Shown in pieces: positions 1 to 64,000 of a stretch of 64,000 bases of DNA; position 1 is the stretch's first letter; each line of letters opens with the position of its first letter. The translations under genes and the position numbers were made by a program. The DNA is from Cloeon dipterum (taxonomy: Eukaryota > Arthropoda > Insecta > Ephemeroptera > Baetidae), in the NCBI RefSeq assembly GCF_949628265.1, contig NC_088789.1, positions 31,427,883 to 31,491,882 of the forward strand. Reading direction: 5' to 3'. The notes under the pieces are model-generated. The model was given only the letters and a program-made list of their open reading frames with translations, was not told where the DNA came from and searched no databases.

Positions 1-1
1 C

Positions 2-1587
2 AGGAACAGGGTAACTGCAACAAGAGATCCAGTGGATGAGCTGTTGGCAAACAGCAGCACTTACGAGATGCCATCACACAACATTCTGGCTTCAGATCTG
101 CATGTCCAAGGATATGAGAAACAAAAGGTCGACAAGGCTGTGAGACTCCTCTCCAAAAAAACAAGCTCTGCCCTGCTTGCTGCTGGAAACAATGGTCTAC
201 TGGTGTCATCAAATTACGCTGTAAATCAAACTCATCTTAAACTGTAAAAAAAATTAATTATTATTTTACACAGGCTACCGCAACGTACTGCAGAGTTATT
301 AGCAGTTTCTTTTCGATCTTTAACACCCGACCAAAGTCACTGGATGAGAAAGATGAGGAAGGAGAAAGTGAACCATGTTTGTCCCCGTTTGGCAGATACC
401 CAGATCAACAGGCACAAATACTGAAAGAAGTTTACAACTTTGCCAGAAATTTGAGTGTTGTTGACAAAAACACAGGAAAATCAAAGATCCAGCCATGGCA
501 GGATGGTATTATGCAAAGCTGCAAGGCTCTGGAGAAATTGCACCAGTACATGGTTGAACAGTACGGAGAACTTGGTGCTTCCGAGCTGTTCACCATCCGT
601 CTAAATCAAGACCCATTGGAACGGTATTTTGGTGCACTGCGCTCTGCTTTTGGGGCCAACACCATCCCAGACCCTGTAGAGGTACAGAGGCGTATCAAAA
701 TGATGACGCTGGGCAACTTTTCCAATGCAAACACAAGGAAGACCAATGTTGCTCTTGCCACAGCAATGGAGAAAGAAGGAATCTCTTTGCTTTCAATCGC
801 GGTAAATTTTAAGATTTATATTAAATTAAATTTTTAAGTATTTAAATTTTAAAATATTCAAATTTAAAATTTTACTGTTAGTTGAAACTTAATAGAATAA
901 TACTCCAATTATGTTGTAGACTATGAAGGCGCTTCATGCTGAGGCAAGTAAGGCTGGAGACAAATCTCAAGATGAAGATGGACCTGAAGAGGAGGTGGAG
1001 GAAGAAGACGAAGAGGGAGGTGTCTGCGCCAACTCATACGAGATTCCAACAGACTGGAGTCCTCCTCACCACGACGTTGACTACGACGTTAGTCTCAAAG
1101 ATATCGCAGATGAAGTCGCGGGAAGAATGGGAGTTAAGTTCCCAGGTCTGGTTGCACTTGGCGCGAAAAATAGAGCCGCACAGGAGAGTCACCTCTCAAG
1201 CAGCAGCAGCGTCCCGGCATCGACCTTGCTCCGCAACCAAGTGGATGAAATGGACATAATGTTCAGAAAATTCCACGGGAATCTGCTAAATGGGGATGGC
1301 CAAGCTGACTTGCAAAACGACGTCCACAAGAGGTAGACAAATATTAGTAAAAAATATAAGATTATAACTCATGCTTTATCCAACATAGATTCGCAGAACA
1401 GATCACAAATAGTCTGCCACAGGTTGCTTACGAGGTCGCGCTTTGCTTCTCACGTCGAAGACTCAGAATGAGAATGCGTTTCTTGAATGAAAACATCTGG
1501 AGGTCGAGAAAAAGGAAAAGCAATAGCCAAGTCGAGTTTGATGACAAAAACAGCAGGACTAGCAAAAAGAACAGATTGCACAAATAA
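2..1587 (+). CDS. P-element/THAP9-like transposase, 3' part (5' end outside window)
   Basis: Spliced model: exons 2-220, 274-801, 920-1333 and 1389-1587, stop TAA at 1585. All introns are GT-AG, 53-118 bp long, and the phases join without a stop (phase 0, 0, then 2). The frame is already open at the left edge, so the N-terminus (a THAP zinc finger in intact family members) is off the window. Family evidence: a block reading RLNQDPLERYFGALRS at about 598-645 matches the conserved RLNQDxLENFFxxIRS signature of the C-terminal RNase H-like/P-element domain, preceded by a segment like the 'SxxVAxALxxxGx' and 'FFSIFNTRP' helices. The third exon carries a very acidic stretch (about 970-1020); the last exon is basic. 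Transposases of this family cut and paste DNA in the nucleus; a domesticated THAP9-like gene is equally possible. It lies outside the tandem cassettes. No terminal inverted repeat was identified. Family call is secure; activity is unknown. Confidence 0.8.
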
Positions 1588-3086
1588 AATTTGTTGCAAT
1601 AAAAGGGCAACAATATATTTAACAGTGAAAATCGTAAAAATTCAGTTTGTTGAGCTTTGCGCAATTTTTGTAATTTTGACTCAAAATTGTACGGTTGACG
1701 AGGGCAACAACTACACTATATTTAATCAAAATCCAAGCACGTTTGCCAATCCTAGTTTAGATCCTGCGTTCCACTAAATGTATTTAAATGATTTCATAAG
1801 ATAATTACCAAAGACACTCGATGACCGCACAGGTTTGGCGCTGGCAATTCCATTGGTGGCAGTCGGCTTGTCGGTCTGGAGAGCTGGCATGCACTTTTAG
1901 CGGTTGTCTTGACAGCACGACCATCACGGTGCTCGGAAAGGCTGAAAAACAAGGGCAGTTTAGTTTTCAGGTTGTATCTTTGTGACAGCCAGGCCGGCTG
2001 CATACCAAGTTTGAAAATTGCGAAAATTGCATCTTTTGCCTTGAAAGAATTTCTATGTAATCATTCCTTGGTGAATGATAAGAGAATAAAAAGAACTGGA
2101 CAAATTTGGAACATTGTATGGTTGCAACAATTCGTTCACATAAGCTATGGTTAAGTCACAGTTTCTGCCGGGTTACACATCTCGCCAGTTCTTAAGAGAA
2201 TCCCATGTTAGAGTAGAGGTGGCGAAAACTGTAACACGGCGGCGAAAACTGTGACTTTTTTCCACATTCTCGTGCTCACCCAACACAGCTGTAACGACGC
2301 TCTTGGCAGCGAACCGTCTCAGGGTCAGTCTCAGGGCCCTCAGCACCTTTCAGGGCCTTCTGACCGCGGTCCTCTGAAGCAGCAACGGCGAGCAGGTCGT
2401 CAGCAACAAGGGTGTCTGGCTCGTCTGCAGTAATGTTGGGGCCGGAGCACTCGAAGGCCTCGCCAGTCTATTCAGTCGTCTGTCCATATGGAGGGCAGGA
2501 GGAGGACTCTGGAAGGTTACAAAATAACAATTAGTAAGGTCAGATATTATTAAAAATATTTAAGGCGAGAATCGATAATTGTTCAAACTGATACAAACAA
2601 TTTCAATTTATCATACGTAGACTAATCGAGTTCAAATAAAGGCCAATTTCGCTTGAAGGCAAGCCAGGCAAGGCAAAATATTGTCTTTTAGGTATTTTAG
2701 CAATCCCAGACTCAAAGAAATGCGAATTAAACCAACTTACAAGCATCATAATCAGCGATGAAAACATTGTTTACATCCTGACAAAACACATCCCGGCCCG
2801 CAGTAGGCTTTACTTTAGCTGCTCGTTTAAGCCGTTTTTACGATTTGCTGTGCACAACTATTGGTGCCAAACTACTAAAAATCACTGCTGATTGGTCAGT
2901 ACCCGATCACTTACCTCCATGTCCACTAAAATGGCCCAATCAAGCGTAGAAAGAGCCGGTTCCACGTTAGCCCATATGCCGTCTGCGGTCCGAGTCCCCG
3001 GGCTCAAGTACTGCCTTCTCTTCATAGGTGGCGCTAAGAGATCGCCCTCCAGCTGGCGCGCGAAAATGAACTGCGGCCCCCCTGAT
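1588..3086. other. Spacer between transposase and first cassette
   Basis: AT-rich except for GC-richer stretches at about 2270-2500 and 2890-3090. The short open frames here have no recognisable domain, and opposite-strand frames overlap each other, so I call no gene. A 17-bp near-repeat (ggcgaaaactgtaacac / ggcgaaaactgtgac) lies at about 2221-2252. Homology to the other cassettes starts only near 3087. Confidence 0.6.
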
Positions 3087-4430
3087 AAATATTCGCTTGT
3101 GAGAATGGGAGGATACAACTAATCGCGGCACTATACAACCATCGAGAAATTCAATCAAGGAATTAAGCTCACAAATTAATGGTTATCAAAGTATTAACAC
3201 AATTCAGATTATTATTAATAGATATTTTACTTTTGATTTGGCTTTAAAACTCTTACAATACTTTAAAGTATTTCGATTTACAATTTAATTCAGACTTTTG
3301 TTTACAATTTCAGACCTAACAGTCTTATTAATCAAATGCACAATCTTGTACTTTTAATTCGTACTTGGAATTCGCTTTAGTAACACAATTTTTAACTCTG
3401 CAATTACAGCTCTCTGGCCTTCACAGATTATATTTTACGCTAAAATCCTAACTAACTCATTATCTTCACAATTCTCAGCCTCAAAATCACTTAATCGACG
3501 CTGAACTGTTATTCGCTGATTCGCTCAACCCACCAGCTCTCACATACAGACTTGCCTTGCATCAGTTTTCCAAAGAAAACACCACCAACAGCAGCAGAAA
3601 AAGAAAACGCACGCACATCCGTCTTTTTCCACTGCTGAATGCCAATAGTGCGAAAATCGGAATGTGCAGATATTGTCTGTATGTTCAAATAATTAGTACA
3701 AAATATTTGTTCAATTTTTAAATTATTTTTACTCATCAGTAGATTTAGATAAGGCGTGGTTACAATTACTTTTTTCAATGTGAGACGAGACTTTTTATGA
3801 TGCGAGTGAGGGCTTGGCCCAGCAGCAGATAGAGAGATTAAATAGAGAGAGATCGGCGCGGCGGCGACGGCGGCGGCGCAGGTCTGCTCGGCACGTCGGA
3901 CAGCCCTCCCGGTTTTGCGTGGACCGTAAGTTACAGGCAACAGCCAGACATAACTTTTTTCGTGGTGTTACAGAGAGAAAGGTTACCACAATTTACTTTC
4001 AAAATTAAATTAAATCTCATTTTAATTAATATTTCATGTTAACATAATTTTAAAGCAAATAATTCATTGTGACCTGCCTGCTTGTTGTTAGGTTGGAAAT
4101 CCACGTTTCTCGCAGAAAAAAGACAAATTCACTATACCTACACTTATATGTGCTGAAATCAATTCTTAAATTTGCAAAATGATAGAGACTCTCATTATAT
4201 TTACTGCAGGCATTCACAAAATTTTATTTCCAAATACTTTTAAGAATCATGGCAGAAAAAAGTTCATTTCTAAAAGCGCCTGCAACGAGAGAGGGAGTGT
4301 TGCAGCAGAGCACAGAGCAGCCAAGATTGTGCATCAAAACTCAAAAGGGCGTAATGTACAAACTGTCCGGTTTAATTTTTGACTAAAGTAGATGTAATTA
4401 ATTATACCATTTTATTCGCACTCTAATCAA
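3087..4430. other. Upstream region of zinc-finger gene 1, possible non-coding exon
   Basis: No confident gene. The part at 3827-3929, with a CGG-rich run (about 3856-3880), ends in a strong splice-donor-like ACC|GTAAGTT and is kept in all three cassettes (31440-31540, 58615-58707), so it may be an untranscribed promoter or a 5' non-coding exon on the + strand. A short frame ending in a conserved stop (about 4251-4382; counterparts about 31877-32000 and 59045-59176) keeps KSACNERGSVAAEHRAAKIV in all three cassettes, but its upstream part is in different frames. I do not call it a gene. Confidence 0.3.
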
Positions 4431-4880
4431 AAAAGACCATTGCGTTGTTTTTGGAGCCCCGCGCGCGTAAGGAAATAAAAAGTAGATAAATCCTAAGCAG
4501 AAATCACGAGTACGCCAATCAGAAGGCAGCAATCAAGGAGCGCTGAACGCTGATTGGTTGCCTCTAGAAGCATAAGAGAGTTAAGATGAGGAGTTAATAT
4601 CAAAGCTCAAATATTAAAAAAGGTAAGTAACGCAAATTCTTTATAGCTCTCTAAGATAAATAACGAATTAAAAATAATTTAATTTTAAAATGAAAAAATA
4701 ACAAATAAACATGATAAAAAAACAAACCAGCTTCGAATTTTCTACTCCTTGTCGCACTCGCCACTGAGAAAAGGGGCGGAGTTGTTGATCAGCAGCTCTG
4801 TTATTAGCTTGCAAGCACACAAACACGCGACGCGAGACTTATAAACAAAGTAAACAAAGTAAACAAACGACTTCAGAGAG

Positions 4881-4889
4881 TATAAAAAG
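4881..4889 (+). promoter_or_regulatory. TATA box of zinc-finger gene 1
   Basis: TATAAAAAG lies 83 bp upstream of the ATG at 4972 and is identical in sequence and immediate context (acttcagagag before, caagattcgcg after) in the other two cassettes. The expected transcription start is about 25-30 bp downstream. Confidence 0.65.
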
Positions 4890-4971
4890 CAAGATTCGCG
4901 TGAAAAACAAAGCCCTTTTTAAGAAAGTTTCTCTCTTGCACAAGCCGTAACTAAAGGAGTCAAGACGAGAG

Positions 4972-6713
4972 ATGCTGCGAGGCAAAGAAGGAAAAACACC
5001 CATTCAAAAGCCGCTTTGCAGACTGTGCGAGTGTCCGACGTCGGACGGCCACGTCCTCGCGTCGCAGGTGGACAGGTTCAAGCTGAGGAAATGGGCCATG
5101 AAGGTCATGAACCTGACGGAAAGAGACGAGAATTTGCCAGACGTGGTTGAAGAAGACGCTTTGATCTGCTATTTTTGCATCTGGCAGGCAGAGTGAGTTT
5201 TTTCACGAGATTAAAAATTTAATTTTGATTTTAACGCGTGTTTTAGGTTTGGGGATGAGTCTGGTGACGAGGCTGTTGCTTGGTGGCCAAAAAATCTTGA
5301 TTTGGAAAAAAACGCGAGGGTGCTGCGAGAGAATTATTCAGGTGCTTAGGATTTTTTATTAAAAATATTCATCAGAGTAATTTATATTGTTTAAATTTTA
5401 CAGTTGGAGAAGTAGAACAGTGTTGGGTGCAGTTGGAAGTGGTTGATCTGGCGAAATACACAAAAGAATCCACTGAGAAGAGAAAATTCAACATTGATCT
5501 GGCTAATTACGAAAAGCCTAAAAAGAGTAAAACCGTCCGGGGAGTGTGTTTTTACTGCGGCAAGATGTACAACAGTCTGATGAATCACATCAAATATTCG
5601 CACAAAGAAGCCATCAAATGCGGAATTCTGGGCTGCGCGACATTCTTTCACACCGAGGAGGAAAAGGAGCAGCACATGCAGCAGGTTTCACACGAGAAAC
5701 GAAACAAACCATGCAAAAGCAAGGAAATTCGTTGCAAATATTGTGAAAGTGACAAATTATATTCCACATTGAAATCGTTGAGGCTGCACATGAAACGCCT
5801 CCATCCGGAATTTTCCATGCGGTGCTCGCGTGTTGGCTGCCAAGAGTTTTTCAAATCCAAGTCTGAGATGGTTGCCCATATTAACTCTTGGCACAAACGA
5901 GGACAAAAACAGCGTGTTCTCCAGTGCAAGCAGTGCGAGTATTTCACCAGGCACGACGAGCACATTTTGAGACGACACGTCGAGTCGAAGCACATGCCAA
6001 AGACCTTCAAATGCGACAGATGCGACGCCAAATTCGGCTCGAAAGCGGCAGTGGATAAGCACTTCATACAATTTCACACGTTTGTAAACTGCAAAACTTG
6101 TGGCCAGGACGTGGCTCTCGGACACAAACCATACCACGGAAAGCCATCGGTTTGCTACAGATGCAAACTCAGATTCAAGTGCTCGGGTTTGTACCAATCG
6201 CATCGGGAGAAATGCAAACAAACCCTCCTTACTTGCAAAGTGTGTGGAAAATCGTTCCCCGTGGATTCGAGGTTGAAAAATCACGTGAAAAACGTTCACA
6301 CCAAAACTATGATTTTTCGCTGCGAGCATTGCGACCATTCTACCCATGACAAGATCCACATGCAGGGGCACATGCAACGCAAACACCTTCCGAAGACGAT
6401 CAAGTGTGAATTGTGCGACAAATCGTTTGCCACGGAATCTCTTGTCAATATTCACAAGTCGGCGGCGCACTCGTTCATTCACTGCGCTGAGTGCGCGCAG
6501 GAAATTCTGCGCGTTCACAAGTCTACACACATGAGCGTCAAGAGTTGCCGCCGCTGCAAGTGCAAGTTCAAGTGCCAGGGACTTCTTGAAATTCATAGCA
6601 ACAAGAGCTGCCAAAATAATAATTACTGTTGCGACATTTGCCAGAAATATTTCAAAAATAAGGCTGATTTGTATACTCACATGGTTAACAATCACATTCG
6701 TGTGTATAAATAA
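4972..6713 (+). CDS. ZAD-C2H2 zinc-finger protein, copy 1 (541 aa)
   Basis: Three exons: 4972-5192, 5247-5341 and 5404-6713, introns 54 and 62 bp, all GT-AG and in phase. Residues 1-74 hold two cysteine pairs (C16/C19 and C66/C69) spaced as in a ZAD, the arthropod zinc-finger-associated dimerisation domain. Exon 2 adds a short acidic/Trp-rich segment. Exon 3 carries about 14 C2H2-like fingers in tandem; some are atypical (two short Cx2C...H fingers and two ending in Cys rather than His). The protein is expected to bind DNA in the nucleus as a transcription factor or chromatin protein. The ATG follows a TATA box by 83 bp, and AATAAA lies about 60 bp after the stop. The last exon is nearly identical to copy 2. 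The caspase-NACHT-ankyrin gene lies about 14 kb downstream; no functional link is shown. Confidence 0.88.
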
Positions 6714-6771
6714 ACTGTCCCTTTTACAGTTATTTTGCTTAAATTAAAGATTTGGGTGGTGTTTTGTGTCA

Positions 6772-6777
6772 AATAAA
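6772..6777 (+). terminator. Poly(A) signal of zinc-finger gene 1
   Basis: AATAAA 58 bp after the stop codon, conserved in the other two copies. Confidence 0.6.
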
Positions 6778-7898
6778 ATGAAAAATTTGATTAATTATTG
6801 TTTCTTAATTTTAAAGGAGTTTAGATTATTTGAAATATAAAGCTTTCCAACGAAAATATTGCAAAATCTTATTTTCAACACTAAAGCAAGCAATTTCTCA
6901 GGTTACCATTTAAATTTTTGAGAAAATTTGCTAGAAAGCATGCTAATCAAAAATTTCCTAAGTCTAAAACCACGTTTTGTTTCACAATTTTAGGAAGTCA
7001 ACTCTGAATTTTTTTATTTTCAGTAAAATTGCATTCTTTGTTTCGGAAAAATGCTGCTTAATGCGAACCCTGACACCAAATATTGATGTTTAATAAATAT
7101 ATCATTGTATTCTGGCTAAATTGATTAAAATCATATACTTAAAAATATATAAATTTCAGATTCAATTAATTAAACTATGATTTACACCATTCTAATTTAA
7201 ATTAATTTAATTCCGCCCCTCTTGGGCCCTCCAGACGCCAAAGTGGCGCTGACTAAACCTTAAAATATTCGATTTACTTGAAAAGGTCGGTGCGGAGAAT
7301 CAAATAACCGACCTGCCGTCGCCGAGCATCACCAATTGCGCTTGAAATTACTGAAAATCAGCCTTTGAGCGGATTTCAGGTCGAGATTTACCCTGAGAAA
7401 GGTCGTGAGGGTACCGCAGGTCAAAGCCCCGTCCAAGACCTGTCTGTTGAGGGTTCGTGGGCGACGATCAGACCAACGGCTGAATTTTAAGACAAATTAA
7501 ACCATTTTCCCTGGTAAACATCACTTATCGCAAAGCCAAAAGACAAAAAAAATTAATTCTAATTTTTCTATGACAGAAAAATCCTGGAAATCGGTTTCCA
7601 GTCTGGGAGTATTCCTGCGTTTGCGATGAAGTCGGTAAAATAATCTCGAATTTTGAATTTTTCATGTTATTGGTGGCACTCGGCCCGACGCCACTCTGCT
7701 CGCTGCTGCACCCGCTCGCTTCCACGCCACGCCACTGAAACACTAGAGTCCAAATTTAAAACAAAACCACCTTCAAATAAAGCAAGAGGGGATTTAACGT
7801 GAATGGCGAATATTCAGAGCATGCAAGGGATTAAAATAAAAATGAAACGCACCTGCGTCTTGTCGGAGGCGGTGCCCAGGTGTCCATCAGTCACCGCC
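6778..7898. other. Spacer after zinc-finger gene 1
   Basis: AT-rich to about 7200, then GC-richer. No gene is supported. At about 7376-7410 it contains the motif caggtcgagatttaccctga followed by gaaaggtcg, related to motifs in the GC-rich elements further on. The same stretch follows zinc-finger copies 2 (34400-35525) and 3 (63018-63924). Confidence 0.6.
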
Positions 7899-8530
7899 GA
7901 TGATCGTCAGCAGCTGCTGAGAATTTTTGAAATAAATTTTTAGATTATTTTTCAGAGTCAATTTGTATTTTTTGTTTAAATCTGTTCTATTCATTGAAAT
8001 TTAACAACTTTTAAAACATGTTTTTGGTAACTAAGAAAGATTTAAATTGGCCTGAGAAAAACTTCTCGGAATTTGAACTACAAGGTTCCAGACCTGTCAG
8101 GTTATATACAGTTTAGCGACTATTTTAATTCACAGTTGGAAATGGCGAAAAACAAGTTTTGTCACCTGCACGTCAACAAGGAACAGAGCGAAGCGGTCGG
8201 AATAAAAAGCAGGAGAGACGAAGAAAGGCTGTCGTGATAAATAAATTAAGTTAAACGAAGCATCGGCCGATTAGCAGTGAAAGTTGATTTTTATTGCCTC
8301 GCCCTTAGCCTTGACACCCATTAAGATTTTTCGGAATTGATTTGTTTATTTGTCCCTTTGAATTTGAAGAGGCGAGTGAAACGAAGTGGGAAATTATCTT
8401 AATTAAATTCAAATGGAGATTACAAATAATGAACGCAATAAAATTTAATCTCGAGCCGTAATTCTATGTTGCTGCTTTTCAACAAAAAGGCACTTTGTAT
8501 TTCTTAATTAGATATTTCTTAATTAGGATA

Positions 8531-10206
8531 AACCCGAGATTCCACCCATAAGCAAATTTAATTGACAAAAAAATAAAACCAAAACGGGCATTTTGGAGGG
8601 TCTTTCCGCGGCACCGGGGGGAGCAGGGGGATGGGGAGTTGAAACTGGCGCCATCGTCCGCGGAATTTATCGGCGAGTTCAGCGAACACCGGTTTTGGCC
8701 CGCAACTCCCATAGGGGCCGAGATAAAAAATTCTAAAGGCCGAAAAACGTGGTTTGGACAAAAATTATTTTTTTTGAGGAGTCCCCGCGAAGGCCCACGA
8801 CGTCCGACGGCTCACCGCGACCACTCATTCGAAAGACGCTGCGATTAGCTTCAATTTGACGGGTAGCACCGCCATCCTGCTTGAACCGCGCGGAAGGTGG
8901 AAGGGCCGAAAGGGTTAAAAACAGGCAAAAGTCGAAATCCCCATAAGATTAACACAGGAGCCCACTTTGTTTGGGATTAAAATTCCAAGATAGCCAATTT
9001 TTAATTTCGCTTAAAAAAAATAAGGCGCAGCGAGTATGAAATCCAGGTGACTTCCTCAGGGTCAGCGGTGACCCTTCAAAGTTGAAAAACGCGATTTTTC
9101 GGTACTCGCGGCCCCCCCGCGGAGTCCCGATAGGCCCCAGCGCCCCCAAACTCGAGATTCGAGCAGGCGACGAGTAGACAAAGCCAACGGTGTGCGGAAA
9201 AGATTTTTCCGCACCGGAGCGAAAAAGTTATTAAACGGGCAAATTTTGCCCATTTTCCATTCCGTACCTTTCGGCAGGCATATCTTCGGACCTGGGCAAA
9301 AACTGAAAAAAATGTCCCATTCATCGATGCGCAATTTATCTCCGAACATTTTAAGACCAAATTCGACCTGATCGGATGAAAAGCCTGGAAGGAGTAGTCT
9401 TTGGCGAGCGGCGCGGAAGGGTTTTTCGCCTCCCATAAGCTTAACATGGGAATTTGGAATTCGGATTTCGGGCGGAAAAAATTCTTTTGGGCCGCGATTA
9501 CTGTGCTATTCGCTTCCACCCGGCAAACAGTCCCTGCAAACCGATTTTGGCGGAAATCCGGGCCATAGGCGAATTACGGCGGCGCATTGAAAATCCGCGT
9601 TTTGCCGTGCACGCAAATGGAGAGTCTGGAAATACGCGCGGCGGCGCCGCGGAGCCGCCGGCCGCTGAATCTCGAATTTGACCATCGGACCCACACGACT
9701 GAGTGCGCGGGTGTCTGAAACCGAATTTTTAGCGGTCTAACTCTTCCCAAATTCGTTTTATAGGCGATTTTCGGTTTTTCGCGTGCACGGCAGAAGGAGC
9801 GTGCGGTGCGGCACGGAGCGAAACAGATTTATTTTTGCCAAAATTCGAGTAATCGCCGCAGCGTCGACCGCGACCCCTCATTCGAAAGCGCCCGCCGAGC
9901 GCTTCAACCTGGCGTGCTCAAACGACCTTCCCCAGGGTCCCCCGACCTGAAACCCTTTCGCAGGCCGAATTTAATTGCGTTTTCGGCGTTTTCAAGCAAG
10001 TTTGACGCTGCGCTGCGTCGACCAGCCGCACTTCGAACACCAACCTTCCTCAGGTCGCCCACCCTGAGCACTTTTACTGCGCGATTCAGCCGGCCGCACC
10101 GACTCATTTCGCTTCCTTCGTCGCATTCAGAGTGCGTTTCCGGCGCCGCAGGCGCCGGCACGCCGCCGCCCGGCGGTCGCCGCCCGCCACCCGCGAAGCG
10201 CTTGTT
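8531..10206 (+). mobile_element. GC-rich element, left copy, cassette 1 (outer end truncated)
   Basis: Matches 36365-38083 almost base for base, and matches the reverse complement of 11546-13695. About 185 bp of the outer end present in cassette 2 (36180-36364) are missing here. At the inner end it joins TGCGAAT (10207-10213), the site that is unoccupied in the second R block. Many overlapping open frames on both strands reflect GC content; none resembles a transposase, so it looks non-autonomous and of unknown class. Confidence 0.55.
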
Positions 10207-11141
10207 TGCGAATATTTTGAAGTTGAGCGGATGAGTAGGTTGGCGAAAATGAGAGGTCGCGCGCGTTCGGCAGCGATTGCATGAATTAAAATAATTTATT
10301 TTGACGCGGCGCCGAAAGAGGGAAGCTGCTCGGCCTCCGCACACTCACGCGCAGCGACGAAAAGTCTAGCTTTTCGCTCACTCGGCGGTTTGCCAAAAAT
10401 AAAGTCCACTCGAAAGTCAGCCGCGAAAAAGTCTTCCAACAGCAGGAAAAGAAATTCTCACTCACATTCAGACACCGATACCGATTGGGTTTTTGCTGCC
10501 GCTGCCGCGACCAAAAGTAAGTGAGAAAACACAAATTAATCGGATTTTTGACCCAGAGGAGCACAATTCAAGGCCATTCGTTCCATTCGCATCAAAAGGA
10601 AAATTTTATTTCGAGATAAATCGAGTTTCATTAAAATTAAGACTTTTTTCATTCGTGAAAAGTCTTACCTTGACGCTTTGAATTTTTAATACTAATATTT
10701 TGCCCAGACTATTCTCCAATTTCGAGTATATTTGTTCAGATTCGGCCTGCACATTAATTTAAGGAGCATCCGCCTCCGCGATTTTGCTCAAATCTTTGTA
10801 AAAATTGGCAAGATTTGGCTGCACAAACATTTTACGCACGATATTCTGCTCTTGGCCGCCTGAGATTAATTTCAAAATGTATGCAATCGAGTTCAAAATT
10901 CTATGTCCAGTCACAATTGTGTCAATGCGGAAAATAAGGCAAAGAAAATATGGAAAAAGACGAGAATCGGGAATCGATGCAACAATCTGGACCTTTAATA
11001 ACATTTTATTGGCTATTTTATCAGACCGTTTTAAATTTGTCATTTAGAACCATAGTTTGAAAGCAGCGGAAAGTTTTTTTTCCCCATTGGAACGAGTTGG
11101 CGGATTAGAGCACGGAATTTTTAAAAATATCAGTCGATACT

Positions 11142-11199
11142 GGGCGATAAATCGATATTTTCCTATCCTTAAACACAACGCAATATCGATGTATCGCCC
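11142..11199. other. Hairpin-forming inverted repeat in R block
   Basis: GGGCGATAAATCGATATT (11142-11159) and AATATCGATGTATCGCCC (11182-11199) form an 18-bp stem with one mismatch around a 22-nt loop. The same structure occurs at 39040-39097 and 44124-44181; the copy near 16932 is partly decayed. It sits directly before the conserved ATGGCCGAGCGGATGAG segment. Confidence 0.6.
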
Positions 11200-11545
11200 A
11201 TGGCCGAGCGGATGAGTTGGTTAGCGAAAATGTTCGGCTGCGATGATGCGACTGCTCTCCCGCTCGGTTTTTTATTTGGACGAGGCGCCGAGGGAGGGAA
11301 TCTCGATTTAGTTGCTTGCCACGCACTCACGCGCAGCCTATTTAATACAATTAATTTATAAACGCGAGCGACGAAAAGTCCCACTCTTCGCTGCGAGCGA
11401 GAGAAGAAAGGAGGCAGGCGGCAGGCGCAAGTAAATCGCGAGCGGGAGCCAAACCGGGAGGAAAGACGGATGAGCCACACCTTGCTCACTCACAAAAAGC
11501 AGTTTTTCCAGCGTTCGCATTTCATTGCCGGTTGTGAATTATTTC

Positions 11546-13695
11546 TCAGGGTGGCCACCCTGGGAAAGGTCGCTTGGGTGGTTGGGGGGTGTGCGCGCCG
11601 GCGAGACGCTTCCGGGGATGGCGGGTCGCGCGCGAAAATCGCTCCGCCAGTCCGGTCGTCGGGCGGCAAAAACCTTGGCGCTCTGTTCGAGGGTTTCAGG
11701 TCGGGGGACCCTGAGAAAGGTCGGCCGGTGGCGGCGGGTTGAAGCGCTCGGCGGGCACTTTCGAATGAGGGGTCGCGGTCGTGCTGCGGTGGATACTCGA
11801 ATTTTGGCAAAAAAATGATTTAGAATGTGTCTTGTGCGCTGGGTGAAATGCGCCTCCAGTGCACGCTGCGCCGCTTTCGCACTTGCACGCACTCTAAATG
11901 AGACGAAGGAAGCGAAATGAACCGTTGCCGCCGTCAAAATCGCGCAGTAAAAGTGCTCAGGGTGGGCGACCTGAGGAAGGTTGGTGGTTCGAAGTGCGGC
12001 TGGTCGACGCAACGCAGCGTCAAACTTGCTCGAAAACGCAATTAAATTCGGCCTGCGGAAGGGTCTCAGGTCGGGGGACCCTGGGGAAGGTCGTTTGGGC
12101 ACGCCAGGTTGAAGCGCTCGGCGGGCGCTTTCGAATGAGGGGTCGCGGTCGACGCTGCGGCGATTACTCGAATTTTGGCGAAAATAAAACTGTTCCGCTC
12201 GGTGCCGCACGGCGCACGCTCCTTCTGCCGTGCACGCGATTTGCACACCAAAAACCGAAAATCGCCTATAAAATGAATTTGGGCAGAGTTAGACCTGTTA
12301 AAATTTGGTTTCAGACACCCGCGCACGCACTCGTGTGTGTCCGATGGTCAAATTCGAGATTAAATGCCCGGCGGCTCCGCGGCGGCGCCGCGCGTATTTT
12401 CAGCCTGGCCATTTTCATGCCGGGAAAAACGCGGATTTTCAATGCTCCGCCGTAATTCGCCTATGGCCCGGATTTCCGCCAAAATCGGTTTGCAGGGACT
12501 GTTGGCCGGGCGGAAGAGCGTGGTACCAAAGATTTTTTTTCCGCCCGAAATCCGAATTCCAAATTCCCATGTTAAGCTTATGGGAGGCGAAAAACCCTTC
12601 CGCGCCGCGCGCCAAGCACTACTCCTCCAAGGTTTTTCATCCGATCATCCAAATTTTCATCCGAATTTGGTCTTAAAATGTTCGCAGATAAATTGCGCAT
12701 CAATCAATGAGCCATTTTTTTCAATTTTTTTCCCAGGTCCGAAGATATGCCTGCCGAAAGGTACGGAATGGAAAATGGGCAAAATTTGCCCGCTTAATAA
12801 CTTTTTCGCTATGGGGCGGAAAAATCTTTTCCGCACACCGTTGGCTTCGTCTACTTGTTGCCTGCTCGAATCTTGAGTTTGGGGGCCCTGGGGCCCATAG
12901 GGACCCCGCGGGGGGCTGCGAAAACCGAAAAATCGCGTTTTGTACCTTTGAAAGGTCACCGTAGACCCTGAGGAGGTCACCCGGATTTCATACTCGCAGG
13001 ACCTTATTTTTTTGGGCAAACTTAACGATTGGCTATCTTGGAATTTTGATCCCAAACAAAGTGGGCTCCTGTGTTAATCTTATGGGGATTTCGACTTTTG
13101 CCGGTTTTTAACCCTTTCGGCCCTTCTCGCTCCGGCGCTGTTCAAGCAGGATGGCGGTACTACCCGTCAAAATGAAGCTAATTGCATCGTCTTTCGAATG
13201 AGTGGTAGCGGCGGGCCGTCGGGCGTCGTGGACCTTCGCGGGGGCTCTTCAAAAAAAATAATTTTTGTCCAAACCACGTTTTTGCACCTTCCGAATTTTA
13301 TATCTCGGCCGCTATGGGAGTTGCGGGCTAAAACCGGTGATGGCTGAACTTGCCGTTGAATTCTGCGGGCGACGGCACTGGTTTCGACCACCATCCCCCT
13401 CGCACCCCCGCTGCCCCCGTGAGAGCGTCGAAAAGGCCCTTTTTGGTTTTATTTTTTTTAAATTCGCATATGGGAGAAATCCAGTCTTGCACACCTGAAA
13501 ACGCATTCGTGGGCGACCCTCGTTCGACCACCTGGGTTTCGCCCCGATCCGCCCCGTTTTGGCGATTTTTTTTACACAGGAGCATAGGGAGGCCGCTTGC
13601 AAAGAGGGGGCTCCCCGGGCCCCTATGGGGCGGCGGCAAAAAACCTCTGTGGCCCGAACCTCTTTCGCCCCCCCCCCCCCCGCATCCGTCCCTTT
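11546..13695 (-). mobile_element. GC-rich element, right copy, cassette 1
   Basis: Inverted counterpart of 8531-10206: for example the stretch 13180-13280 is close to the reverse complement of 8745-8845. It contains an extra internal duplication at about 11815-12060 absent from the cassette 2 copy. The inner end has a perfect 16-bp palindrome CAGGGTGGCCACCCTG near 11550. The outer end includes a run of 14 C (13668-13681). The flanks (gaattattt / acgagaagagcc) are contiguous in the second R block near 17655-17680, which is the unoccupied site. Confidence 0.55.
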
Positions 13696-15577
13696 AGGTA
13701 CCACGAGAAGAGCCAGAAAGCACAAATAAGAGGACTGCATTTTAAAATTCCTGCAATCGAAACAAAATTTTGGCTCAACTTTTTATTTTGCGAAGCCGTG
13801 TGATTTTTAAAAACATTTTATTTTGTCCAGCTCAAAAGTAATTTTATTTCAAAAAATCATAATTTGAAAAGATCTTGATTTGGCCAATTGATTATCATCG
13901 CCCTACTGAAGCTACACTTTTTACAAAGTCTCACTATTATCTTTTTAATTTTCATCAGAATTGTCTACACTTTTAATTCCCTTCCGGATTTGCAAAATAT
14001 TAAGCAATAACCATCGGATTTTGATCGAAATTTCCTCTTGCAAAAAGTCCGACTTGCAAAATTGCTCAGCTGATAGAAAGAGCGGCACGCGGTTGGCCTT
14101 GAAACTATTATCGGGTCGTGCAGTCAGCGCAGCAGAATAGAAGGAAAGTCTAACATTTGGATGCTATCGCGACGCGAATAAAAAAGAGGCCCAGGGAGAG
14201 CAAATATACGCATCAGCTCCAAGCATTCTTTGATTCGCGGCTCTACATGAGGAGCAAAAATGGAAATGGATTTAATCTGCCTCTCCGAGAGGAATATTAC
14301 TTTAAATCTGAGATGCATCAATCTCTATTAGTATAATTAATTGGAGGAATGCTATTGTTGACAGGGTTCGCAAAAACCCGCATTTTTCCAAAAAAAAAAA
14401 AAAAAAACACTGCAATGCATAATGCTGTTTTTTTTGCGGGATTTTCTGCAATTTTGCGCATTTTTCCGAAACACGAGCATTTTTATAGAAAATCAAAAAT
14501 TCTCATGATGGATGACCAAAAATAGGGTTTTTTCAAAATCACCAAAATCAGTATTAGAGCCACTGGTTCCACCAAGAGACTAAAATATTTAACCCTCTGC
14601 ATAATTTTCTGAAATTTCAGACTTTTTTCAAGCGAAAATTGACTATTTTCGGGTTAAATTCGGAAAAATGCGGAAAACCCCAAGACTGGTGGGTTTTTCC
14701 AGCCTTGTGTCTGCTGGCGCGTTTTGGGCTCATCAGGCCAGAGAGAATCACGACAAACAATGACCCACAAATCGAAAGTTTTTAATTAATTAATAATTTT
14801 TCTCAATCAGAAAAAGCTGCTCAGTAGTTAATGGCTAGACTTTCTTTTCTTGTTGTTTGACAGCAAAAACGAGGAATATTTTTTGCACAGCCGCTTTTAT
14901 CCTGTTGTTGGACTTTGTGATTATGATTATGCCTTTTGTCAGACCTCTTTCACAATTTTAGGCAACTGAATATATCCATATACGACTCTAAATAATGAAG
15001 ATTTTCGATGCGTTCTTTACTTTGCATTCTTTAATTCTTCAATTTAATCTTTAATCGGGATAATTTTTTTAGAAAATGGTTTTGGCTCGAAATATATTTT
15101 TTGATTAGACTTTTGTCATAAAAGTCCACCTCTTTGTTGCGTCACTAATTGCACAAATTCGACCAAAGTAGCGTAGACTTTCACGCGCAGTGCTAATTTT
15201 AGTTTATATCTTAAACTCGACTGTTGCTCAACAAAAGCCCACACGCGCACGCACGCGGCGCTGGCTGTGTGAGAGGCGACGCGGGCCGCGGCGGTCTATC
15301 CTTAAATTATATGCTGCTGCTGGCCAATAAGTCTAGTTTCAGTTTCTGTTTCTGATTTCAAAACTCTCTGCCTGCCATGCCAAGCAACTCCCGATCAATC
15401 CCAATACAGGGGCGCGGGAACATTTAAAAATACATGAAAACGCACCATTAATATCTTCCAGAAACACTAAGACTGTGACTGCGCGCGGTTCCTGCTTGTA
15501 AAATTAGAGAAAAAATATTCTTCCCCGCGAAGAACCACGCCGCTCTCCGGCGGACTCATTAATTTGCCCCAAATCTC

Positions 15578-18500
15578 AAGGTACTGTTCTTCGCGTTGAT
15601 CGTCAGCAGCTGGTGAAAATTTTTAAAATAAATTTTTCGATTAGTTTTCAGAGTCAATTTGTATTTTTTTTGTTTAAATCAGCTATATTCATTGAAATTT
15701 AACAACTTTTAAAACCTGGTTTTGGTAACTAAGAAAGAAAAAATTTAAATTGGCTCGAGAAACGCTTCTCGGAATTTTAACTGCAAGGTTCCAGGACCTG
15801 CCAGAATAAATATAATGCAACGATTTTAATTCACAGCTGAAAATGGCGAAAAACAAGTTTTGTCAATGCACGTCAACAAAAGCGACATAAAAAAAGGAAC
15901 AGAGTGAAGCGGTCGGAATAAAAAGCAGGAGAGACGAAGAAAGGCCGCGTTGTGAACTGTCTCGGCACTCCAATTGCCGAATTTGCGAATATTTTGAAGT
16001 TGAGCGGATGAGTAGGTTTGCGAAAATGAGAGGTCGCGCGCGTTCGGCAGCGATTGCATGAATTAATATAATTTATTTTGACGCGGCGCCGAGAGAGGGA
16101 AGCTGCTCGGCCACCGCACACTCACGCGCAGCGACGAAAAGTCTAGCTTTTCGCTCACTCGGCGGCTTGCCAAAAATAAAGCCCACTCGAAAGTCAGCCG
16201 CGAAAAAGTCTTCCAACAGCAGGAAAAGAAATTCTCACTCACATTCAGACATTGATAGCGTTTGGGGTTTTGCTGCCGCGACCAAAAGTAAGTGAGAAAA
16301 CATAAATTAATCGGATTTTTGTCCCAGAGGAGCACAATTCAAGGCATTTCGTTCAGTTTCCCGATTCCATTCGCATCAAAAGGAAAACTTTATTTCGAGA
16401 TTAATCGAGTTTTACTAAAATTAAGACTTTTTCAATTTATAAAAAGTCTTACTCTGACGCTTTGAATTTTTAATATTAATATTTTGCCCAGACTATTCTC
16501 CAATTTAGAGTATATTTTGTTCAGATTCGGCCGGAACATTAATTTAAGGAGCATCCGCCTTCGCGATTTTGCTCAAATCTTTGTAAAAATTGGCAAGATT
16601 TGACTGCACAAACATTTTACGCACGATATTCTGCTCTTGGCCGCCTATGATTAATTTCAAAATGTAGGCAATCGAGATCAAAATTCTTTGACCGGTCATA
16701 ATTGTGTCAATGCGGAAAATAAGGCAAAGAAAATATGGAAAAAGACGAGAATCGGGAATCGATGCAACAATCTGGACCTTTAATAACATTTTATTGGCTA
16801 TTTTATCAGACCGTTTTAAAAATTTGTCATTTAGAACCATAGTTTGAAAGAAGCGGAAAGATTTTTTTCCCCATTGGAACGAGTTGGCGGATTAGAGCAC
16901 GGAATTTTTAAAAATATCAGTCGATACTGGGCGATAAATCGATATTTTCCTATCCTTAAACACAGCACAGTATCGCTGTATCGCCCATGATACCGATATT
17001 TTTTAAATTGCGTGCTGGGGCGGATTACTCGGGGGCGGATTACGACAACGCACCCTTTAAAGATAGCTGGCAACACTGTACAATGCTACCCTTATGCCCG
17101 GCGTTGCCATTTTCTCTCAAGATTGCGTTGACGCTGTAATCCACCCCCCGCAATCCACCACTTGGGAAGGGTAAAACGGGTAAAGAGATGTTCTTTGTTT
17201 TTTTAAAGAGGTCAAAACCGTCGCAGCGGAATAGTTAAAAAAAATAACAGAACAGAATGGTTCAAATTGGAGATTGATTTAAACCTGTGAAAATTACAAA
17301 AAGCTCCAAGGTCGTGGCCGAGCGGATGAGTTGGTTAGCGAAAATGTGCGGCTGCGATGCGACTGCTCTCCCGCTCGGTTTTTTATTTGGACGAGGCGCC
17401 GAGAGAGGGAATCTCGATTTAGTCGCCTGCCACACACTCACGCGCAGCCTATTTAATACAATTTAGGCAAGCGATAAAAAGTCTCCTCACTCTTCGCGCT
17501 GCGAGCGAGAAAAGAAAGGAGGCAGGCGCGCACATACGTCGCGTGCGCCGAGAGCCAAACCGGGAGGAAAGACGGATGAGAGCCACACCGTGCTCACTCG
17601 CAATCAGCAGTTTTAGTATGTTTTCCAGCGTTCGCATCTCATTGCCGGTTGTGAATTATATTTGTAATTACGAGAAGAGCCAAAAAGCACAAATAAGAGG
17701 ACTGCATTTTAAAATTCCTGCAATCGAAACAAAATTTTGGCTCACCTTTTTATTTTGCGAAGCCGTGGGAGTTTTTAAAAGACATTTAATTTCGTCCGGC
17801 TCAAAAGTAATTTAATTTAAAAAATTATAATTTGAAAAGATCTTGATGTGGCCAATTGATTATCATCGCCCTACTGAAGCTACACTTTTTACAAAGTCTC
17901 ACTATTAACTTTTTAATTTTCTTCAGAATTGTCTACACTTTTAATTCCCTTCCGGATTTGAAAAATATTAAATAATTGCCATCGGATTTTGATCGAAATT
18001 TCCTTTTGCAAAAAGTCCGACTTGCAAAATCGCTCAGCTGATAGAAAGAGCGGCACGCGGTTGGCCTTGAAACTATTATCGGGTCGTGCAGTCACCGCAG
18101 CAGAGCAGAAGGAAAGTCTAACATTTGGATGCTATTGAGACGCGAATAAAAAAAGGCCCAGGGAGAGCAAAAATACGCATGAGGTTAGGCTTAACGCGGA
18201 CGAGACCTTAAAAATAAAAAAGCTTAATTCTTACTGATATACTGGCAAAGAAAAATTAGCAGGCAGAGGCGCAGGAGTGACGAATCCGTCTGCCACCTCA
18301 AAGGCTCGGGGAATGACAACCCTTAAATTGGGGTGTTACAGAATTTTAGTGATTGGAAAAATACATTTTAGTGCTAAGGATAGGCCAGATCTACAATCAG
18401 TTTAACAGTGCCCGCTTGAAGTTTTTAAGGAAAAATAAAGAAAAGCTAATTTTTCACGTGAGTAGTGACCGGACGGGCAGTCGCGCGCGCTGCGCCTTTG

Positions 18501-19335
18501 TGTCTGCTGGCGCGTTTTGGGCTCATCATGCAGGCCAGAGAGAACCAAGAGAAACAATGACCCGCAAATCGAAAGTTTTTAATTAATTAATAATTTTTCT
18601 CAATCAGAAAAAGCTGCTCAGTAGTTAAAGGCCAGACCTTCTTTTCTCGTAATGTTTGACAGCAAAAACGAGGAATATTATTTTGCACAGCCGCGTTTAT
18701 CCTGTTGTTGGACTTTGTGATTATGATTATGCATTTTGACAGACATCTTTCACAATTTTAGGCAACTGAATATATCCATATAGGACTCTAAATAAATAAT
18801 GAAGATTTTCGTTGCGTATAGTTCTTAACTTTGTTTTCTTTAATTCTTCAATTTAATCATTTAATCGGGATAATTAATTAGAAAATGCTTTTGGCTCGAA
18901 ATATATTTTTTGATTAGACTTTTGTCTAAAGTCTTCCTCTGTTCTGCACAAATTCGACCACAATAGCGTAGACTTTCACGCGCAGTGCTAATTTTAGTTT
19001 ATATCTTAAACTCTATTGTTGCTCAACAAAAGTCCACACGCACACACGCGGCGCTGGCTGTGTGAGAGGAGACGCTTAAATTCGATGCTGCTGCTGGCCA
19101 ATAAGTCTAGTTTCTGATATCAAAACTCTCTGCCTGCCATGCCGATCGATAACTCCCGATCAATCCCAATACAGGGGCACGGGAACATTTAAAAATGCAT
19201 GAAAACGCACTATTAATATCTTCTCCAGAAACACTAAGACTGTGACTGCGCGCGGTTCCTGCTTGTAAAATTAGAGTACAAATAATCTTCCCCGCGAAGA
19301 ACCACGCCGCTCCCCGGCGGACTCATTAATTGGCC
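15578..19335 (+). repeat. R block, cassette 1, second copy (without GC-rich elements)
   Basis: Collinear with 7899-15577 but lacking both GC-rich elements, so it shows the pre-insertion state near 15985 and 17660. It carries two related segments with the pattern 'GAGCGGATGAGT...GGCGCCGAGAGAGGGAA' (about 16000-16130 and 17320-17450), an internal duplication. No coding region is supported. Confidence 0.7.
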
Positions 19336-20640
19336 CCTAACCTCTAAATACCCAACTTTTTATATTTATGCTCACCCCAATTTTTATCCCCCCCCCCTCT
19401 CTGAGGGGGGCGTTTCGCGCTCTCGCTTCTGGTTGTTTTACGGAAGGCGGCCTGCGCGCAGCTTGACTTCGCTCAATTATCATTTTAATTCCGTTTTCAT
19501 CATAAAAAATTTTTGAATTTTTGTTCGCAGTAAACAATAAATCTGTCCTTGCGAAATCAATAAAAATTTTATATGTATTATAAAAGCAGTCTCTGGTAGC
19601 CATAAGGGTCCGTGTTTATCTCTGAAAATCATAGAAATTATTAAAATAAAAAACGTATTTTTCTTAAATATTTCTTGAATAAATTAACGTAATTTTTGGT
19701 ATTTTAATTTTTCCTAACATTTTTTAAATCTTCTCTAACGACCAACTTGAAGTTTCAGACAAATTTTGTGCGAAAACAGTAAATTTGAGAAAAATTTTCT
19801 CAATAGGAAAAAAACTGTAAATTTAATCATCTTTCTGAATTTCGTCAGTTTTTAACGCTACTATCAACTAGTGAATTTTAATGAGGCCAAACGTAGACCC
19901 CCATCGAAAATCTGCAATTTTTGAAAAATAAACAGAAACTTTCAAGACTCAAAAGAATTTTTTTTTATCTTCTCACTATTAAATTTTGATAATTTTTCTC
20001 AACCCTGAAGCAATTAATTTCCTTTGCTCTAAAGAGAGAAGGCGTAACTAGTAAAAATTCGAAAATTTTATTTTGGGCCACTTTTGGTCAGAAGTAAATG
20101 GGAAAATGGGTTGGTTTGGGCAAACCTTTCATGAAATTTAATTTTTTGAAATAAAAATAATTCTACTTTAATTCTGACTGGCGGTCTGTTTTTTTAAGCT
20201 CAGTGCTAACGCACCTGGAACAATCTGCGAATGAATGTTTACGAGCAGTTCTAGAACTCTTTTAAGAAAGAAAAAACAGTCTTCTAGAGTTTTTCAAAAT
20301 AACTAGCCCTGCAGAAACACCGACCCCCAGAACCCTGTGAGCGCGCGGACCGAGCCCCGCGACACCCGAGCAGTCGGCACACAGGGAAAATAATTATCTC
20401 TTGCAGTAGTTGCAATTTCTGCTGAACTCTATACATCTTAAATAATCTATTAAATCTTTTGGTCAGTCAAATTGGGAAAATATTTTACAATGTGAACTCT
20501 TTAGTCTTGAAACAGCTTTGTTTCATAATGCCCTAAATTAAATAATTATCGTCAATCAAGCATTATCATTACTTAATTAATGGAATTATGTACTATATAT
20601 ATATATGAGTTATTATTCTTCATTCTTTCCTTGTGTCACT
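19336..20640. other. Spacer upstream of caspase-NACHT-ankyrin gene 1
   Basis: AT-rich, no gene seen. A C-rich/G-rich inverted stretch lies at about 19388-19410. The part from about 20380 on is conserved upstream of the second gene (from about 47570). A TA-dinucleotide run (20594-20606) lies 107 bp before the predicted ATG and could act as a TATA element, but in cassette 2 it is shorter. Confidence 0.5.
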
Positions 20641-20712
20641 TCCTTTGACTACAGATTTCTTAATGAAATGGAAAACGGCTTGTGAAAACGACATTGAAGT
20701 CATCCCAGTACG

Positions 20713-23700
20713 ATGGAAACGGAAGGAAATTATTTCGCTTACTGTTTGGACACGAACACCAAAAAAAATTACTTCATTGTACCGTCGAAGTTTTTGAAAC
20801 CAAGACCAAAAGCAATAAATTCGATACCAGGAGTTACTTGGGTCACTCTTGGACAACACTTCAAGGAGGCTGTGCTACAATCAGCATATCATGAATCTTT
20901 GGAGGTAGACCCTGACGATGGGTCCTTCCTGGACCAGACACCCGCCAAGACTGACACAGATTTTGAGCACTTGCTGACCAAGGCAGTGTACAAAGAATGT
21001 CTCGTTCTTGCTACTGCTTCCTCTGTCCAAGAACTGCAACAGTTCCTTCAATCGGTGAATATAAAAATACCACAAAAATACCGACGGTTGGATGTTTCTG
21101 ACGCTTCAGGAAGTCAACAACACGACGAGTCGCAGCAGGTACATCAAGAATCCATTTTCTTTAAAACTACTTTTATAATAAGTCCTCTAAATTGGTCATG
21201 ACGCCTAGAACTTGAACCTGAAAAAATTATAAAAACAATACTTTCAACGGACATGTTTCAGCAGAATGAAAAAAAGCGATTTAGGAGTAGCGAATGCAAT
21301 CAGCAATCGAGCAATCAAGATTACTCAACGGCCTCAAAAAGCTTGGAGGAATCAGCTTCTACCACATTATCAAGTCGTGTGTCCGTCCAAGAATTGCCAC
21401 ATCACGGAAAAGCTGGCAATGTCAACGCTCAAAATAGAAAACGAATTTTGGATGATTCTGTCGCTTCAGGTAGTCAACAAAACGACGAGCCGAAGCAGGT
21501 ATACCAGCAGGTATAAGCCCCGAATTGGTCTTGATGTCTAGTCTAGAACTTTAAACCTGAGAAATGATAAAAAATACTTTATACGGAAATGTTTCAGCAG
21601 AATGAAAAGCGATTTAGGAGTAGCGAATGCAATCAGCAAACAAAAAATGAGGATTTCTCAACGGCATCAACAAGCTTGGAAGAGCCAAACTCTTCCTCTA
21701 AAAATGTTTCTACAGGAGCAACTCCTTTCGTTACGCAAATTGTATTGAAAGAACCGATTGACTCGCATGATGACTCAGAGAATGAGATAGGTAATTCCTC
21801 TTTAATGCGTGTTTACTAGGAAGGTTTCTATTTCCGGCATTACTTGAGTTGTGAGGAAAAATTTATTGCTAATAATTTTTTCCAGACTATTCTTACATTC
21901 GGCCTGAAGGAGTAGCTAACCTAGGATTTTTTGAATATGAAATAGATGGAAAAGTCAATAGACAAAACGCAGACAAGTAATTATCCAGAGTTTATTTATA
22001 ATTTGAAACTAATATCGCTCTTTCAAGTGTTTGTGTCTTAGTCATTCACTACGATTTCGTAAATGATCCTAATCTGTTCCGAAACGGAGACGCCTCTGAC
22101 ATAAAATTCCTAAAGAATGTCTTCAGGGAAAACCGGAATTGCAATTTCCGTGACATTCTGTCACCGAGCAAAAAGACTTTGCTCAAACTTCTCAGCGATC
22201 AAGAAAAGCTTTTGCGGTTTTTCAACGTACAAGGTAAAACATGATCAAATTAAAATTCATGTATACTCATTTTGTTTTGTTCAGATGAAGTGCCCTCTGT
22301 TTTCGTGCTTTTCTTTCTCTCTCATGGGACTGTAAACGGAAAAATATGGACCAGCCACGTCGAAAGGGAAACCAATGAACCCGTGTATTTCACAACAGAT
22401 GAAGTCTTTGACTCATTACAGAAGCTACGGAGATTCGACAAATGTTTGAAAGTCGTGAATTTTGGGGTAAGTATCAAAAACACAATTTCTATAATTTATA
22501 TTAAAGAGATTTTCAGTGTTATATAAAAGTATTATTCCATGTTTCAGTCATGTCGGGGGTCCTTTTACGATTCTAAGTTTGGCTCGAAGAATTCATTAGA
22601 AAACTATGAAAACAAGAATTCCTGTAGAATAACCTGTCGCCCGGGAATGCACAACTGTGTCGTGTTCTATTCGACAGTAGAGAGTAAGTTTTTACGGCAA
22701 CGATTGCTTCTTTCGTTAAATTAATCTATTTTTAAACATTGTTACAGCGACATTAGCAAATACTGATGGGAGTGGTTCATGGTTTGTAAAAAACATCTGC
22801 ACAAGTCTGAACGAAGCAATGGACGAGCCCTTGTTGAATTTCTTCACAATTGTTCAGAATCGAATGCATCAAACGTCATGCCAAATTACGACCTTTGATA
22901 AAAATATTCCTTTGGGGCAGACACCAGAGCTCAAAATGTTTACACAAGACATGATTTTCGTAATCTCAAAGTGAGTGTCGCAAATAAACGGACAATGTGA
23001 TAAAAGCAATCGTAGTTGATACTTCTTAAATCTATAGAATCTCATTAACAACATTCATAAAACTTTTTTCAGGATGACAATCGCAGCAAAACCTTTTTCA
23101 AACACTGATGGGTTTGGTGAAAGGAGCAAAGTCAATAATGAAATACTATCCAGACATTTCTCCTGGAAATCGAGTGAAGGACAAGATATCAGGGGTCGTA
23201 AAGGTTTTATTTTATCCTTGGTCCAAAACAAACAAGTGCAAGAAGTGAAAAGAGCTCTTCATAAACTAGACTTCGAAATCAGGGATTGGTCTCTTAGCAG
23301 TCTTTCTAAGGAATTTTATTTTAAAATGGGTGAGTATCAAAACAATGAAAGAATTAAATTTGGTTTAATTATGGTATTGCAGTGTCCGAGTTGGAACCAG
23401 ACGTGGGCTGCATTTTGACCTGCATATTTGGCCCTGTGTGTGTAAACGAACACAAAGAGGTTTGCGTGCGCGTGCAAAAGGGTCAAGAGATTCCAATCAA
23501 GGACATCCTACACAGTTTGGTCGGCCCAAAAAACGATAAATTGATAGGAAAGCCGAAAATTCTGTTCGTTGTTAACGTGGAAGCACCACAAACGGACAAT
23601 GTAAGCTATTCGCCCAACTGTTGCGATAGATATTAGAGTTTGATAAATATATTTTTATTTAGATCCCCGTGCCCAAAGATTTACAAGTCGATGCTACAAA

Positions 23701-26700
23701 CCACAGTGGCTGGCTGGTGTTGATTCTAAAATTTGAAGGTAATTTTTAAATAGTTGCATGTCTTCAAAGCATTAATAAATAAATTATCTCACATAGATGC
23801 ATTAAAGAAGTTGATTGAACTTCTGGAAAATATTGGTGAAAAATGCCTGCAAGAACTTCTGGGGCCTCTGCTAACTCGTGAGTCCAATAGAGAGGAGATG
23901 GTTCTTCTCAATTCTACTTTGCAGTATCTCTTGAAATTTCCTACTTGGCCAAGAACATTTGTCAAACCAGATTTTATACTAAAAAATACAAAAATCCCCC
24001 GTGGCGAAATGAGTAGATTTAAATATTTAATGGGATGTCCTTTTAAGAAGAAGATTGATTTTAAAAGGTTAATAGAAAGGGCAAAACGATTGTTTGAGGA
24101 AAACAAAAATTCGATGAAGTTTCAGAAAATGAGTCTTCAAAACAAAACAAAATCTTCAAGTGAAGTTGAACCTTCGATAATGCCACTCAAAAACTTAGGA
24201 ACTATCTCTGCAACGAGCGATTCCTCGAGCGATTCCTCGAGCGATTCATCGAGCGATTCCTCGAGCGATTCATCGAGTGATTCACCTGACGCAAGCTATT
24301 TATGGATATTTAATTCAGTTGCTGGAGCAGGCAAATCGACCATACTCGAAGAAATGGCGCATCAACTCGCAAAAATTGTTGAAGGGTTTCAATTACTGCT
24401 GATTCCCCTAAAAAAACACTATCGGTACTTACTTGACATGCCATTACATAACGTGAATGGAGTCGATTTCCTCGCAAAAACAACTTGCAATTCTCATGAC
24501 GTCATCAACGACTGGATAAAGAAGAGAGAAGTTATTGTTTTCCTCGACGGTTTTGACGAAGTGTGCCCAGATTTCAGAGAAAAAATCATCAGAATTTTGA
24601 TCGTATTGAATAATGAAAGAGTCCCACTCTTCATCGGAACCAGGCCTCATGAAGTGCACCACGTTCAAGATAGGATAGAAAACTCGACGATAGTTGAGAT
24701 CAAACCAATGGACGAAGCAAAGCAAATCGAGTTTCTGAAGAAAGTGGCAGGAAAGAATCAGCAAGAAATCGAACAATTGAGGAAAAACTTCAAAGACAAA
24801 GACATTCTGGGCAACCCACTATATCTCACCTTGTTGGCCGAGTACAAAGGTGATGGAAACTTGTATGACATTTTTGACAAAATGGTGCGGAACAAAGTGC
24901 AAATTTGTTTGAAGAGAGAAAACGGAGGCAACGATGTTGGAGAGGAGGCAATTGAAAATGCATTGAAATTCATTCAATTGGTGGCCTCTCGTTTCTTAAC
25001 AGGAGTGAAGATCGACCAAGGCAGTGTAACGAAAGAAGCATTGGAGAAAATCAACGCTTTTGGAGTTGTGACATACTGCAATGAAAGAGTCGATTTCACT
25101 CACCAAACATTTGCAGAATTTCTTACCGCTCAAAAATTTCTATACGACTTAAAAAATCCAGTAACTGAAGAAGTGCCCTTGTTCAACGATGAATTGGTGC
25201 AGTGCAGAAAGTTCGTTGACCTTTTCTTTTCTATTGTAAAGGAGAAGGACGCGTCTTACACAGAGGCCTTTAAGATTTGGGCCGCTAAATCAACCAACCA
25301 TTTAAATATGGTCAGACAAATATGTGGAGAGAACTTGAGAGAAATTTTCAAGTTTCTCAACCCAGCTGATTTCTTATTAAAAGATAACAACGGTAAATAC
25401 GCTTTGCGCTTCGCATTGCGGAATCTTGAGATGGTCAAGTTGGTGCACCAAAAAATTAGCGAGTTGGCGACCGAAACAACCAACACTGGAGAAAGCTGTC
25501 TCCACCTGGCGATTGATGACTACAAATGCAGCGAAGAAGTGGCTCTTTGGATCTTGCAAAACACTGAGGTGGGTAAAAATGCTGAAACTAAATTGAATTA
25601 CACAACGCTTCTGCGGGCTTGTGAAAGAAAAAAATGGAAAGTAGCAGCTCAGCTTGTAACGAAGCACAATATTGAAGTAAATGATCAAAATGAATCATGT
25701 GGAAAATCCATTTTTCAGTACGCCGTCCAGTCGAATAATACCGATTTAGTGCAAGGACTTCTTGATAGGGGCTCCAATGTGAATTCAAAAGATAATTATG
25801 GAGCAACACCTCTTCACCTAGCAGCTAGGTCAAATGGAAACTCGGAAATTTTAAAGATTTTGCTCGAAAAAGGCGCCAACGTAAGCGCGAAAGACAATAA
25901 AAAAAGAACTGCATTGCATTACGCCTTTGAAAATTACGTAGTTACAGAAGTGGTTCGAAAATTGCTAGAATGCGGTGCTGACGTTAATTCACAAGACGAA
26001 CAAGGAAACGCAGTTTTTCATCTCGCTGCTAAGTCATACGTAAATAACGAAATTGTGAATATTTTACTTGAAAATGGTGCCGAAGTAAACTTACAAAACA
26101 ATGAAAAACAAACTGCATTACATTACGCCTTCAAAAATTTAGAAGATATGGATGATGCAGAAGTGATCCAAAAGCTGCTCGAATTCGGTGCCGACGTTAA
26201 TTCACAAGACAAAGAAGGATGCACAGCTGTTCTCCTAGCAGCTAGATCATATTTAAACCCAGAAATAGTGAAAAAAATGCTTACGAAAGGTGCCAAAGTA
26301 GACTTACAGAACAATGAAAAACGAACTGCATTGCATTACGCCGCTGAACATCACAAACATACAGAAGTAATGCAAAAGCTTCTTGAATACTGCATCGACG
26401 TTAATTTACAAGATGAAGAAGGATTCACAGCTCTTCACCTAGCAGCAAGGTCAAATAGAAACCCTGAAATTGTGAAAATTCTGCTTGAAAAAGGTGCCAA
26501 AGTACACTTAACAGACAATAAAAAACGAAGTGCGTTGCATCACGCCTTTAAAAATGTCAAAGTTACAGAAGTGGTTCATAAACTGCTTGAATACGGTGCT
26601 GACGTTAACTCACAAGATGAAGAAGGATACTCAGCTCTTCACCTAGCAGCTAGATCAAAAGTAAACCCAGAAAATGTCAAACTTTTGCTTGAAAAAGGTG

Positions 26701-29700
26701 CCAAAGTACACTTAGAAAGCATTAGAAAACGAACTGCATTGCATTACGCAGCTGAAAATCACGAAGTTATAGACGTTCTGCAAAAGCTACTAGAATACGG
26801 CGTCGACGTTAATTTACAAGATGAAGAAGGATTCACAGCTCTTCACCTAGCAGCCAAGTCAAATGGAAACCCTGAAATTGTAAACATTCTGCTCGAAAAT
26901 GGTGCCGAAGTAAACTTAACAGACAATAAAAAAAGAAGTGCGTTGCATCACGCCTTTAAAAATTACAAAGTTATGGAAGTGGTTCAAAAACTGCTAGAGT
27001 ACGGTGCCGACGTCAATTCACAAGACGAAGAAGGATTCACAGCTCTTCACTTAGCAGCTAGGTCGAAAGAAAACCCTGAATTTGTGAAAATTCTGCTTGA
27101 AAAAAGTGCCAAAATAAACGAATTAGACAATGATAAACGGACCGCACTGCATTATGCCGCTAGATTTAACCAAACTCCAGAAATTATCCAAACGTTGCTG
27201 GAAAACGGCGCTGACATTCATTCACAATGTGAAGAAGGATTAACGGCCCTTCACCAAGCCGCTGGGTTTAACAAAAACCCGGAAATAGTGAAAATTTTGC
27301 TGGATAAAGGTGCAAAAATAAACGCAGTAGACAATCAAAAATGGACTCCACTGCATGTGGCCGCTAGATACAACGCAGCTTCAGATATTGTCCAAATGCT
27401 GCTCGAAAACGGCGCCGATGTTCATTTACAAAGTCAAGGAGAATTAACAGCCCTTCACCTAGCTGCTGGATTTAATGAAAACCCAGAAATAGTGCAATCT
27501 TTGCTCCATAAAGGCGCCAAAGTAGATGCGCAAGACGAGGATAATTGGACCGCACTGCACCAGGCCGCTAAAAGTAACCCAGTTGCCGAAGTGGTCCAAA
27601 CGTTGCTGGAAAACGGCGCTGACATTCATTCACGATGTCAACAAGGATCATCGGCCCTTCACCAAGCCGCTGGGTGGAACAAAAACCCGGAAATAGTGAA
27701 AATTTTGCTTCAAAATGATGCAAAAATAAACGAATTAGACAATGATAAATGGACCGCACTGCATTATGCCGCTACATATAACGCAGCTTCAGATATTGTC
27801 CAAATGCTGCTCGAAAACGGTGCCGACGTTCATTTACAAAGTCAAGGAGAATTAACAGCCCTTCACCTAGCTGCTGGATTTAATGAAAACCCAGAAATAG
27901 TGCAATCTTTGCTCCATAAAGGCGCCAAAGTAGATGCGCAAGATGAGGATAATTGGACCGCACTGCATCACGCCGCTAAAAGTAACCCAGTTGCCGAAGT
28001 GGTCCAAACGTTGCTGGAAAACGGCGCTGACATTCATTCACGAAGTCAACAAGTATCATCGGCCCTTCACCATGCCGCTGGGTGGAACAAAAATCCAGAA
28101 ATAGTGAAAATTTTGCTGGATAAAGGTGCAAAAGTAAATGAACTATACCATGAAAAATGGACCGCACTGCATTTTGCAGCTCAATTTAACCAAGCTCCAG
28201 AAATTATCCAAATGCTGCTGGAAAATTGCGCCGACGTTCATATAAAAGGTCAAGGAGGATCGACGGCCCTTCACCTAGCTGCTGGATCTAGTGAAAACCC
28301 AGAAATAGTGCAATCTTTGCTCCATAAAGGCGCCAAAGTAGATGCGCAAGACGAGAATAATTGGACCGCACTGCATCACGCTGCTAAAAGTAACCCAGTT
28401 GCCGAAGTGGTCCAAACGTTGCTGGAAAACTGCGCTGACATTCATTCACGAAGTAAACAAGGATCTTCGCCCCTTCACCAAGCCGCTGGTTGGAACAAAA
28501 ACCCGGAAATAGTGAAAATTTTGCTTCAAAATGATGCAAAAATAAACGAATTAGACAATGATAAATGGACCGCACTGCATTATGCCGCTAGATATAACGC
28601 AGCTTCAGATATTGTCCAAATGCTGCTCGAAAACGGTGCCGACGTTCATTTACAAAGTCAAGGAGAATTAACAGCCCTTCACCTAGCTGCTGGATTTAAT
28701 GAAAACCCAGAAATAGTGCAATCTTTGATACATAAAGGCGCCAGAGTAGATGCGCAAGACGAGAATAATTGGACCGCACTGCATCACGCTGCTAAAAGTA
28801 ACCCAGTTGCCGAAGTTGTCCAAACGTTGCTAAAAAACGGCGCTAACATTCATTCACAATGTGAAGAAGGATCAACGGCCCTTCATCAAGCCGCTGGATG
28901 GAACAAAAACCCGGAAATAGTGAAAATTTTGCTTAAAAATGGTGCAAAAGTAAATGAACTAGACAATGATGAATGGACCGCACTCCATTTTGCCGCTAGA
29001 TTTAACCAAGCTCCAGAAATTATCCAAATGTTGCTGAAAAACTGCGCTGACATTCATTCACGAAGTCAAGAAGGATCAACGGCCCTTCACCAAGCCGCTG
29101 GGTGGAACAAAAACCCGGAAATATTAAAATCATTACTTCATAAAGGTGCCAAAGTAGATGCACAAGACAAGAATAAATGGACCGCACTGCATAAAGCCGC
29201 ACATAATAACCCTGTTGCAGAAATTATCCAAACGTTGCTGGAAAACGGCGCTGACATTAATTTACAAGATGAAGAAGGACACACAGCTCTTCACCTAGCA
29301 GCTGAATCTAATGAAAACCCAGAAATTGTAAAGATTTTACTTGAAAAAAGTGCCAAAATAAACGAATTAGACAATGAAAAATGGACCCCACTGCATTTAG
29401 CCGCTAGATTCAACCCAGCTCCAGATATTGCCCGAATGCTGCTCGATAACGGCGCCGACGTTCATTTACAAAATCAAGAAGGATTAACAGCCCTTCACCT
29501 AGCTGCTGGATTTAATGAAAACCCAGAAATAGTGGAAGCTTTACTTCAAAACAGTGCCGAAATAAATGTAGAAAATGCTCTTGGAGAGACTGCTTTATTT
29601 CTCGCGGCAAAGCATAATCGAGTGAAAGAAGTGGTTCAAAAACTGCTCGACCATGGTGCCAAAGTAAATGAAATGATTAGGAATGACAAAGAATGTGTCG

Positions 29701-29771
29701 GTGTATTACGTAAAATGAAGGTCAACTCTGAAGTTCTTAAAATACTAAATGAAAATGACTCTGATGTATAG
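20713..29771 (+). CDS. Caspase / pseudocaspase / NACHT / ankyrin-repeat protein, copy 1 (2739 aa)
   Basis: Twelve exons: 20713-21138, 21262-21498, 21598-21790, 21886-21976, 22028-22233, 22285-22466, 22548-22683, 22748-22970, 23073-23329, 23383-23600, 23663-23738, 23797-29771. All introns are GT-AG and all phases join. An in-frame stop at 20695 supports the start. Residues 1-315: no recognised domain, ending in a Ser/Gln-rich part; exons 2 and 3 begin as duplicates. Residues 316-565: caspase fold with RNG near its start, H398 in SHG, C447 in SCRG and p10 motif GSWF (500-503). Residues 566-749: second caspase-like region lacking the catalytic pair. Residues about 918-1200: NACHT, Walker A GAGKST (K928), Walker B LDGFDE (D999), then HQTFAEFL. 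Residues about 1280-2715: about 42 ankyrin repeats. No signal peptide or membrane segment seen, so likely cytosolic. Inferred role: ligand-triggered NLR-like protease. Confidence 0.85.
22028..22970 (+). other. Caspase domain (p20 + p10) coding region, gene 1
   Basis: Exons 5-8. The conserved order is VCVLVIHYDF, RNGDASDI (family: RxGxxxD), FFLSHG (catalytic His398), FGSCRGS (catalytic Cys447), FYSTVE (family: YST), GSGSWF (family p10: GSWF), TPELKMF. In the alignment I made by eye, the family motif SWR just before GSW reads LAN here, so the p10 arginine of the S1 pocket would be Asn, while the p20 arginine in RNG is kept. The linker between Cys and p10 is short. Confidence 0.85.
23073..23738 (+). 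other. Second, degenerate caspase-like domain coding region, gene 1
   Basis: Exons 9-11. The pattern LIGKPKILFVV (residues 704-714) matches the strand that leads to the active-site Cys in caspases (L-x-GKPK-hhhh-QACRG), but NVEAP follows instead of a Cys-containing pentapeptide. CIFGP (664-668) stands where SHG is expected. A GWLVLILKF strand follows, like the first strand of p10. This fits a pseudocaspase regulatory domain; recognition is by motif only. Confidence 0.6.
24214..24287 (+). repeat. 12-bp microsatellite coding for Ser-Ser-Asp-Ser repeats
   Basis: About six copies of gattcctcgagc and variants (gattcatcgagc). It encodes an acidic serine-rich linker directly before the NACHT Walker A strand. 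Gene 2 has only a single SDSSD at this place (about 51079-51096). Confidence 0.85.
24290..25150 (+). other. NACHT NTPase domain coding region, gene 1
   Basis: Walker A GAGKST at 24324-24341 and Walker B FLDGFDE at 24540-24560 with the small residue and second acidic residue typical of NACHT (LDGhDE), then a sensor-like GTRP at about 24640 and the winged-helix motif FTHQTFAEFLTAQ at about 25096-25134. NACHT domains switch oligomeric state with ATP or GTP. Confidence 0.88.
25388..29690 (+). repeat. Ankyrin repeat array, gene 1 (about 42 repeats, 204/408-bp units)
   Basis: About 42 repeats of 33-35 aa with the TALHxAA...EIVxxLLExGA core. From about repeat 5 they alternate between two types, so the natural unit is a 68-aa dimer (204 bp). 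Between about 27220 and 29000 four-repeat units of 408 bp recur almost unchanged: the segment caaagtcaaggagaattaac occurs near 27427, 27835 and 28651, with a diverged copy near 28245. Confidence 0.9.
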
Positions 29772-31300
29772 TAGAATGATCGAAATGACTGTTACGTATT
29801 TTGTTTGTTCACAAGAGTGCGCAGGATATCCATAACAGAATAATAGTAAATGGCGTAAATAGATCTGTAGTTTGCCACACAATTACAAAGAAGAAACAAT
29901 TCTTTAATCTGCAATTTGAAATGAGAAGCACACAAGCCAAGATATTTGCAAACCTACTATTGTACTATAATATCAAAATTAAACAAACGTTTCAAATTTA
30001 AAAATTGTAAATCTAGTTATGTAGTATTGAAGCATTGATTTACTAATATTGACTGTATAGCATTATTAACAATGAATCTTAAAGACCTATTGCCGTATAG
30101 AGAAATAAAAATTACTTTATAATTATTAATAAGTTTTGCTAGTATATTTTGATTTGTATCAAATTTGATACAAATATGTAAATATTTTTAAATAATAGCA
30201 TACAAATGTACATGTGTTTAAATAAAATATTTTCTTAAAGAATAATTGATTTTTAACTAATTTTCATTTCCCTTAAGAATGTATTACATTGTGACACATT
30301 TGGCTGAGAATATTCAAAATTAACCCTTTCGCACGAAAAGAGATGTCTTTTCAGCTTGAATAATTTAGATTTAGATTGAAAAAATACTTCCCTTCTTTAA
30401 ATTGGTTTATAGTTAATTTTATAGCTATATATTTGTTTTGCTCGAAAAGGAATTTCATTCATTATCTAATCACAATCAACATTGATTGAAGTGAGTAAAC
30501 ACAGATAAAAATATCTATATTTTAATAAGTAGATCGCATAGTTCATGCAAGTTTTGATTCAGATTCTAAGTGTTTATCTCATAAAAATAAATATTTTTAT
30601 AAATTCGCTACATTATACTTTTAGCTGTCATTTAAAGATTTTCTCACAGGGTCGGCCACGAGTACACTGGAGGATTTGTTTTAAGGTTAGTACAAAAAGA
30701 TAATTTTGAAATTTTATGGCGTAAATGACTGCCAACACTTCTTTTTTTTATCTCATCTACGATTAAATAGTGATAAATACAAGTTTCGAGTATTCATTGT
30801 AATAATATTATTTAATTTAAAAATGTTTTATTTGCTCGTCAAAATGGTGTAACTATATGTCAATAAATACCCTTATGTTCCAGGTAAAAATGTGTCGATC
30901 TGCATGGAGGGGGGAGGCATCTCTAGGTTCATTTCAACCAGACATATGACTTCGTAAAGGCTTCAGACGTGTACATTTTCAAATCTTAGATCTTGCACTG
31001 ATGCATTTAATTGGCATTTTATTGAAATTGTGGAATACATAATGTTTTTAATTAATAATAATTGGTGTGTAGTTTAATACGTGTAAACATACTGAATTAG
31101 GCAGTCACTATCAATGAGTGTTCATTTTACTGTCACATTTCTGCATTGGAACATTTTGCAAAGCATCCTATTTTCCTGCATATGCGTCAGTTTGATGTTG
31201 TACTATTTCTATGAGAACCAAACTTTAGCATTGTGTCAGCCTATCACTTAGGGGTTTGTTTACTTAACTGGGGAAATCGGCAGAGTCTCTAGGGAGGAAT
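29772..31300. other. 3' region of gene 1 and spacer
   Basis: An AATAAA at 30104-30109 lies 333 bp after the stop and is conserved in cassette 2 (56687-56692), so it is the likely poly(A) signal. A conserved stretch gtcggccacgagtacactgg (30651-30670) ending in a splice-donor-like aaggttagt is kept at about 57243. No coding region is supported. Confidence 0.5.
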
Positions 31301-32490
31301 AAGTATTCGCTTGGGAAGATACAACTAATCGCGGCACTAAACAACCATCAAGAAATACAATCAAGGAATTAAGCACACAAATTAATGGTTATCAAAATAG
31401 GAACTCAATTATATTAGTTACCACTACTAACGGCAGAAGTTAGAGAGATTAAATAGAGAGGTATCGGCGCGGCGGCGGCGGAGGCGGCGCAGGTCTGCTC
31501 GGCACGTCGGACAGCCCTCCCGGCTCTGCGTGGACCGTAAGTTATACAGGGAACAGCCAGGCATAACATTTTTCGTGGTTTACAGAGAAAAATGTTACCT
31601 CAATTTACTTTCAAAATTAAATTCGATCTCATTTTAATTAATATTTTATATTAACATAATTTTAAAGCAAATAATTCAGTGTGACCTGCCTGCTTGTTGT
31701 TAGGTTGGAAATCCACGTTTCTCGCGGAAAAAAGACTAATTCACTACCTGCTACACTTATATGTGCTGAAATCAATTCTTGATGGTTAACTTTCCAAAAT
31801 GATAGAGAATCTCGTTATATTTATTGCAGGCATTCTCAAAATTTTATTTCCAAATACTTAAGAATTGATGGCAAGAAAAAGTTAATTTCTAAAAGCGCCT
31901 GCAACGAGAGAGGGAGTGTTGCAGCAGAGCACAGAGCAGCCAAGATTGTGAATCAAAACTCAAAAGGGCGTAATGTACCAACTGCCCGGTTTAATTTTTG
32001 ACTAAAGAAGAAGTAATTAATTATACCATTTTATTTGCGTTCTCGTCAAAAAAGAGCATTGCGTTGTTTTTGAAGCCGCGCGCGCGTGAGGAAATAAAAA
32101 TTAGATAAATCTTATAAGCAGAAATCACGAGTACGCCAATCAGAAGGCAGCAATCAAGGAGCGCTGAACGCTGATTGGTTGCTTCTAGAAGCATAAGAGG
32201 GTTAAGATGAGGAGTTAATATCAAAACTCAAATATTAAAAAATGTAAGTAACGCAAATTCTTTATAGCTTTCTAAGATAAATAACGAATTTAAAATAATT
32301 TAATTTTAAAATGAAAAAATTAACAAATAAACCTGATAAAAAAGACAAACCAGTTTCGAATTTTCTACTCCTTGTCGCACTCACCACTGAGAAAAGGGGC
32401 GGAGTTGTTGATCAGCAGCTCTGTTATTATCTTGCAAGCACACAAACACGCGACGCGAGACTTATAAACAAAGTAAACAAACGACTTCAG
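31301..32490. other. Upstream region of zinc-finger gene 2
   Basis: Same as 3087-4876 and 57891-59640 but with about 600 bp missing after 31397: attaatggttatcaaa is soon followed by the agagagattaaatagagag segment. The GTAAGT-type donor after the CGG-rich run is at about 31537. No gene is called. Confidence 0.5.
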
Positions 32491-32494
32491 AGAG

Positions 32495-32503
32495 TATAAA
32501 AAG
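32495..32503 (+). promoter_or_regulatory. TATA box of zinc-finger gene 2
   Basis: TATAAAAAG, 130 bp upstream of the ATG at 32633. About 50 bp (aatatttgtttgtttacgac...) between box and ATG are absent from copy 1 but shared with copy 3. Confidence 0.65.
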
Positions 32504-32632
32504 CAAGATTCGCGTGAAAAATATTTGTTTGTTTACGACTGCCAACTCAATCAGGAAGTGGGCATTGATTGAGTATTAAAAACAGCCCTTTTTCTCTTGC
32601 ACAAGCCGTCACTTCAGGAGTCAAGACGAGAG

Positions 32633-34331
32633 ATGCTGCGAGGCAAAGAAGGAAAAACACCCATTCAAAAGCCGCTGTGCAGACTATGCGAGTGTCCGAC
32701 GTCGGACGGCCACCTCCTCGCGTCGCAGGTGGACAGGTTCAAGCTGAGGAAATGGGCCATGGAGGTCATGAACCTGACGGAAGAAGACGAAAACTTGCCG
32801 GACGTGGTCGGAGAAGACGCTTTGATCTGCTATTTTTGCATCTGGCAGGCAGAGTATGTTATTTACGAATGAAAAAATTGCAGTTTATTATTTTTGACCC
32901 GTGTTTTAGGTTTGGGGATGAGTCTGGAGACGAGGCTGTGGCTTGGTGGCCGAAAAATCTCGATTTGGTAGAAAACGCCAGGGTGCTGCGGGAGAATTAT
33001 TCAGGTGCTTAGGATTTGTTATTAAAAATATTCATCAGAGTAATTTATATTGTTTAAATTTTACAGTTGGAGAAGTAGAACAGTGTTGGGTGCAGTTAGA
33101 AGAGGTTGATCTGGCTAATTACGAAAAGGAACAGCCTAAAAAGAGTAAAACCGTCCGGGGAGTGTGCTTTTACTGCGGCAAGATGTACAACAGTCTGATG
33201 AATCACATCAAATATTCGCACAAAGAAGCCATCAAATGCGGAATTCTGGGCTGCGCGACATTCTTTCACACCGAGGAGGAAAAGGAGCAGCACATGCAGC
33301 AAGTTTCACACGAGAAACGAAGCAAACCATGCAAAAGCAAGGAAATTCGTTGCAAATATTGTGAAAGTGACAAATTATATTCCACGTTGAAATCGTTGAG
33401 GCTGCACATGAAACGCCTCCATCCGGAATTTTCCATGCGGTGCTCGCGTGTTGGCTGCCAAGAGTTTTTCAAATCCAAGTCTGAGATGGTTGCCCATATC
33501 AACTCTTGGCACAAACGAGGAAGAAAACAACGTGTTCTCCAGTGCAAGCAGTGCGAGTATTTCACCAGGCACGACGAGCACATTTTGAGACGACACGTCG
33601 AGTCGAAGCACATGCCAAAGACCTTCAAATGCGACAGATGCGACGCCAAATTCGGCTCGAAAGCGGCAGTGGATAAGCACTTCATACAATTTCACACGTT
33701 TGTTAACTGCAAAACTTGTGGCCAGGACGTGGCTCTCGGACACAAACCATACCACGGAAAGCCATCGGTTTGCTACAGATGCAAACTCAGATTCAAGTGC
33801 TCGGGTTTGTACCAATCGCATCGGGAGAAATGCAAACAAACCCTCCTTACTTGCAAAGTGTGTGGAAAATCGTTCCCCGTGGATTCGAGGTTGAAAAATC
33901 ACGTGAAAAACGTTCACACCAAAACTATGATTTTTCGCTGCGAGCATTGCGACCATTCTACCCATGACAAGATCCACATGCAGGGGCACATGCAACGCAA
34001 ACACCTTCCGAAGACGATCAAGTGTGAATTGTGCGACAAATCGTTTGCCACGGAATCTCTTGTCAATATTCACAAGTCGGCGGCGCACTCGTTCATTCAC
34101 TGCGCTGAGTGCGCGCAGCAAATTCTGCGCGTTCACAAGTCTACACACACGAGCGTCAAGACTTGCCGCCGCTGCAAGTGCGAGTTCAAGTGCCAGGGAC
34201 TTCTTGAAATTCATAGCAACAAGAGCTGCCAAAAAAATAATTACTGTTGCGACATGTGCCAGAAATATTTCAAAAATAAGGCTGATTTGTATACTCACAT
34301 GGTTAACAATCACATTCGTGTGTATAAATAA
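32633..34331 (+). CDS. ZAD-C2H2 zinc-finger protein, copy 2 (526 aa)
   Basis: Exons 32633-32853, 32910-33004 and 33067-34331, GT-AG introns in the same places and phases as copy 1. The ZAD cysteines C16, C19, C66 and C69 and about 14 fingers are all kept. Relative to copy 1 it lacks 51 bp between the ZAD and the first finger; the deletion is bounded in copy 1 by the direct repeat TTGATCTGGC, and the frame is preserved. It adds EQ in the following KEQPKK. I chose the ATG at 32633 because it aligns with the start in copy 1; an upstream in-frame extension has no ATG. Expected to be a nuclear DNA-binding protein like copy 1. This is the only copy that shares promoter-proximal DNA with copy 3 while its finger exon is closest to copy 1, so exchange between copies is likely. 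Confidence 0.88.
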
Positions 34332-34389
34332 ACTGTCCCTTTTACAGTTATTTTGCTTAAATTAAAGATTTGGGTGGTGTTTTGTGTTA

Positions 34390-34395
34390 AATAAA
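34390..34395 (+). terminator. Poly(A) signal of zinc-finger gene 2
   Basis: AATAAA, 59 bp after the stop, in the same position as in copies 1 and 3. Confidence 0.6.
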
Positions 34396-35525
34396 ATGTG
34401 AAATTTGATTAATTAATTTTAAAGGATTTTAGAATATTTTAAATATAAAGCTTTTAAACGAAAATTTTGCAAAATCTTATTTTCAACACAAAAGCAAGCA
34501 ATTTCTCAGGTTACCATTTAAATTTTTGAGAAAATTGGCAAGAAAGCATGCTAATCAAAAATTTCCTGGGTCTAAAACCACGTTTTGTTTCCCAATTTTA
34601 GGAATTCAACTTAAAAAAGATCTGATTTTTTTATTTTCAGTAAAATTGCATTCTTTATTTCGGAAAAATGCTGCTTAATGTGAACCCTGACACCATATAT
34701 TGATGTTTAATAAATATATCATTGTATTCTTGCTAAATTGATTAAAATCATATACTTAAAAATATATAAATTTCAGATTCAATTAATTAAACTATGATTT
34801 ACACCATTCTAATTTAAATTAATTTAATTCCGCCCCTCTTGGGCCCTCCAGACGCCAAAGTGACGCTGACTAAACTTTAAAATATTCAATTTACTTGAAA
34901 AGGTCGGTGCGGAACTGCGGAGAATCAAATAACCGACCGGCCGTCGCCGAGCATCACCAATTGCGCTTGAAATTACTGAAAATCAGCCTTGGAGCGGATT
35001 TCAGGTCGAGATTTACCCTGAGAAAGGTCGTGAGGGTACCGCAGGTCAAAGCCCCGTCCAAGACCTGTCTGTTGAGGGTTCGTGGGCGACGATCAGACCA
35101 ACGGCTGAATTTTAAGACAAATAAAACAATTTTCGCTTTTGAACATCACTTATCGCAAAGCCAAAAGACAAAAAAAAAATAATTCTAATTTTTCTATGAC
35201 CGAAAAATCCTGGAAATCGGTTTCCAGTCTGGGAGTATTCCTGCGTTTGCGATGAATTCGGTAAAATAATCTCGAATTTTGAATTTTTCATGTTATCGGT
35301 GGCACTCGGCCCGACGCCACTCTGCTCGCTGCTGCACCCGCTCGCTTCCACGCCACGCCACTGAAACACTAGAGTTCAAATTTGCATCAAAACCACCTTC
35401 AAAAAAAGCAAGAGGGGGATTTAACGTGAATGGCGAAAATTCAGAGCATGCAAGGGATTAAAATAAAAATGAAACGCACCTGCGTCTTGTCGGAGGCGGT
35501 GCCCAGGTGTCCATCAGTCACCGCC
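34396..35525. other. Spacer after zinc-finger gene 2
   Basis: Counterpart of 6778-7898. AT-rich, then GC-richer, with the accctgagaaaggtcgtgag motif at about 35017-35036. No gene seen. Confidence 0.6.
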
Positions 35526-36179
35526 GCAGGTACTGTTCTTCGCGTTCATCGTCAGCACCTGCTGAGAATTTAATTTTTCGATTCGTTTTCAGAGTCAATT
35601 TGTATTTTTTGTTTAAATCTGCTCTATTCATTGAAATTTAACATTTTTTAAAACATGGTTTTGGTAACTAAGAAAGAAATAATTTAAATTGACTCAAGAA
35701 AAACTTCTCGGAATTTGAACTACAAGGTTCCAGACCTGTCAGGTTATATACAGTTTAGCGACTATTTTAATTCACAGTTGGAAATGGCGAAAAACAAGTT
35801 TTGTCTCCTGCTCGTCAACAAAAGCGACATAAAAAAGGAACAGAGTGAAGCGGTCGGAATAAAAAGCAGGAGAGACGAAGAAAGGCTGTCGTGATAAATA
35901 AATAAAGTTAAACGAAGCATCGGCCGATCAGCAGTTCAAGTTGATTTTTATTGCCTCGCCCTTAGCCTTGACACCAATTAAGATTTTTGGAATTGATTTG
36001 TTTATTTGTCCCTTTGAATTTGAAGAGGCGAGTGAAACGAAGTGGGAAATTATCATAATTAAATTAAAGCAAGGGTTAAACAGGCAAAGAGACGTTTCGC
36101 ACCCGGGATAGAAAGAAATGCTGAAATTGCAGTCCTAGTATTTTGTTGTAAAAGCACTCCAATTGCCAAATGTGCGAAT

Positions 36180-38083
36180 GCCCGAGAGGGATCCGGGTCC
36201 GAGAGGTTTTTTGCCGCCGCCCCATGGGGGCCCAGGGAGCCCCTTCGAAGCAAGCGGCCTCCCTATTCTCCTGTGTAAAAAAATCGCCAAAAAGGGGCCG
36301 ATCGGGCCGAAACCCGGATGGTCGACAGAGGGTCACTTCCAAACGCGGAAACAATGGAGAAACCCGAGATTCCGCCCATAGGCGAATTTAAAAAAAAAAA
36401 ATGAAACGAAAACGGGCCTTTTGGAGGGTCTTTCCGCGGCACTGGGGGGTGCGGGGGGATGGGAGGTTGAAACCGGCGCCATCGTCCGCGGAATTTATCG
36501 GCGAGTTCAGCGAACACCGGTTTTGGCCCGCAACTCCCATAGGGGCCGAGATAAAAAATTCTAAAGGCCGAAAAACGTGGTTTGGACAAAAATTATTTTT
36601 TTTGAGGAGTCCCCGCGAAGGCCCACGACGTCCGACGGCTCACCACGACCACTCATTCGAAAGACGCTGCGATTAGCTTCAATTTGACGGGTAGCACCGC
36701 CATCCTGCTTGAACCGCGCGGAAGGTGGAAGGGCCGAAAGGGTTAAAAACAGGCAAAAGTCGAAATCCCCATATGATTAACACGGGAGCCCACTTTGTCT
36801 GGGATTAAAATTCCAAGATAGCCAATTTTTAATTTCGCTTAAAAAAATAAGGCGCAGCGAGTATGAAATCCAGGTGACTTCCTCAGGGTCAGCGGTGACC
36901 CTTCAAAGTTGAAAAACGCGATTTTTCGGTACTCGCGGCCCCCCCGCGGAGTCCCGATAGGCCCCAGCGCCCCCAAACTCGAGATTCGAGCAGGCGACGA
37001 GTAGACAAAGCCAACGGTGTGCGGAAAAGATTTTTCCGCACCGGAGCGAAAAAGTTATTAAACGGGCAAATTTTGCCCATTTTCCATTCCGTACCTTTCG
37101 GCAGGCATATCTTCGGACCTGGGCAAAAACTGAAAAAAATGTCCCATTCGTCGATGCGCAATTTATCTCCGAACATTTTAAGACCAAATTCGACCTGATC
37201 GGATGAAAAGCCTGGAAGGAGTAGTCTTTGGCGAGCGGCGCGGAAGGGTTTTTCGCCTCCCATAAGCTTAACATGGGAATTTGGAATTCGGATTTCGGGC
37301 GGAAAAAATTCTTTTGGGCCGCGATTACTGTGCTATTCGCTTCCACCCGGCAAACAGTCCCTGCAAACCGATTTTGGCGGAAATCCGGGCCATAGGCGAA
37401 TTACGGCGGCGCATTGAAAATCCGCGTTTTGCCGTGCACGCAAATGGAGAGTCTGGAAATACGCGCGGCGGCGCCGCGGAGCCGCCGGCCGCTGAATCTC
37501 GAATTTGACCATCGGACCCACACGACTGAGTGCGCGGGGGTCTGAAACCGAATTTTTAGCGGTCTAACTCTTCCCAAATTCGTTTTATAGGCGATTTTCG
37601 GTTTTTCGCGTGCACGGCAGAAGGAGCGTGCGGTGCGGCACCGAGCGGAACAGTTTTATTTTTGCCAAAATTCGAGTATTCACCGCAGAGTCGACCGCGA
37701 CCCCTCATTCGAAAGCGCCCGCCGAGCGCTTCAACCTGGCGTGCCCAAACGACCTTCCTCAGGGTCCCCCGACCTGAAACCCTTTCGCAGGCCGAATTTA
37801 ATTGCGTTTTCGGCCTTTTCAAGCAAGTTTGACGTTGCGCTGCGTCGACCAGCCGCACTTCGATACACCAACCTTCCTCAGGTCGCCCACCCTGAGCACT
37901 TTTACTGCGCGATTCAGCCGGCCGCACCGACTCATTTCGCTTCCTTCGTCGCATTTTGAGTGCGTCTCCGGCGCCGCAGGTGCAGGCACGCCGCCGCCCG
38001 CCACCCGCTCAGGGGCGACTCCGAGTTTTGGCCCCCGCCCTGAGTTAGCATATACATCGGAGCTCAAGTGCGAAGCGCTTGTT
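36180..38083 (+). mobile_element. GC-rich element, left copy, cassette 2 (most complete)
   Basis: About 1.9 kb, flanked by TGCGAAT at 36173-36179 and again at 38084-38090, while the unoccupied sites in the second R blocks (near 15987 and 43191) have it once. This looks like a 7-bp (perhaps 8-9 bp with a mismatch) target-site duplication. Its sequence recurs inverted at 39463-41366. No transposase-like frame; class unknown. Confidence 0.6.
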
Positions 38084-39039
38084 TGCGAATATTTTGAAGT
38101 TGAGCGGATGAGTAGGTTGGCGAACATGAGAGGTCGCGCGCGTTCGGCAGCGATTGCACGGATTAATATAATTTATTTTGACGCGGCGCCGAAAGAGGGA
38201 AGCTGCTCGGCCTCCGCACACTCACGCGCAGCGACGAAAAGTCTAGCTTTTCGCTCACTCGGCGGCTTGCCAAAAATAAAGTCCACTCGAAAGTCAGCCG
38301 CGAAAAAGTCTTCCAAGAGCAGGAAAAGAAATTCTCGCTCACATTCAGTCACCGAGAGCGTTTGGGTTTTGGCTGCCGCTGCCGCGACCAAAAGTAAGTG
38401 AGAAAACACAAATTAAACGGATATTTTGCACTGAGGAGCACAATTCTAGGCATTCCGTTAAGTCTCCCGATTCCATTCGCATCAAAAGGAAAACTTTATT
38501 TCGAGATTAATCGAGTTTTATTGAAATTAAGACTTTTTCCATTCATGAAAAGTCTTACCTTGACGCTTCGAATTTTTAATATTAATATTTTGCCCAGACT
38601 ATTCTCCAATTTAGAGTATATTTGTTCAGATTCGGCCGGCACATTAATTTAAGGAGCATCCGCCTCCGCGATTTTGCTCAAATCTCTCTAAAAATTTGCA
38701 AGATTTGGCTGCACAAACATTTTACGCACGATATTCTGCTCTTGGTCGCCTGAGATTAATTTTAAAATGTAGGCAATCGAGTTCAAAATTCTTTGACCGG
38801 TCACAATTGTGTCAATGCGCGCGGAAAATAAGGCAAAGAAAATTTCATTTCAAATGGAAAAAGGCGAGAATCGATGCATCAATTTGGACCTTTAATAACA
38901 TTATATTGGCAATTTTATCAGGGTGTTTAATTTTTTTCTTTTAGAACCATTTTGAATGCAGTGGAAATATTTTTTTTTGCTCCATTGGAACGAGTTGGCG
39001 GATTAGAGCACGGAATTTTTAAAAATATCAGTCGATACT

Positions 39040-39097
39040 GGGCGATAAATCGATATTTTCCTATCCTTAAACACAACGCAATATCGACGTATCGCCC
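39040..39097. other. Hairpin-forming inverted repeat in R block, cassette 2
   Basis: Same structure as 11142-11199 with one further base change (gacgtatcgccc in the right arm). It again stands directly before ATGGCCGAGCGGATGAG. Confidence 0.55.
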
Positions 39098-39462
39098 ATG
39101 GCCGAGCGGATGAGTTGGTTAGCGAAAATGTGCGACTGCGATGATGCGACTGCTCTCCCGCTCGGTTTTTTATTTGGACGAGGCGCCGAGGGAGGGAATC
39201 TCGATTTAGTTGCTTGCCACGCACTCACGCGTAGCCTTTCTAATACAATTAATTTATAAACGCGAGCGACGAAAAGTCTCACTCTTCGCTGCGAGCGAGA
39301 GAAGAAAGGAGGCTGGCGGCAGGCGCAAGTAAATCGCGAGCGCCGAGAGCCAAACCGGGAGGAAAGACGGATGAGCCACACCTAGTTGCTCACTCGCAAT
39401 CAGCAGTTTTTTAGTAAGTTTTCCAGCGTTCGCATCTCATTGCCGGTTGTGAATTATTTGTA

Positions 39463-41366
39463 ACTTGAGTTCCGAGTCGGGGGCCAACTCGGATTCGCCC
39501 CAAAGCCGGTCGCGGGCGGCGGCGCGCCGGCACCTGCGGCGCCGGAAACGCCGAGAAGGCCGTCTCTGGGAGAGATCTCAGGGCGGCCACCCTGAGAAAG
39601 GTCGCCGGGGTGGTTGGGGGTATGCGCGTTGGCGAGACGCTTCCGGGGAGGGTATCGCGCGCGAAAATCGCTCCGCCGGTCCGGTCGTCGGGCGGCAAAC
39701 ACCTGGGCGCTCTGTTCGAGGGTTTCAGGTCGGGGGACCCTGAGAAAGGTCGTTTGGGCACGCCAGGTTGAAGCGCTCGGCGGGCACTTTCGAATGAGGG
39801 TTCGCGGTCGACGCTGCGGCGAGAACTCGAATTTTGGCAAAAATAAAACTATTCCGCTCGGTGCCGCACGGCACGCTCCTCCTTCCGTGCACGCGATTTG
39901 CACACCAAAAACCGAAAATCCCTTATAAAATGAATTTGGGCAGAGTTAGACCTGTTAAAATTTGGTTTTAGACACCCACCCACGCACTCGTGTGTGTCCG
40001 ATGGTCAAATTGGGTATTCAGCGCCCGGCGGCTCCGCGGCGCCGCCGCGCGTTTTTTCAGCCTAGCCATTTTCATGCCGGGAAAAACGCGGATTTTCAAT
40101 GCTCCGCCGTAATTCGCCTATGGGCCGGATTTCCGCCAAATTCAGTTTGCAGGGACTGTTGGCCGGGCGGAAGAGCGTGGTACGACAACCGTGGCACAAA
40201 AGAATTTTTTCTGCCCGAAATCCGAATTCCAAATTCCCATGTTAAGCTTATGGGCGGCGAAAAACCCTTCCGCGCCGCGCGTCAAGCACTACTCCTCCAA
40301 GGTTTTTCATCCGATCATCCAAATTTTCATCCGAATTTGGTCTTAAAATGTTCGCAGATAAATTGCGCATCGATCAATGAGCCATTTTTTTCAATTTTTT
40401 TCCCAGGTCCGAAGATATGCTTGCCGAAAGGTACGGAATGGAAAATGGGCAAAATTTGCCCGCTTAATAACTTTTTCGCTATGGGGCGGAAAAATCTTTT
40501 CCGCACACCGTTGGCTTCGTCTACTTGTTGCCTGCTCGAATCTTGAGTTTGGGGGCCCTGGGGCCCATAGGGACCCCGCGGGGGGCTGCGAAAACCGAAA
40601 AATCGCGTTTTGTACCTTTGAAAGGTCACCGTAGACCCTGAGGAGGTCACCCGGATTTCATACTCGCAGGACCTTATTTTTTTGGGCAAACTTAACGATT
40701 GGCTATCTTGGAATTTTGATCCCAAACAAAGTGGGCTCCCGTGTTAATCTTATGGGGATTTCGACTTTTGCCGGTTTTTAACCCTTTCGGCCCTTCTCGC
40801 TCCGGCGCTGTTCAAGCAGGATGGCGGTACTACCCGTCAAAATGAAGCTAATTGCATCGTCTTTCGAATGAGTGGTAGCGGCGGGCCGTCGGGCGTCGTG
40901 GACCTTCGCGGGGGCTCTTCAAAAAAAATAATTTTTGTCCAAACCACGTTTTTGCACCTTCCGAATTTTATATCTCGGCCGCTATGGGAGTTGCGGGCTA
41001 AAACCGGTGATGGCTGAACTTGCCGTTAAATTCTGCGGGTGACGGCACTGGTTTCGACCACCATCCCCCTCGCACCCCCGCTGCCCCCGTGAGAGCGTCG
41101 AAAAGGCCCTTTTTGGTTTTATTTTTTTTAAATTCGCATATGGGAGAAATCCAGTCTTGCACACCTGAAAACGCATTCGTGGGCGACCCTCGTTCGACCA
41201 CCTGGGTTTCGCCCCGATCCGCCCCGTTTTGGCGATTTTTTTTACACAGGAGCATAGGGAGGCCGCTTGCAAAGAGGGGGCTCCCCGGGCCCCTATGGGG
41301 CGGCGGCAAAAAACCTCTGTGGCCCGAACCTCTTTCGCCCCCCCCCCCCGCATCCGTCCCTTTAGG
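39463..41366 (-). mobile_element. GC-rich element, right copy, cassette 2
   Basis: Inverted relative to 36180-38083, to the ends: the outer end (gccgccgccccatagggg on the minus strand) and the inner end (cttgag...gggcggcgg) match the left copy. It interrupts the sequence that reads gaattatttgtaattacgagaagagcc at the unoccupied site (44520-44545). I could not define a clean target-site duplication. A run of 12 C is at 41338-41349. Confidence 0.55.
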
Positions 41367-42774
41367 TACCACGAGAAGAGCCAGAAAGCACAAATAAGAG
41401 GACTGCATTTTAAAATTCCTGCAATCGAAACAAAATTTTGGCTCAACTTTTTATTTTGCGAAGCCGTGTGATTTTTAAAAACATTTTATTTTGTCCAGCT
41501 CAAAAGTAATTTTATTTCAAAAATAATAATTTGAAAAGATCTTGATGTGGCCAATTGATTATCATCGCCCTACTGAAGCTACACTTGTCTTTTTACAAAG
41601 TCTCACTATTAACTTTTTAATTTTCATCAGAATTGTCTACACTTTTAATTCCCTTCCGGATATGCAAAATATTAAGCAATAACCATCGGATTTTGATCGA
41701 AATTTCCTCTTGCAAAAAGTCCGACTTGCAAAATCGCTCAGCTGATAGAAAGAGCGGCACGCGGTTGGCCTTGAAACTATTATCGGGTCGTGCAGTGACC
41801 GCAGCAGAATAGAAGGAAAGTCTAACATTTGGATGCTATCGCGACGCGATTAAAAAAGAGGCCCAGGGAGAGCAAAAATACGCATAAGCTCCAAGCATTC
41901 TTTGATTCGCGGCTCTACATGAGGAGCAAAAATGGAAATGGATTTAATCTGCCTCTCCGAGAGGAATATTATTACTTTCAATCTGAGATGTTTCAATCTC
42001 TATTAGTATAATTAATTGGAGGAATGCTATTGTTGACAGGGTTCGCAAAAACCCGCATATTTACAAAAAAAAACTTGACAGCAAAAACGAGGAATTTTAT
42101 TTTGCTCAGCCGCTTTTATCCTGTTGTTGGACTTTGTGATTATGCGGTTATGCCTTTTGTCAAACCTCTTTTACATTTTTCAGCAACTGAATATATCCAT
42201 ATAGGACTCTAAATAAATAAAGATTTTCGTCGATTAAAGTTCTTAACTTTGTATTCTTTAATTCTTCAATTTAATCATTTAATCGGGATAATTAATTAGA
42301 AATTGGTTTTGGCTCGAAATATATTTTTTGATTAGACTTTTGTCAAAAGTCTTCCTCTGTTCTGCACAAATTCTACCAAAGTAGCGTAGACTTTCACACG
42401 CAGTGTTAATTTTAGTTTTTATCTTAAACTCGACTGTTGCTCAACAAAAGCCCACACGCACACACACGCGGCGCTGGCTGTGTGAGAGGCGACGCGGGCC
42501 GCGGCGGTCTATCCTTAAATTCGATGCTGCTGCTGGCCAATAAGTCTGATTTCTGATATCAAAACTCTCTGCCTGCCATGCCAATAACTCCAGATCAATC
42601 CCAATACAGGCGCACGGGAACATTTAAAAATACATGAAAACGCACAATTAATATCTTCCAGAAACACTAAGACTGTGACTGCGCGCGGTTCCTGCTTTTA
42701 AAATTAGAGTACAAAAATTCTTCCCCGCGAAGAACCACGCCGCTCCCCGACGGACTCATTAATTTGCCCCAAAC

Positions 42775-45700
42775 CTCAAGGTATTGTTCTTCGCGTTGTT
42801 CGTCAGCAGCTGCTGAGAATTTTTAAAATAAATTTTAGTTTTTTTTTCAGAGTCGGTTTGTAATTTTTTGTTTAAATCTGTTCTATTCATTGAAATTTAA
42901 CAACTTTTAAAACCACGGGTTTTTTGGTAACTAAGAAAGAAAAAATTTAAATTGACCCGAGAAAAACTTCTCGGAATTTTAACTGCAAGGTTCCAGACCT
43001 GTCAGGTTATGTATAATGCGACGATTTTAATTCACTGTTGAAAATGGCGAAAAACAAGTTTTGTCTCCTACACGTCAACAAAAGCGACATAAAAAAGGAA
43101 CAAAGTGAAGCGGTCGGAATAAAAAGCAGCGTCGATAGGAGAGACGAAGAAAGGCCGCGTTGTGGACTCTCGGCATTCCAATTGCCAAATTTGCGAATAT
43201 TTTGAAGTTGAGCGGATGAGTAGGTTTGCGGAAATGAGAGGTCGCGCGCGTTCGGCAGCGATTGCATGAATTAAAATAATTTATTTTGACGCCGAGAGAG
43301 GGAAGCTGCTCGGCCACCACACACTCACGAGCAGCGACGAAAAGTCTAGCTTTTCGCTGACTCGGCGGTTTGCCAAAAATAAAGTCCACTCCAAAGTCAG
43401 CCGCGAAAAGTCTTCCAACAGCAGGAAAAGAAATTCTCACTCACATTCAGACACCGAGAGCGTTTGGGTTTTTGGATGGCGCTGCCGCGACCAAAAGTAA
43501 GTGAGAAAACACAAATTAAACGGATTTTTGACCCAGAGGAGCACAATTCTAGGCATTTCGTTCCATTCGCATCAAAAGGAAAACTTTATTTCGAGATTAA
43601 TCGAGTTTTACTAAAATTAAGACTTTTTCAATTTATAAAAAGTCTTACTCTGACGCTTTGAATTTTTAATATTAATATTTTGCCCAGACTATTCTCCAAT
43701 TTAGAGTATATTTGTTCAGATTCGGCCGGCACATTAATTTAAGGAGCATCCGCCTCCGCGATTTTGCTCAAATATCTCTAAAAATTGGCAAGATTTGGCT
43801 GCACAAACATTTTACGCACGATATTCTGCTCTTGGCCGCCTGAGATTAATTTCAAAATGTAGGCAATCGAGATCAAAATTCTTTGACCGGTCACAATTGT
43901 GTCAATGCGGAAAATAAGGCAAAGAAAATATGGAAAAAGACGAGAATCGGGAATCGATGCAACAATCTGGACCTTTAATAACATTTTATTGGCTATTTTA
44001 TCAGACCGTTTTAAAAATTTGTCATTTAGAACCATAGTTTGAAAGAAGCGGAAAGATTTTTTTCCCCATTGGAACGAGTTGGCGGATTAGAGCACGGAAT
44101 TTTTAAAAATATCAGTCGATACTGGGCGATAAATCGATATTTTCGTATCCTTAAACACAACGCAATATCGATGTATCGCCCATGGCCGAGCGGATGAGTT
44201 GGTTAGCGAAAATGTGCGGCTGCGATGATGCGACTGCTCTCCCGCTCGGTTTTTTATTTGGACGAGGCGCCGAGGGAGGGAATCTCGATTTAGTCGCCCG
44301 CCACACACTCACGCGCAGCCTATTTAATACAATTTAAGCAAGCGATAAAAATTCTCCTCACTCTTCGCGCTGCGAGCGAGAAAAGAAAGGAGGCAGGCGC
44401 ACATACGTCGCGTGCGCCGAGAGCCAAACCGGGAGGAAAGACGGATGAGCTACACCGTGCTCGCTCGCAATCAGCAGTTTTAGTAAGTTTTCCAGCGTTC
44501 GCATCTCATTGCCGGTTATGAATTATTTGTAATTACGAGAAGAGCCAGAAAGCACAAATAAGAGGACTGCATTTTAAAATTCCTGCAATCGAAACAAAAT
44601 TTCGGCTCACCTTTTTATTTTCCGAAGCCGTGTGAGTTTTAAAAACATTTTATTTTGTCTGGCTCTGAAGTAATTTTATTTCAAAAATTATAATTTGAAA
44701 AGATCTTGATGTGGCCAATTGATTATCATCGCCCTACCGAAGCTACACTTTTTACAAAGTCTCATTATTAACTTTTTAATTTTCATCAGAATTGTCTACA
44801 CTTTTCATTCCCTTCCTGATTTGAAAAATATTAAACAATAACCATCGGATTTTGATCGGAATTTCCTCTTGCGAAACGTCCGACTTGCAAAATCGCTCAG
44901 CTGATAGAAAGAGCGGCACGCGGTTGGCCTTGAAACTATTATCGGGTCGTGCAGTCAGCGCAGCAGAATAGAAGGAAAGTCTAACATTTGGATGCTATCG
45001 CGACGCGAATAAAAAAGAGGCCCGGGGAGAGCAAATACGCATGAGGTTAGGCTTAACGCGGACGAGACTTTAAAAATAAAAAAGCTTAAATTCTTACTGA
45101 TAGTGGCAAAGAAAAATTAGCAGGCAGAGGCGCAGGAGTGACGAATCCGTCTGCCACCTCAAAGGCTCGGGGAATGGGGGAGTGACAACCCTTAAATTGG
45201 GGTGTTACATAATTATAGTGATTGGAAAAATACATTTTAGGGCTAGGGAGACGCCAGATCTACAATCAGTTTCACAGCGCCCGCTTGAAGTTTTTAATGA
45301 AAAATAAAGAAAAGCTAATTTTTTCATGAGAGTAGTGACTGGTAGTGACCGGACGTGCAGTCGCGTGCGCGCTGCGCCTTGTGTCTGCTGGCGCGTTTTG
45401 GGCTCATCAGGCCAGAGAGAATCACGACAATCAATGACCCGCAAATCGAAAGTTTTTAATTAATTTATAATTTTTCTCAATTAGAAAAAGCTGCTCAGTA
45501 GTTAATGGCCAGACTTTCTTTTCTTGTTGTTTGACAGTAAAAACGAGGAATATTATTTTGCACAGCCGCGTTTATCCTGTTGTTGGACTTTGTGATTATG
45601 ATTATGCCTTTTGTCAGACCTCTTTCACAATTTTCAGCAACTGAATATATCCATATAGGACTCTAAATAAATAAAGATTTTCGTTGCGTATAGTTCTTAA

Positions 45701-46240
45701 CTTTGTATTCTTTAATTCTTCAATTTAATCATTTAATCGGGATAATTATTTCGAAAATGGTTTTGGCTCGAAATCAATTTTTGATTAGACTTTTGTCAAA
45801 AGTCTACCTCTTTGTTGCGTCACTAATTGCACAAATTCGACCACAATAGCGTAGACTTTCACGCGCAGTGCTAATTTTAGTTTTTATCTTAAACTCGACT
45901 GTTGCTCAACAAAAGCCAACACGCGCACACACGCGGCGCTGGCTGTGTGAGAGGCGACGCGGGCCGCGGCGGTCTATCCTTAAATTAGATGCTGCTGCTG
46001 GCCAATAAGTCTAGTTTCTGATATCAAAACTCTCTGCCTGCCATGCCAATCAACTCCCGATCAATCCCAATACAAGGGCACGGGAACATTTAAAAATACA
46101 TGAAAACGCACAATTAATATCTTCCAGAAACACTAAGACTGTGACTGCGCGCGCTTCCTGCTTGTAAAATTAGAGTACAAAAATTCTTCCCCGCGAAGAA
46201 CCACGCCGCTCCCCGACGGACTCATTAATTTTCCCCAAAC
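42775..46240 (+). repeat. R block, cassette 2, second copy (without GC-rich elements)
   Basis: Counterpart of 15578-19335, directly following the first R block of cassette 2. It lacks both GC-rich elements and carries the hairpin at 44124-44181. No coding region is supported. Confidence 0.7.
44124..44181. other. Hairpin-forming inverted repeat in second R block, cassette 2
   Basis: Same arms and loop length as 11142-11199. Its presence in both R blocks shows that it predates their duplication. Confidence 0.55.
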
Positions 46241-47810
46241 CTCAAAATACCCAACTTTTTATATTTATGCTCACCCCAATTTTTCTCCCCCCCCTCTCTC
46301 TCTCTCTCTGAGGGGGGCGTTTCGCGCTCTCCCTTCTGGTTGTATTGCGGAAGGTGGCCAGCGTGCAGCTTGACTTCGCACAATTTTCATTTTAATTCCG
46401 TTTTCATCATCAAAAAAAATTTAAATTTTCATACGCGGTAAACAATAAATCTGTCCTTGAAAATCAATAAAAATTTTATAAATGTATTATTAAAGCAGTC
46501 TCTGGTAGCCATAAGGGTCCGAGTTTACCTCTGAAAATCATAGAAATTATTAAAATGAAAAACATATTTTTCTTAGATATTTCTTGAATAAATTAACTTT
46601 TTTTGGAATTTTAATTTTTCCTAAAAAATTTTAAATCTTCTTTAACGACCAACTTAAAGTTTCGGACAAATTTTGTGCGAAAACAGTTAATTTGAGACAA
46701 ATTTGGTCAGTGGGGAGGAAACTGGAAACTGGTAATTTGATCATCTTTCTGAATTTATGCAGTTTTTAACGCTACTATCAACTAGTGAATTTTAATGAGG
46801 CCAAACACTGACCCCTTTCGATAATCAGCAATTTTTGAAAAATAAAAAAGACTCAAAAGAACTATTTTTTATCTTCTCACTATTAAATTTGGACAATTTT
46901 TCCCAACCCTAAAGTAATTAATTTCCTTTGCTCGAAAGAGAGGGCGTAACTAGTAAAAATTTATTTTTTGCCACTTGGTCAAAAGTTGATGGAAAAAATA
47001 GGTCGGTTACGGTAAAATTTCCATGGAATTTAACTTTTTGAAATAAAAATCATTCTACTTTAATCCTGCCTGGCGGCCTGTTTTTTTAAGCTCAGTGCTA
47101 ACGCACCTGGAACTATCTGTGAATGAATGTTGACGAGCAGTTCTAGTACTCTTTTAAGAAAGAAAGTCTTCTACAGTTTTTCAAAATATATAGAACTAAA
47201 ATTAAGACCAATTTCAAACTATAGTCGGGCGTGCGGCCGCACCGCAGCCGACTCTGCTAAAAAAAGTTCAATGCCGAGGTGTTTTGAAGCATCGCTCATC
47301 GCAATGAGAATAATTTTGTGGCGTTTTATACACGTTTCAATCAGTCTTTTTAATCAAATTTTAGCGTTTCCTTAAACAGCCTATTATTCTAAATTTGATT
47401 TGATTTTATCTCTAATATTCATACGCAATGGAATTATCTGCTGCAACAGATGATTTCACGCGAGTAGAGACATGATCAGCGTTTGGCTATTGTTCCTGCC
47501 AATGCGAAATATACAGAAGAGAGACTGACAATGCGGCTCAATCACCTGAAAGCAAAGCCGCTTGCAGGGAAAATAAGTATCTCTTGCAGTATTTGCAGTT
47601 TCTGCTAAACTGTATACATCTTAAATAATATATTAAATTTTTGTGTTCGGTCAAATTGGGAAATATTTTACAATGTGAACTCTTTAGTCCTGAAACAGCT
47701 TTGTTTCATAATGCCCTAAATTAAATAATTATCGTCAATCATGCATTATCATTACTTAATTAATGGAATTATGTACTATATATGAGTTATTATTCTTCAT
47801 TCTTTCCTTG
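46241..47810. other. Spacer upstream of caspase-NACHT-ankyrin gene 2
   Basis: AT-rich with a (CT)n run at 46294-46309 between C and G runs. About 47190-47570 has no counterpart in cassette 1, which has a different, GC-rich stretch of about 90 bp at that place (20295-20380). From about 47570 it matches 20380 onward. No gene seen. Confidence 0.5.
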
Positions 47811-47889
47811 TGTCACTTCCTTTGACTACAGATTTCTTAACGAAATGGAAAACGGCTTGTGAAAACGACATTGAAGTCATCCCAGTTCG

Positions 47890-50800
47890 ATGGAAACGGA
47901 AGGAAATTATTTCGCGTACTGTTTGGACACGAACACCAAAAAAAATTACTTCATTGTACCGTCTAAGTATTTGAAACCAAGAGCAAATGCAAGACATTCG
48001 AATCCAGGAGTTGCCTGGGACACCCTTGGACAAGAATTCTGGGGAGGTGTGTTCCAATCAGCATGGCACGTGTCTTTGGAGGTTGACCTTGACGATGGGT
48101 CCTTCCTGGACCAGACACCCAAGACTGACGCAGATTTTGAGCACTTGCTGACCGAGGCAGAGTACAAAGAATGTCTCGTTCTTGCCACTGCTTCCTCTGT
48201 CCAAGAACTGCAACAGTACGTTGGAACGTGCAACATCAAAGTTCCAAAAAAATACCGACGGTTGGATTTTTCCGACGCTTCAGGAAGTCAACAACACGAC
48301 GAGTCGCAGCAGGTATACATCAATTAGAGTTTGTTTTTATTTAAAACACTGTTATTGTAAGTCCTGAATTGATCTTGACGTCTAGAACTTGAAACTTGAA
48401 ACTTATGAGAAAATGATCAAAAAAGACTATCTACGAAAATGTTTCTGCAGAATGAAAAGCGATTATGGAGTAGCGAATGCAATCAGCAAACAAAAAATGA
48501 GGATTTCTCAACGGCATCAAAAAGCTTGGAAAAGCCAAACTCCACCTCAAAAAATGTTTCTACAGGAGCAACTCCTTTCGTTACGCCAATTGTATTCGAA
48601 GATCCGATCGAGTCGCATGATGACTCAGAGAATGAGATAGGTAATTACTTTTTAATGTGTGTTTACTAGAAAGGTTTCTATTTGAGTTGTGAGGAAATAA
48701 TTATTGCTAATAATTTTTTCCAGACTATTCGCACATTCGGTCTGAAGGAGTAGCTAACCTAGGATTTTTTGAATATGAAATAGATGGAAAAGTCAATAGA
48801 CAAAACGCAGACAAGTAATTATCCAGACTTCCAGAGTTAATTTATAATTTGAAACTAATGTCGCTATTTCAAGTGTTTGTGTCTTAGTCATTCACTACGA
48901 TTTCATAAATGATCCGCTGTTCCGAAACGGAGACGCCTCTGACATAGACAACCTCAAGACTTCTCTCGGGAAAAACCGAAATTGCAATTTCCGTGACATT
49001 CTGTCACCGAGCAAAAAGACTTTGCTCAAACTTCTCAGCGATCGAGAAAAGCTTTTGCGGTTTTTCAACTTACAAGGTGAAACACATTAAATTTAAAATT
49101 CATGTATGCTCATTTTCTTTTGTTCAGACGAAGTGCCCTCTGTTTTCATGCTTTTCTTTCTCTCTCATGGGACTGTAAACGGAGAAATATGGACCAACCA
49201 TTTCGATAGGGAAACCAATAACCGCGTGTCTTTCACAACAGATGAAGTCTTTGACTCATTACAGAAGCTACAGAGATTCGACCAATGTTTGAAAGTCGTG
49301 AATTTTGGGGTAAGTTTCAAAAACACAATATCTATAATTTATATTTGAGAGTTTTTCAGTGTTACATAAAAGTATTATTCCATGTTTCAGTCATGTCGGG
49401 GGTCCTTGTACGATTCTAAGTTTTGCTCGAAGAATTCATTAGAAAACTATGAAAACAAGAATTCCTGTAGAATAACCAGTCACCCGGGAATGCACAACTG
49501 TGTCGTGTTCTATTCGACAGTAGAAAGTAAGTTTTTACGGCAACGATTGCTTCTTTCGTTAAATTAATCTATTTTTAAACATTGTTACAGCGACATTAGC
49601 AAATACTGATGGGAGTGGTTCATGGTTTGTAAAAAACATCTGCACAAGTCTGAACGAAGCAATTGACGAGCCCTTGTTGAATTTCTTCACAATTGTTCAG
49701 AGTCGAATGCATCAAACGTCATGCAAATTTACGACTTTTGATAAAAATATTCCTTTGGGGCAGACACCAGAGCTCAAAATGTTTACACAAGACAGAAAAT
49801 TCTTAATCTCAAAGTGAGTGTCGTAAATAAACGGACAATGTCAATAATAAACAACCGTAGATGACTCTTCTTATATCTTTTAATGATCTTGTTAATAATC
49901 AGTATAACAAATTCACACGACAATTTTTTTCAGGACGACAATCGCAGCAAAACCTTTTTCAAACACTGATGGGTCTGGTAACGTGAGCAAGGTCTCAAAT
50001 GAAATACTTTCCAGAGAGTTCTCCTGGAAATCGAATGAAGGACAAGATATCAGGGGTCGCAAAGGTTTCATTTTATCCTTGGCCCAAAACAAACAAGTGC
50101 AAGAAGTGAAAAGAGCTCTTCATAAACTAGACTTCCATATCAGAGACTGGTCTCTTAGCAGTTTGTCCAAGGACTTTTATTTTAAAATGGGTGAGTTTCA
50201 AAACAGAGAAATTATTAAATTTGGTTTAATTATGGTATTACAGTTTCCGAGTTGGAACCAGACGTGGGCTGCATTTTGACCTGCATATTTGGCCCTGTGT
50301 GTGTAAACAAACACAAAGAGGTTTGCGTGCGCGTGCAAAAGGGTCAAGAGATTCCAATCAAGGACATCCTACACAGTTTGGTCGGCCCAAAAAACGATAA
50401 ATTGATAGGAAAGCCGAAAATTCTGTTCGTTGTTAACGTGGAAGCACCACAAACGGACAATGTAAGCCATTCTCCAACTGATGCAAAAGATATTAGAGTT
50501 TGATAAATATCTCTTTATTTATAGATCCCCGTGCCAATGAAAGATTTACGAGTCGATGCTACAAACCACAGTGGCTGGCTGGTGTTGATTCTAAAATTTG
50601 AAGGTAATTTTTAAATAGTTGCATGTCTCCAAGGCATTAATAAATGAATTCTCTCACATAGATGCATTAGAGAAGTTGATTGAACTTCTGGGAAATATTG
50701 GGGGAAAAAGCCTGCAAGAACATCTGGGGCCTCTGCTAACTCGTGAGTCCAATATAGAGGAGATGGTTCTTCTCAATTCTACTTTGCAGTATCTCTTGAC

Positions 50801-53800
50801 ATTTCCTACTTGGCCAAGAACATTTGTCAAACCAGATTTTGCACTAAAAAAAACTGAAATCCCCCGTGGCGAAATGAGTAGATTTAAATATTTAATGGGA
50901 TATCCTTTTGAGGAGAAGATTGATTTTAAAACATTAATAGGAATGGCCAAACAATTGTTTGAGGAAAACAAAAATAAGATAGAGCTTCAGACAAAGAGTC
51001 ATCAAAACAAAACAAAATCTTCAAGTGAGGATGAACCTTTGATAATATCACTCAAAAACATAAAAGCTTTCTCTACACCGAGTGATTCATCTGATGCGAG
51101 CTATTTTTGGATATTTAATTCAGTTGCTGGAGCAGGCAAATCGACCGTACTCGTAGAAATGGCGCACCAACTCGCAAAAATTGTTGAAGGGTTTCAATTA
51201 CTGCTGATTCCTCTAAAAAAACATTATCGGTACTTACGTGAAATGCCACTACATAACGTGAATGAAGTCAATTTCCTCGCCAAAACAACTTGCAATTCTC
51301 ATGACGACATCAACAACTGGATAAAGAAGAGAGAAGTTATTGTTTTCCTCGACGGTTTTGACGAAGTGTGCCCAGATTACAGAGAAAAAATCATCAAAAT
51401 TTTGATCGCATTGAATAATGCAAGAGTCCCACTCTTCATCGGAACCAGGCCTCATGAATTGCACCACATTCAAGAAAGAATAAAAAACTCGACGATAGTT
51501 GAGATTGAAGCCCTGGATGAAGAGAAGCAAATCAAGTTTCTGAAGAAAGTGGCAGGAAAGAAAGAGGAAGAAATCAAACAATTGAGGACAAACTTCAAAG
51601 ACAAACACATTCTGGGAAACCCACTCTATCTCAAATTGTTGGCGGAGTACAAAGGTGATGGAAACTTGTATGACATCTTTGACAAGATAGTGCGGAACAA
51701 AGTGCAAATTTGTTTGAAGAGAGAAAACGGAGGTAACGATGTTGGAGAGGAGGCAATTAAAAATTCATTGAAATTCATACAATTGGTGGCCTCTCGTTTC
51801 TTAACAGGAGTGAAGATCGACCAAGGCAGTGTTACTAAAGAAGCATTGGAGAAGATCAACGCTTTTGGAGTTGTGACATACTGCAATGAAAGAGTCGATT
51901 TCACTCACCAAACATTTGCAGAATTTCTTACCGCTCAAAAATTTATATACGACTTAATAAATCCAGTAGCTGAAGAAGTGCCCTTGTTCAACGATGAATT
52001 GGTGCAGTGCAGGAAGTTCGTTGACCTTTTCTTTTCTATGGAAAAGGGGAAGGACGCGACTTACTTTGATTCCTTTACGAATTGGGCAGCTAAATCAACC
52101 AGCCGTTTAAATATGGTCATAAAAATATGTGGAGAGAACTTGAGAGAAATGTTCAAGTTTCTCAAGCCAGCTGATTTCTCATTAAAAGATAACAACGGTA
52201 AAAACGCTTTGCACTTCGCATTACGGCACCTTGAGATGGTCAAGTTGGTGCACCAAAAAAATAGCGAGTTGGCGACCGAAACAACCAACACTGGAGAAAG
52301 CAGCCTCCACCTGGCGATTGATGACTACAAATGCAGCGAAGAAGTGGCTCTTTGGATCTTGAAAAACACTGAGGTGGGTAAAAATGCTGAAACTAAATTG
52401 AATTACGCAACGCTTCTGCTGGCTTGTGAAAGAAAAAAATGGGAAGTAGCAGCCCAGCTTGTAACGAAGCACAATATTGAAGTAAATGATCAAAATAAAT
52501 CATGTGGAAAATCCATTTTTCAGTACGCCGTCCAGTCGAATAACACCGATTTAGTGCAAGGACTTCTTGATAGGGGCTCCAATGTGAATTCAAAAGATAA
52601 TTATGGAGTAACAGCCCTTCATCTAGCAGCTGGATCGAATGGAAACTCAGAAATTGTGAAAATTTTGCTTGAAAAAGGTGCCAAAGTAAACGCACAAAAC
52701 AAAGACAAACAAACTGCATTGCATTACGCCGCAGAAAATAACGAAGTTAAAGAAGTGGTCCAAAAGCTGCTAGAACACGGCGCCGACGTTAATTCACAAG
52801 ACGAAGAAGGAAACACAGCTCTTCATCTAGCTGCTATGTCATACGAAAAAAACGAAATTGTGAATATTTTGCTTGAAAATGGTGCCGAATTAAACTTACA
52901 AAACAATGAAAAACAAACTGCATTACATTACGCCTTCGAAAATTTAGAAGATATGGATGATACAGAAGTGATACAAAAGCTGCTAGAACACGGTGCCGAC
53001 GTTAATTCACAAGACGAAGAAGGAAACACAGCTCTTCACCTAGCAGCTAGATCATATTTAAATCCAGAAATAGTGAAAAAAATTATTACGAAAGGTGCTA
53101 AAGTAGACTTACAGAACAATGAAAAACGAACTGCATTGCATTACGCCGCTGGAAATCACAAAGATACAGAAGTAGTGCAAAAGATTATTGAATGCTGCAT
53201 CGACATAAATTTACAAGACAAAGAAGGATTCACAGCGCTTCACCTAGCAGCAAGGTCAAATAGAAACCCTGAAATTGTGAAAATTTTGCTCGAAAATGGT
53301 GCCAAGGTAAACTTAACAGACAATAAAAAACGAAGTGCATTGCATCACGCCTTTAAAAATGACGAAGTTACAGAAGTGGTTCAAAAATTACTAGAATGCG
53401 GTGCTGACGTTAACCTTCAAGATGAAGAAGGAATCACAGCTCTTCACCTAGCAGCTAAATCAAATGAAAACCCAGAAATTGTACAGATTTTGCTTGAAAA
53501 AAGTGCCAAAATAAACGAATTAGAAAATGATAAATGGACCGCATTGCATTTTGCCGCTAAATTTAACAAAGCTCCAGAAATTATCCAAATGTTTCTAGAA
53601 AAAGGTGCCAACATTAATTCACGAAGTAAACAAGGATCAACGGCCCTTCACCAAGCCGCTGGTTGGAACCCAAATCCAGAAATAGTGAACATTTTGCTTA
53701 AAAATGGTGCAAAAGTAAATGAACTAGACAATGATGAACGGACCGCACTCGATTTTGCCGCTAAAAGTAACCCAGTTGCCAAAGTGGTCCAAACGTTGCT

Positions 53801-56372
53801 GGAAAACGGCGCTGACATTCACTCACGAAGTCAACAAGGGTCATCGCCCCTTCACCAAGCCGCAGGTTGGAACAAAAACCCTGAAATAGTGAAGATTTTG
53901 CTGGATAAAGGTGCAAAAATAAACGCAGTAGACAATAAAAAATGGACTCCACTGCATTTGGCCGCTAGATATAACGCAGCTTCAGATATTGTCCAAATGC
54001 TGCTCGAAAACGGTGCCGACGTTCATTTACAAAGTCAAGGAGAATTAACAGCCCTTCACCTAGCTGCTGGATCTAGTGGAAACCCAGAAATAGTGCAATC
54101 TTTGCTCCTTAAAGGCGCCAAAGTAGATGCGCAAGACGCGAATTATTGGACCGCACTGCATCACGCCGCTAAAAGTAACCCAGTTGCCAAAGTGGTCCAA
54201 ACGTTGCTGGAAAACGGCGCTGACATTCATTCACGAAGTAAACAAGGATCATCGGCCCTTCACCAAGCCGCTGGGTGGAACAAAAACCCGGAAATAGTGA
54301 AAATTTTGCTGGATAAAGGTGCAAAAATAAACGCAGTAGACAATAAAAAATGGACTCCACTGCATTTGGCCGCTAGATATAACGCAGCTTCAGATATTGT
54401 CCAAATGCTGCTCGAAAACGGCGCTGACGTTCATTTACAAAGTCAAGGAGAATTAACAGCCCTTCACCTAGCTGCTGGATTTAATGAAAACCCAGAAATA
54501 GTGCAATCTTTGCTCCATAAAGGCGCCAAAGTAGATGCGCAAGACGAGGATATTTGGACCGCACTGCACCACGCCGCTAAAAGTAACCCAGTTGCCGAAG
54601 TTGTCCAAATGTTGCTGGAAAACGGCGCTGACGTTCATTTACAAAGTCAAGGAGAATTAACAGCCCTTCACCTAGCTGCTGGATTTAATGAAAACCCAGA
54701 AATAGTGCAATCTTTGCTCCATAAAGGCGCCAAAGTAGATGCGCAAGACGAGGATAATTGGACCGCACTGCACCACGCCGCTAAAAGTAACCCAGTTGCC
54801 GAAGTTGTCCAAATGTTGCTGGAAAACGGCGCTGACGTTCATTTACAAAGTCAAGGAGAATTAACAGCCCTTCACCTAGCTGCTGGATTTAATGAAAACC
54901 CAGAAATAGTGCAATCTTTGCTCCATAAAGGCGCCAAAGTAGATGCGCAAGACGAGGATAATTGGACCGCACTGCATCACGCCGCTAAAAGTAACCCAGT
55001 TGCCGAAGTGGTCCAAACGTTGCTGGAAAACGGCGCTGACATTCGTTCACGATGTCAACAAGGATCAACGGCCCTTCACCAAGCCGCTGGGTGGAACAAA
55101 AACCCGGAAATAGTGAAAATTTTGCTTCAAAATGATGCAAAAATAAATGAACTAGACAATGATGAATGGACCGCACTGCATTTTGCCGCTAAATTTAACC
55201 AAGCTCCAGAAATTATCCAAACATTGCTGGAAAATGGCGCTGACATTCATTCACAATGTGAAGAAGGATTAACGGCCCTTCACCAAGCCGCTGGGTGGAA
55301 CAAAAACCCGGAAGTAGTGAAAATTTTGCTGGATAAAGGTGCAAAAATAAACGCAGTAGACAATAAAAAATTGACTCCACTGCATGTGGCCGCTAGATAT
55401 AATCCAGCTTCAGATATTGTCCGAATGCTGCTCGAAAACGGCGCTAACGTTCATTTACAATGTCAAGGAGAATTAACAGCCCTTCACCTAGTTGCTGGAT
55501 CTAGTGAAAACCCAGAAATAGTGCAATCTTTGCTCCATAAAGGCTCCAAAGTAGATGCGCAAGATAAGAATAATTGGACCGCACTGCATCACGCCGCTAA
55601 AAGTAACCCAGTTGCCGAAGTTGTCCAAACGTTGCTGGAAAACGGCGCTGAAATTCATTCACGAAGTCAACAAGGATCAACGGCCCTTCACCAAGCCGCT
55701 GGTTGGAACCCAAATCCAGAAATAGTCAAGATTTTGCTTAAAAATGGTGCAAAAGTAAATGAACTAGACAATGATGAATGGACCCCACTGCATTTTGCCG
55801 CTAAATTTAACCAAGCTCCAGAAATTATCCAAACATTGCTGGAAAACGGCGCTGACATTCATTCACGATGCAAACAAGGATCAACGGCCCTTCACCATGC
55901 CGCTGGGTGGAACAAAAACCCGGAAATAGTGAAAACTTTACTTGATAAAGGTGCAAAAATTAACGCAGTAGACTATAAAAATTGGACTCCACTGCATTCG
56001 GCCGCTAGATATAACGCAGCTTCAGATATTGTCCGAATGCTGCTCGAAAACGGCGCCGACATTCATTTACAAAGTCAAGGAGAATTGACGGCACTTCACC
56101 TAGCTGCTGGATTTAATGAAAACCCAGAAATAGTGGAAGCTTTACTTCCAAAAATTGCCGAGATAAATTTAGAAAATGCTCTTGGAGAGACTGCTTTATT
56201 TCTAGCGGCAAAGCATAATCGAGTGAAAGAAGTGGTTCAAAAACTGCTCGACCATGGTGCCAAAGTAAATGAAATGATTAGGAATGACAAAGAATGTGTC
56301 GGTGTATTACGTAAAATGAAGGTCAACTCTGAAGTTCTTAAAATACTAAATGAAAATGACTCTGATGTATAG
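47890..56372 (+). CDS. Caspase / pseudocaspase / NACHT / ankyrin-repeat protein, copy 2 (2570 aa)
   Basis: Eleven exons: 47890-48312, 48451-48640, 48724-48814, 48874-49076, 49128-49309, 49391-49526, 49591-49813, 49934-50190, 50244-50461, 50525-50603, 50662-56372. Every intron is GT-AG and exon lengths equal those of copy 1 or differ by multiples of three. Key residues are kept: H316 in SHG, C365 in SCRG, GSGSWF in p10, Walker A K827, Walker B D898. The second caspase-like region again lacks the catalytic pair. About 40 ankyrin repeats follow. Differences from copy 1: the duplicated exon 2 is absent, the Ser/Asp repeat is not expanded, there are two fewer ankyrin repeats in a different order, and the N-terminal 100 residues are more diverged than the caspase domain. 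The C-terminal 70 residues are nearly identical. Inferred to be a paralogous NLR-like receptor with its own protease module, possibly with different ligand range. Confidence 0.85.
48874..49813 (+). other. Caspase domain (p20 + p10) coding region, gene 2
   Basis: Exons 4-7. It keeps RNGDASDI, FFLSHG, FGSCRGS, YSTVE and GSGSWF, and the same LAN in place of SWR as gene 1. The sequence between p20 helices differs (for example DNLKTSLGKNRN against KFLKNVFRENRN), while the catalytic blocks are unchanged. Confidence 0.85.
49934..50603 (+). other. Second, degenerate caspase-like domain coding region, gene 2
   Basis: Exons 8-10. It shows the same LIGKPKILFVVNVEAP and CIFGP blocks as gene 1. One extra Met codon lies in exon 10 (PVPMKDL). 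Retention of an open, nearly unchanged domain without catalytic residues in both paralogues argues for a structural or regulatory role. Confidence 0.6.
51095..51955 (+). other. NACHT NTPase domain coding region, gene 2
   Basis: Walker A GAGKST with Lys codon at 51138, Walker B LDGFDE with Asp codon at 51351, GTRP at about 51441, and FTHQTFAEFLTAQ at about 51900-51940. Confidence 0.88.
52190..56290 (+). repeat. Ankyrin repeat array, gene 2 (about 40 repeats, 204-bp quantum)
   Basis: Same two-type alternation as gene 1. The segment caaagtcaaggagaattaac recurs near 54029, 54437, 54641 and 54845, and a near-copy near 55457 and 56069; all spacings are multiples of 204 bp (408, 204, 204, 612, 612). 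Three consecutive 204-bp units at about 54430-54990 are almost identical. Confidence 0.9.
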
Positions 56373-57890
56373 TAGAATGATCGAAATGACTGTTACGTAT
56401 TTTGTTTGTTCACAAGAGTGCGCAGGATATCCATACCAGAATAATTGTAAATGGCAAAAAAACATCTATAGTTTGCCACACAATTGCAGAGAAGAAACAA
56501 TTTTTTAATCTGCAATTTGAAATGAGAAGCACAAAGGCCAGATATTTGCAAAGCTACTATTATTGTATTATAATATCAAACACAAATAAACTTTTCTAAT
56601 TATGTACTATTGATGCATTTATGTACTAATATTTAGTGTATAGCATTATTAACAATTAATCATAAAGACATATTGCCTTATAGAGAAATAAAAATTACTT
56701 CAAAATAATAAATAGGTTGCTAGTATATTTTGATTTGTATCAAATTTAATACAATAATAAGTAAATATTTTTATATAATAGCATACAAATGTACATGTGT
56801 TTCATTAAAATATTTTCTTAAATGAATAATTGATTTTTAATTAATTTTTATTTCCCTTAAGAATGTATTATTACACTGTGACACATTGCTGAGAATATTC
56901 AAAATTAACCCTTTCGCACGGAAAGAGATGTCATTTCAGCTTGAATAATTTAGATTTAGATTGAAAAAATGCTTTCCTTCGTAAAATTGGTTTATATTTA
57001 ATTTTATAGCTATATTTGTTTGCTCGAAAAGGGATTTCATTCACTATCGAATCACCAATTAACACTGATTGAACTTGAAGTGAGTAAACACAGATAAAAA
57101 TATCTTTATTTTAATAAAAGTAGATCGCATATTTCATGCAAGTTTTGATTGAGATTCGAAGTGTTTATCTCATAAAACTAAAATATTTCATAAACAGTCG
57201 CTACATTATACTTTTAGCTGTCATTTAAAGATTTTCTCAAAGGGTCGGCCACGAGTACACTGGAGGATTTGTTTTAAGGTTAGTACAAAAAGATAATTTT
57301 GAAATTTTATGGCGTAAATGACTGCCAACACTCCTTTTTTATCTCATCTACGATTAAATAGTGATAAATACAAGTTTCAAGCATTTATTGTAAAAATATT
57401 ATTTAATTTAAAAATGTTTTATTTGCTCGTCAAGATGGTGTAACTATATATGTCAATAAATACCCTTATGTTCCAGGTAAAAATGGGTCGATCTGAAGGG
57501 TTGGAGCATTTAGGTTCAATTCAACCAGACATATGACTTCGTAAAGGCTTCAGACGTGTACATTTCCAAATATTAGATCCTGCACTGATTCATTTAATTG
57601 GAATTTTATTGAAATTGTGGAATACATAATGTTTTTAATTAATAATAATTGGTGTGTAGTTTAATACGTGTAAACATACTGAATTTGGCAGTCACTATCA
57701 ATGAGTGTTGTTCATTTTAGTGTCGCATTTCTGCATTGGAACATTTTGCAAAGCATCCTATTTTCCTATTATATGCGTAAGTTTGATGTTGTAATATTTC
57801 TATGAGAACCAATAACTTTAGCGTTGTGTCATCCTATCACTTAGGGGTTGGTTTACTTAACTGGGGAAATCGGTAGTCTTGGGAAGAATA
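56373..57890. other. 3' region of gene 2 and spacer
   Basis: Counterpart of 29772-31300, with the AATAAA at 56687-56692 and the conserved gtcggccacgagtacactgg stretch at about 57243. No gene seen. Confidence 0.5.
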
Positions 57891-59636
57891 AATATTCGCT
57901 TGGGAAGATACTACTAATCGCGGCACTGAACAACCATCGAGAAGTTCAATCAAGGAATTAAGCACACAAATTAATGGTTATCAAAATATTAACTCAATTC
58001 AGATTATTAATAGATATTTTACTTTTGACTTTGCTTTAAAACTCTTACAATACTTGATAGTATTTTGATTTACAATTTAAATCAGACTTTTGTTTACAAT
58101 TTTAGACCTAACCGACCTAACAGTCTTATTAATCAAATGCACAACTTTGTACTTTTAGTTCGTACTTGGAATTCGCTTTAGTAACACAATTTTTAACTCT
58201 GCAATTACAGCGCTTTTGCCTTCACATATTTTACGTTAAAATCCTAACACAACTCATTATCTTTACAATTCTCAGCCTCAAAATCACTGACGCTTAACTT
58301 TTATTCGCTCTACCCACCAGCTCTCACATACAGACTTGCCTTGCGTCAGTTTTCCAAAGAAAACACCACCAACAGCAGCAGAAAAAGAAAAAAGAAATCC
58401 GTCTTTTTCCACTGCTGAATGCCAAGAGCGCGAAAATCGGATTGTGCAGATATTGTCGGTGTGTTCAAATAATTAGTACAAAATATTTGTTCAATTTTTA
58501 AATTCTTTTTACTCATAAATAGATTTAGATAAGGCGTGGTTTTACAATTAGTGTTTTAAATTTGAGATGAGACTTTTTATGATGCGAGTGATGGCTTGGC
58601 GCATCCAGCAGCAGATAGAGAGATTAAATAGAGAGAGATCGGCGGCGACGGCGGCGCAGGTCTGCTCGGCACGTCGGACAGCCCTCCCGGCTCTGCGTGG
58701 ACCGTAAGTTATACAGTAGGCAACAGCCAGGCATAACATTTTTCGTGGTGTTACAGAGAGAAAGGTCACCAAAATTTACTTTCAAAATTAAATGTAATCT
58801 CATTTTAATTAATATTTCACATTAACAGAATTTTAAAGCAAAACTAATTCAGTGTGACCTGCCTGCTTATTGTTAGGTTGGAAATCCACGTTTCTCGCAG
58901 AAAAAAAAGACTAATTCACTACCTGCTACACTTATATGTGCTGAAATCAATTCTTGATGGATAACTTTGCAAAATGATAGAGAATCTCATTTTATTTACT
59001 GCAGGCATTCTCAAAATTTTATTTCCAAATACTTAAGAATTCATGACGAGAAAAAGTTCATTTCTAAAAGCGCCTGCAACGAGAGAGGGAGTGTTGCAGC
59101 AGAGCACAGAGCAGCCAAGATTGTGAATCAAAACGCAAAAAGGCGTAATGTACCAACTGCCCGGTTTAATTTTTGACTGAAGTAAATGTAATTATTTATA
59201 CCATTTTATTTGCGCTCTTATCAAAAAAGAGCATTGCGTTGTTTTTGGAGCCGCGCGCGCGTAAGGAAATAAAAATGAGATAAATCCCAAGCAGAAATAA
59301 CCATTCCGCCAATCAGAAGGCAGCAATCAAGGAGCGCTGAACGCTGATTGGTTGCCTCTAGAAGCATAAGAGGGTTAAGATGAGGAGTTAATATCAAAAC
59401 TCAAATATTATAAAAGGTAACGAACGCAAATTCTTTATAGCTCTCTAAGATAAATAACGAATTAAAAATAATTTAATTTTAAAATGAAAAAATTAACAAA
59501 TAAACCTGATAAAAAAGACAAACCAGTTTCGAATTTTCTACTCCTTGTCGCACTCACCACTGAGAAAAGGGGCGGAGTTGTTGATCAGCAGCTCTGTTTC
59601 TGTTATTATCTTGCAAGCACACAAACACGCGACGCG
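57891..59636. other. Upstream region of zinc-finger gene 3
   Basis: Counterpart of 3087-4834, including the 600-bp stretch missing from cassette 2. The CGG-rich run followed by acc|GTAAGTT is at about 58640-58710. The short conserved frame ending at 59176 is described under 3087-4430. Confidence 0.4.
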
Positions 59637-59644
59637 AGACTTAT
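59637..59644. repeat. Target-site duplication, left (AGACTTAT)
   Basis: Identical to 61004-61011 and present once in the unoccupied paralogous sites. Confidence 0.9.
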
Positions 59645-61003
59645 TAGGGTTGTGACTTTGTGAAAAAAACAATATCAATTATCGATATTTGATATGATAT
59701 TTGAAATATCAATATCACTGATATATCAGCGAAAAAATATCAAAATTTGATATATCAACGATGATATTTCCAGATGATCAAAAAATGGCTGCCGGATGAA
59801 CCGAAACCGGTTATGGCTATTTTTAAGGCTTAAAAACCGATTTTTTAAGCATTTTTCACCGGTTTTATCATATATATCGGTTAAATAAGAAAACATTTGA
59901 AAAATGGCGGTTTTCCGCAGGCATATGGGATGAGTATTCAAATAATTTAAATTTTGCGCGCCTTTAAAACAGATGTTTGAGAAGGGGGTGTGTCGGATCC
60001 CACCATATGGCGCCAAAATTTGCATCTGGCTGCTTTCCCTTCCCCCCTACCCGCCACATGGGTGTCTAATTAATTAATTAATAGCTATTATTAGGTAATA
60101 AATAAAATATTATAATTTAATTGTGCCATTTAAAATTAATTTTTGAGTTTGATGTTTACAATATCAGCTGATAATGTGAGAGCGTCAATTTTTCTTCAAA
60201 TTAAAATATTGGGGTGTTTTTCTCCACATCATAATGTGCTTTTCAACCTTTATCTGGTAATAAATAATTGAGTTTAATAGATACACATAAGAGAAATCAG
60301 AATGAAATTACTTTAAACCGTAGCAGCTGTTTTGTATTAAGTATTTCAATTTTTAATTTGGGGCTATGCCATCATCAGAGCAATTTTCGCAATATTATTT
60401 GCGCTATTTGTACACATTTTGATTGGATTAGTTACAATAAGTTCTTAATTATTCACCATTGAAATCTAAAATCATTGTTTACAAACAATTTGTTACATAT
60501 TATCATTTTAATTCAACAAGTAAAATAAATGTGGTACTGCCAGCTGACAGAGGTCATCTGTGACCGATCAGCTGGCGTGGGTGGCCTTTATTGTTGTCAG
60601 GGTTTTACCTGACCTACCTGACGTTGCTGACCATTGTTTACAAACAATTTAATTTAATTTTCATTCAACACAAAAGCTACTATAAGCTGACCACAGCTGA
60701 GAGATCATCTGTGATCGATCAGCTGAGACATTTTTCGCGCCTTTGTGCATTGCGAAAACTTCAATATCGGTTACGCCCATGTTTGGGGACGGAAAGTACA
60801 GTTTGATCCTAAACTTTTATGCGAAAACCGGCATGAAAAATGCCATCTGTCGGTCAAAAATGTCAACTAATATCAACCTTGATATCCGACTTAGATATCA
60901 ATATCAGCCTGATATGATATATCAAATATCAGCCATGATAACTGATATGATATTTGACATATCAAATTTTTTTGATATATCGATATTGATATTGCCAACC
61001 CTA
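59645..61003. mobile_element. hAT-type non-autonomous transposon, 1359 bp
   Basis: Ends TAGGGTTG (59645-59652) and CAACCCTA (60996-61003) are perfect inverted repeats, and a perfect 8-bp duplication AGACTTAT flanks it (59637-59644 and 61004-61011). The same site occurs once, unoccupied, in cassettes 1 (4835-4842) and 2 (32458-32465). An 8-bp duplication with TAGGG ends is characteristic of hAT elements. Both ends carry dense GATATC/TGATAT subterminal repeats. An internal near-duplication starts at attgtttacaaacaattt (about 60473 and 60632). No transposase frame, so it depends on an element elsewhere. Confidence 0.9.
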
Positions 61004-61011
61004 AGACTTAT
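61004..61011. repeat. Target-site duplication, right (AGACTTAT)
   Basis: Right partner of 59637-59644. Confidence 0.9.
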
Positions 61012-61064
61012 GTAGATGTATTGCTTGCAAACAAAGAACAAAGTAAACAAACGACTTCAGAGAG

Positions 61065-61073
61065 TATAAAAAG
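61065..61073 (+). promoter_or_regulatory. TATA box of zinc-finger gene 3
   Basis: TATAAAAAG, 130 bp before the ATG at 61203. The hAT insertion lies only about 60 bp upstream of it and separates it from the upstream region conserved in the other cassettes. Confidence 0.6.
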
Positions 61074-61202
61074 CAAGATTCGCGTGAAAAATATTTGTTT
61101 GTTTACGACTGCCAACTCAATCAGGAAGTGGGCATTGATTGAGTATTAAAAACAGCCCTTTTTCTCTTGCACAAGCCGTCACTTCAGGAGTCAAGACGAG
61201 AG

Positions 61203-62953
61203 ATGCTGCGAGGCAAAGAAGGAAAAACACCCATTCAAAAGCCGCTGTGCAGACTATATATGCGAGTGTCCGACGTCGGACGGCCACGTCCTCGCGTCGC
61301 AGGTGGACAGGTTCAAGCTGAGGAAATGGGCCATGAAGGCCCTGAACCTGAGGGAAGAAGACGAAAACTTGCCGGACGTGGTCGGAGAAGACGCTTTGAT
61401 CTGCTATTTTTGCATCTGGCAGGCAGAGTATGTTATTTACGAATGAAAAAATTGCAGTTTATTAATTTTGACCCGTGTTTTAGGTTTGGGGATGAGTCTG
61501 GAGACGAGGCTGTGGCTTGGTGGCCGAAAAATCTCGATTTGGAAGAAAACGCCAGGGTGCTGCGAGAGAATTATTCAGGTGCTTAGGATTTGTTATTAAA
61601 AATATTCATCAGAGTAATTTATATTGTTTAAATTTTACAGTTGGAGAAGTAGAGCAGTGTTGGGTGCAGTTGGAAGAGGTTGATCTGGCCAAATACACAA
61701 AGGAATCCCCTGAGAAGAGAAAATTCAACATTGATCTGGCTAATTACGAAAAGGAACAGCCTAAAAAGAGTAAAACCGTCCGGGGAGTGTGCTTTTACTG
61801 CGGCAAGATGTACAACAGTCTGATGAATCACATCAAATATTCGCACAAAGAAGCCATCAAATGCGGAATTCTGGGCTGCGCCACATTCTTTCACACCGAG
61901 GAGGAAAAGGAGCAGCACATGCAGCAAGTTTTACATGAGAAACGAAGCAAACCATGCAAAAGCAAGGAAATTCGTTGCAAATATTGTGAAAGTGACAAAT
62001 TATATTCCACATTGAAGTTGTTGAGGCTGCACATGAAACGCCTCCATCCGGAATTTTCCATGCGGTGCTCGCGTGTTGGCTGCCAAGAGTTTTTCAAATC
62101 CAAGTCTGAGATGGTTGCCCATATTAACACTTGGCACAAACGAGGACAAAAACAGCGTGTTCTCCAGTGCAAGCAGTGCGAGTATTTCACCAGGCACGAC
62201 GAGCACATTTTGAGACGACACGTCGAGTCGAAGCACATGCCCAAGACCTTCAAATGCGACAATTGCGACGCCAAATTCGGCTCGAAAGCGGCAGTGGATA
62301 AGCACTTCATACATTATCACACGTTTGTAAACTGCAAAACTTGTGGCCAGGACGTGGCTCTCGGACACAAACCATACCACGGAAAGCCATCGGTTTGCTA
62401 CAGATGCAAACTCAGATTCAAGTGCTCGGGTTTGTACCAATCGCATCGGGAAAAATGCAAGCAAACCCTCCTTACTTGCAAAGAGTGTGGAAAATCGTTC
62501 CCTGTGGATTCGAGGTTGAAAAATCACGTGAAAAACGTTCACACCAAAACTTTGATTTTTCGCTGCGAGCATTGCGACCATTCTACCCATGACAAGATCC
62601 ACATGCAGGGGCACATGCAACGCAAACATCTTCCAAAGACGGTTAAGTGTGAATTGTGCGACAAATTGTTTGCCACGGAATCTCTTGTCAATATTCACAA
62701 GTCGGCGGCGCACTCGTTCATTCACTGCGCTGAGTGCGCGCAGCAAATTCTGCGCGTTCACAAGTCTACACACATGAGCGTCAAGACTTGCCGCCGCTGC
62801 AAGTGCGAGTTCAAGTGCCAGGGACTTCTTGAAATTCATAGCAAGAGCTGCCAAAATAATAATTACTGTTGCGACATGTGCCAGAAATATTTCAAAAATA
62901 AGGCTGATTTGTATACTCACGTGGTTAACAATCACATTCGTGTGTATAAATAA
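61203..62953 (+). pseudogene. ZAD-C2H2 zinc-finger gene, copy 3, frameshifted in ZAD exon
   Basis: Exons align with the other copies at 61203-61427, 61484-61578 and 61641-62953. Exon 1 has 4 extra bases in a TA run (61255-61262: actatata against actat in copy 2). This shifts the frame right after the first ZAD cysteine (C16), so C19, C66 and C69 are lost and the fingers are no longer in frame with the ATG. Exon 3 remains fully open, with all fingers intact, including the 17-residue segment lost from copy 2. A shortened protein starting within or after exon 2 could in principle still be made, without a ZAD. Its finger exon is the most diverged of the three. Whether the insertion is a real allele or an assembly error cannot be told from this sequence. 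Confidence 0.7.
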
Positions 62954-63011
62954 ATTGTCCCTTTTACAGTTATTTTGCTTAAATTTAAGATTTGGGTGGT
63001 GTTTTGTGTCA

Positions 63012-63017
63012 AATAAA
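63012..63017 (+). terminator. Poly(A) signal of zinc-finger copy 3
   Basis: AATAAA, 58 bp after the stop, as in the other copies. Confidence 0.55.
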
Positions 63018-64000
63018 ATGAAAAATTTGATTAATTATTGTTTCTTAATTTTAAAGGAGTTTAGATTATTTGAAATATAAAGCTTTCCAACGAAAATATT
63101 GCAAAATCTTATTTTCAACACTAAAGCAAGCAATTTCTCAGGTTACCATTTAAATTTTTGAGAAAATTGGCAAGAAAGCATGCTAATAAAAATTTCCTGA
63201 GTCTAAAACCATGTTTTGTTTCACAATTTTAGGAATTTATCTTAAAAAAGATGTGAATTTTTTATTTTCAGTAAAAATGCATTCTTTGTTTCGGAAAAAT
63301 GCTGCTTAATGCGAACCCTGACACCATATATATTGATGTTTAATAAATATATCATTGTATTCTGGCTAAATTGATTAAAATCATATCCTTAGAAATATAG
63401 AAATTTCAGATTCAATTAATTAAACTATGATTTACACCATTCTAATTTAAATTAATTTAATTCCGGCCCTCTTGGGCCCTCCAGACGCCAAAGTGGCGCT
63501 GACTAAACCTTAAAATATTCAATTTACTTGAAAAGGTCGGTGCGGAACTGCGGAGAATCAAATAACCGACCGGCCGTCGCCGAGCATCACCAGCTTGAAA
63601 TTACTGAAAATCAGCCTTCGAGCGGATTTCAGGTCGAGATTTACCCTGAGAAAGGTCGTGAGTGTACCGCAGGTCAAAGCCCCGTCCAAGACCTGTCTGT
63701 TGAGGGTTCGTGCTGGGCGACGATCAGACCAACGGCTGAATTTTAAGACAAATAAAACCATTTTCGCTTGTGAACATCACTTGTCGTAAAGCCAAAAGAC
63801 AAAAAAAAAATTTAATTTTTCTATGCGTGCAAAAATTCTGGAAATCGGTTTCCAGTCTGGGAGTATTCCTGCGTTTGCGATGAAGTCGGTAAAATAATCT
63901 CGAATTTTGAAATTTCCATGTTATCCATATGGAGAAAGTGCAAAAATAAATAACGTTTTCAAATTTCCGAAATTTCAAAAAATATCTCGTAAGATTTTGA
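63018..64000. other. Spacer after zinc-finger copy 3 and end of homology
   Basis: Matches 6778-7670 and 34396-35296 to about 63924, then becomes unrelated. No gene seen up to the window end. Confidence 0.6.

Follow-up and report, generated by a model that had tools for sequence, protein, structure and literature searches.

A mayfly gene family encoding caspase, pseudocaspase, NACHT and ankyrin domains in one chain

A gene of the mayfly Cloeon dipterum, here called gene A, encodes a caspase, a pseudocaspase, a NACHT domain and a long ankyrin array in one polypeptide, and the observation of this four-part gene is confirmed as real. The large, lineage-specific family to which it belongs has roughly 100 members in the genome. 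We consider it reasonably probable that gene A is a single-chain NLR-like (STAND) receptor that carries its effector in the same polypeptide and works as proposed below. The gene lies in a window of 64,000 nucleotides (the whole stretch of DNA analyzed) on contig C4 (36.4 Mb) of the searched genome (190 Mb, 10 contigs). Its features and its tandem paralogue, gene B, are as follows (window positions).

20713..29771, plus strand: gene A, caspase-pseudocaspase-NACHT-ankyrin; 12 exons, 2739 aa (splice model, phases, stops, Pfam)
20713..21790, plus strand: gene A exons 1-3, N-terminal region, residues 1-285 (gene A/B alignment, splice model)
21975..22956, plus strand: caspase domain at residues 316-560, running from the end of exon 4 into exon 8
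22323..22325, plus strand: codon of catalytic His398 in SHG (alignment to caspase-3)
22551..22553, plus strand: codon of catalytic Cys447 in SCRG (alignment to caspase-3)
23164..23921, plus strand: pseudocaspase domain, residues 596-790, exons 9-12
24214..24283, plus strand: 12-bp tandem repeat encoding a Ser/Asp-rich linker ahead of NACHT
24318..24746, plus strand: NACHT domain, residues 923-1065 (Pfam); Walker A from 24324, Walker B from 24537
25101..25121, plus strand: HQTFAEF motif, presumed winged-helix region after NACHT (motif; fold of paralogue P0036 against NLRC4/NLRP3/NOD2)
25707..29672, plus strand: ankyrin array, 39 repeats (family HMM), with 204- and 408-bp super-repeats
47890..56372, plus strand: gene B, tandem paralogue; 11 exons, 2570 aa; LOC135943804 (P0001)

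Structure and domains of gene A

The phase-consistent 12-exon model of the initial annotation was rebuilt at the identical length of 2739 aa with no internal stop. Its exons lie at 20713-21138, 21262-21498, 21598-21790, 21886-21976, 22028-22233, 22285-22466, 22548-22683, 22748-22970, 23073-23329, 23383-23600, 23663-23738 and 23797-29771. All 11 introns are GT-AG with agreeing phases, one of them sitting immediately 5' of SCRG, and the sole stop codon is the terminal one. An alternative exon 5 acceptor at 22042 was rejected because it breaks the frame; 22028 restores the frame and is also used in gene B. Exon 2 (window 21262-21498), the start of which resembles by eye that of exon 3, is absent from gene B; it is supported by an exon-2-like stretch within the NCBI protein P0003.

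The translation of gene B is identical to the NCBI protein P0001 (LOC135943804) across 2570 aa, with the same splice pattern. Splice sites are conserved between the two genes except for exon 2, lacking in gene B, and one acceptor shifted by 3 bases. Genes A and B and a C2H2 zinc-finger gene present as three near-copies (window 5301-6713, 32922-34331 and 61496-62953, the second copy by Pfam) form a tandem duplicated unit of ~27-28 kb. An open frame at window 241-834 has a sub-threshold match to the C-terminal domain of a TNP-like transposase.

In the first 1635 aa of gene A, Pfam identified Peptidase_C14 at residues 318-540 (E 2.5e-13, 50.7 bits against a cut-off of 21.4), the significant caspase match that the initial annotation had proposed as a check, and NACHT (E 1.8e-9, 38.1 bits against a cut-off of 26.7). 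The NACHT carries both nucleotide-binding motifs, with Walker A starting at residue 925 and Walker B at residue 996. Ankyrins follow from residue ~1389 onward (Ank_2, E 1.4e-77). No death-fold domain (CARD, PYD or DD; E up to 1) and no LRR was matched in residues 1-1635, the C-terminal repeats being ankyrin, and residues 1-142 matched no Pfam family. The predicted structure of paralogue P0036, which was folded rather than gene A, has an NLR-type NACHT fold (NLRC4, E 7.7e-13; also NLRP3 and NOD2). We take the HQTFAEF motif to be a winged-helix marker.

An ankyrin array of about 42 repeats had been annotated; the long array stands, and the count by family HMM is 39, with 37 in gene B. Among full-length units, 14 of 33 in gene A and 20 of 31 in gene B have a sister of at least 85% identity, and the 204- and 408-bp super-repeats, judged from the DNA, show duplication of the array. 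Fungal NLRs reportedly have highly conserved repeats that vary in length (PMC4986451).

The caspase and its pseudocaspase neighbor

Aligned to solved caspase-3 (E weak, 0.0087), gene A places SHG over SHG and SCRG over ACRG, so that the catalytic dyad first read from the motifs is intact as His398 and Cys447. Among the returned proteins, the dyad is retained in 51/54 Cloeon and 23/24 Neocloeon domains (74/78), domains not covering both positions (7 of 61 Cloeon, 0 of 24 Neocloeon) being excluded. P0050 lacks both residues and three further domains lack the Cys.

The substrate pocket is less classical. Asp binding in caspase-3 depends on the S1 residues R64, Q161 and R207, and gene A does not have this Arg, Gln, Arg set. 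It keeps the first Arg, as do 47/54 Cloeon and 22/24 Neocloeon domains. The Q161 equivalent, before Ala-Cys, is Gly in gene A and in 50/54 and 22/24 domains, respectively, and the R207 equivalent is Thr. Read as the tenth residue from the Ser of YST in a gap-free register, a pattern that misses some members, the R207 equivalent is Arg in 27/55 Cloeon and 18/18 Neocloeon matches; P0049 (Neocloeon), missed by the pattern, has Lys. The 12 returned members of the gene A clade have Thr (9), Ser (1), Asn (1) or Gly (1), a second Cloeon clade has Thr in 9/9, and the remaining Cloeon matches have Arg (27), Thr (6) or Ala (1). With its pocket altered, the domain may depart from classical caspases in activity or specificity, and the residues predict a shifted P1 preference, or weaker activity, in the gene A clade. 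A caspase-like locus with no adjoining NACHT (L050, G000:C5:27155150-27155790) has QASNG at the catalytic Cys position and is possibly another pseudocaspase; as its own catalytic Cys is missing, it is unusable as a canonical S1-pocket control.

Depending on the region, Ks between genes A and B is 0.06-0.16. Ka/Ks is highest in the caspase, at 1.06 (38 non-synonymous against 10 synonymous changes), followed by the linker (749-950) at 1.02, the part after NACHT at 0.75, the N-terminal part at 0.66, and the pseudocaspase and NACHT at 0.45 each. The recent caspase changes carry no apparent sign of constraint, and they are too few for positive selection to be claimed. The altered pocket, this ratio near 1 and the dyad losses, which include P0050 (apparently locus L042, see below), would fit a proteolytically inactive caspase, serving as scaffold or decoy in a protein that signals via assembly only. 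We regard this as improbable given retention of the dyad in 74 of 78 domains from two species, against a median column conservation of 63% (43 rows) across the caspase domain, and continue to favor an active protease.

The second caspase-like region was correctly annotated as a pseudocaspase: its model has a caspase fold, with c-FLIP-L among the fold matches, and it lacks the dyad. It was folded alone because the first caspase fills the alignment rows of a 963-aa model, and model confidence is moderate (pLDDT 61.7). Two rows of the pseudocaspase alignment have His at the His position. Compared by hhalign, the profiles of the caspase and pseudocaspase halves did not match: their score of 19.5 was below the 20.2 reached by the best of 20 shuffled profiles. 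Since a dead caspase directly follows a live one in nearly every member examined (see below), we suggest by analogy that the pseudocaspase may be a fixed partner of the caspase, as c-FLIP-L is for procaspase-8. Gene A resembles the procaspase-8 : c-FLIP-L complex (3h11, 3h13) in combining an active caspase fold with a dyad-less pseudocaspase fold, but has both halves in one chain ahead of NACHT, the pairing being putative. The procaspase-8 : c-FLIP-L heterodimer is catalytically productive according to PMC11121540.

An expanded family in two mayfly genera

The Pfam NACHT model matched 101 places in the whole genome, 45 of them on C4 at 29-36 Mb and 30 on C2 at 0-5 Mb. Pfam C14 had 36 matches, nine of which are directly upstream of nine NACHT places, exon-by-exon matching being weak. 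We examined 41 of the 101 neighborhoods (the 40 best NACHT scores and the lowest) with HMMs built from proteins of the same family, and found a caspase and a pseudocaspase upstream on the same strand in 40. In these 40 loci, model coverage is no less than 239 of 246 columns for the caspase and 127 of 163 for the pseudocaspase, and in 38 the NACHT match begins 314-686 bases past the last pseudocaspase piece (2.0 and 2.8 kb in the others). The His column holds His in 39 loci and Tyr in one; the Cys column holds Cys in 34, Ser in three, Phe in two and is empty in one, with rows such as FGVS at the Cys block looking like reading into an intron.

Several loci depart from this layout. L009 (G000:C1:9155145-9161621) has the best NACHT score of the genome, lacks caspase and pseudocaspase upstream and is probably a different NACHT protein. 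L042 (G000:C4:8630444-8636830) has lost both dyad residues. After its ankyrins, P0050 continues into a pair of BIR domains and a RING match below threshold, which would make it an IAP-like fusion provided that its gene model is right; from their common SYG and RFQN motifs, we infer that L042 and P0050 are one gene. The predicted protein P0004, in which three caspase-pseudocaspase modules surround a single NACHT, is either a true multi-module gene or joined neighbors.

CARD was found at one place at least and Death at seven or more in the genome, the nearest ~200 kb from any NACHT place, which makes adaptor recruitment unlikely as a general mode. A genome search for gasdermins gave no match, nor did any positive control match, and the DED search ran without a working control.

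Three protein searches returned only Cloeon dipterum or Neocloeon triangulifer (Baetidae), with 51/51, 34/34 and 45/45 matches. The searches score ~8000 word-sharing candidates using at most 100 words each, and with this limited scope distant relatives outside mayflies are possible. The 85 distinct proteins obtained come from two Cloeon assemblies and Neocloeon and include isoforms, so that counts refer to sequences, not genes. Based on simple patterns for Walker A and ankyrins, 48/85 have the exact order caspase, pseudocaspase, Walker A, ankyrin, and 12/85 the same order without a clear ankyrin array; the other 25/85 have additional P-loop-like matches, absent parts or several modules.

The initial annotation placed all four parts in one gene, and this is borne out by the NCBI protein of the tandem copy, which matches the joined model, and by a second mayfly species in which the parts are ordered alike. 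Chance neighboring open reading frames are ruled out by the NCBI-named protein of gene B and the common layout of 40 of the 41 NACHT loci. A tandem caspase gene and an adjacent NACHT-ankyrin gene could instead have been misjoined by gene prediction, and some annotated members, which lack one part or contain several copies of parts, do suggest joins or splits in public models. Such an error is highly improbable here: gene B's protein is identical to the joined model, the order is identical in two species, NACHT follows at 314-686 bases in 38 of 40 loci, and the splice phases of gene A are continuous throughout.

In a tree of 66 rows, one branch holds 42 Cloeon rows (support 98), another 17 Neocloeon rows (99) and a third five rows from both species (98); its deep part is unsure owing to long branches. 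From this layout of branches, the fusion appears to predate the split of Cloeon and Neocloeon, and each genus appears to have expanded the family separately.

Proposed mechanism and related systems

The anatomy of the family argues for one chain fusing recognition, switch and effector. The ankyrin array, together with the winged-helix region, would keep NACHT closed in the resting state. Binding of a target by the ankyrin surface, or loss of a guarded host protein, would open NACHT, which would exchange nucleotide, oligomerize and bring the caspase domains together. Each caspase would be supported by the fused pseudocaspase behind it, as c-FLIP-L supports procaspase-8, a pairing in cis proposed by analogy only. 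The protease could thereby be activated in the absence of CARD, PYD or adaptor, and its cleavage of host substrates may result in cell death or immune signaling. Ligand sensing, oligomerization, protease activation, substrate and immune role are all putative parts of this scheme.

Caspases take part in insect development, and an active single-chain protease switch could also serve outside defense, for example in programmed tissue breakdown in the mayfly. This is unlikely, though a little less so than an inactive caspase, because the clustering of ~100 copies, the expansion of the family in each genus separately and the duplicated repeats speak against it; such features are the usual marks of conflict genes.

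Like the vertebrate inflammasome sensors NLRC4 and NLRP3 with caspase-1, the mayfly family has NACHT Walker A and B motifs, an NLR-type fold (in a paralogue's model) and a caspase as the expected effector; unlike them, it has the caspase fused in cis, no CARD or PYD found, and ankyrins replacing LRRs. In fungi, NLRs that carry an S8 or caspase-like CHAT protease control gasdermins (PMC12881547) and likewise unite sensor, protease and repeats in one chain, whereas gene A has a C14 caspase plus a pseudocaspase. The available part of PMC2575513 describes amphioxus hybrid receptors (LRR-caspase, TNFR-caspase, death-NACHT) that resemble gene A as a sensor-caspase short-cut within one protein, but names no caspase-NACHT-ankyrin protein. 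For the sponge Dysidea avara, an NLR architecture figure legend lists CASc (caspase) and the text names NACHT-Ank genes (PMC12909245), so a NACHT protein with a caspase domain may already have been drawn there; unlike gene A, the sponge has NACHT-LRR genes, and that part of the source names no pseudocaspase or caspase-NACHT-ankyrin family. The available parts of two coral/cnidarian papers report no caspase domain with NACHT (PMC10236652, PMC8260672). Bacterial defense proteins with NACHT or caspase parts, sometimes fused (PMC9612521, PMC7159879, PMC8195603, each in part), belong to conflict systems that are prokaryotic, unlike the mayfly family. A PADLOC search returned nothing beyond a weak match to mad8 in the vicinity of the P-loop.

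Family entries in NCBI and UniRef carry automatic names, such as 'uncharacterized protein' or 'Caspase family p20 domain-containing pr...'. To our knowledge, NLR-like receptors are usually said to be missing in the group of animals that includes mayflies. A text search of the main text of the Cloeon genome paper (PMC7250882) found none of NACHT, caspase, NLR or ankyrin, and searches of the open-licence literature found no description of a mayfly caspase-pseudocaspase-NACHT-ankyrin family. The initial annotation, which knew of no named family with this domain order, agrees with the outcome of those searches. Precedents exist in the fungal protease NLRs, amphioxus caspase hybrids and the sponge CASc legend.

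The mayfly family looks like a self-contained alarm system. More tentatively, with somewhat less than even confidence, mayflies may have built, independently of vertebrate inflammasomes, a large self-contained repertoire of protease receptors in which a caspase and c-FLIP-like pseudocaspase would pair in cis, NACHT would cluster them and ankyrins would give variable recognition, one Cloeon branch including gene A having changed its P1 preference by loss of an S1 Arg. PMC6446309 puts Cloeon dipterum forward as a model system. With ~100 NACHT places and a caspase in 40 of the 41 examined, the family offers a direct test of whether an insect lineage built an adaptor-free inflammasome-like system, of the way in which a cis-fused pseudocaspase functions, and of how caspase specificity shifts within a single gene family.
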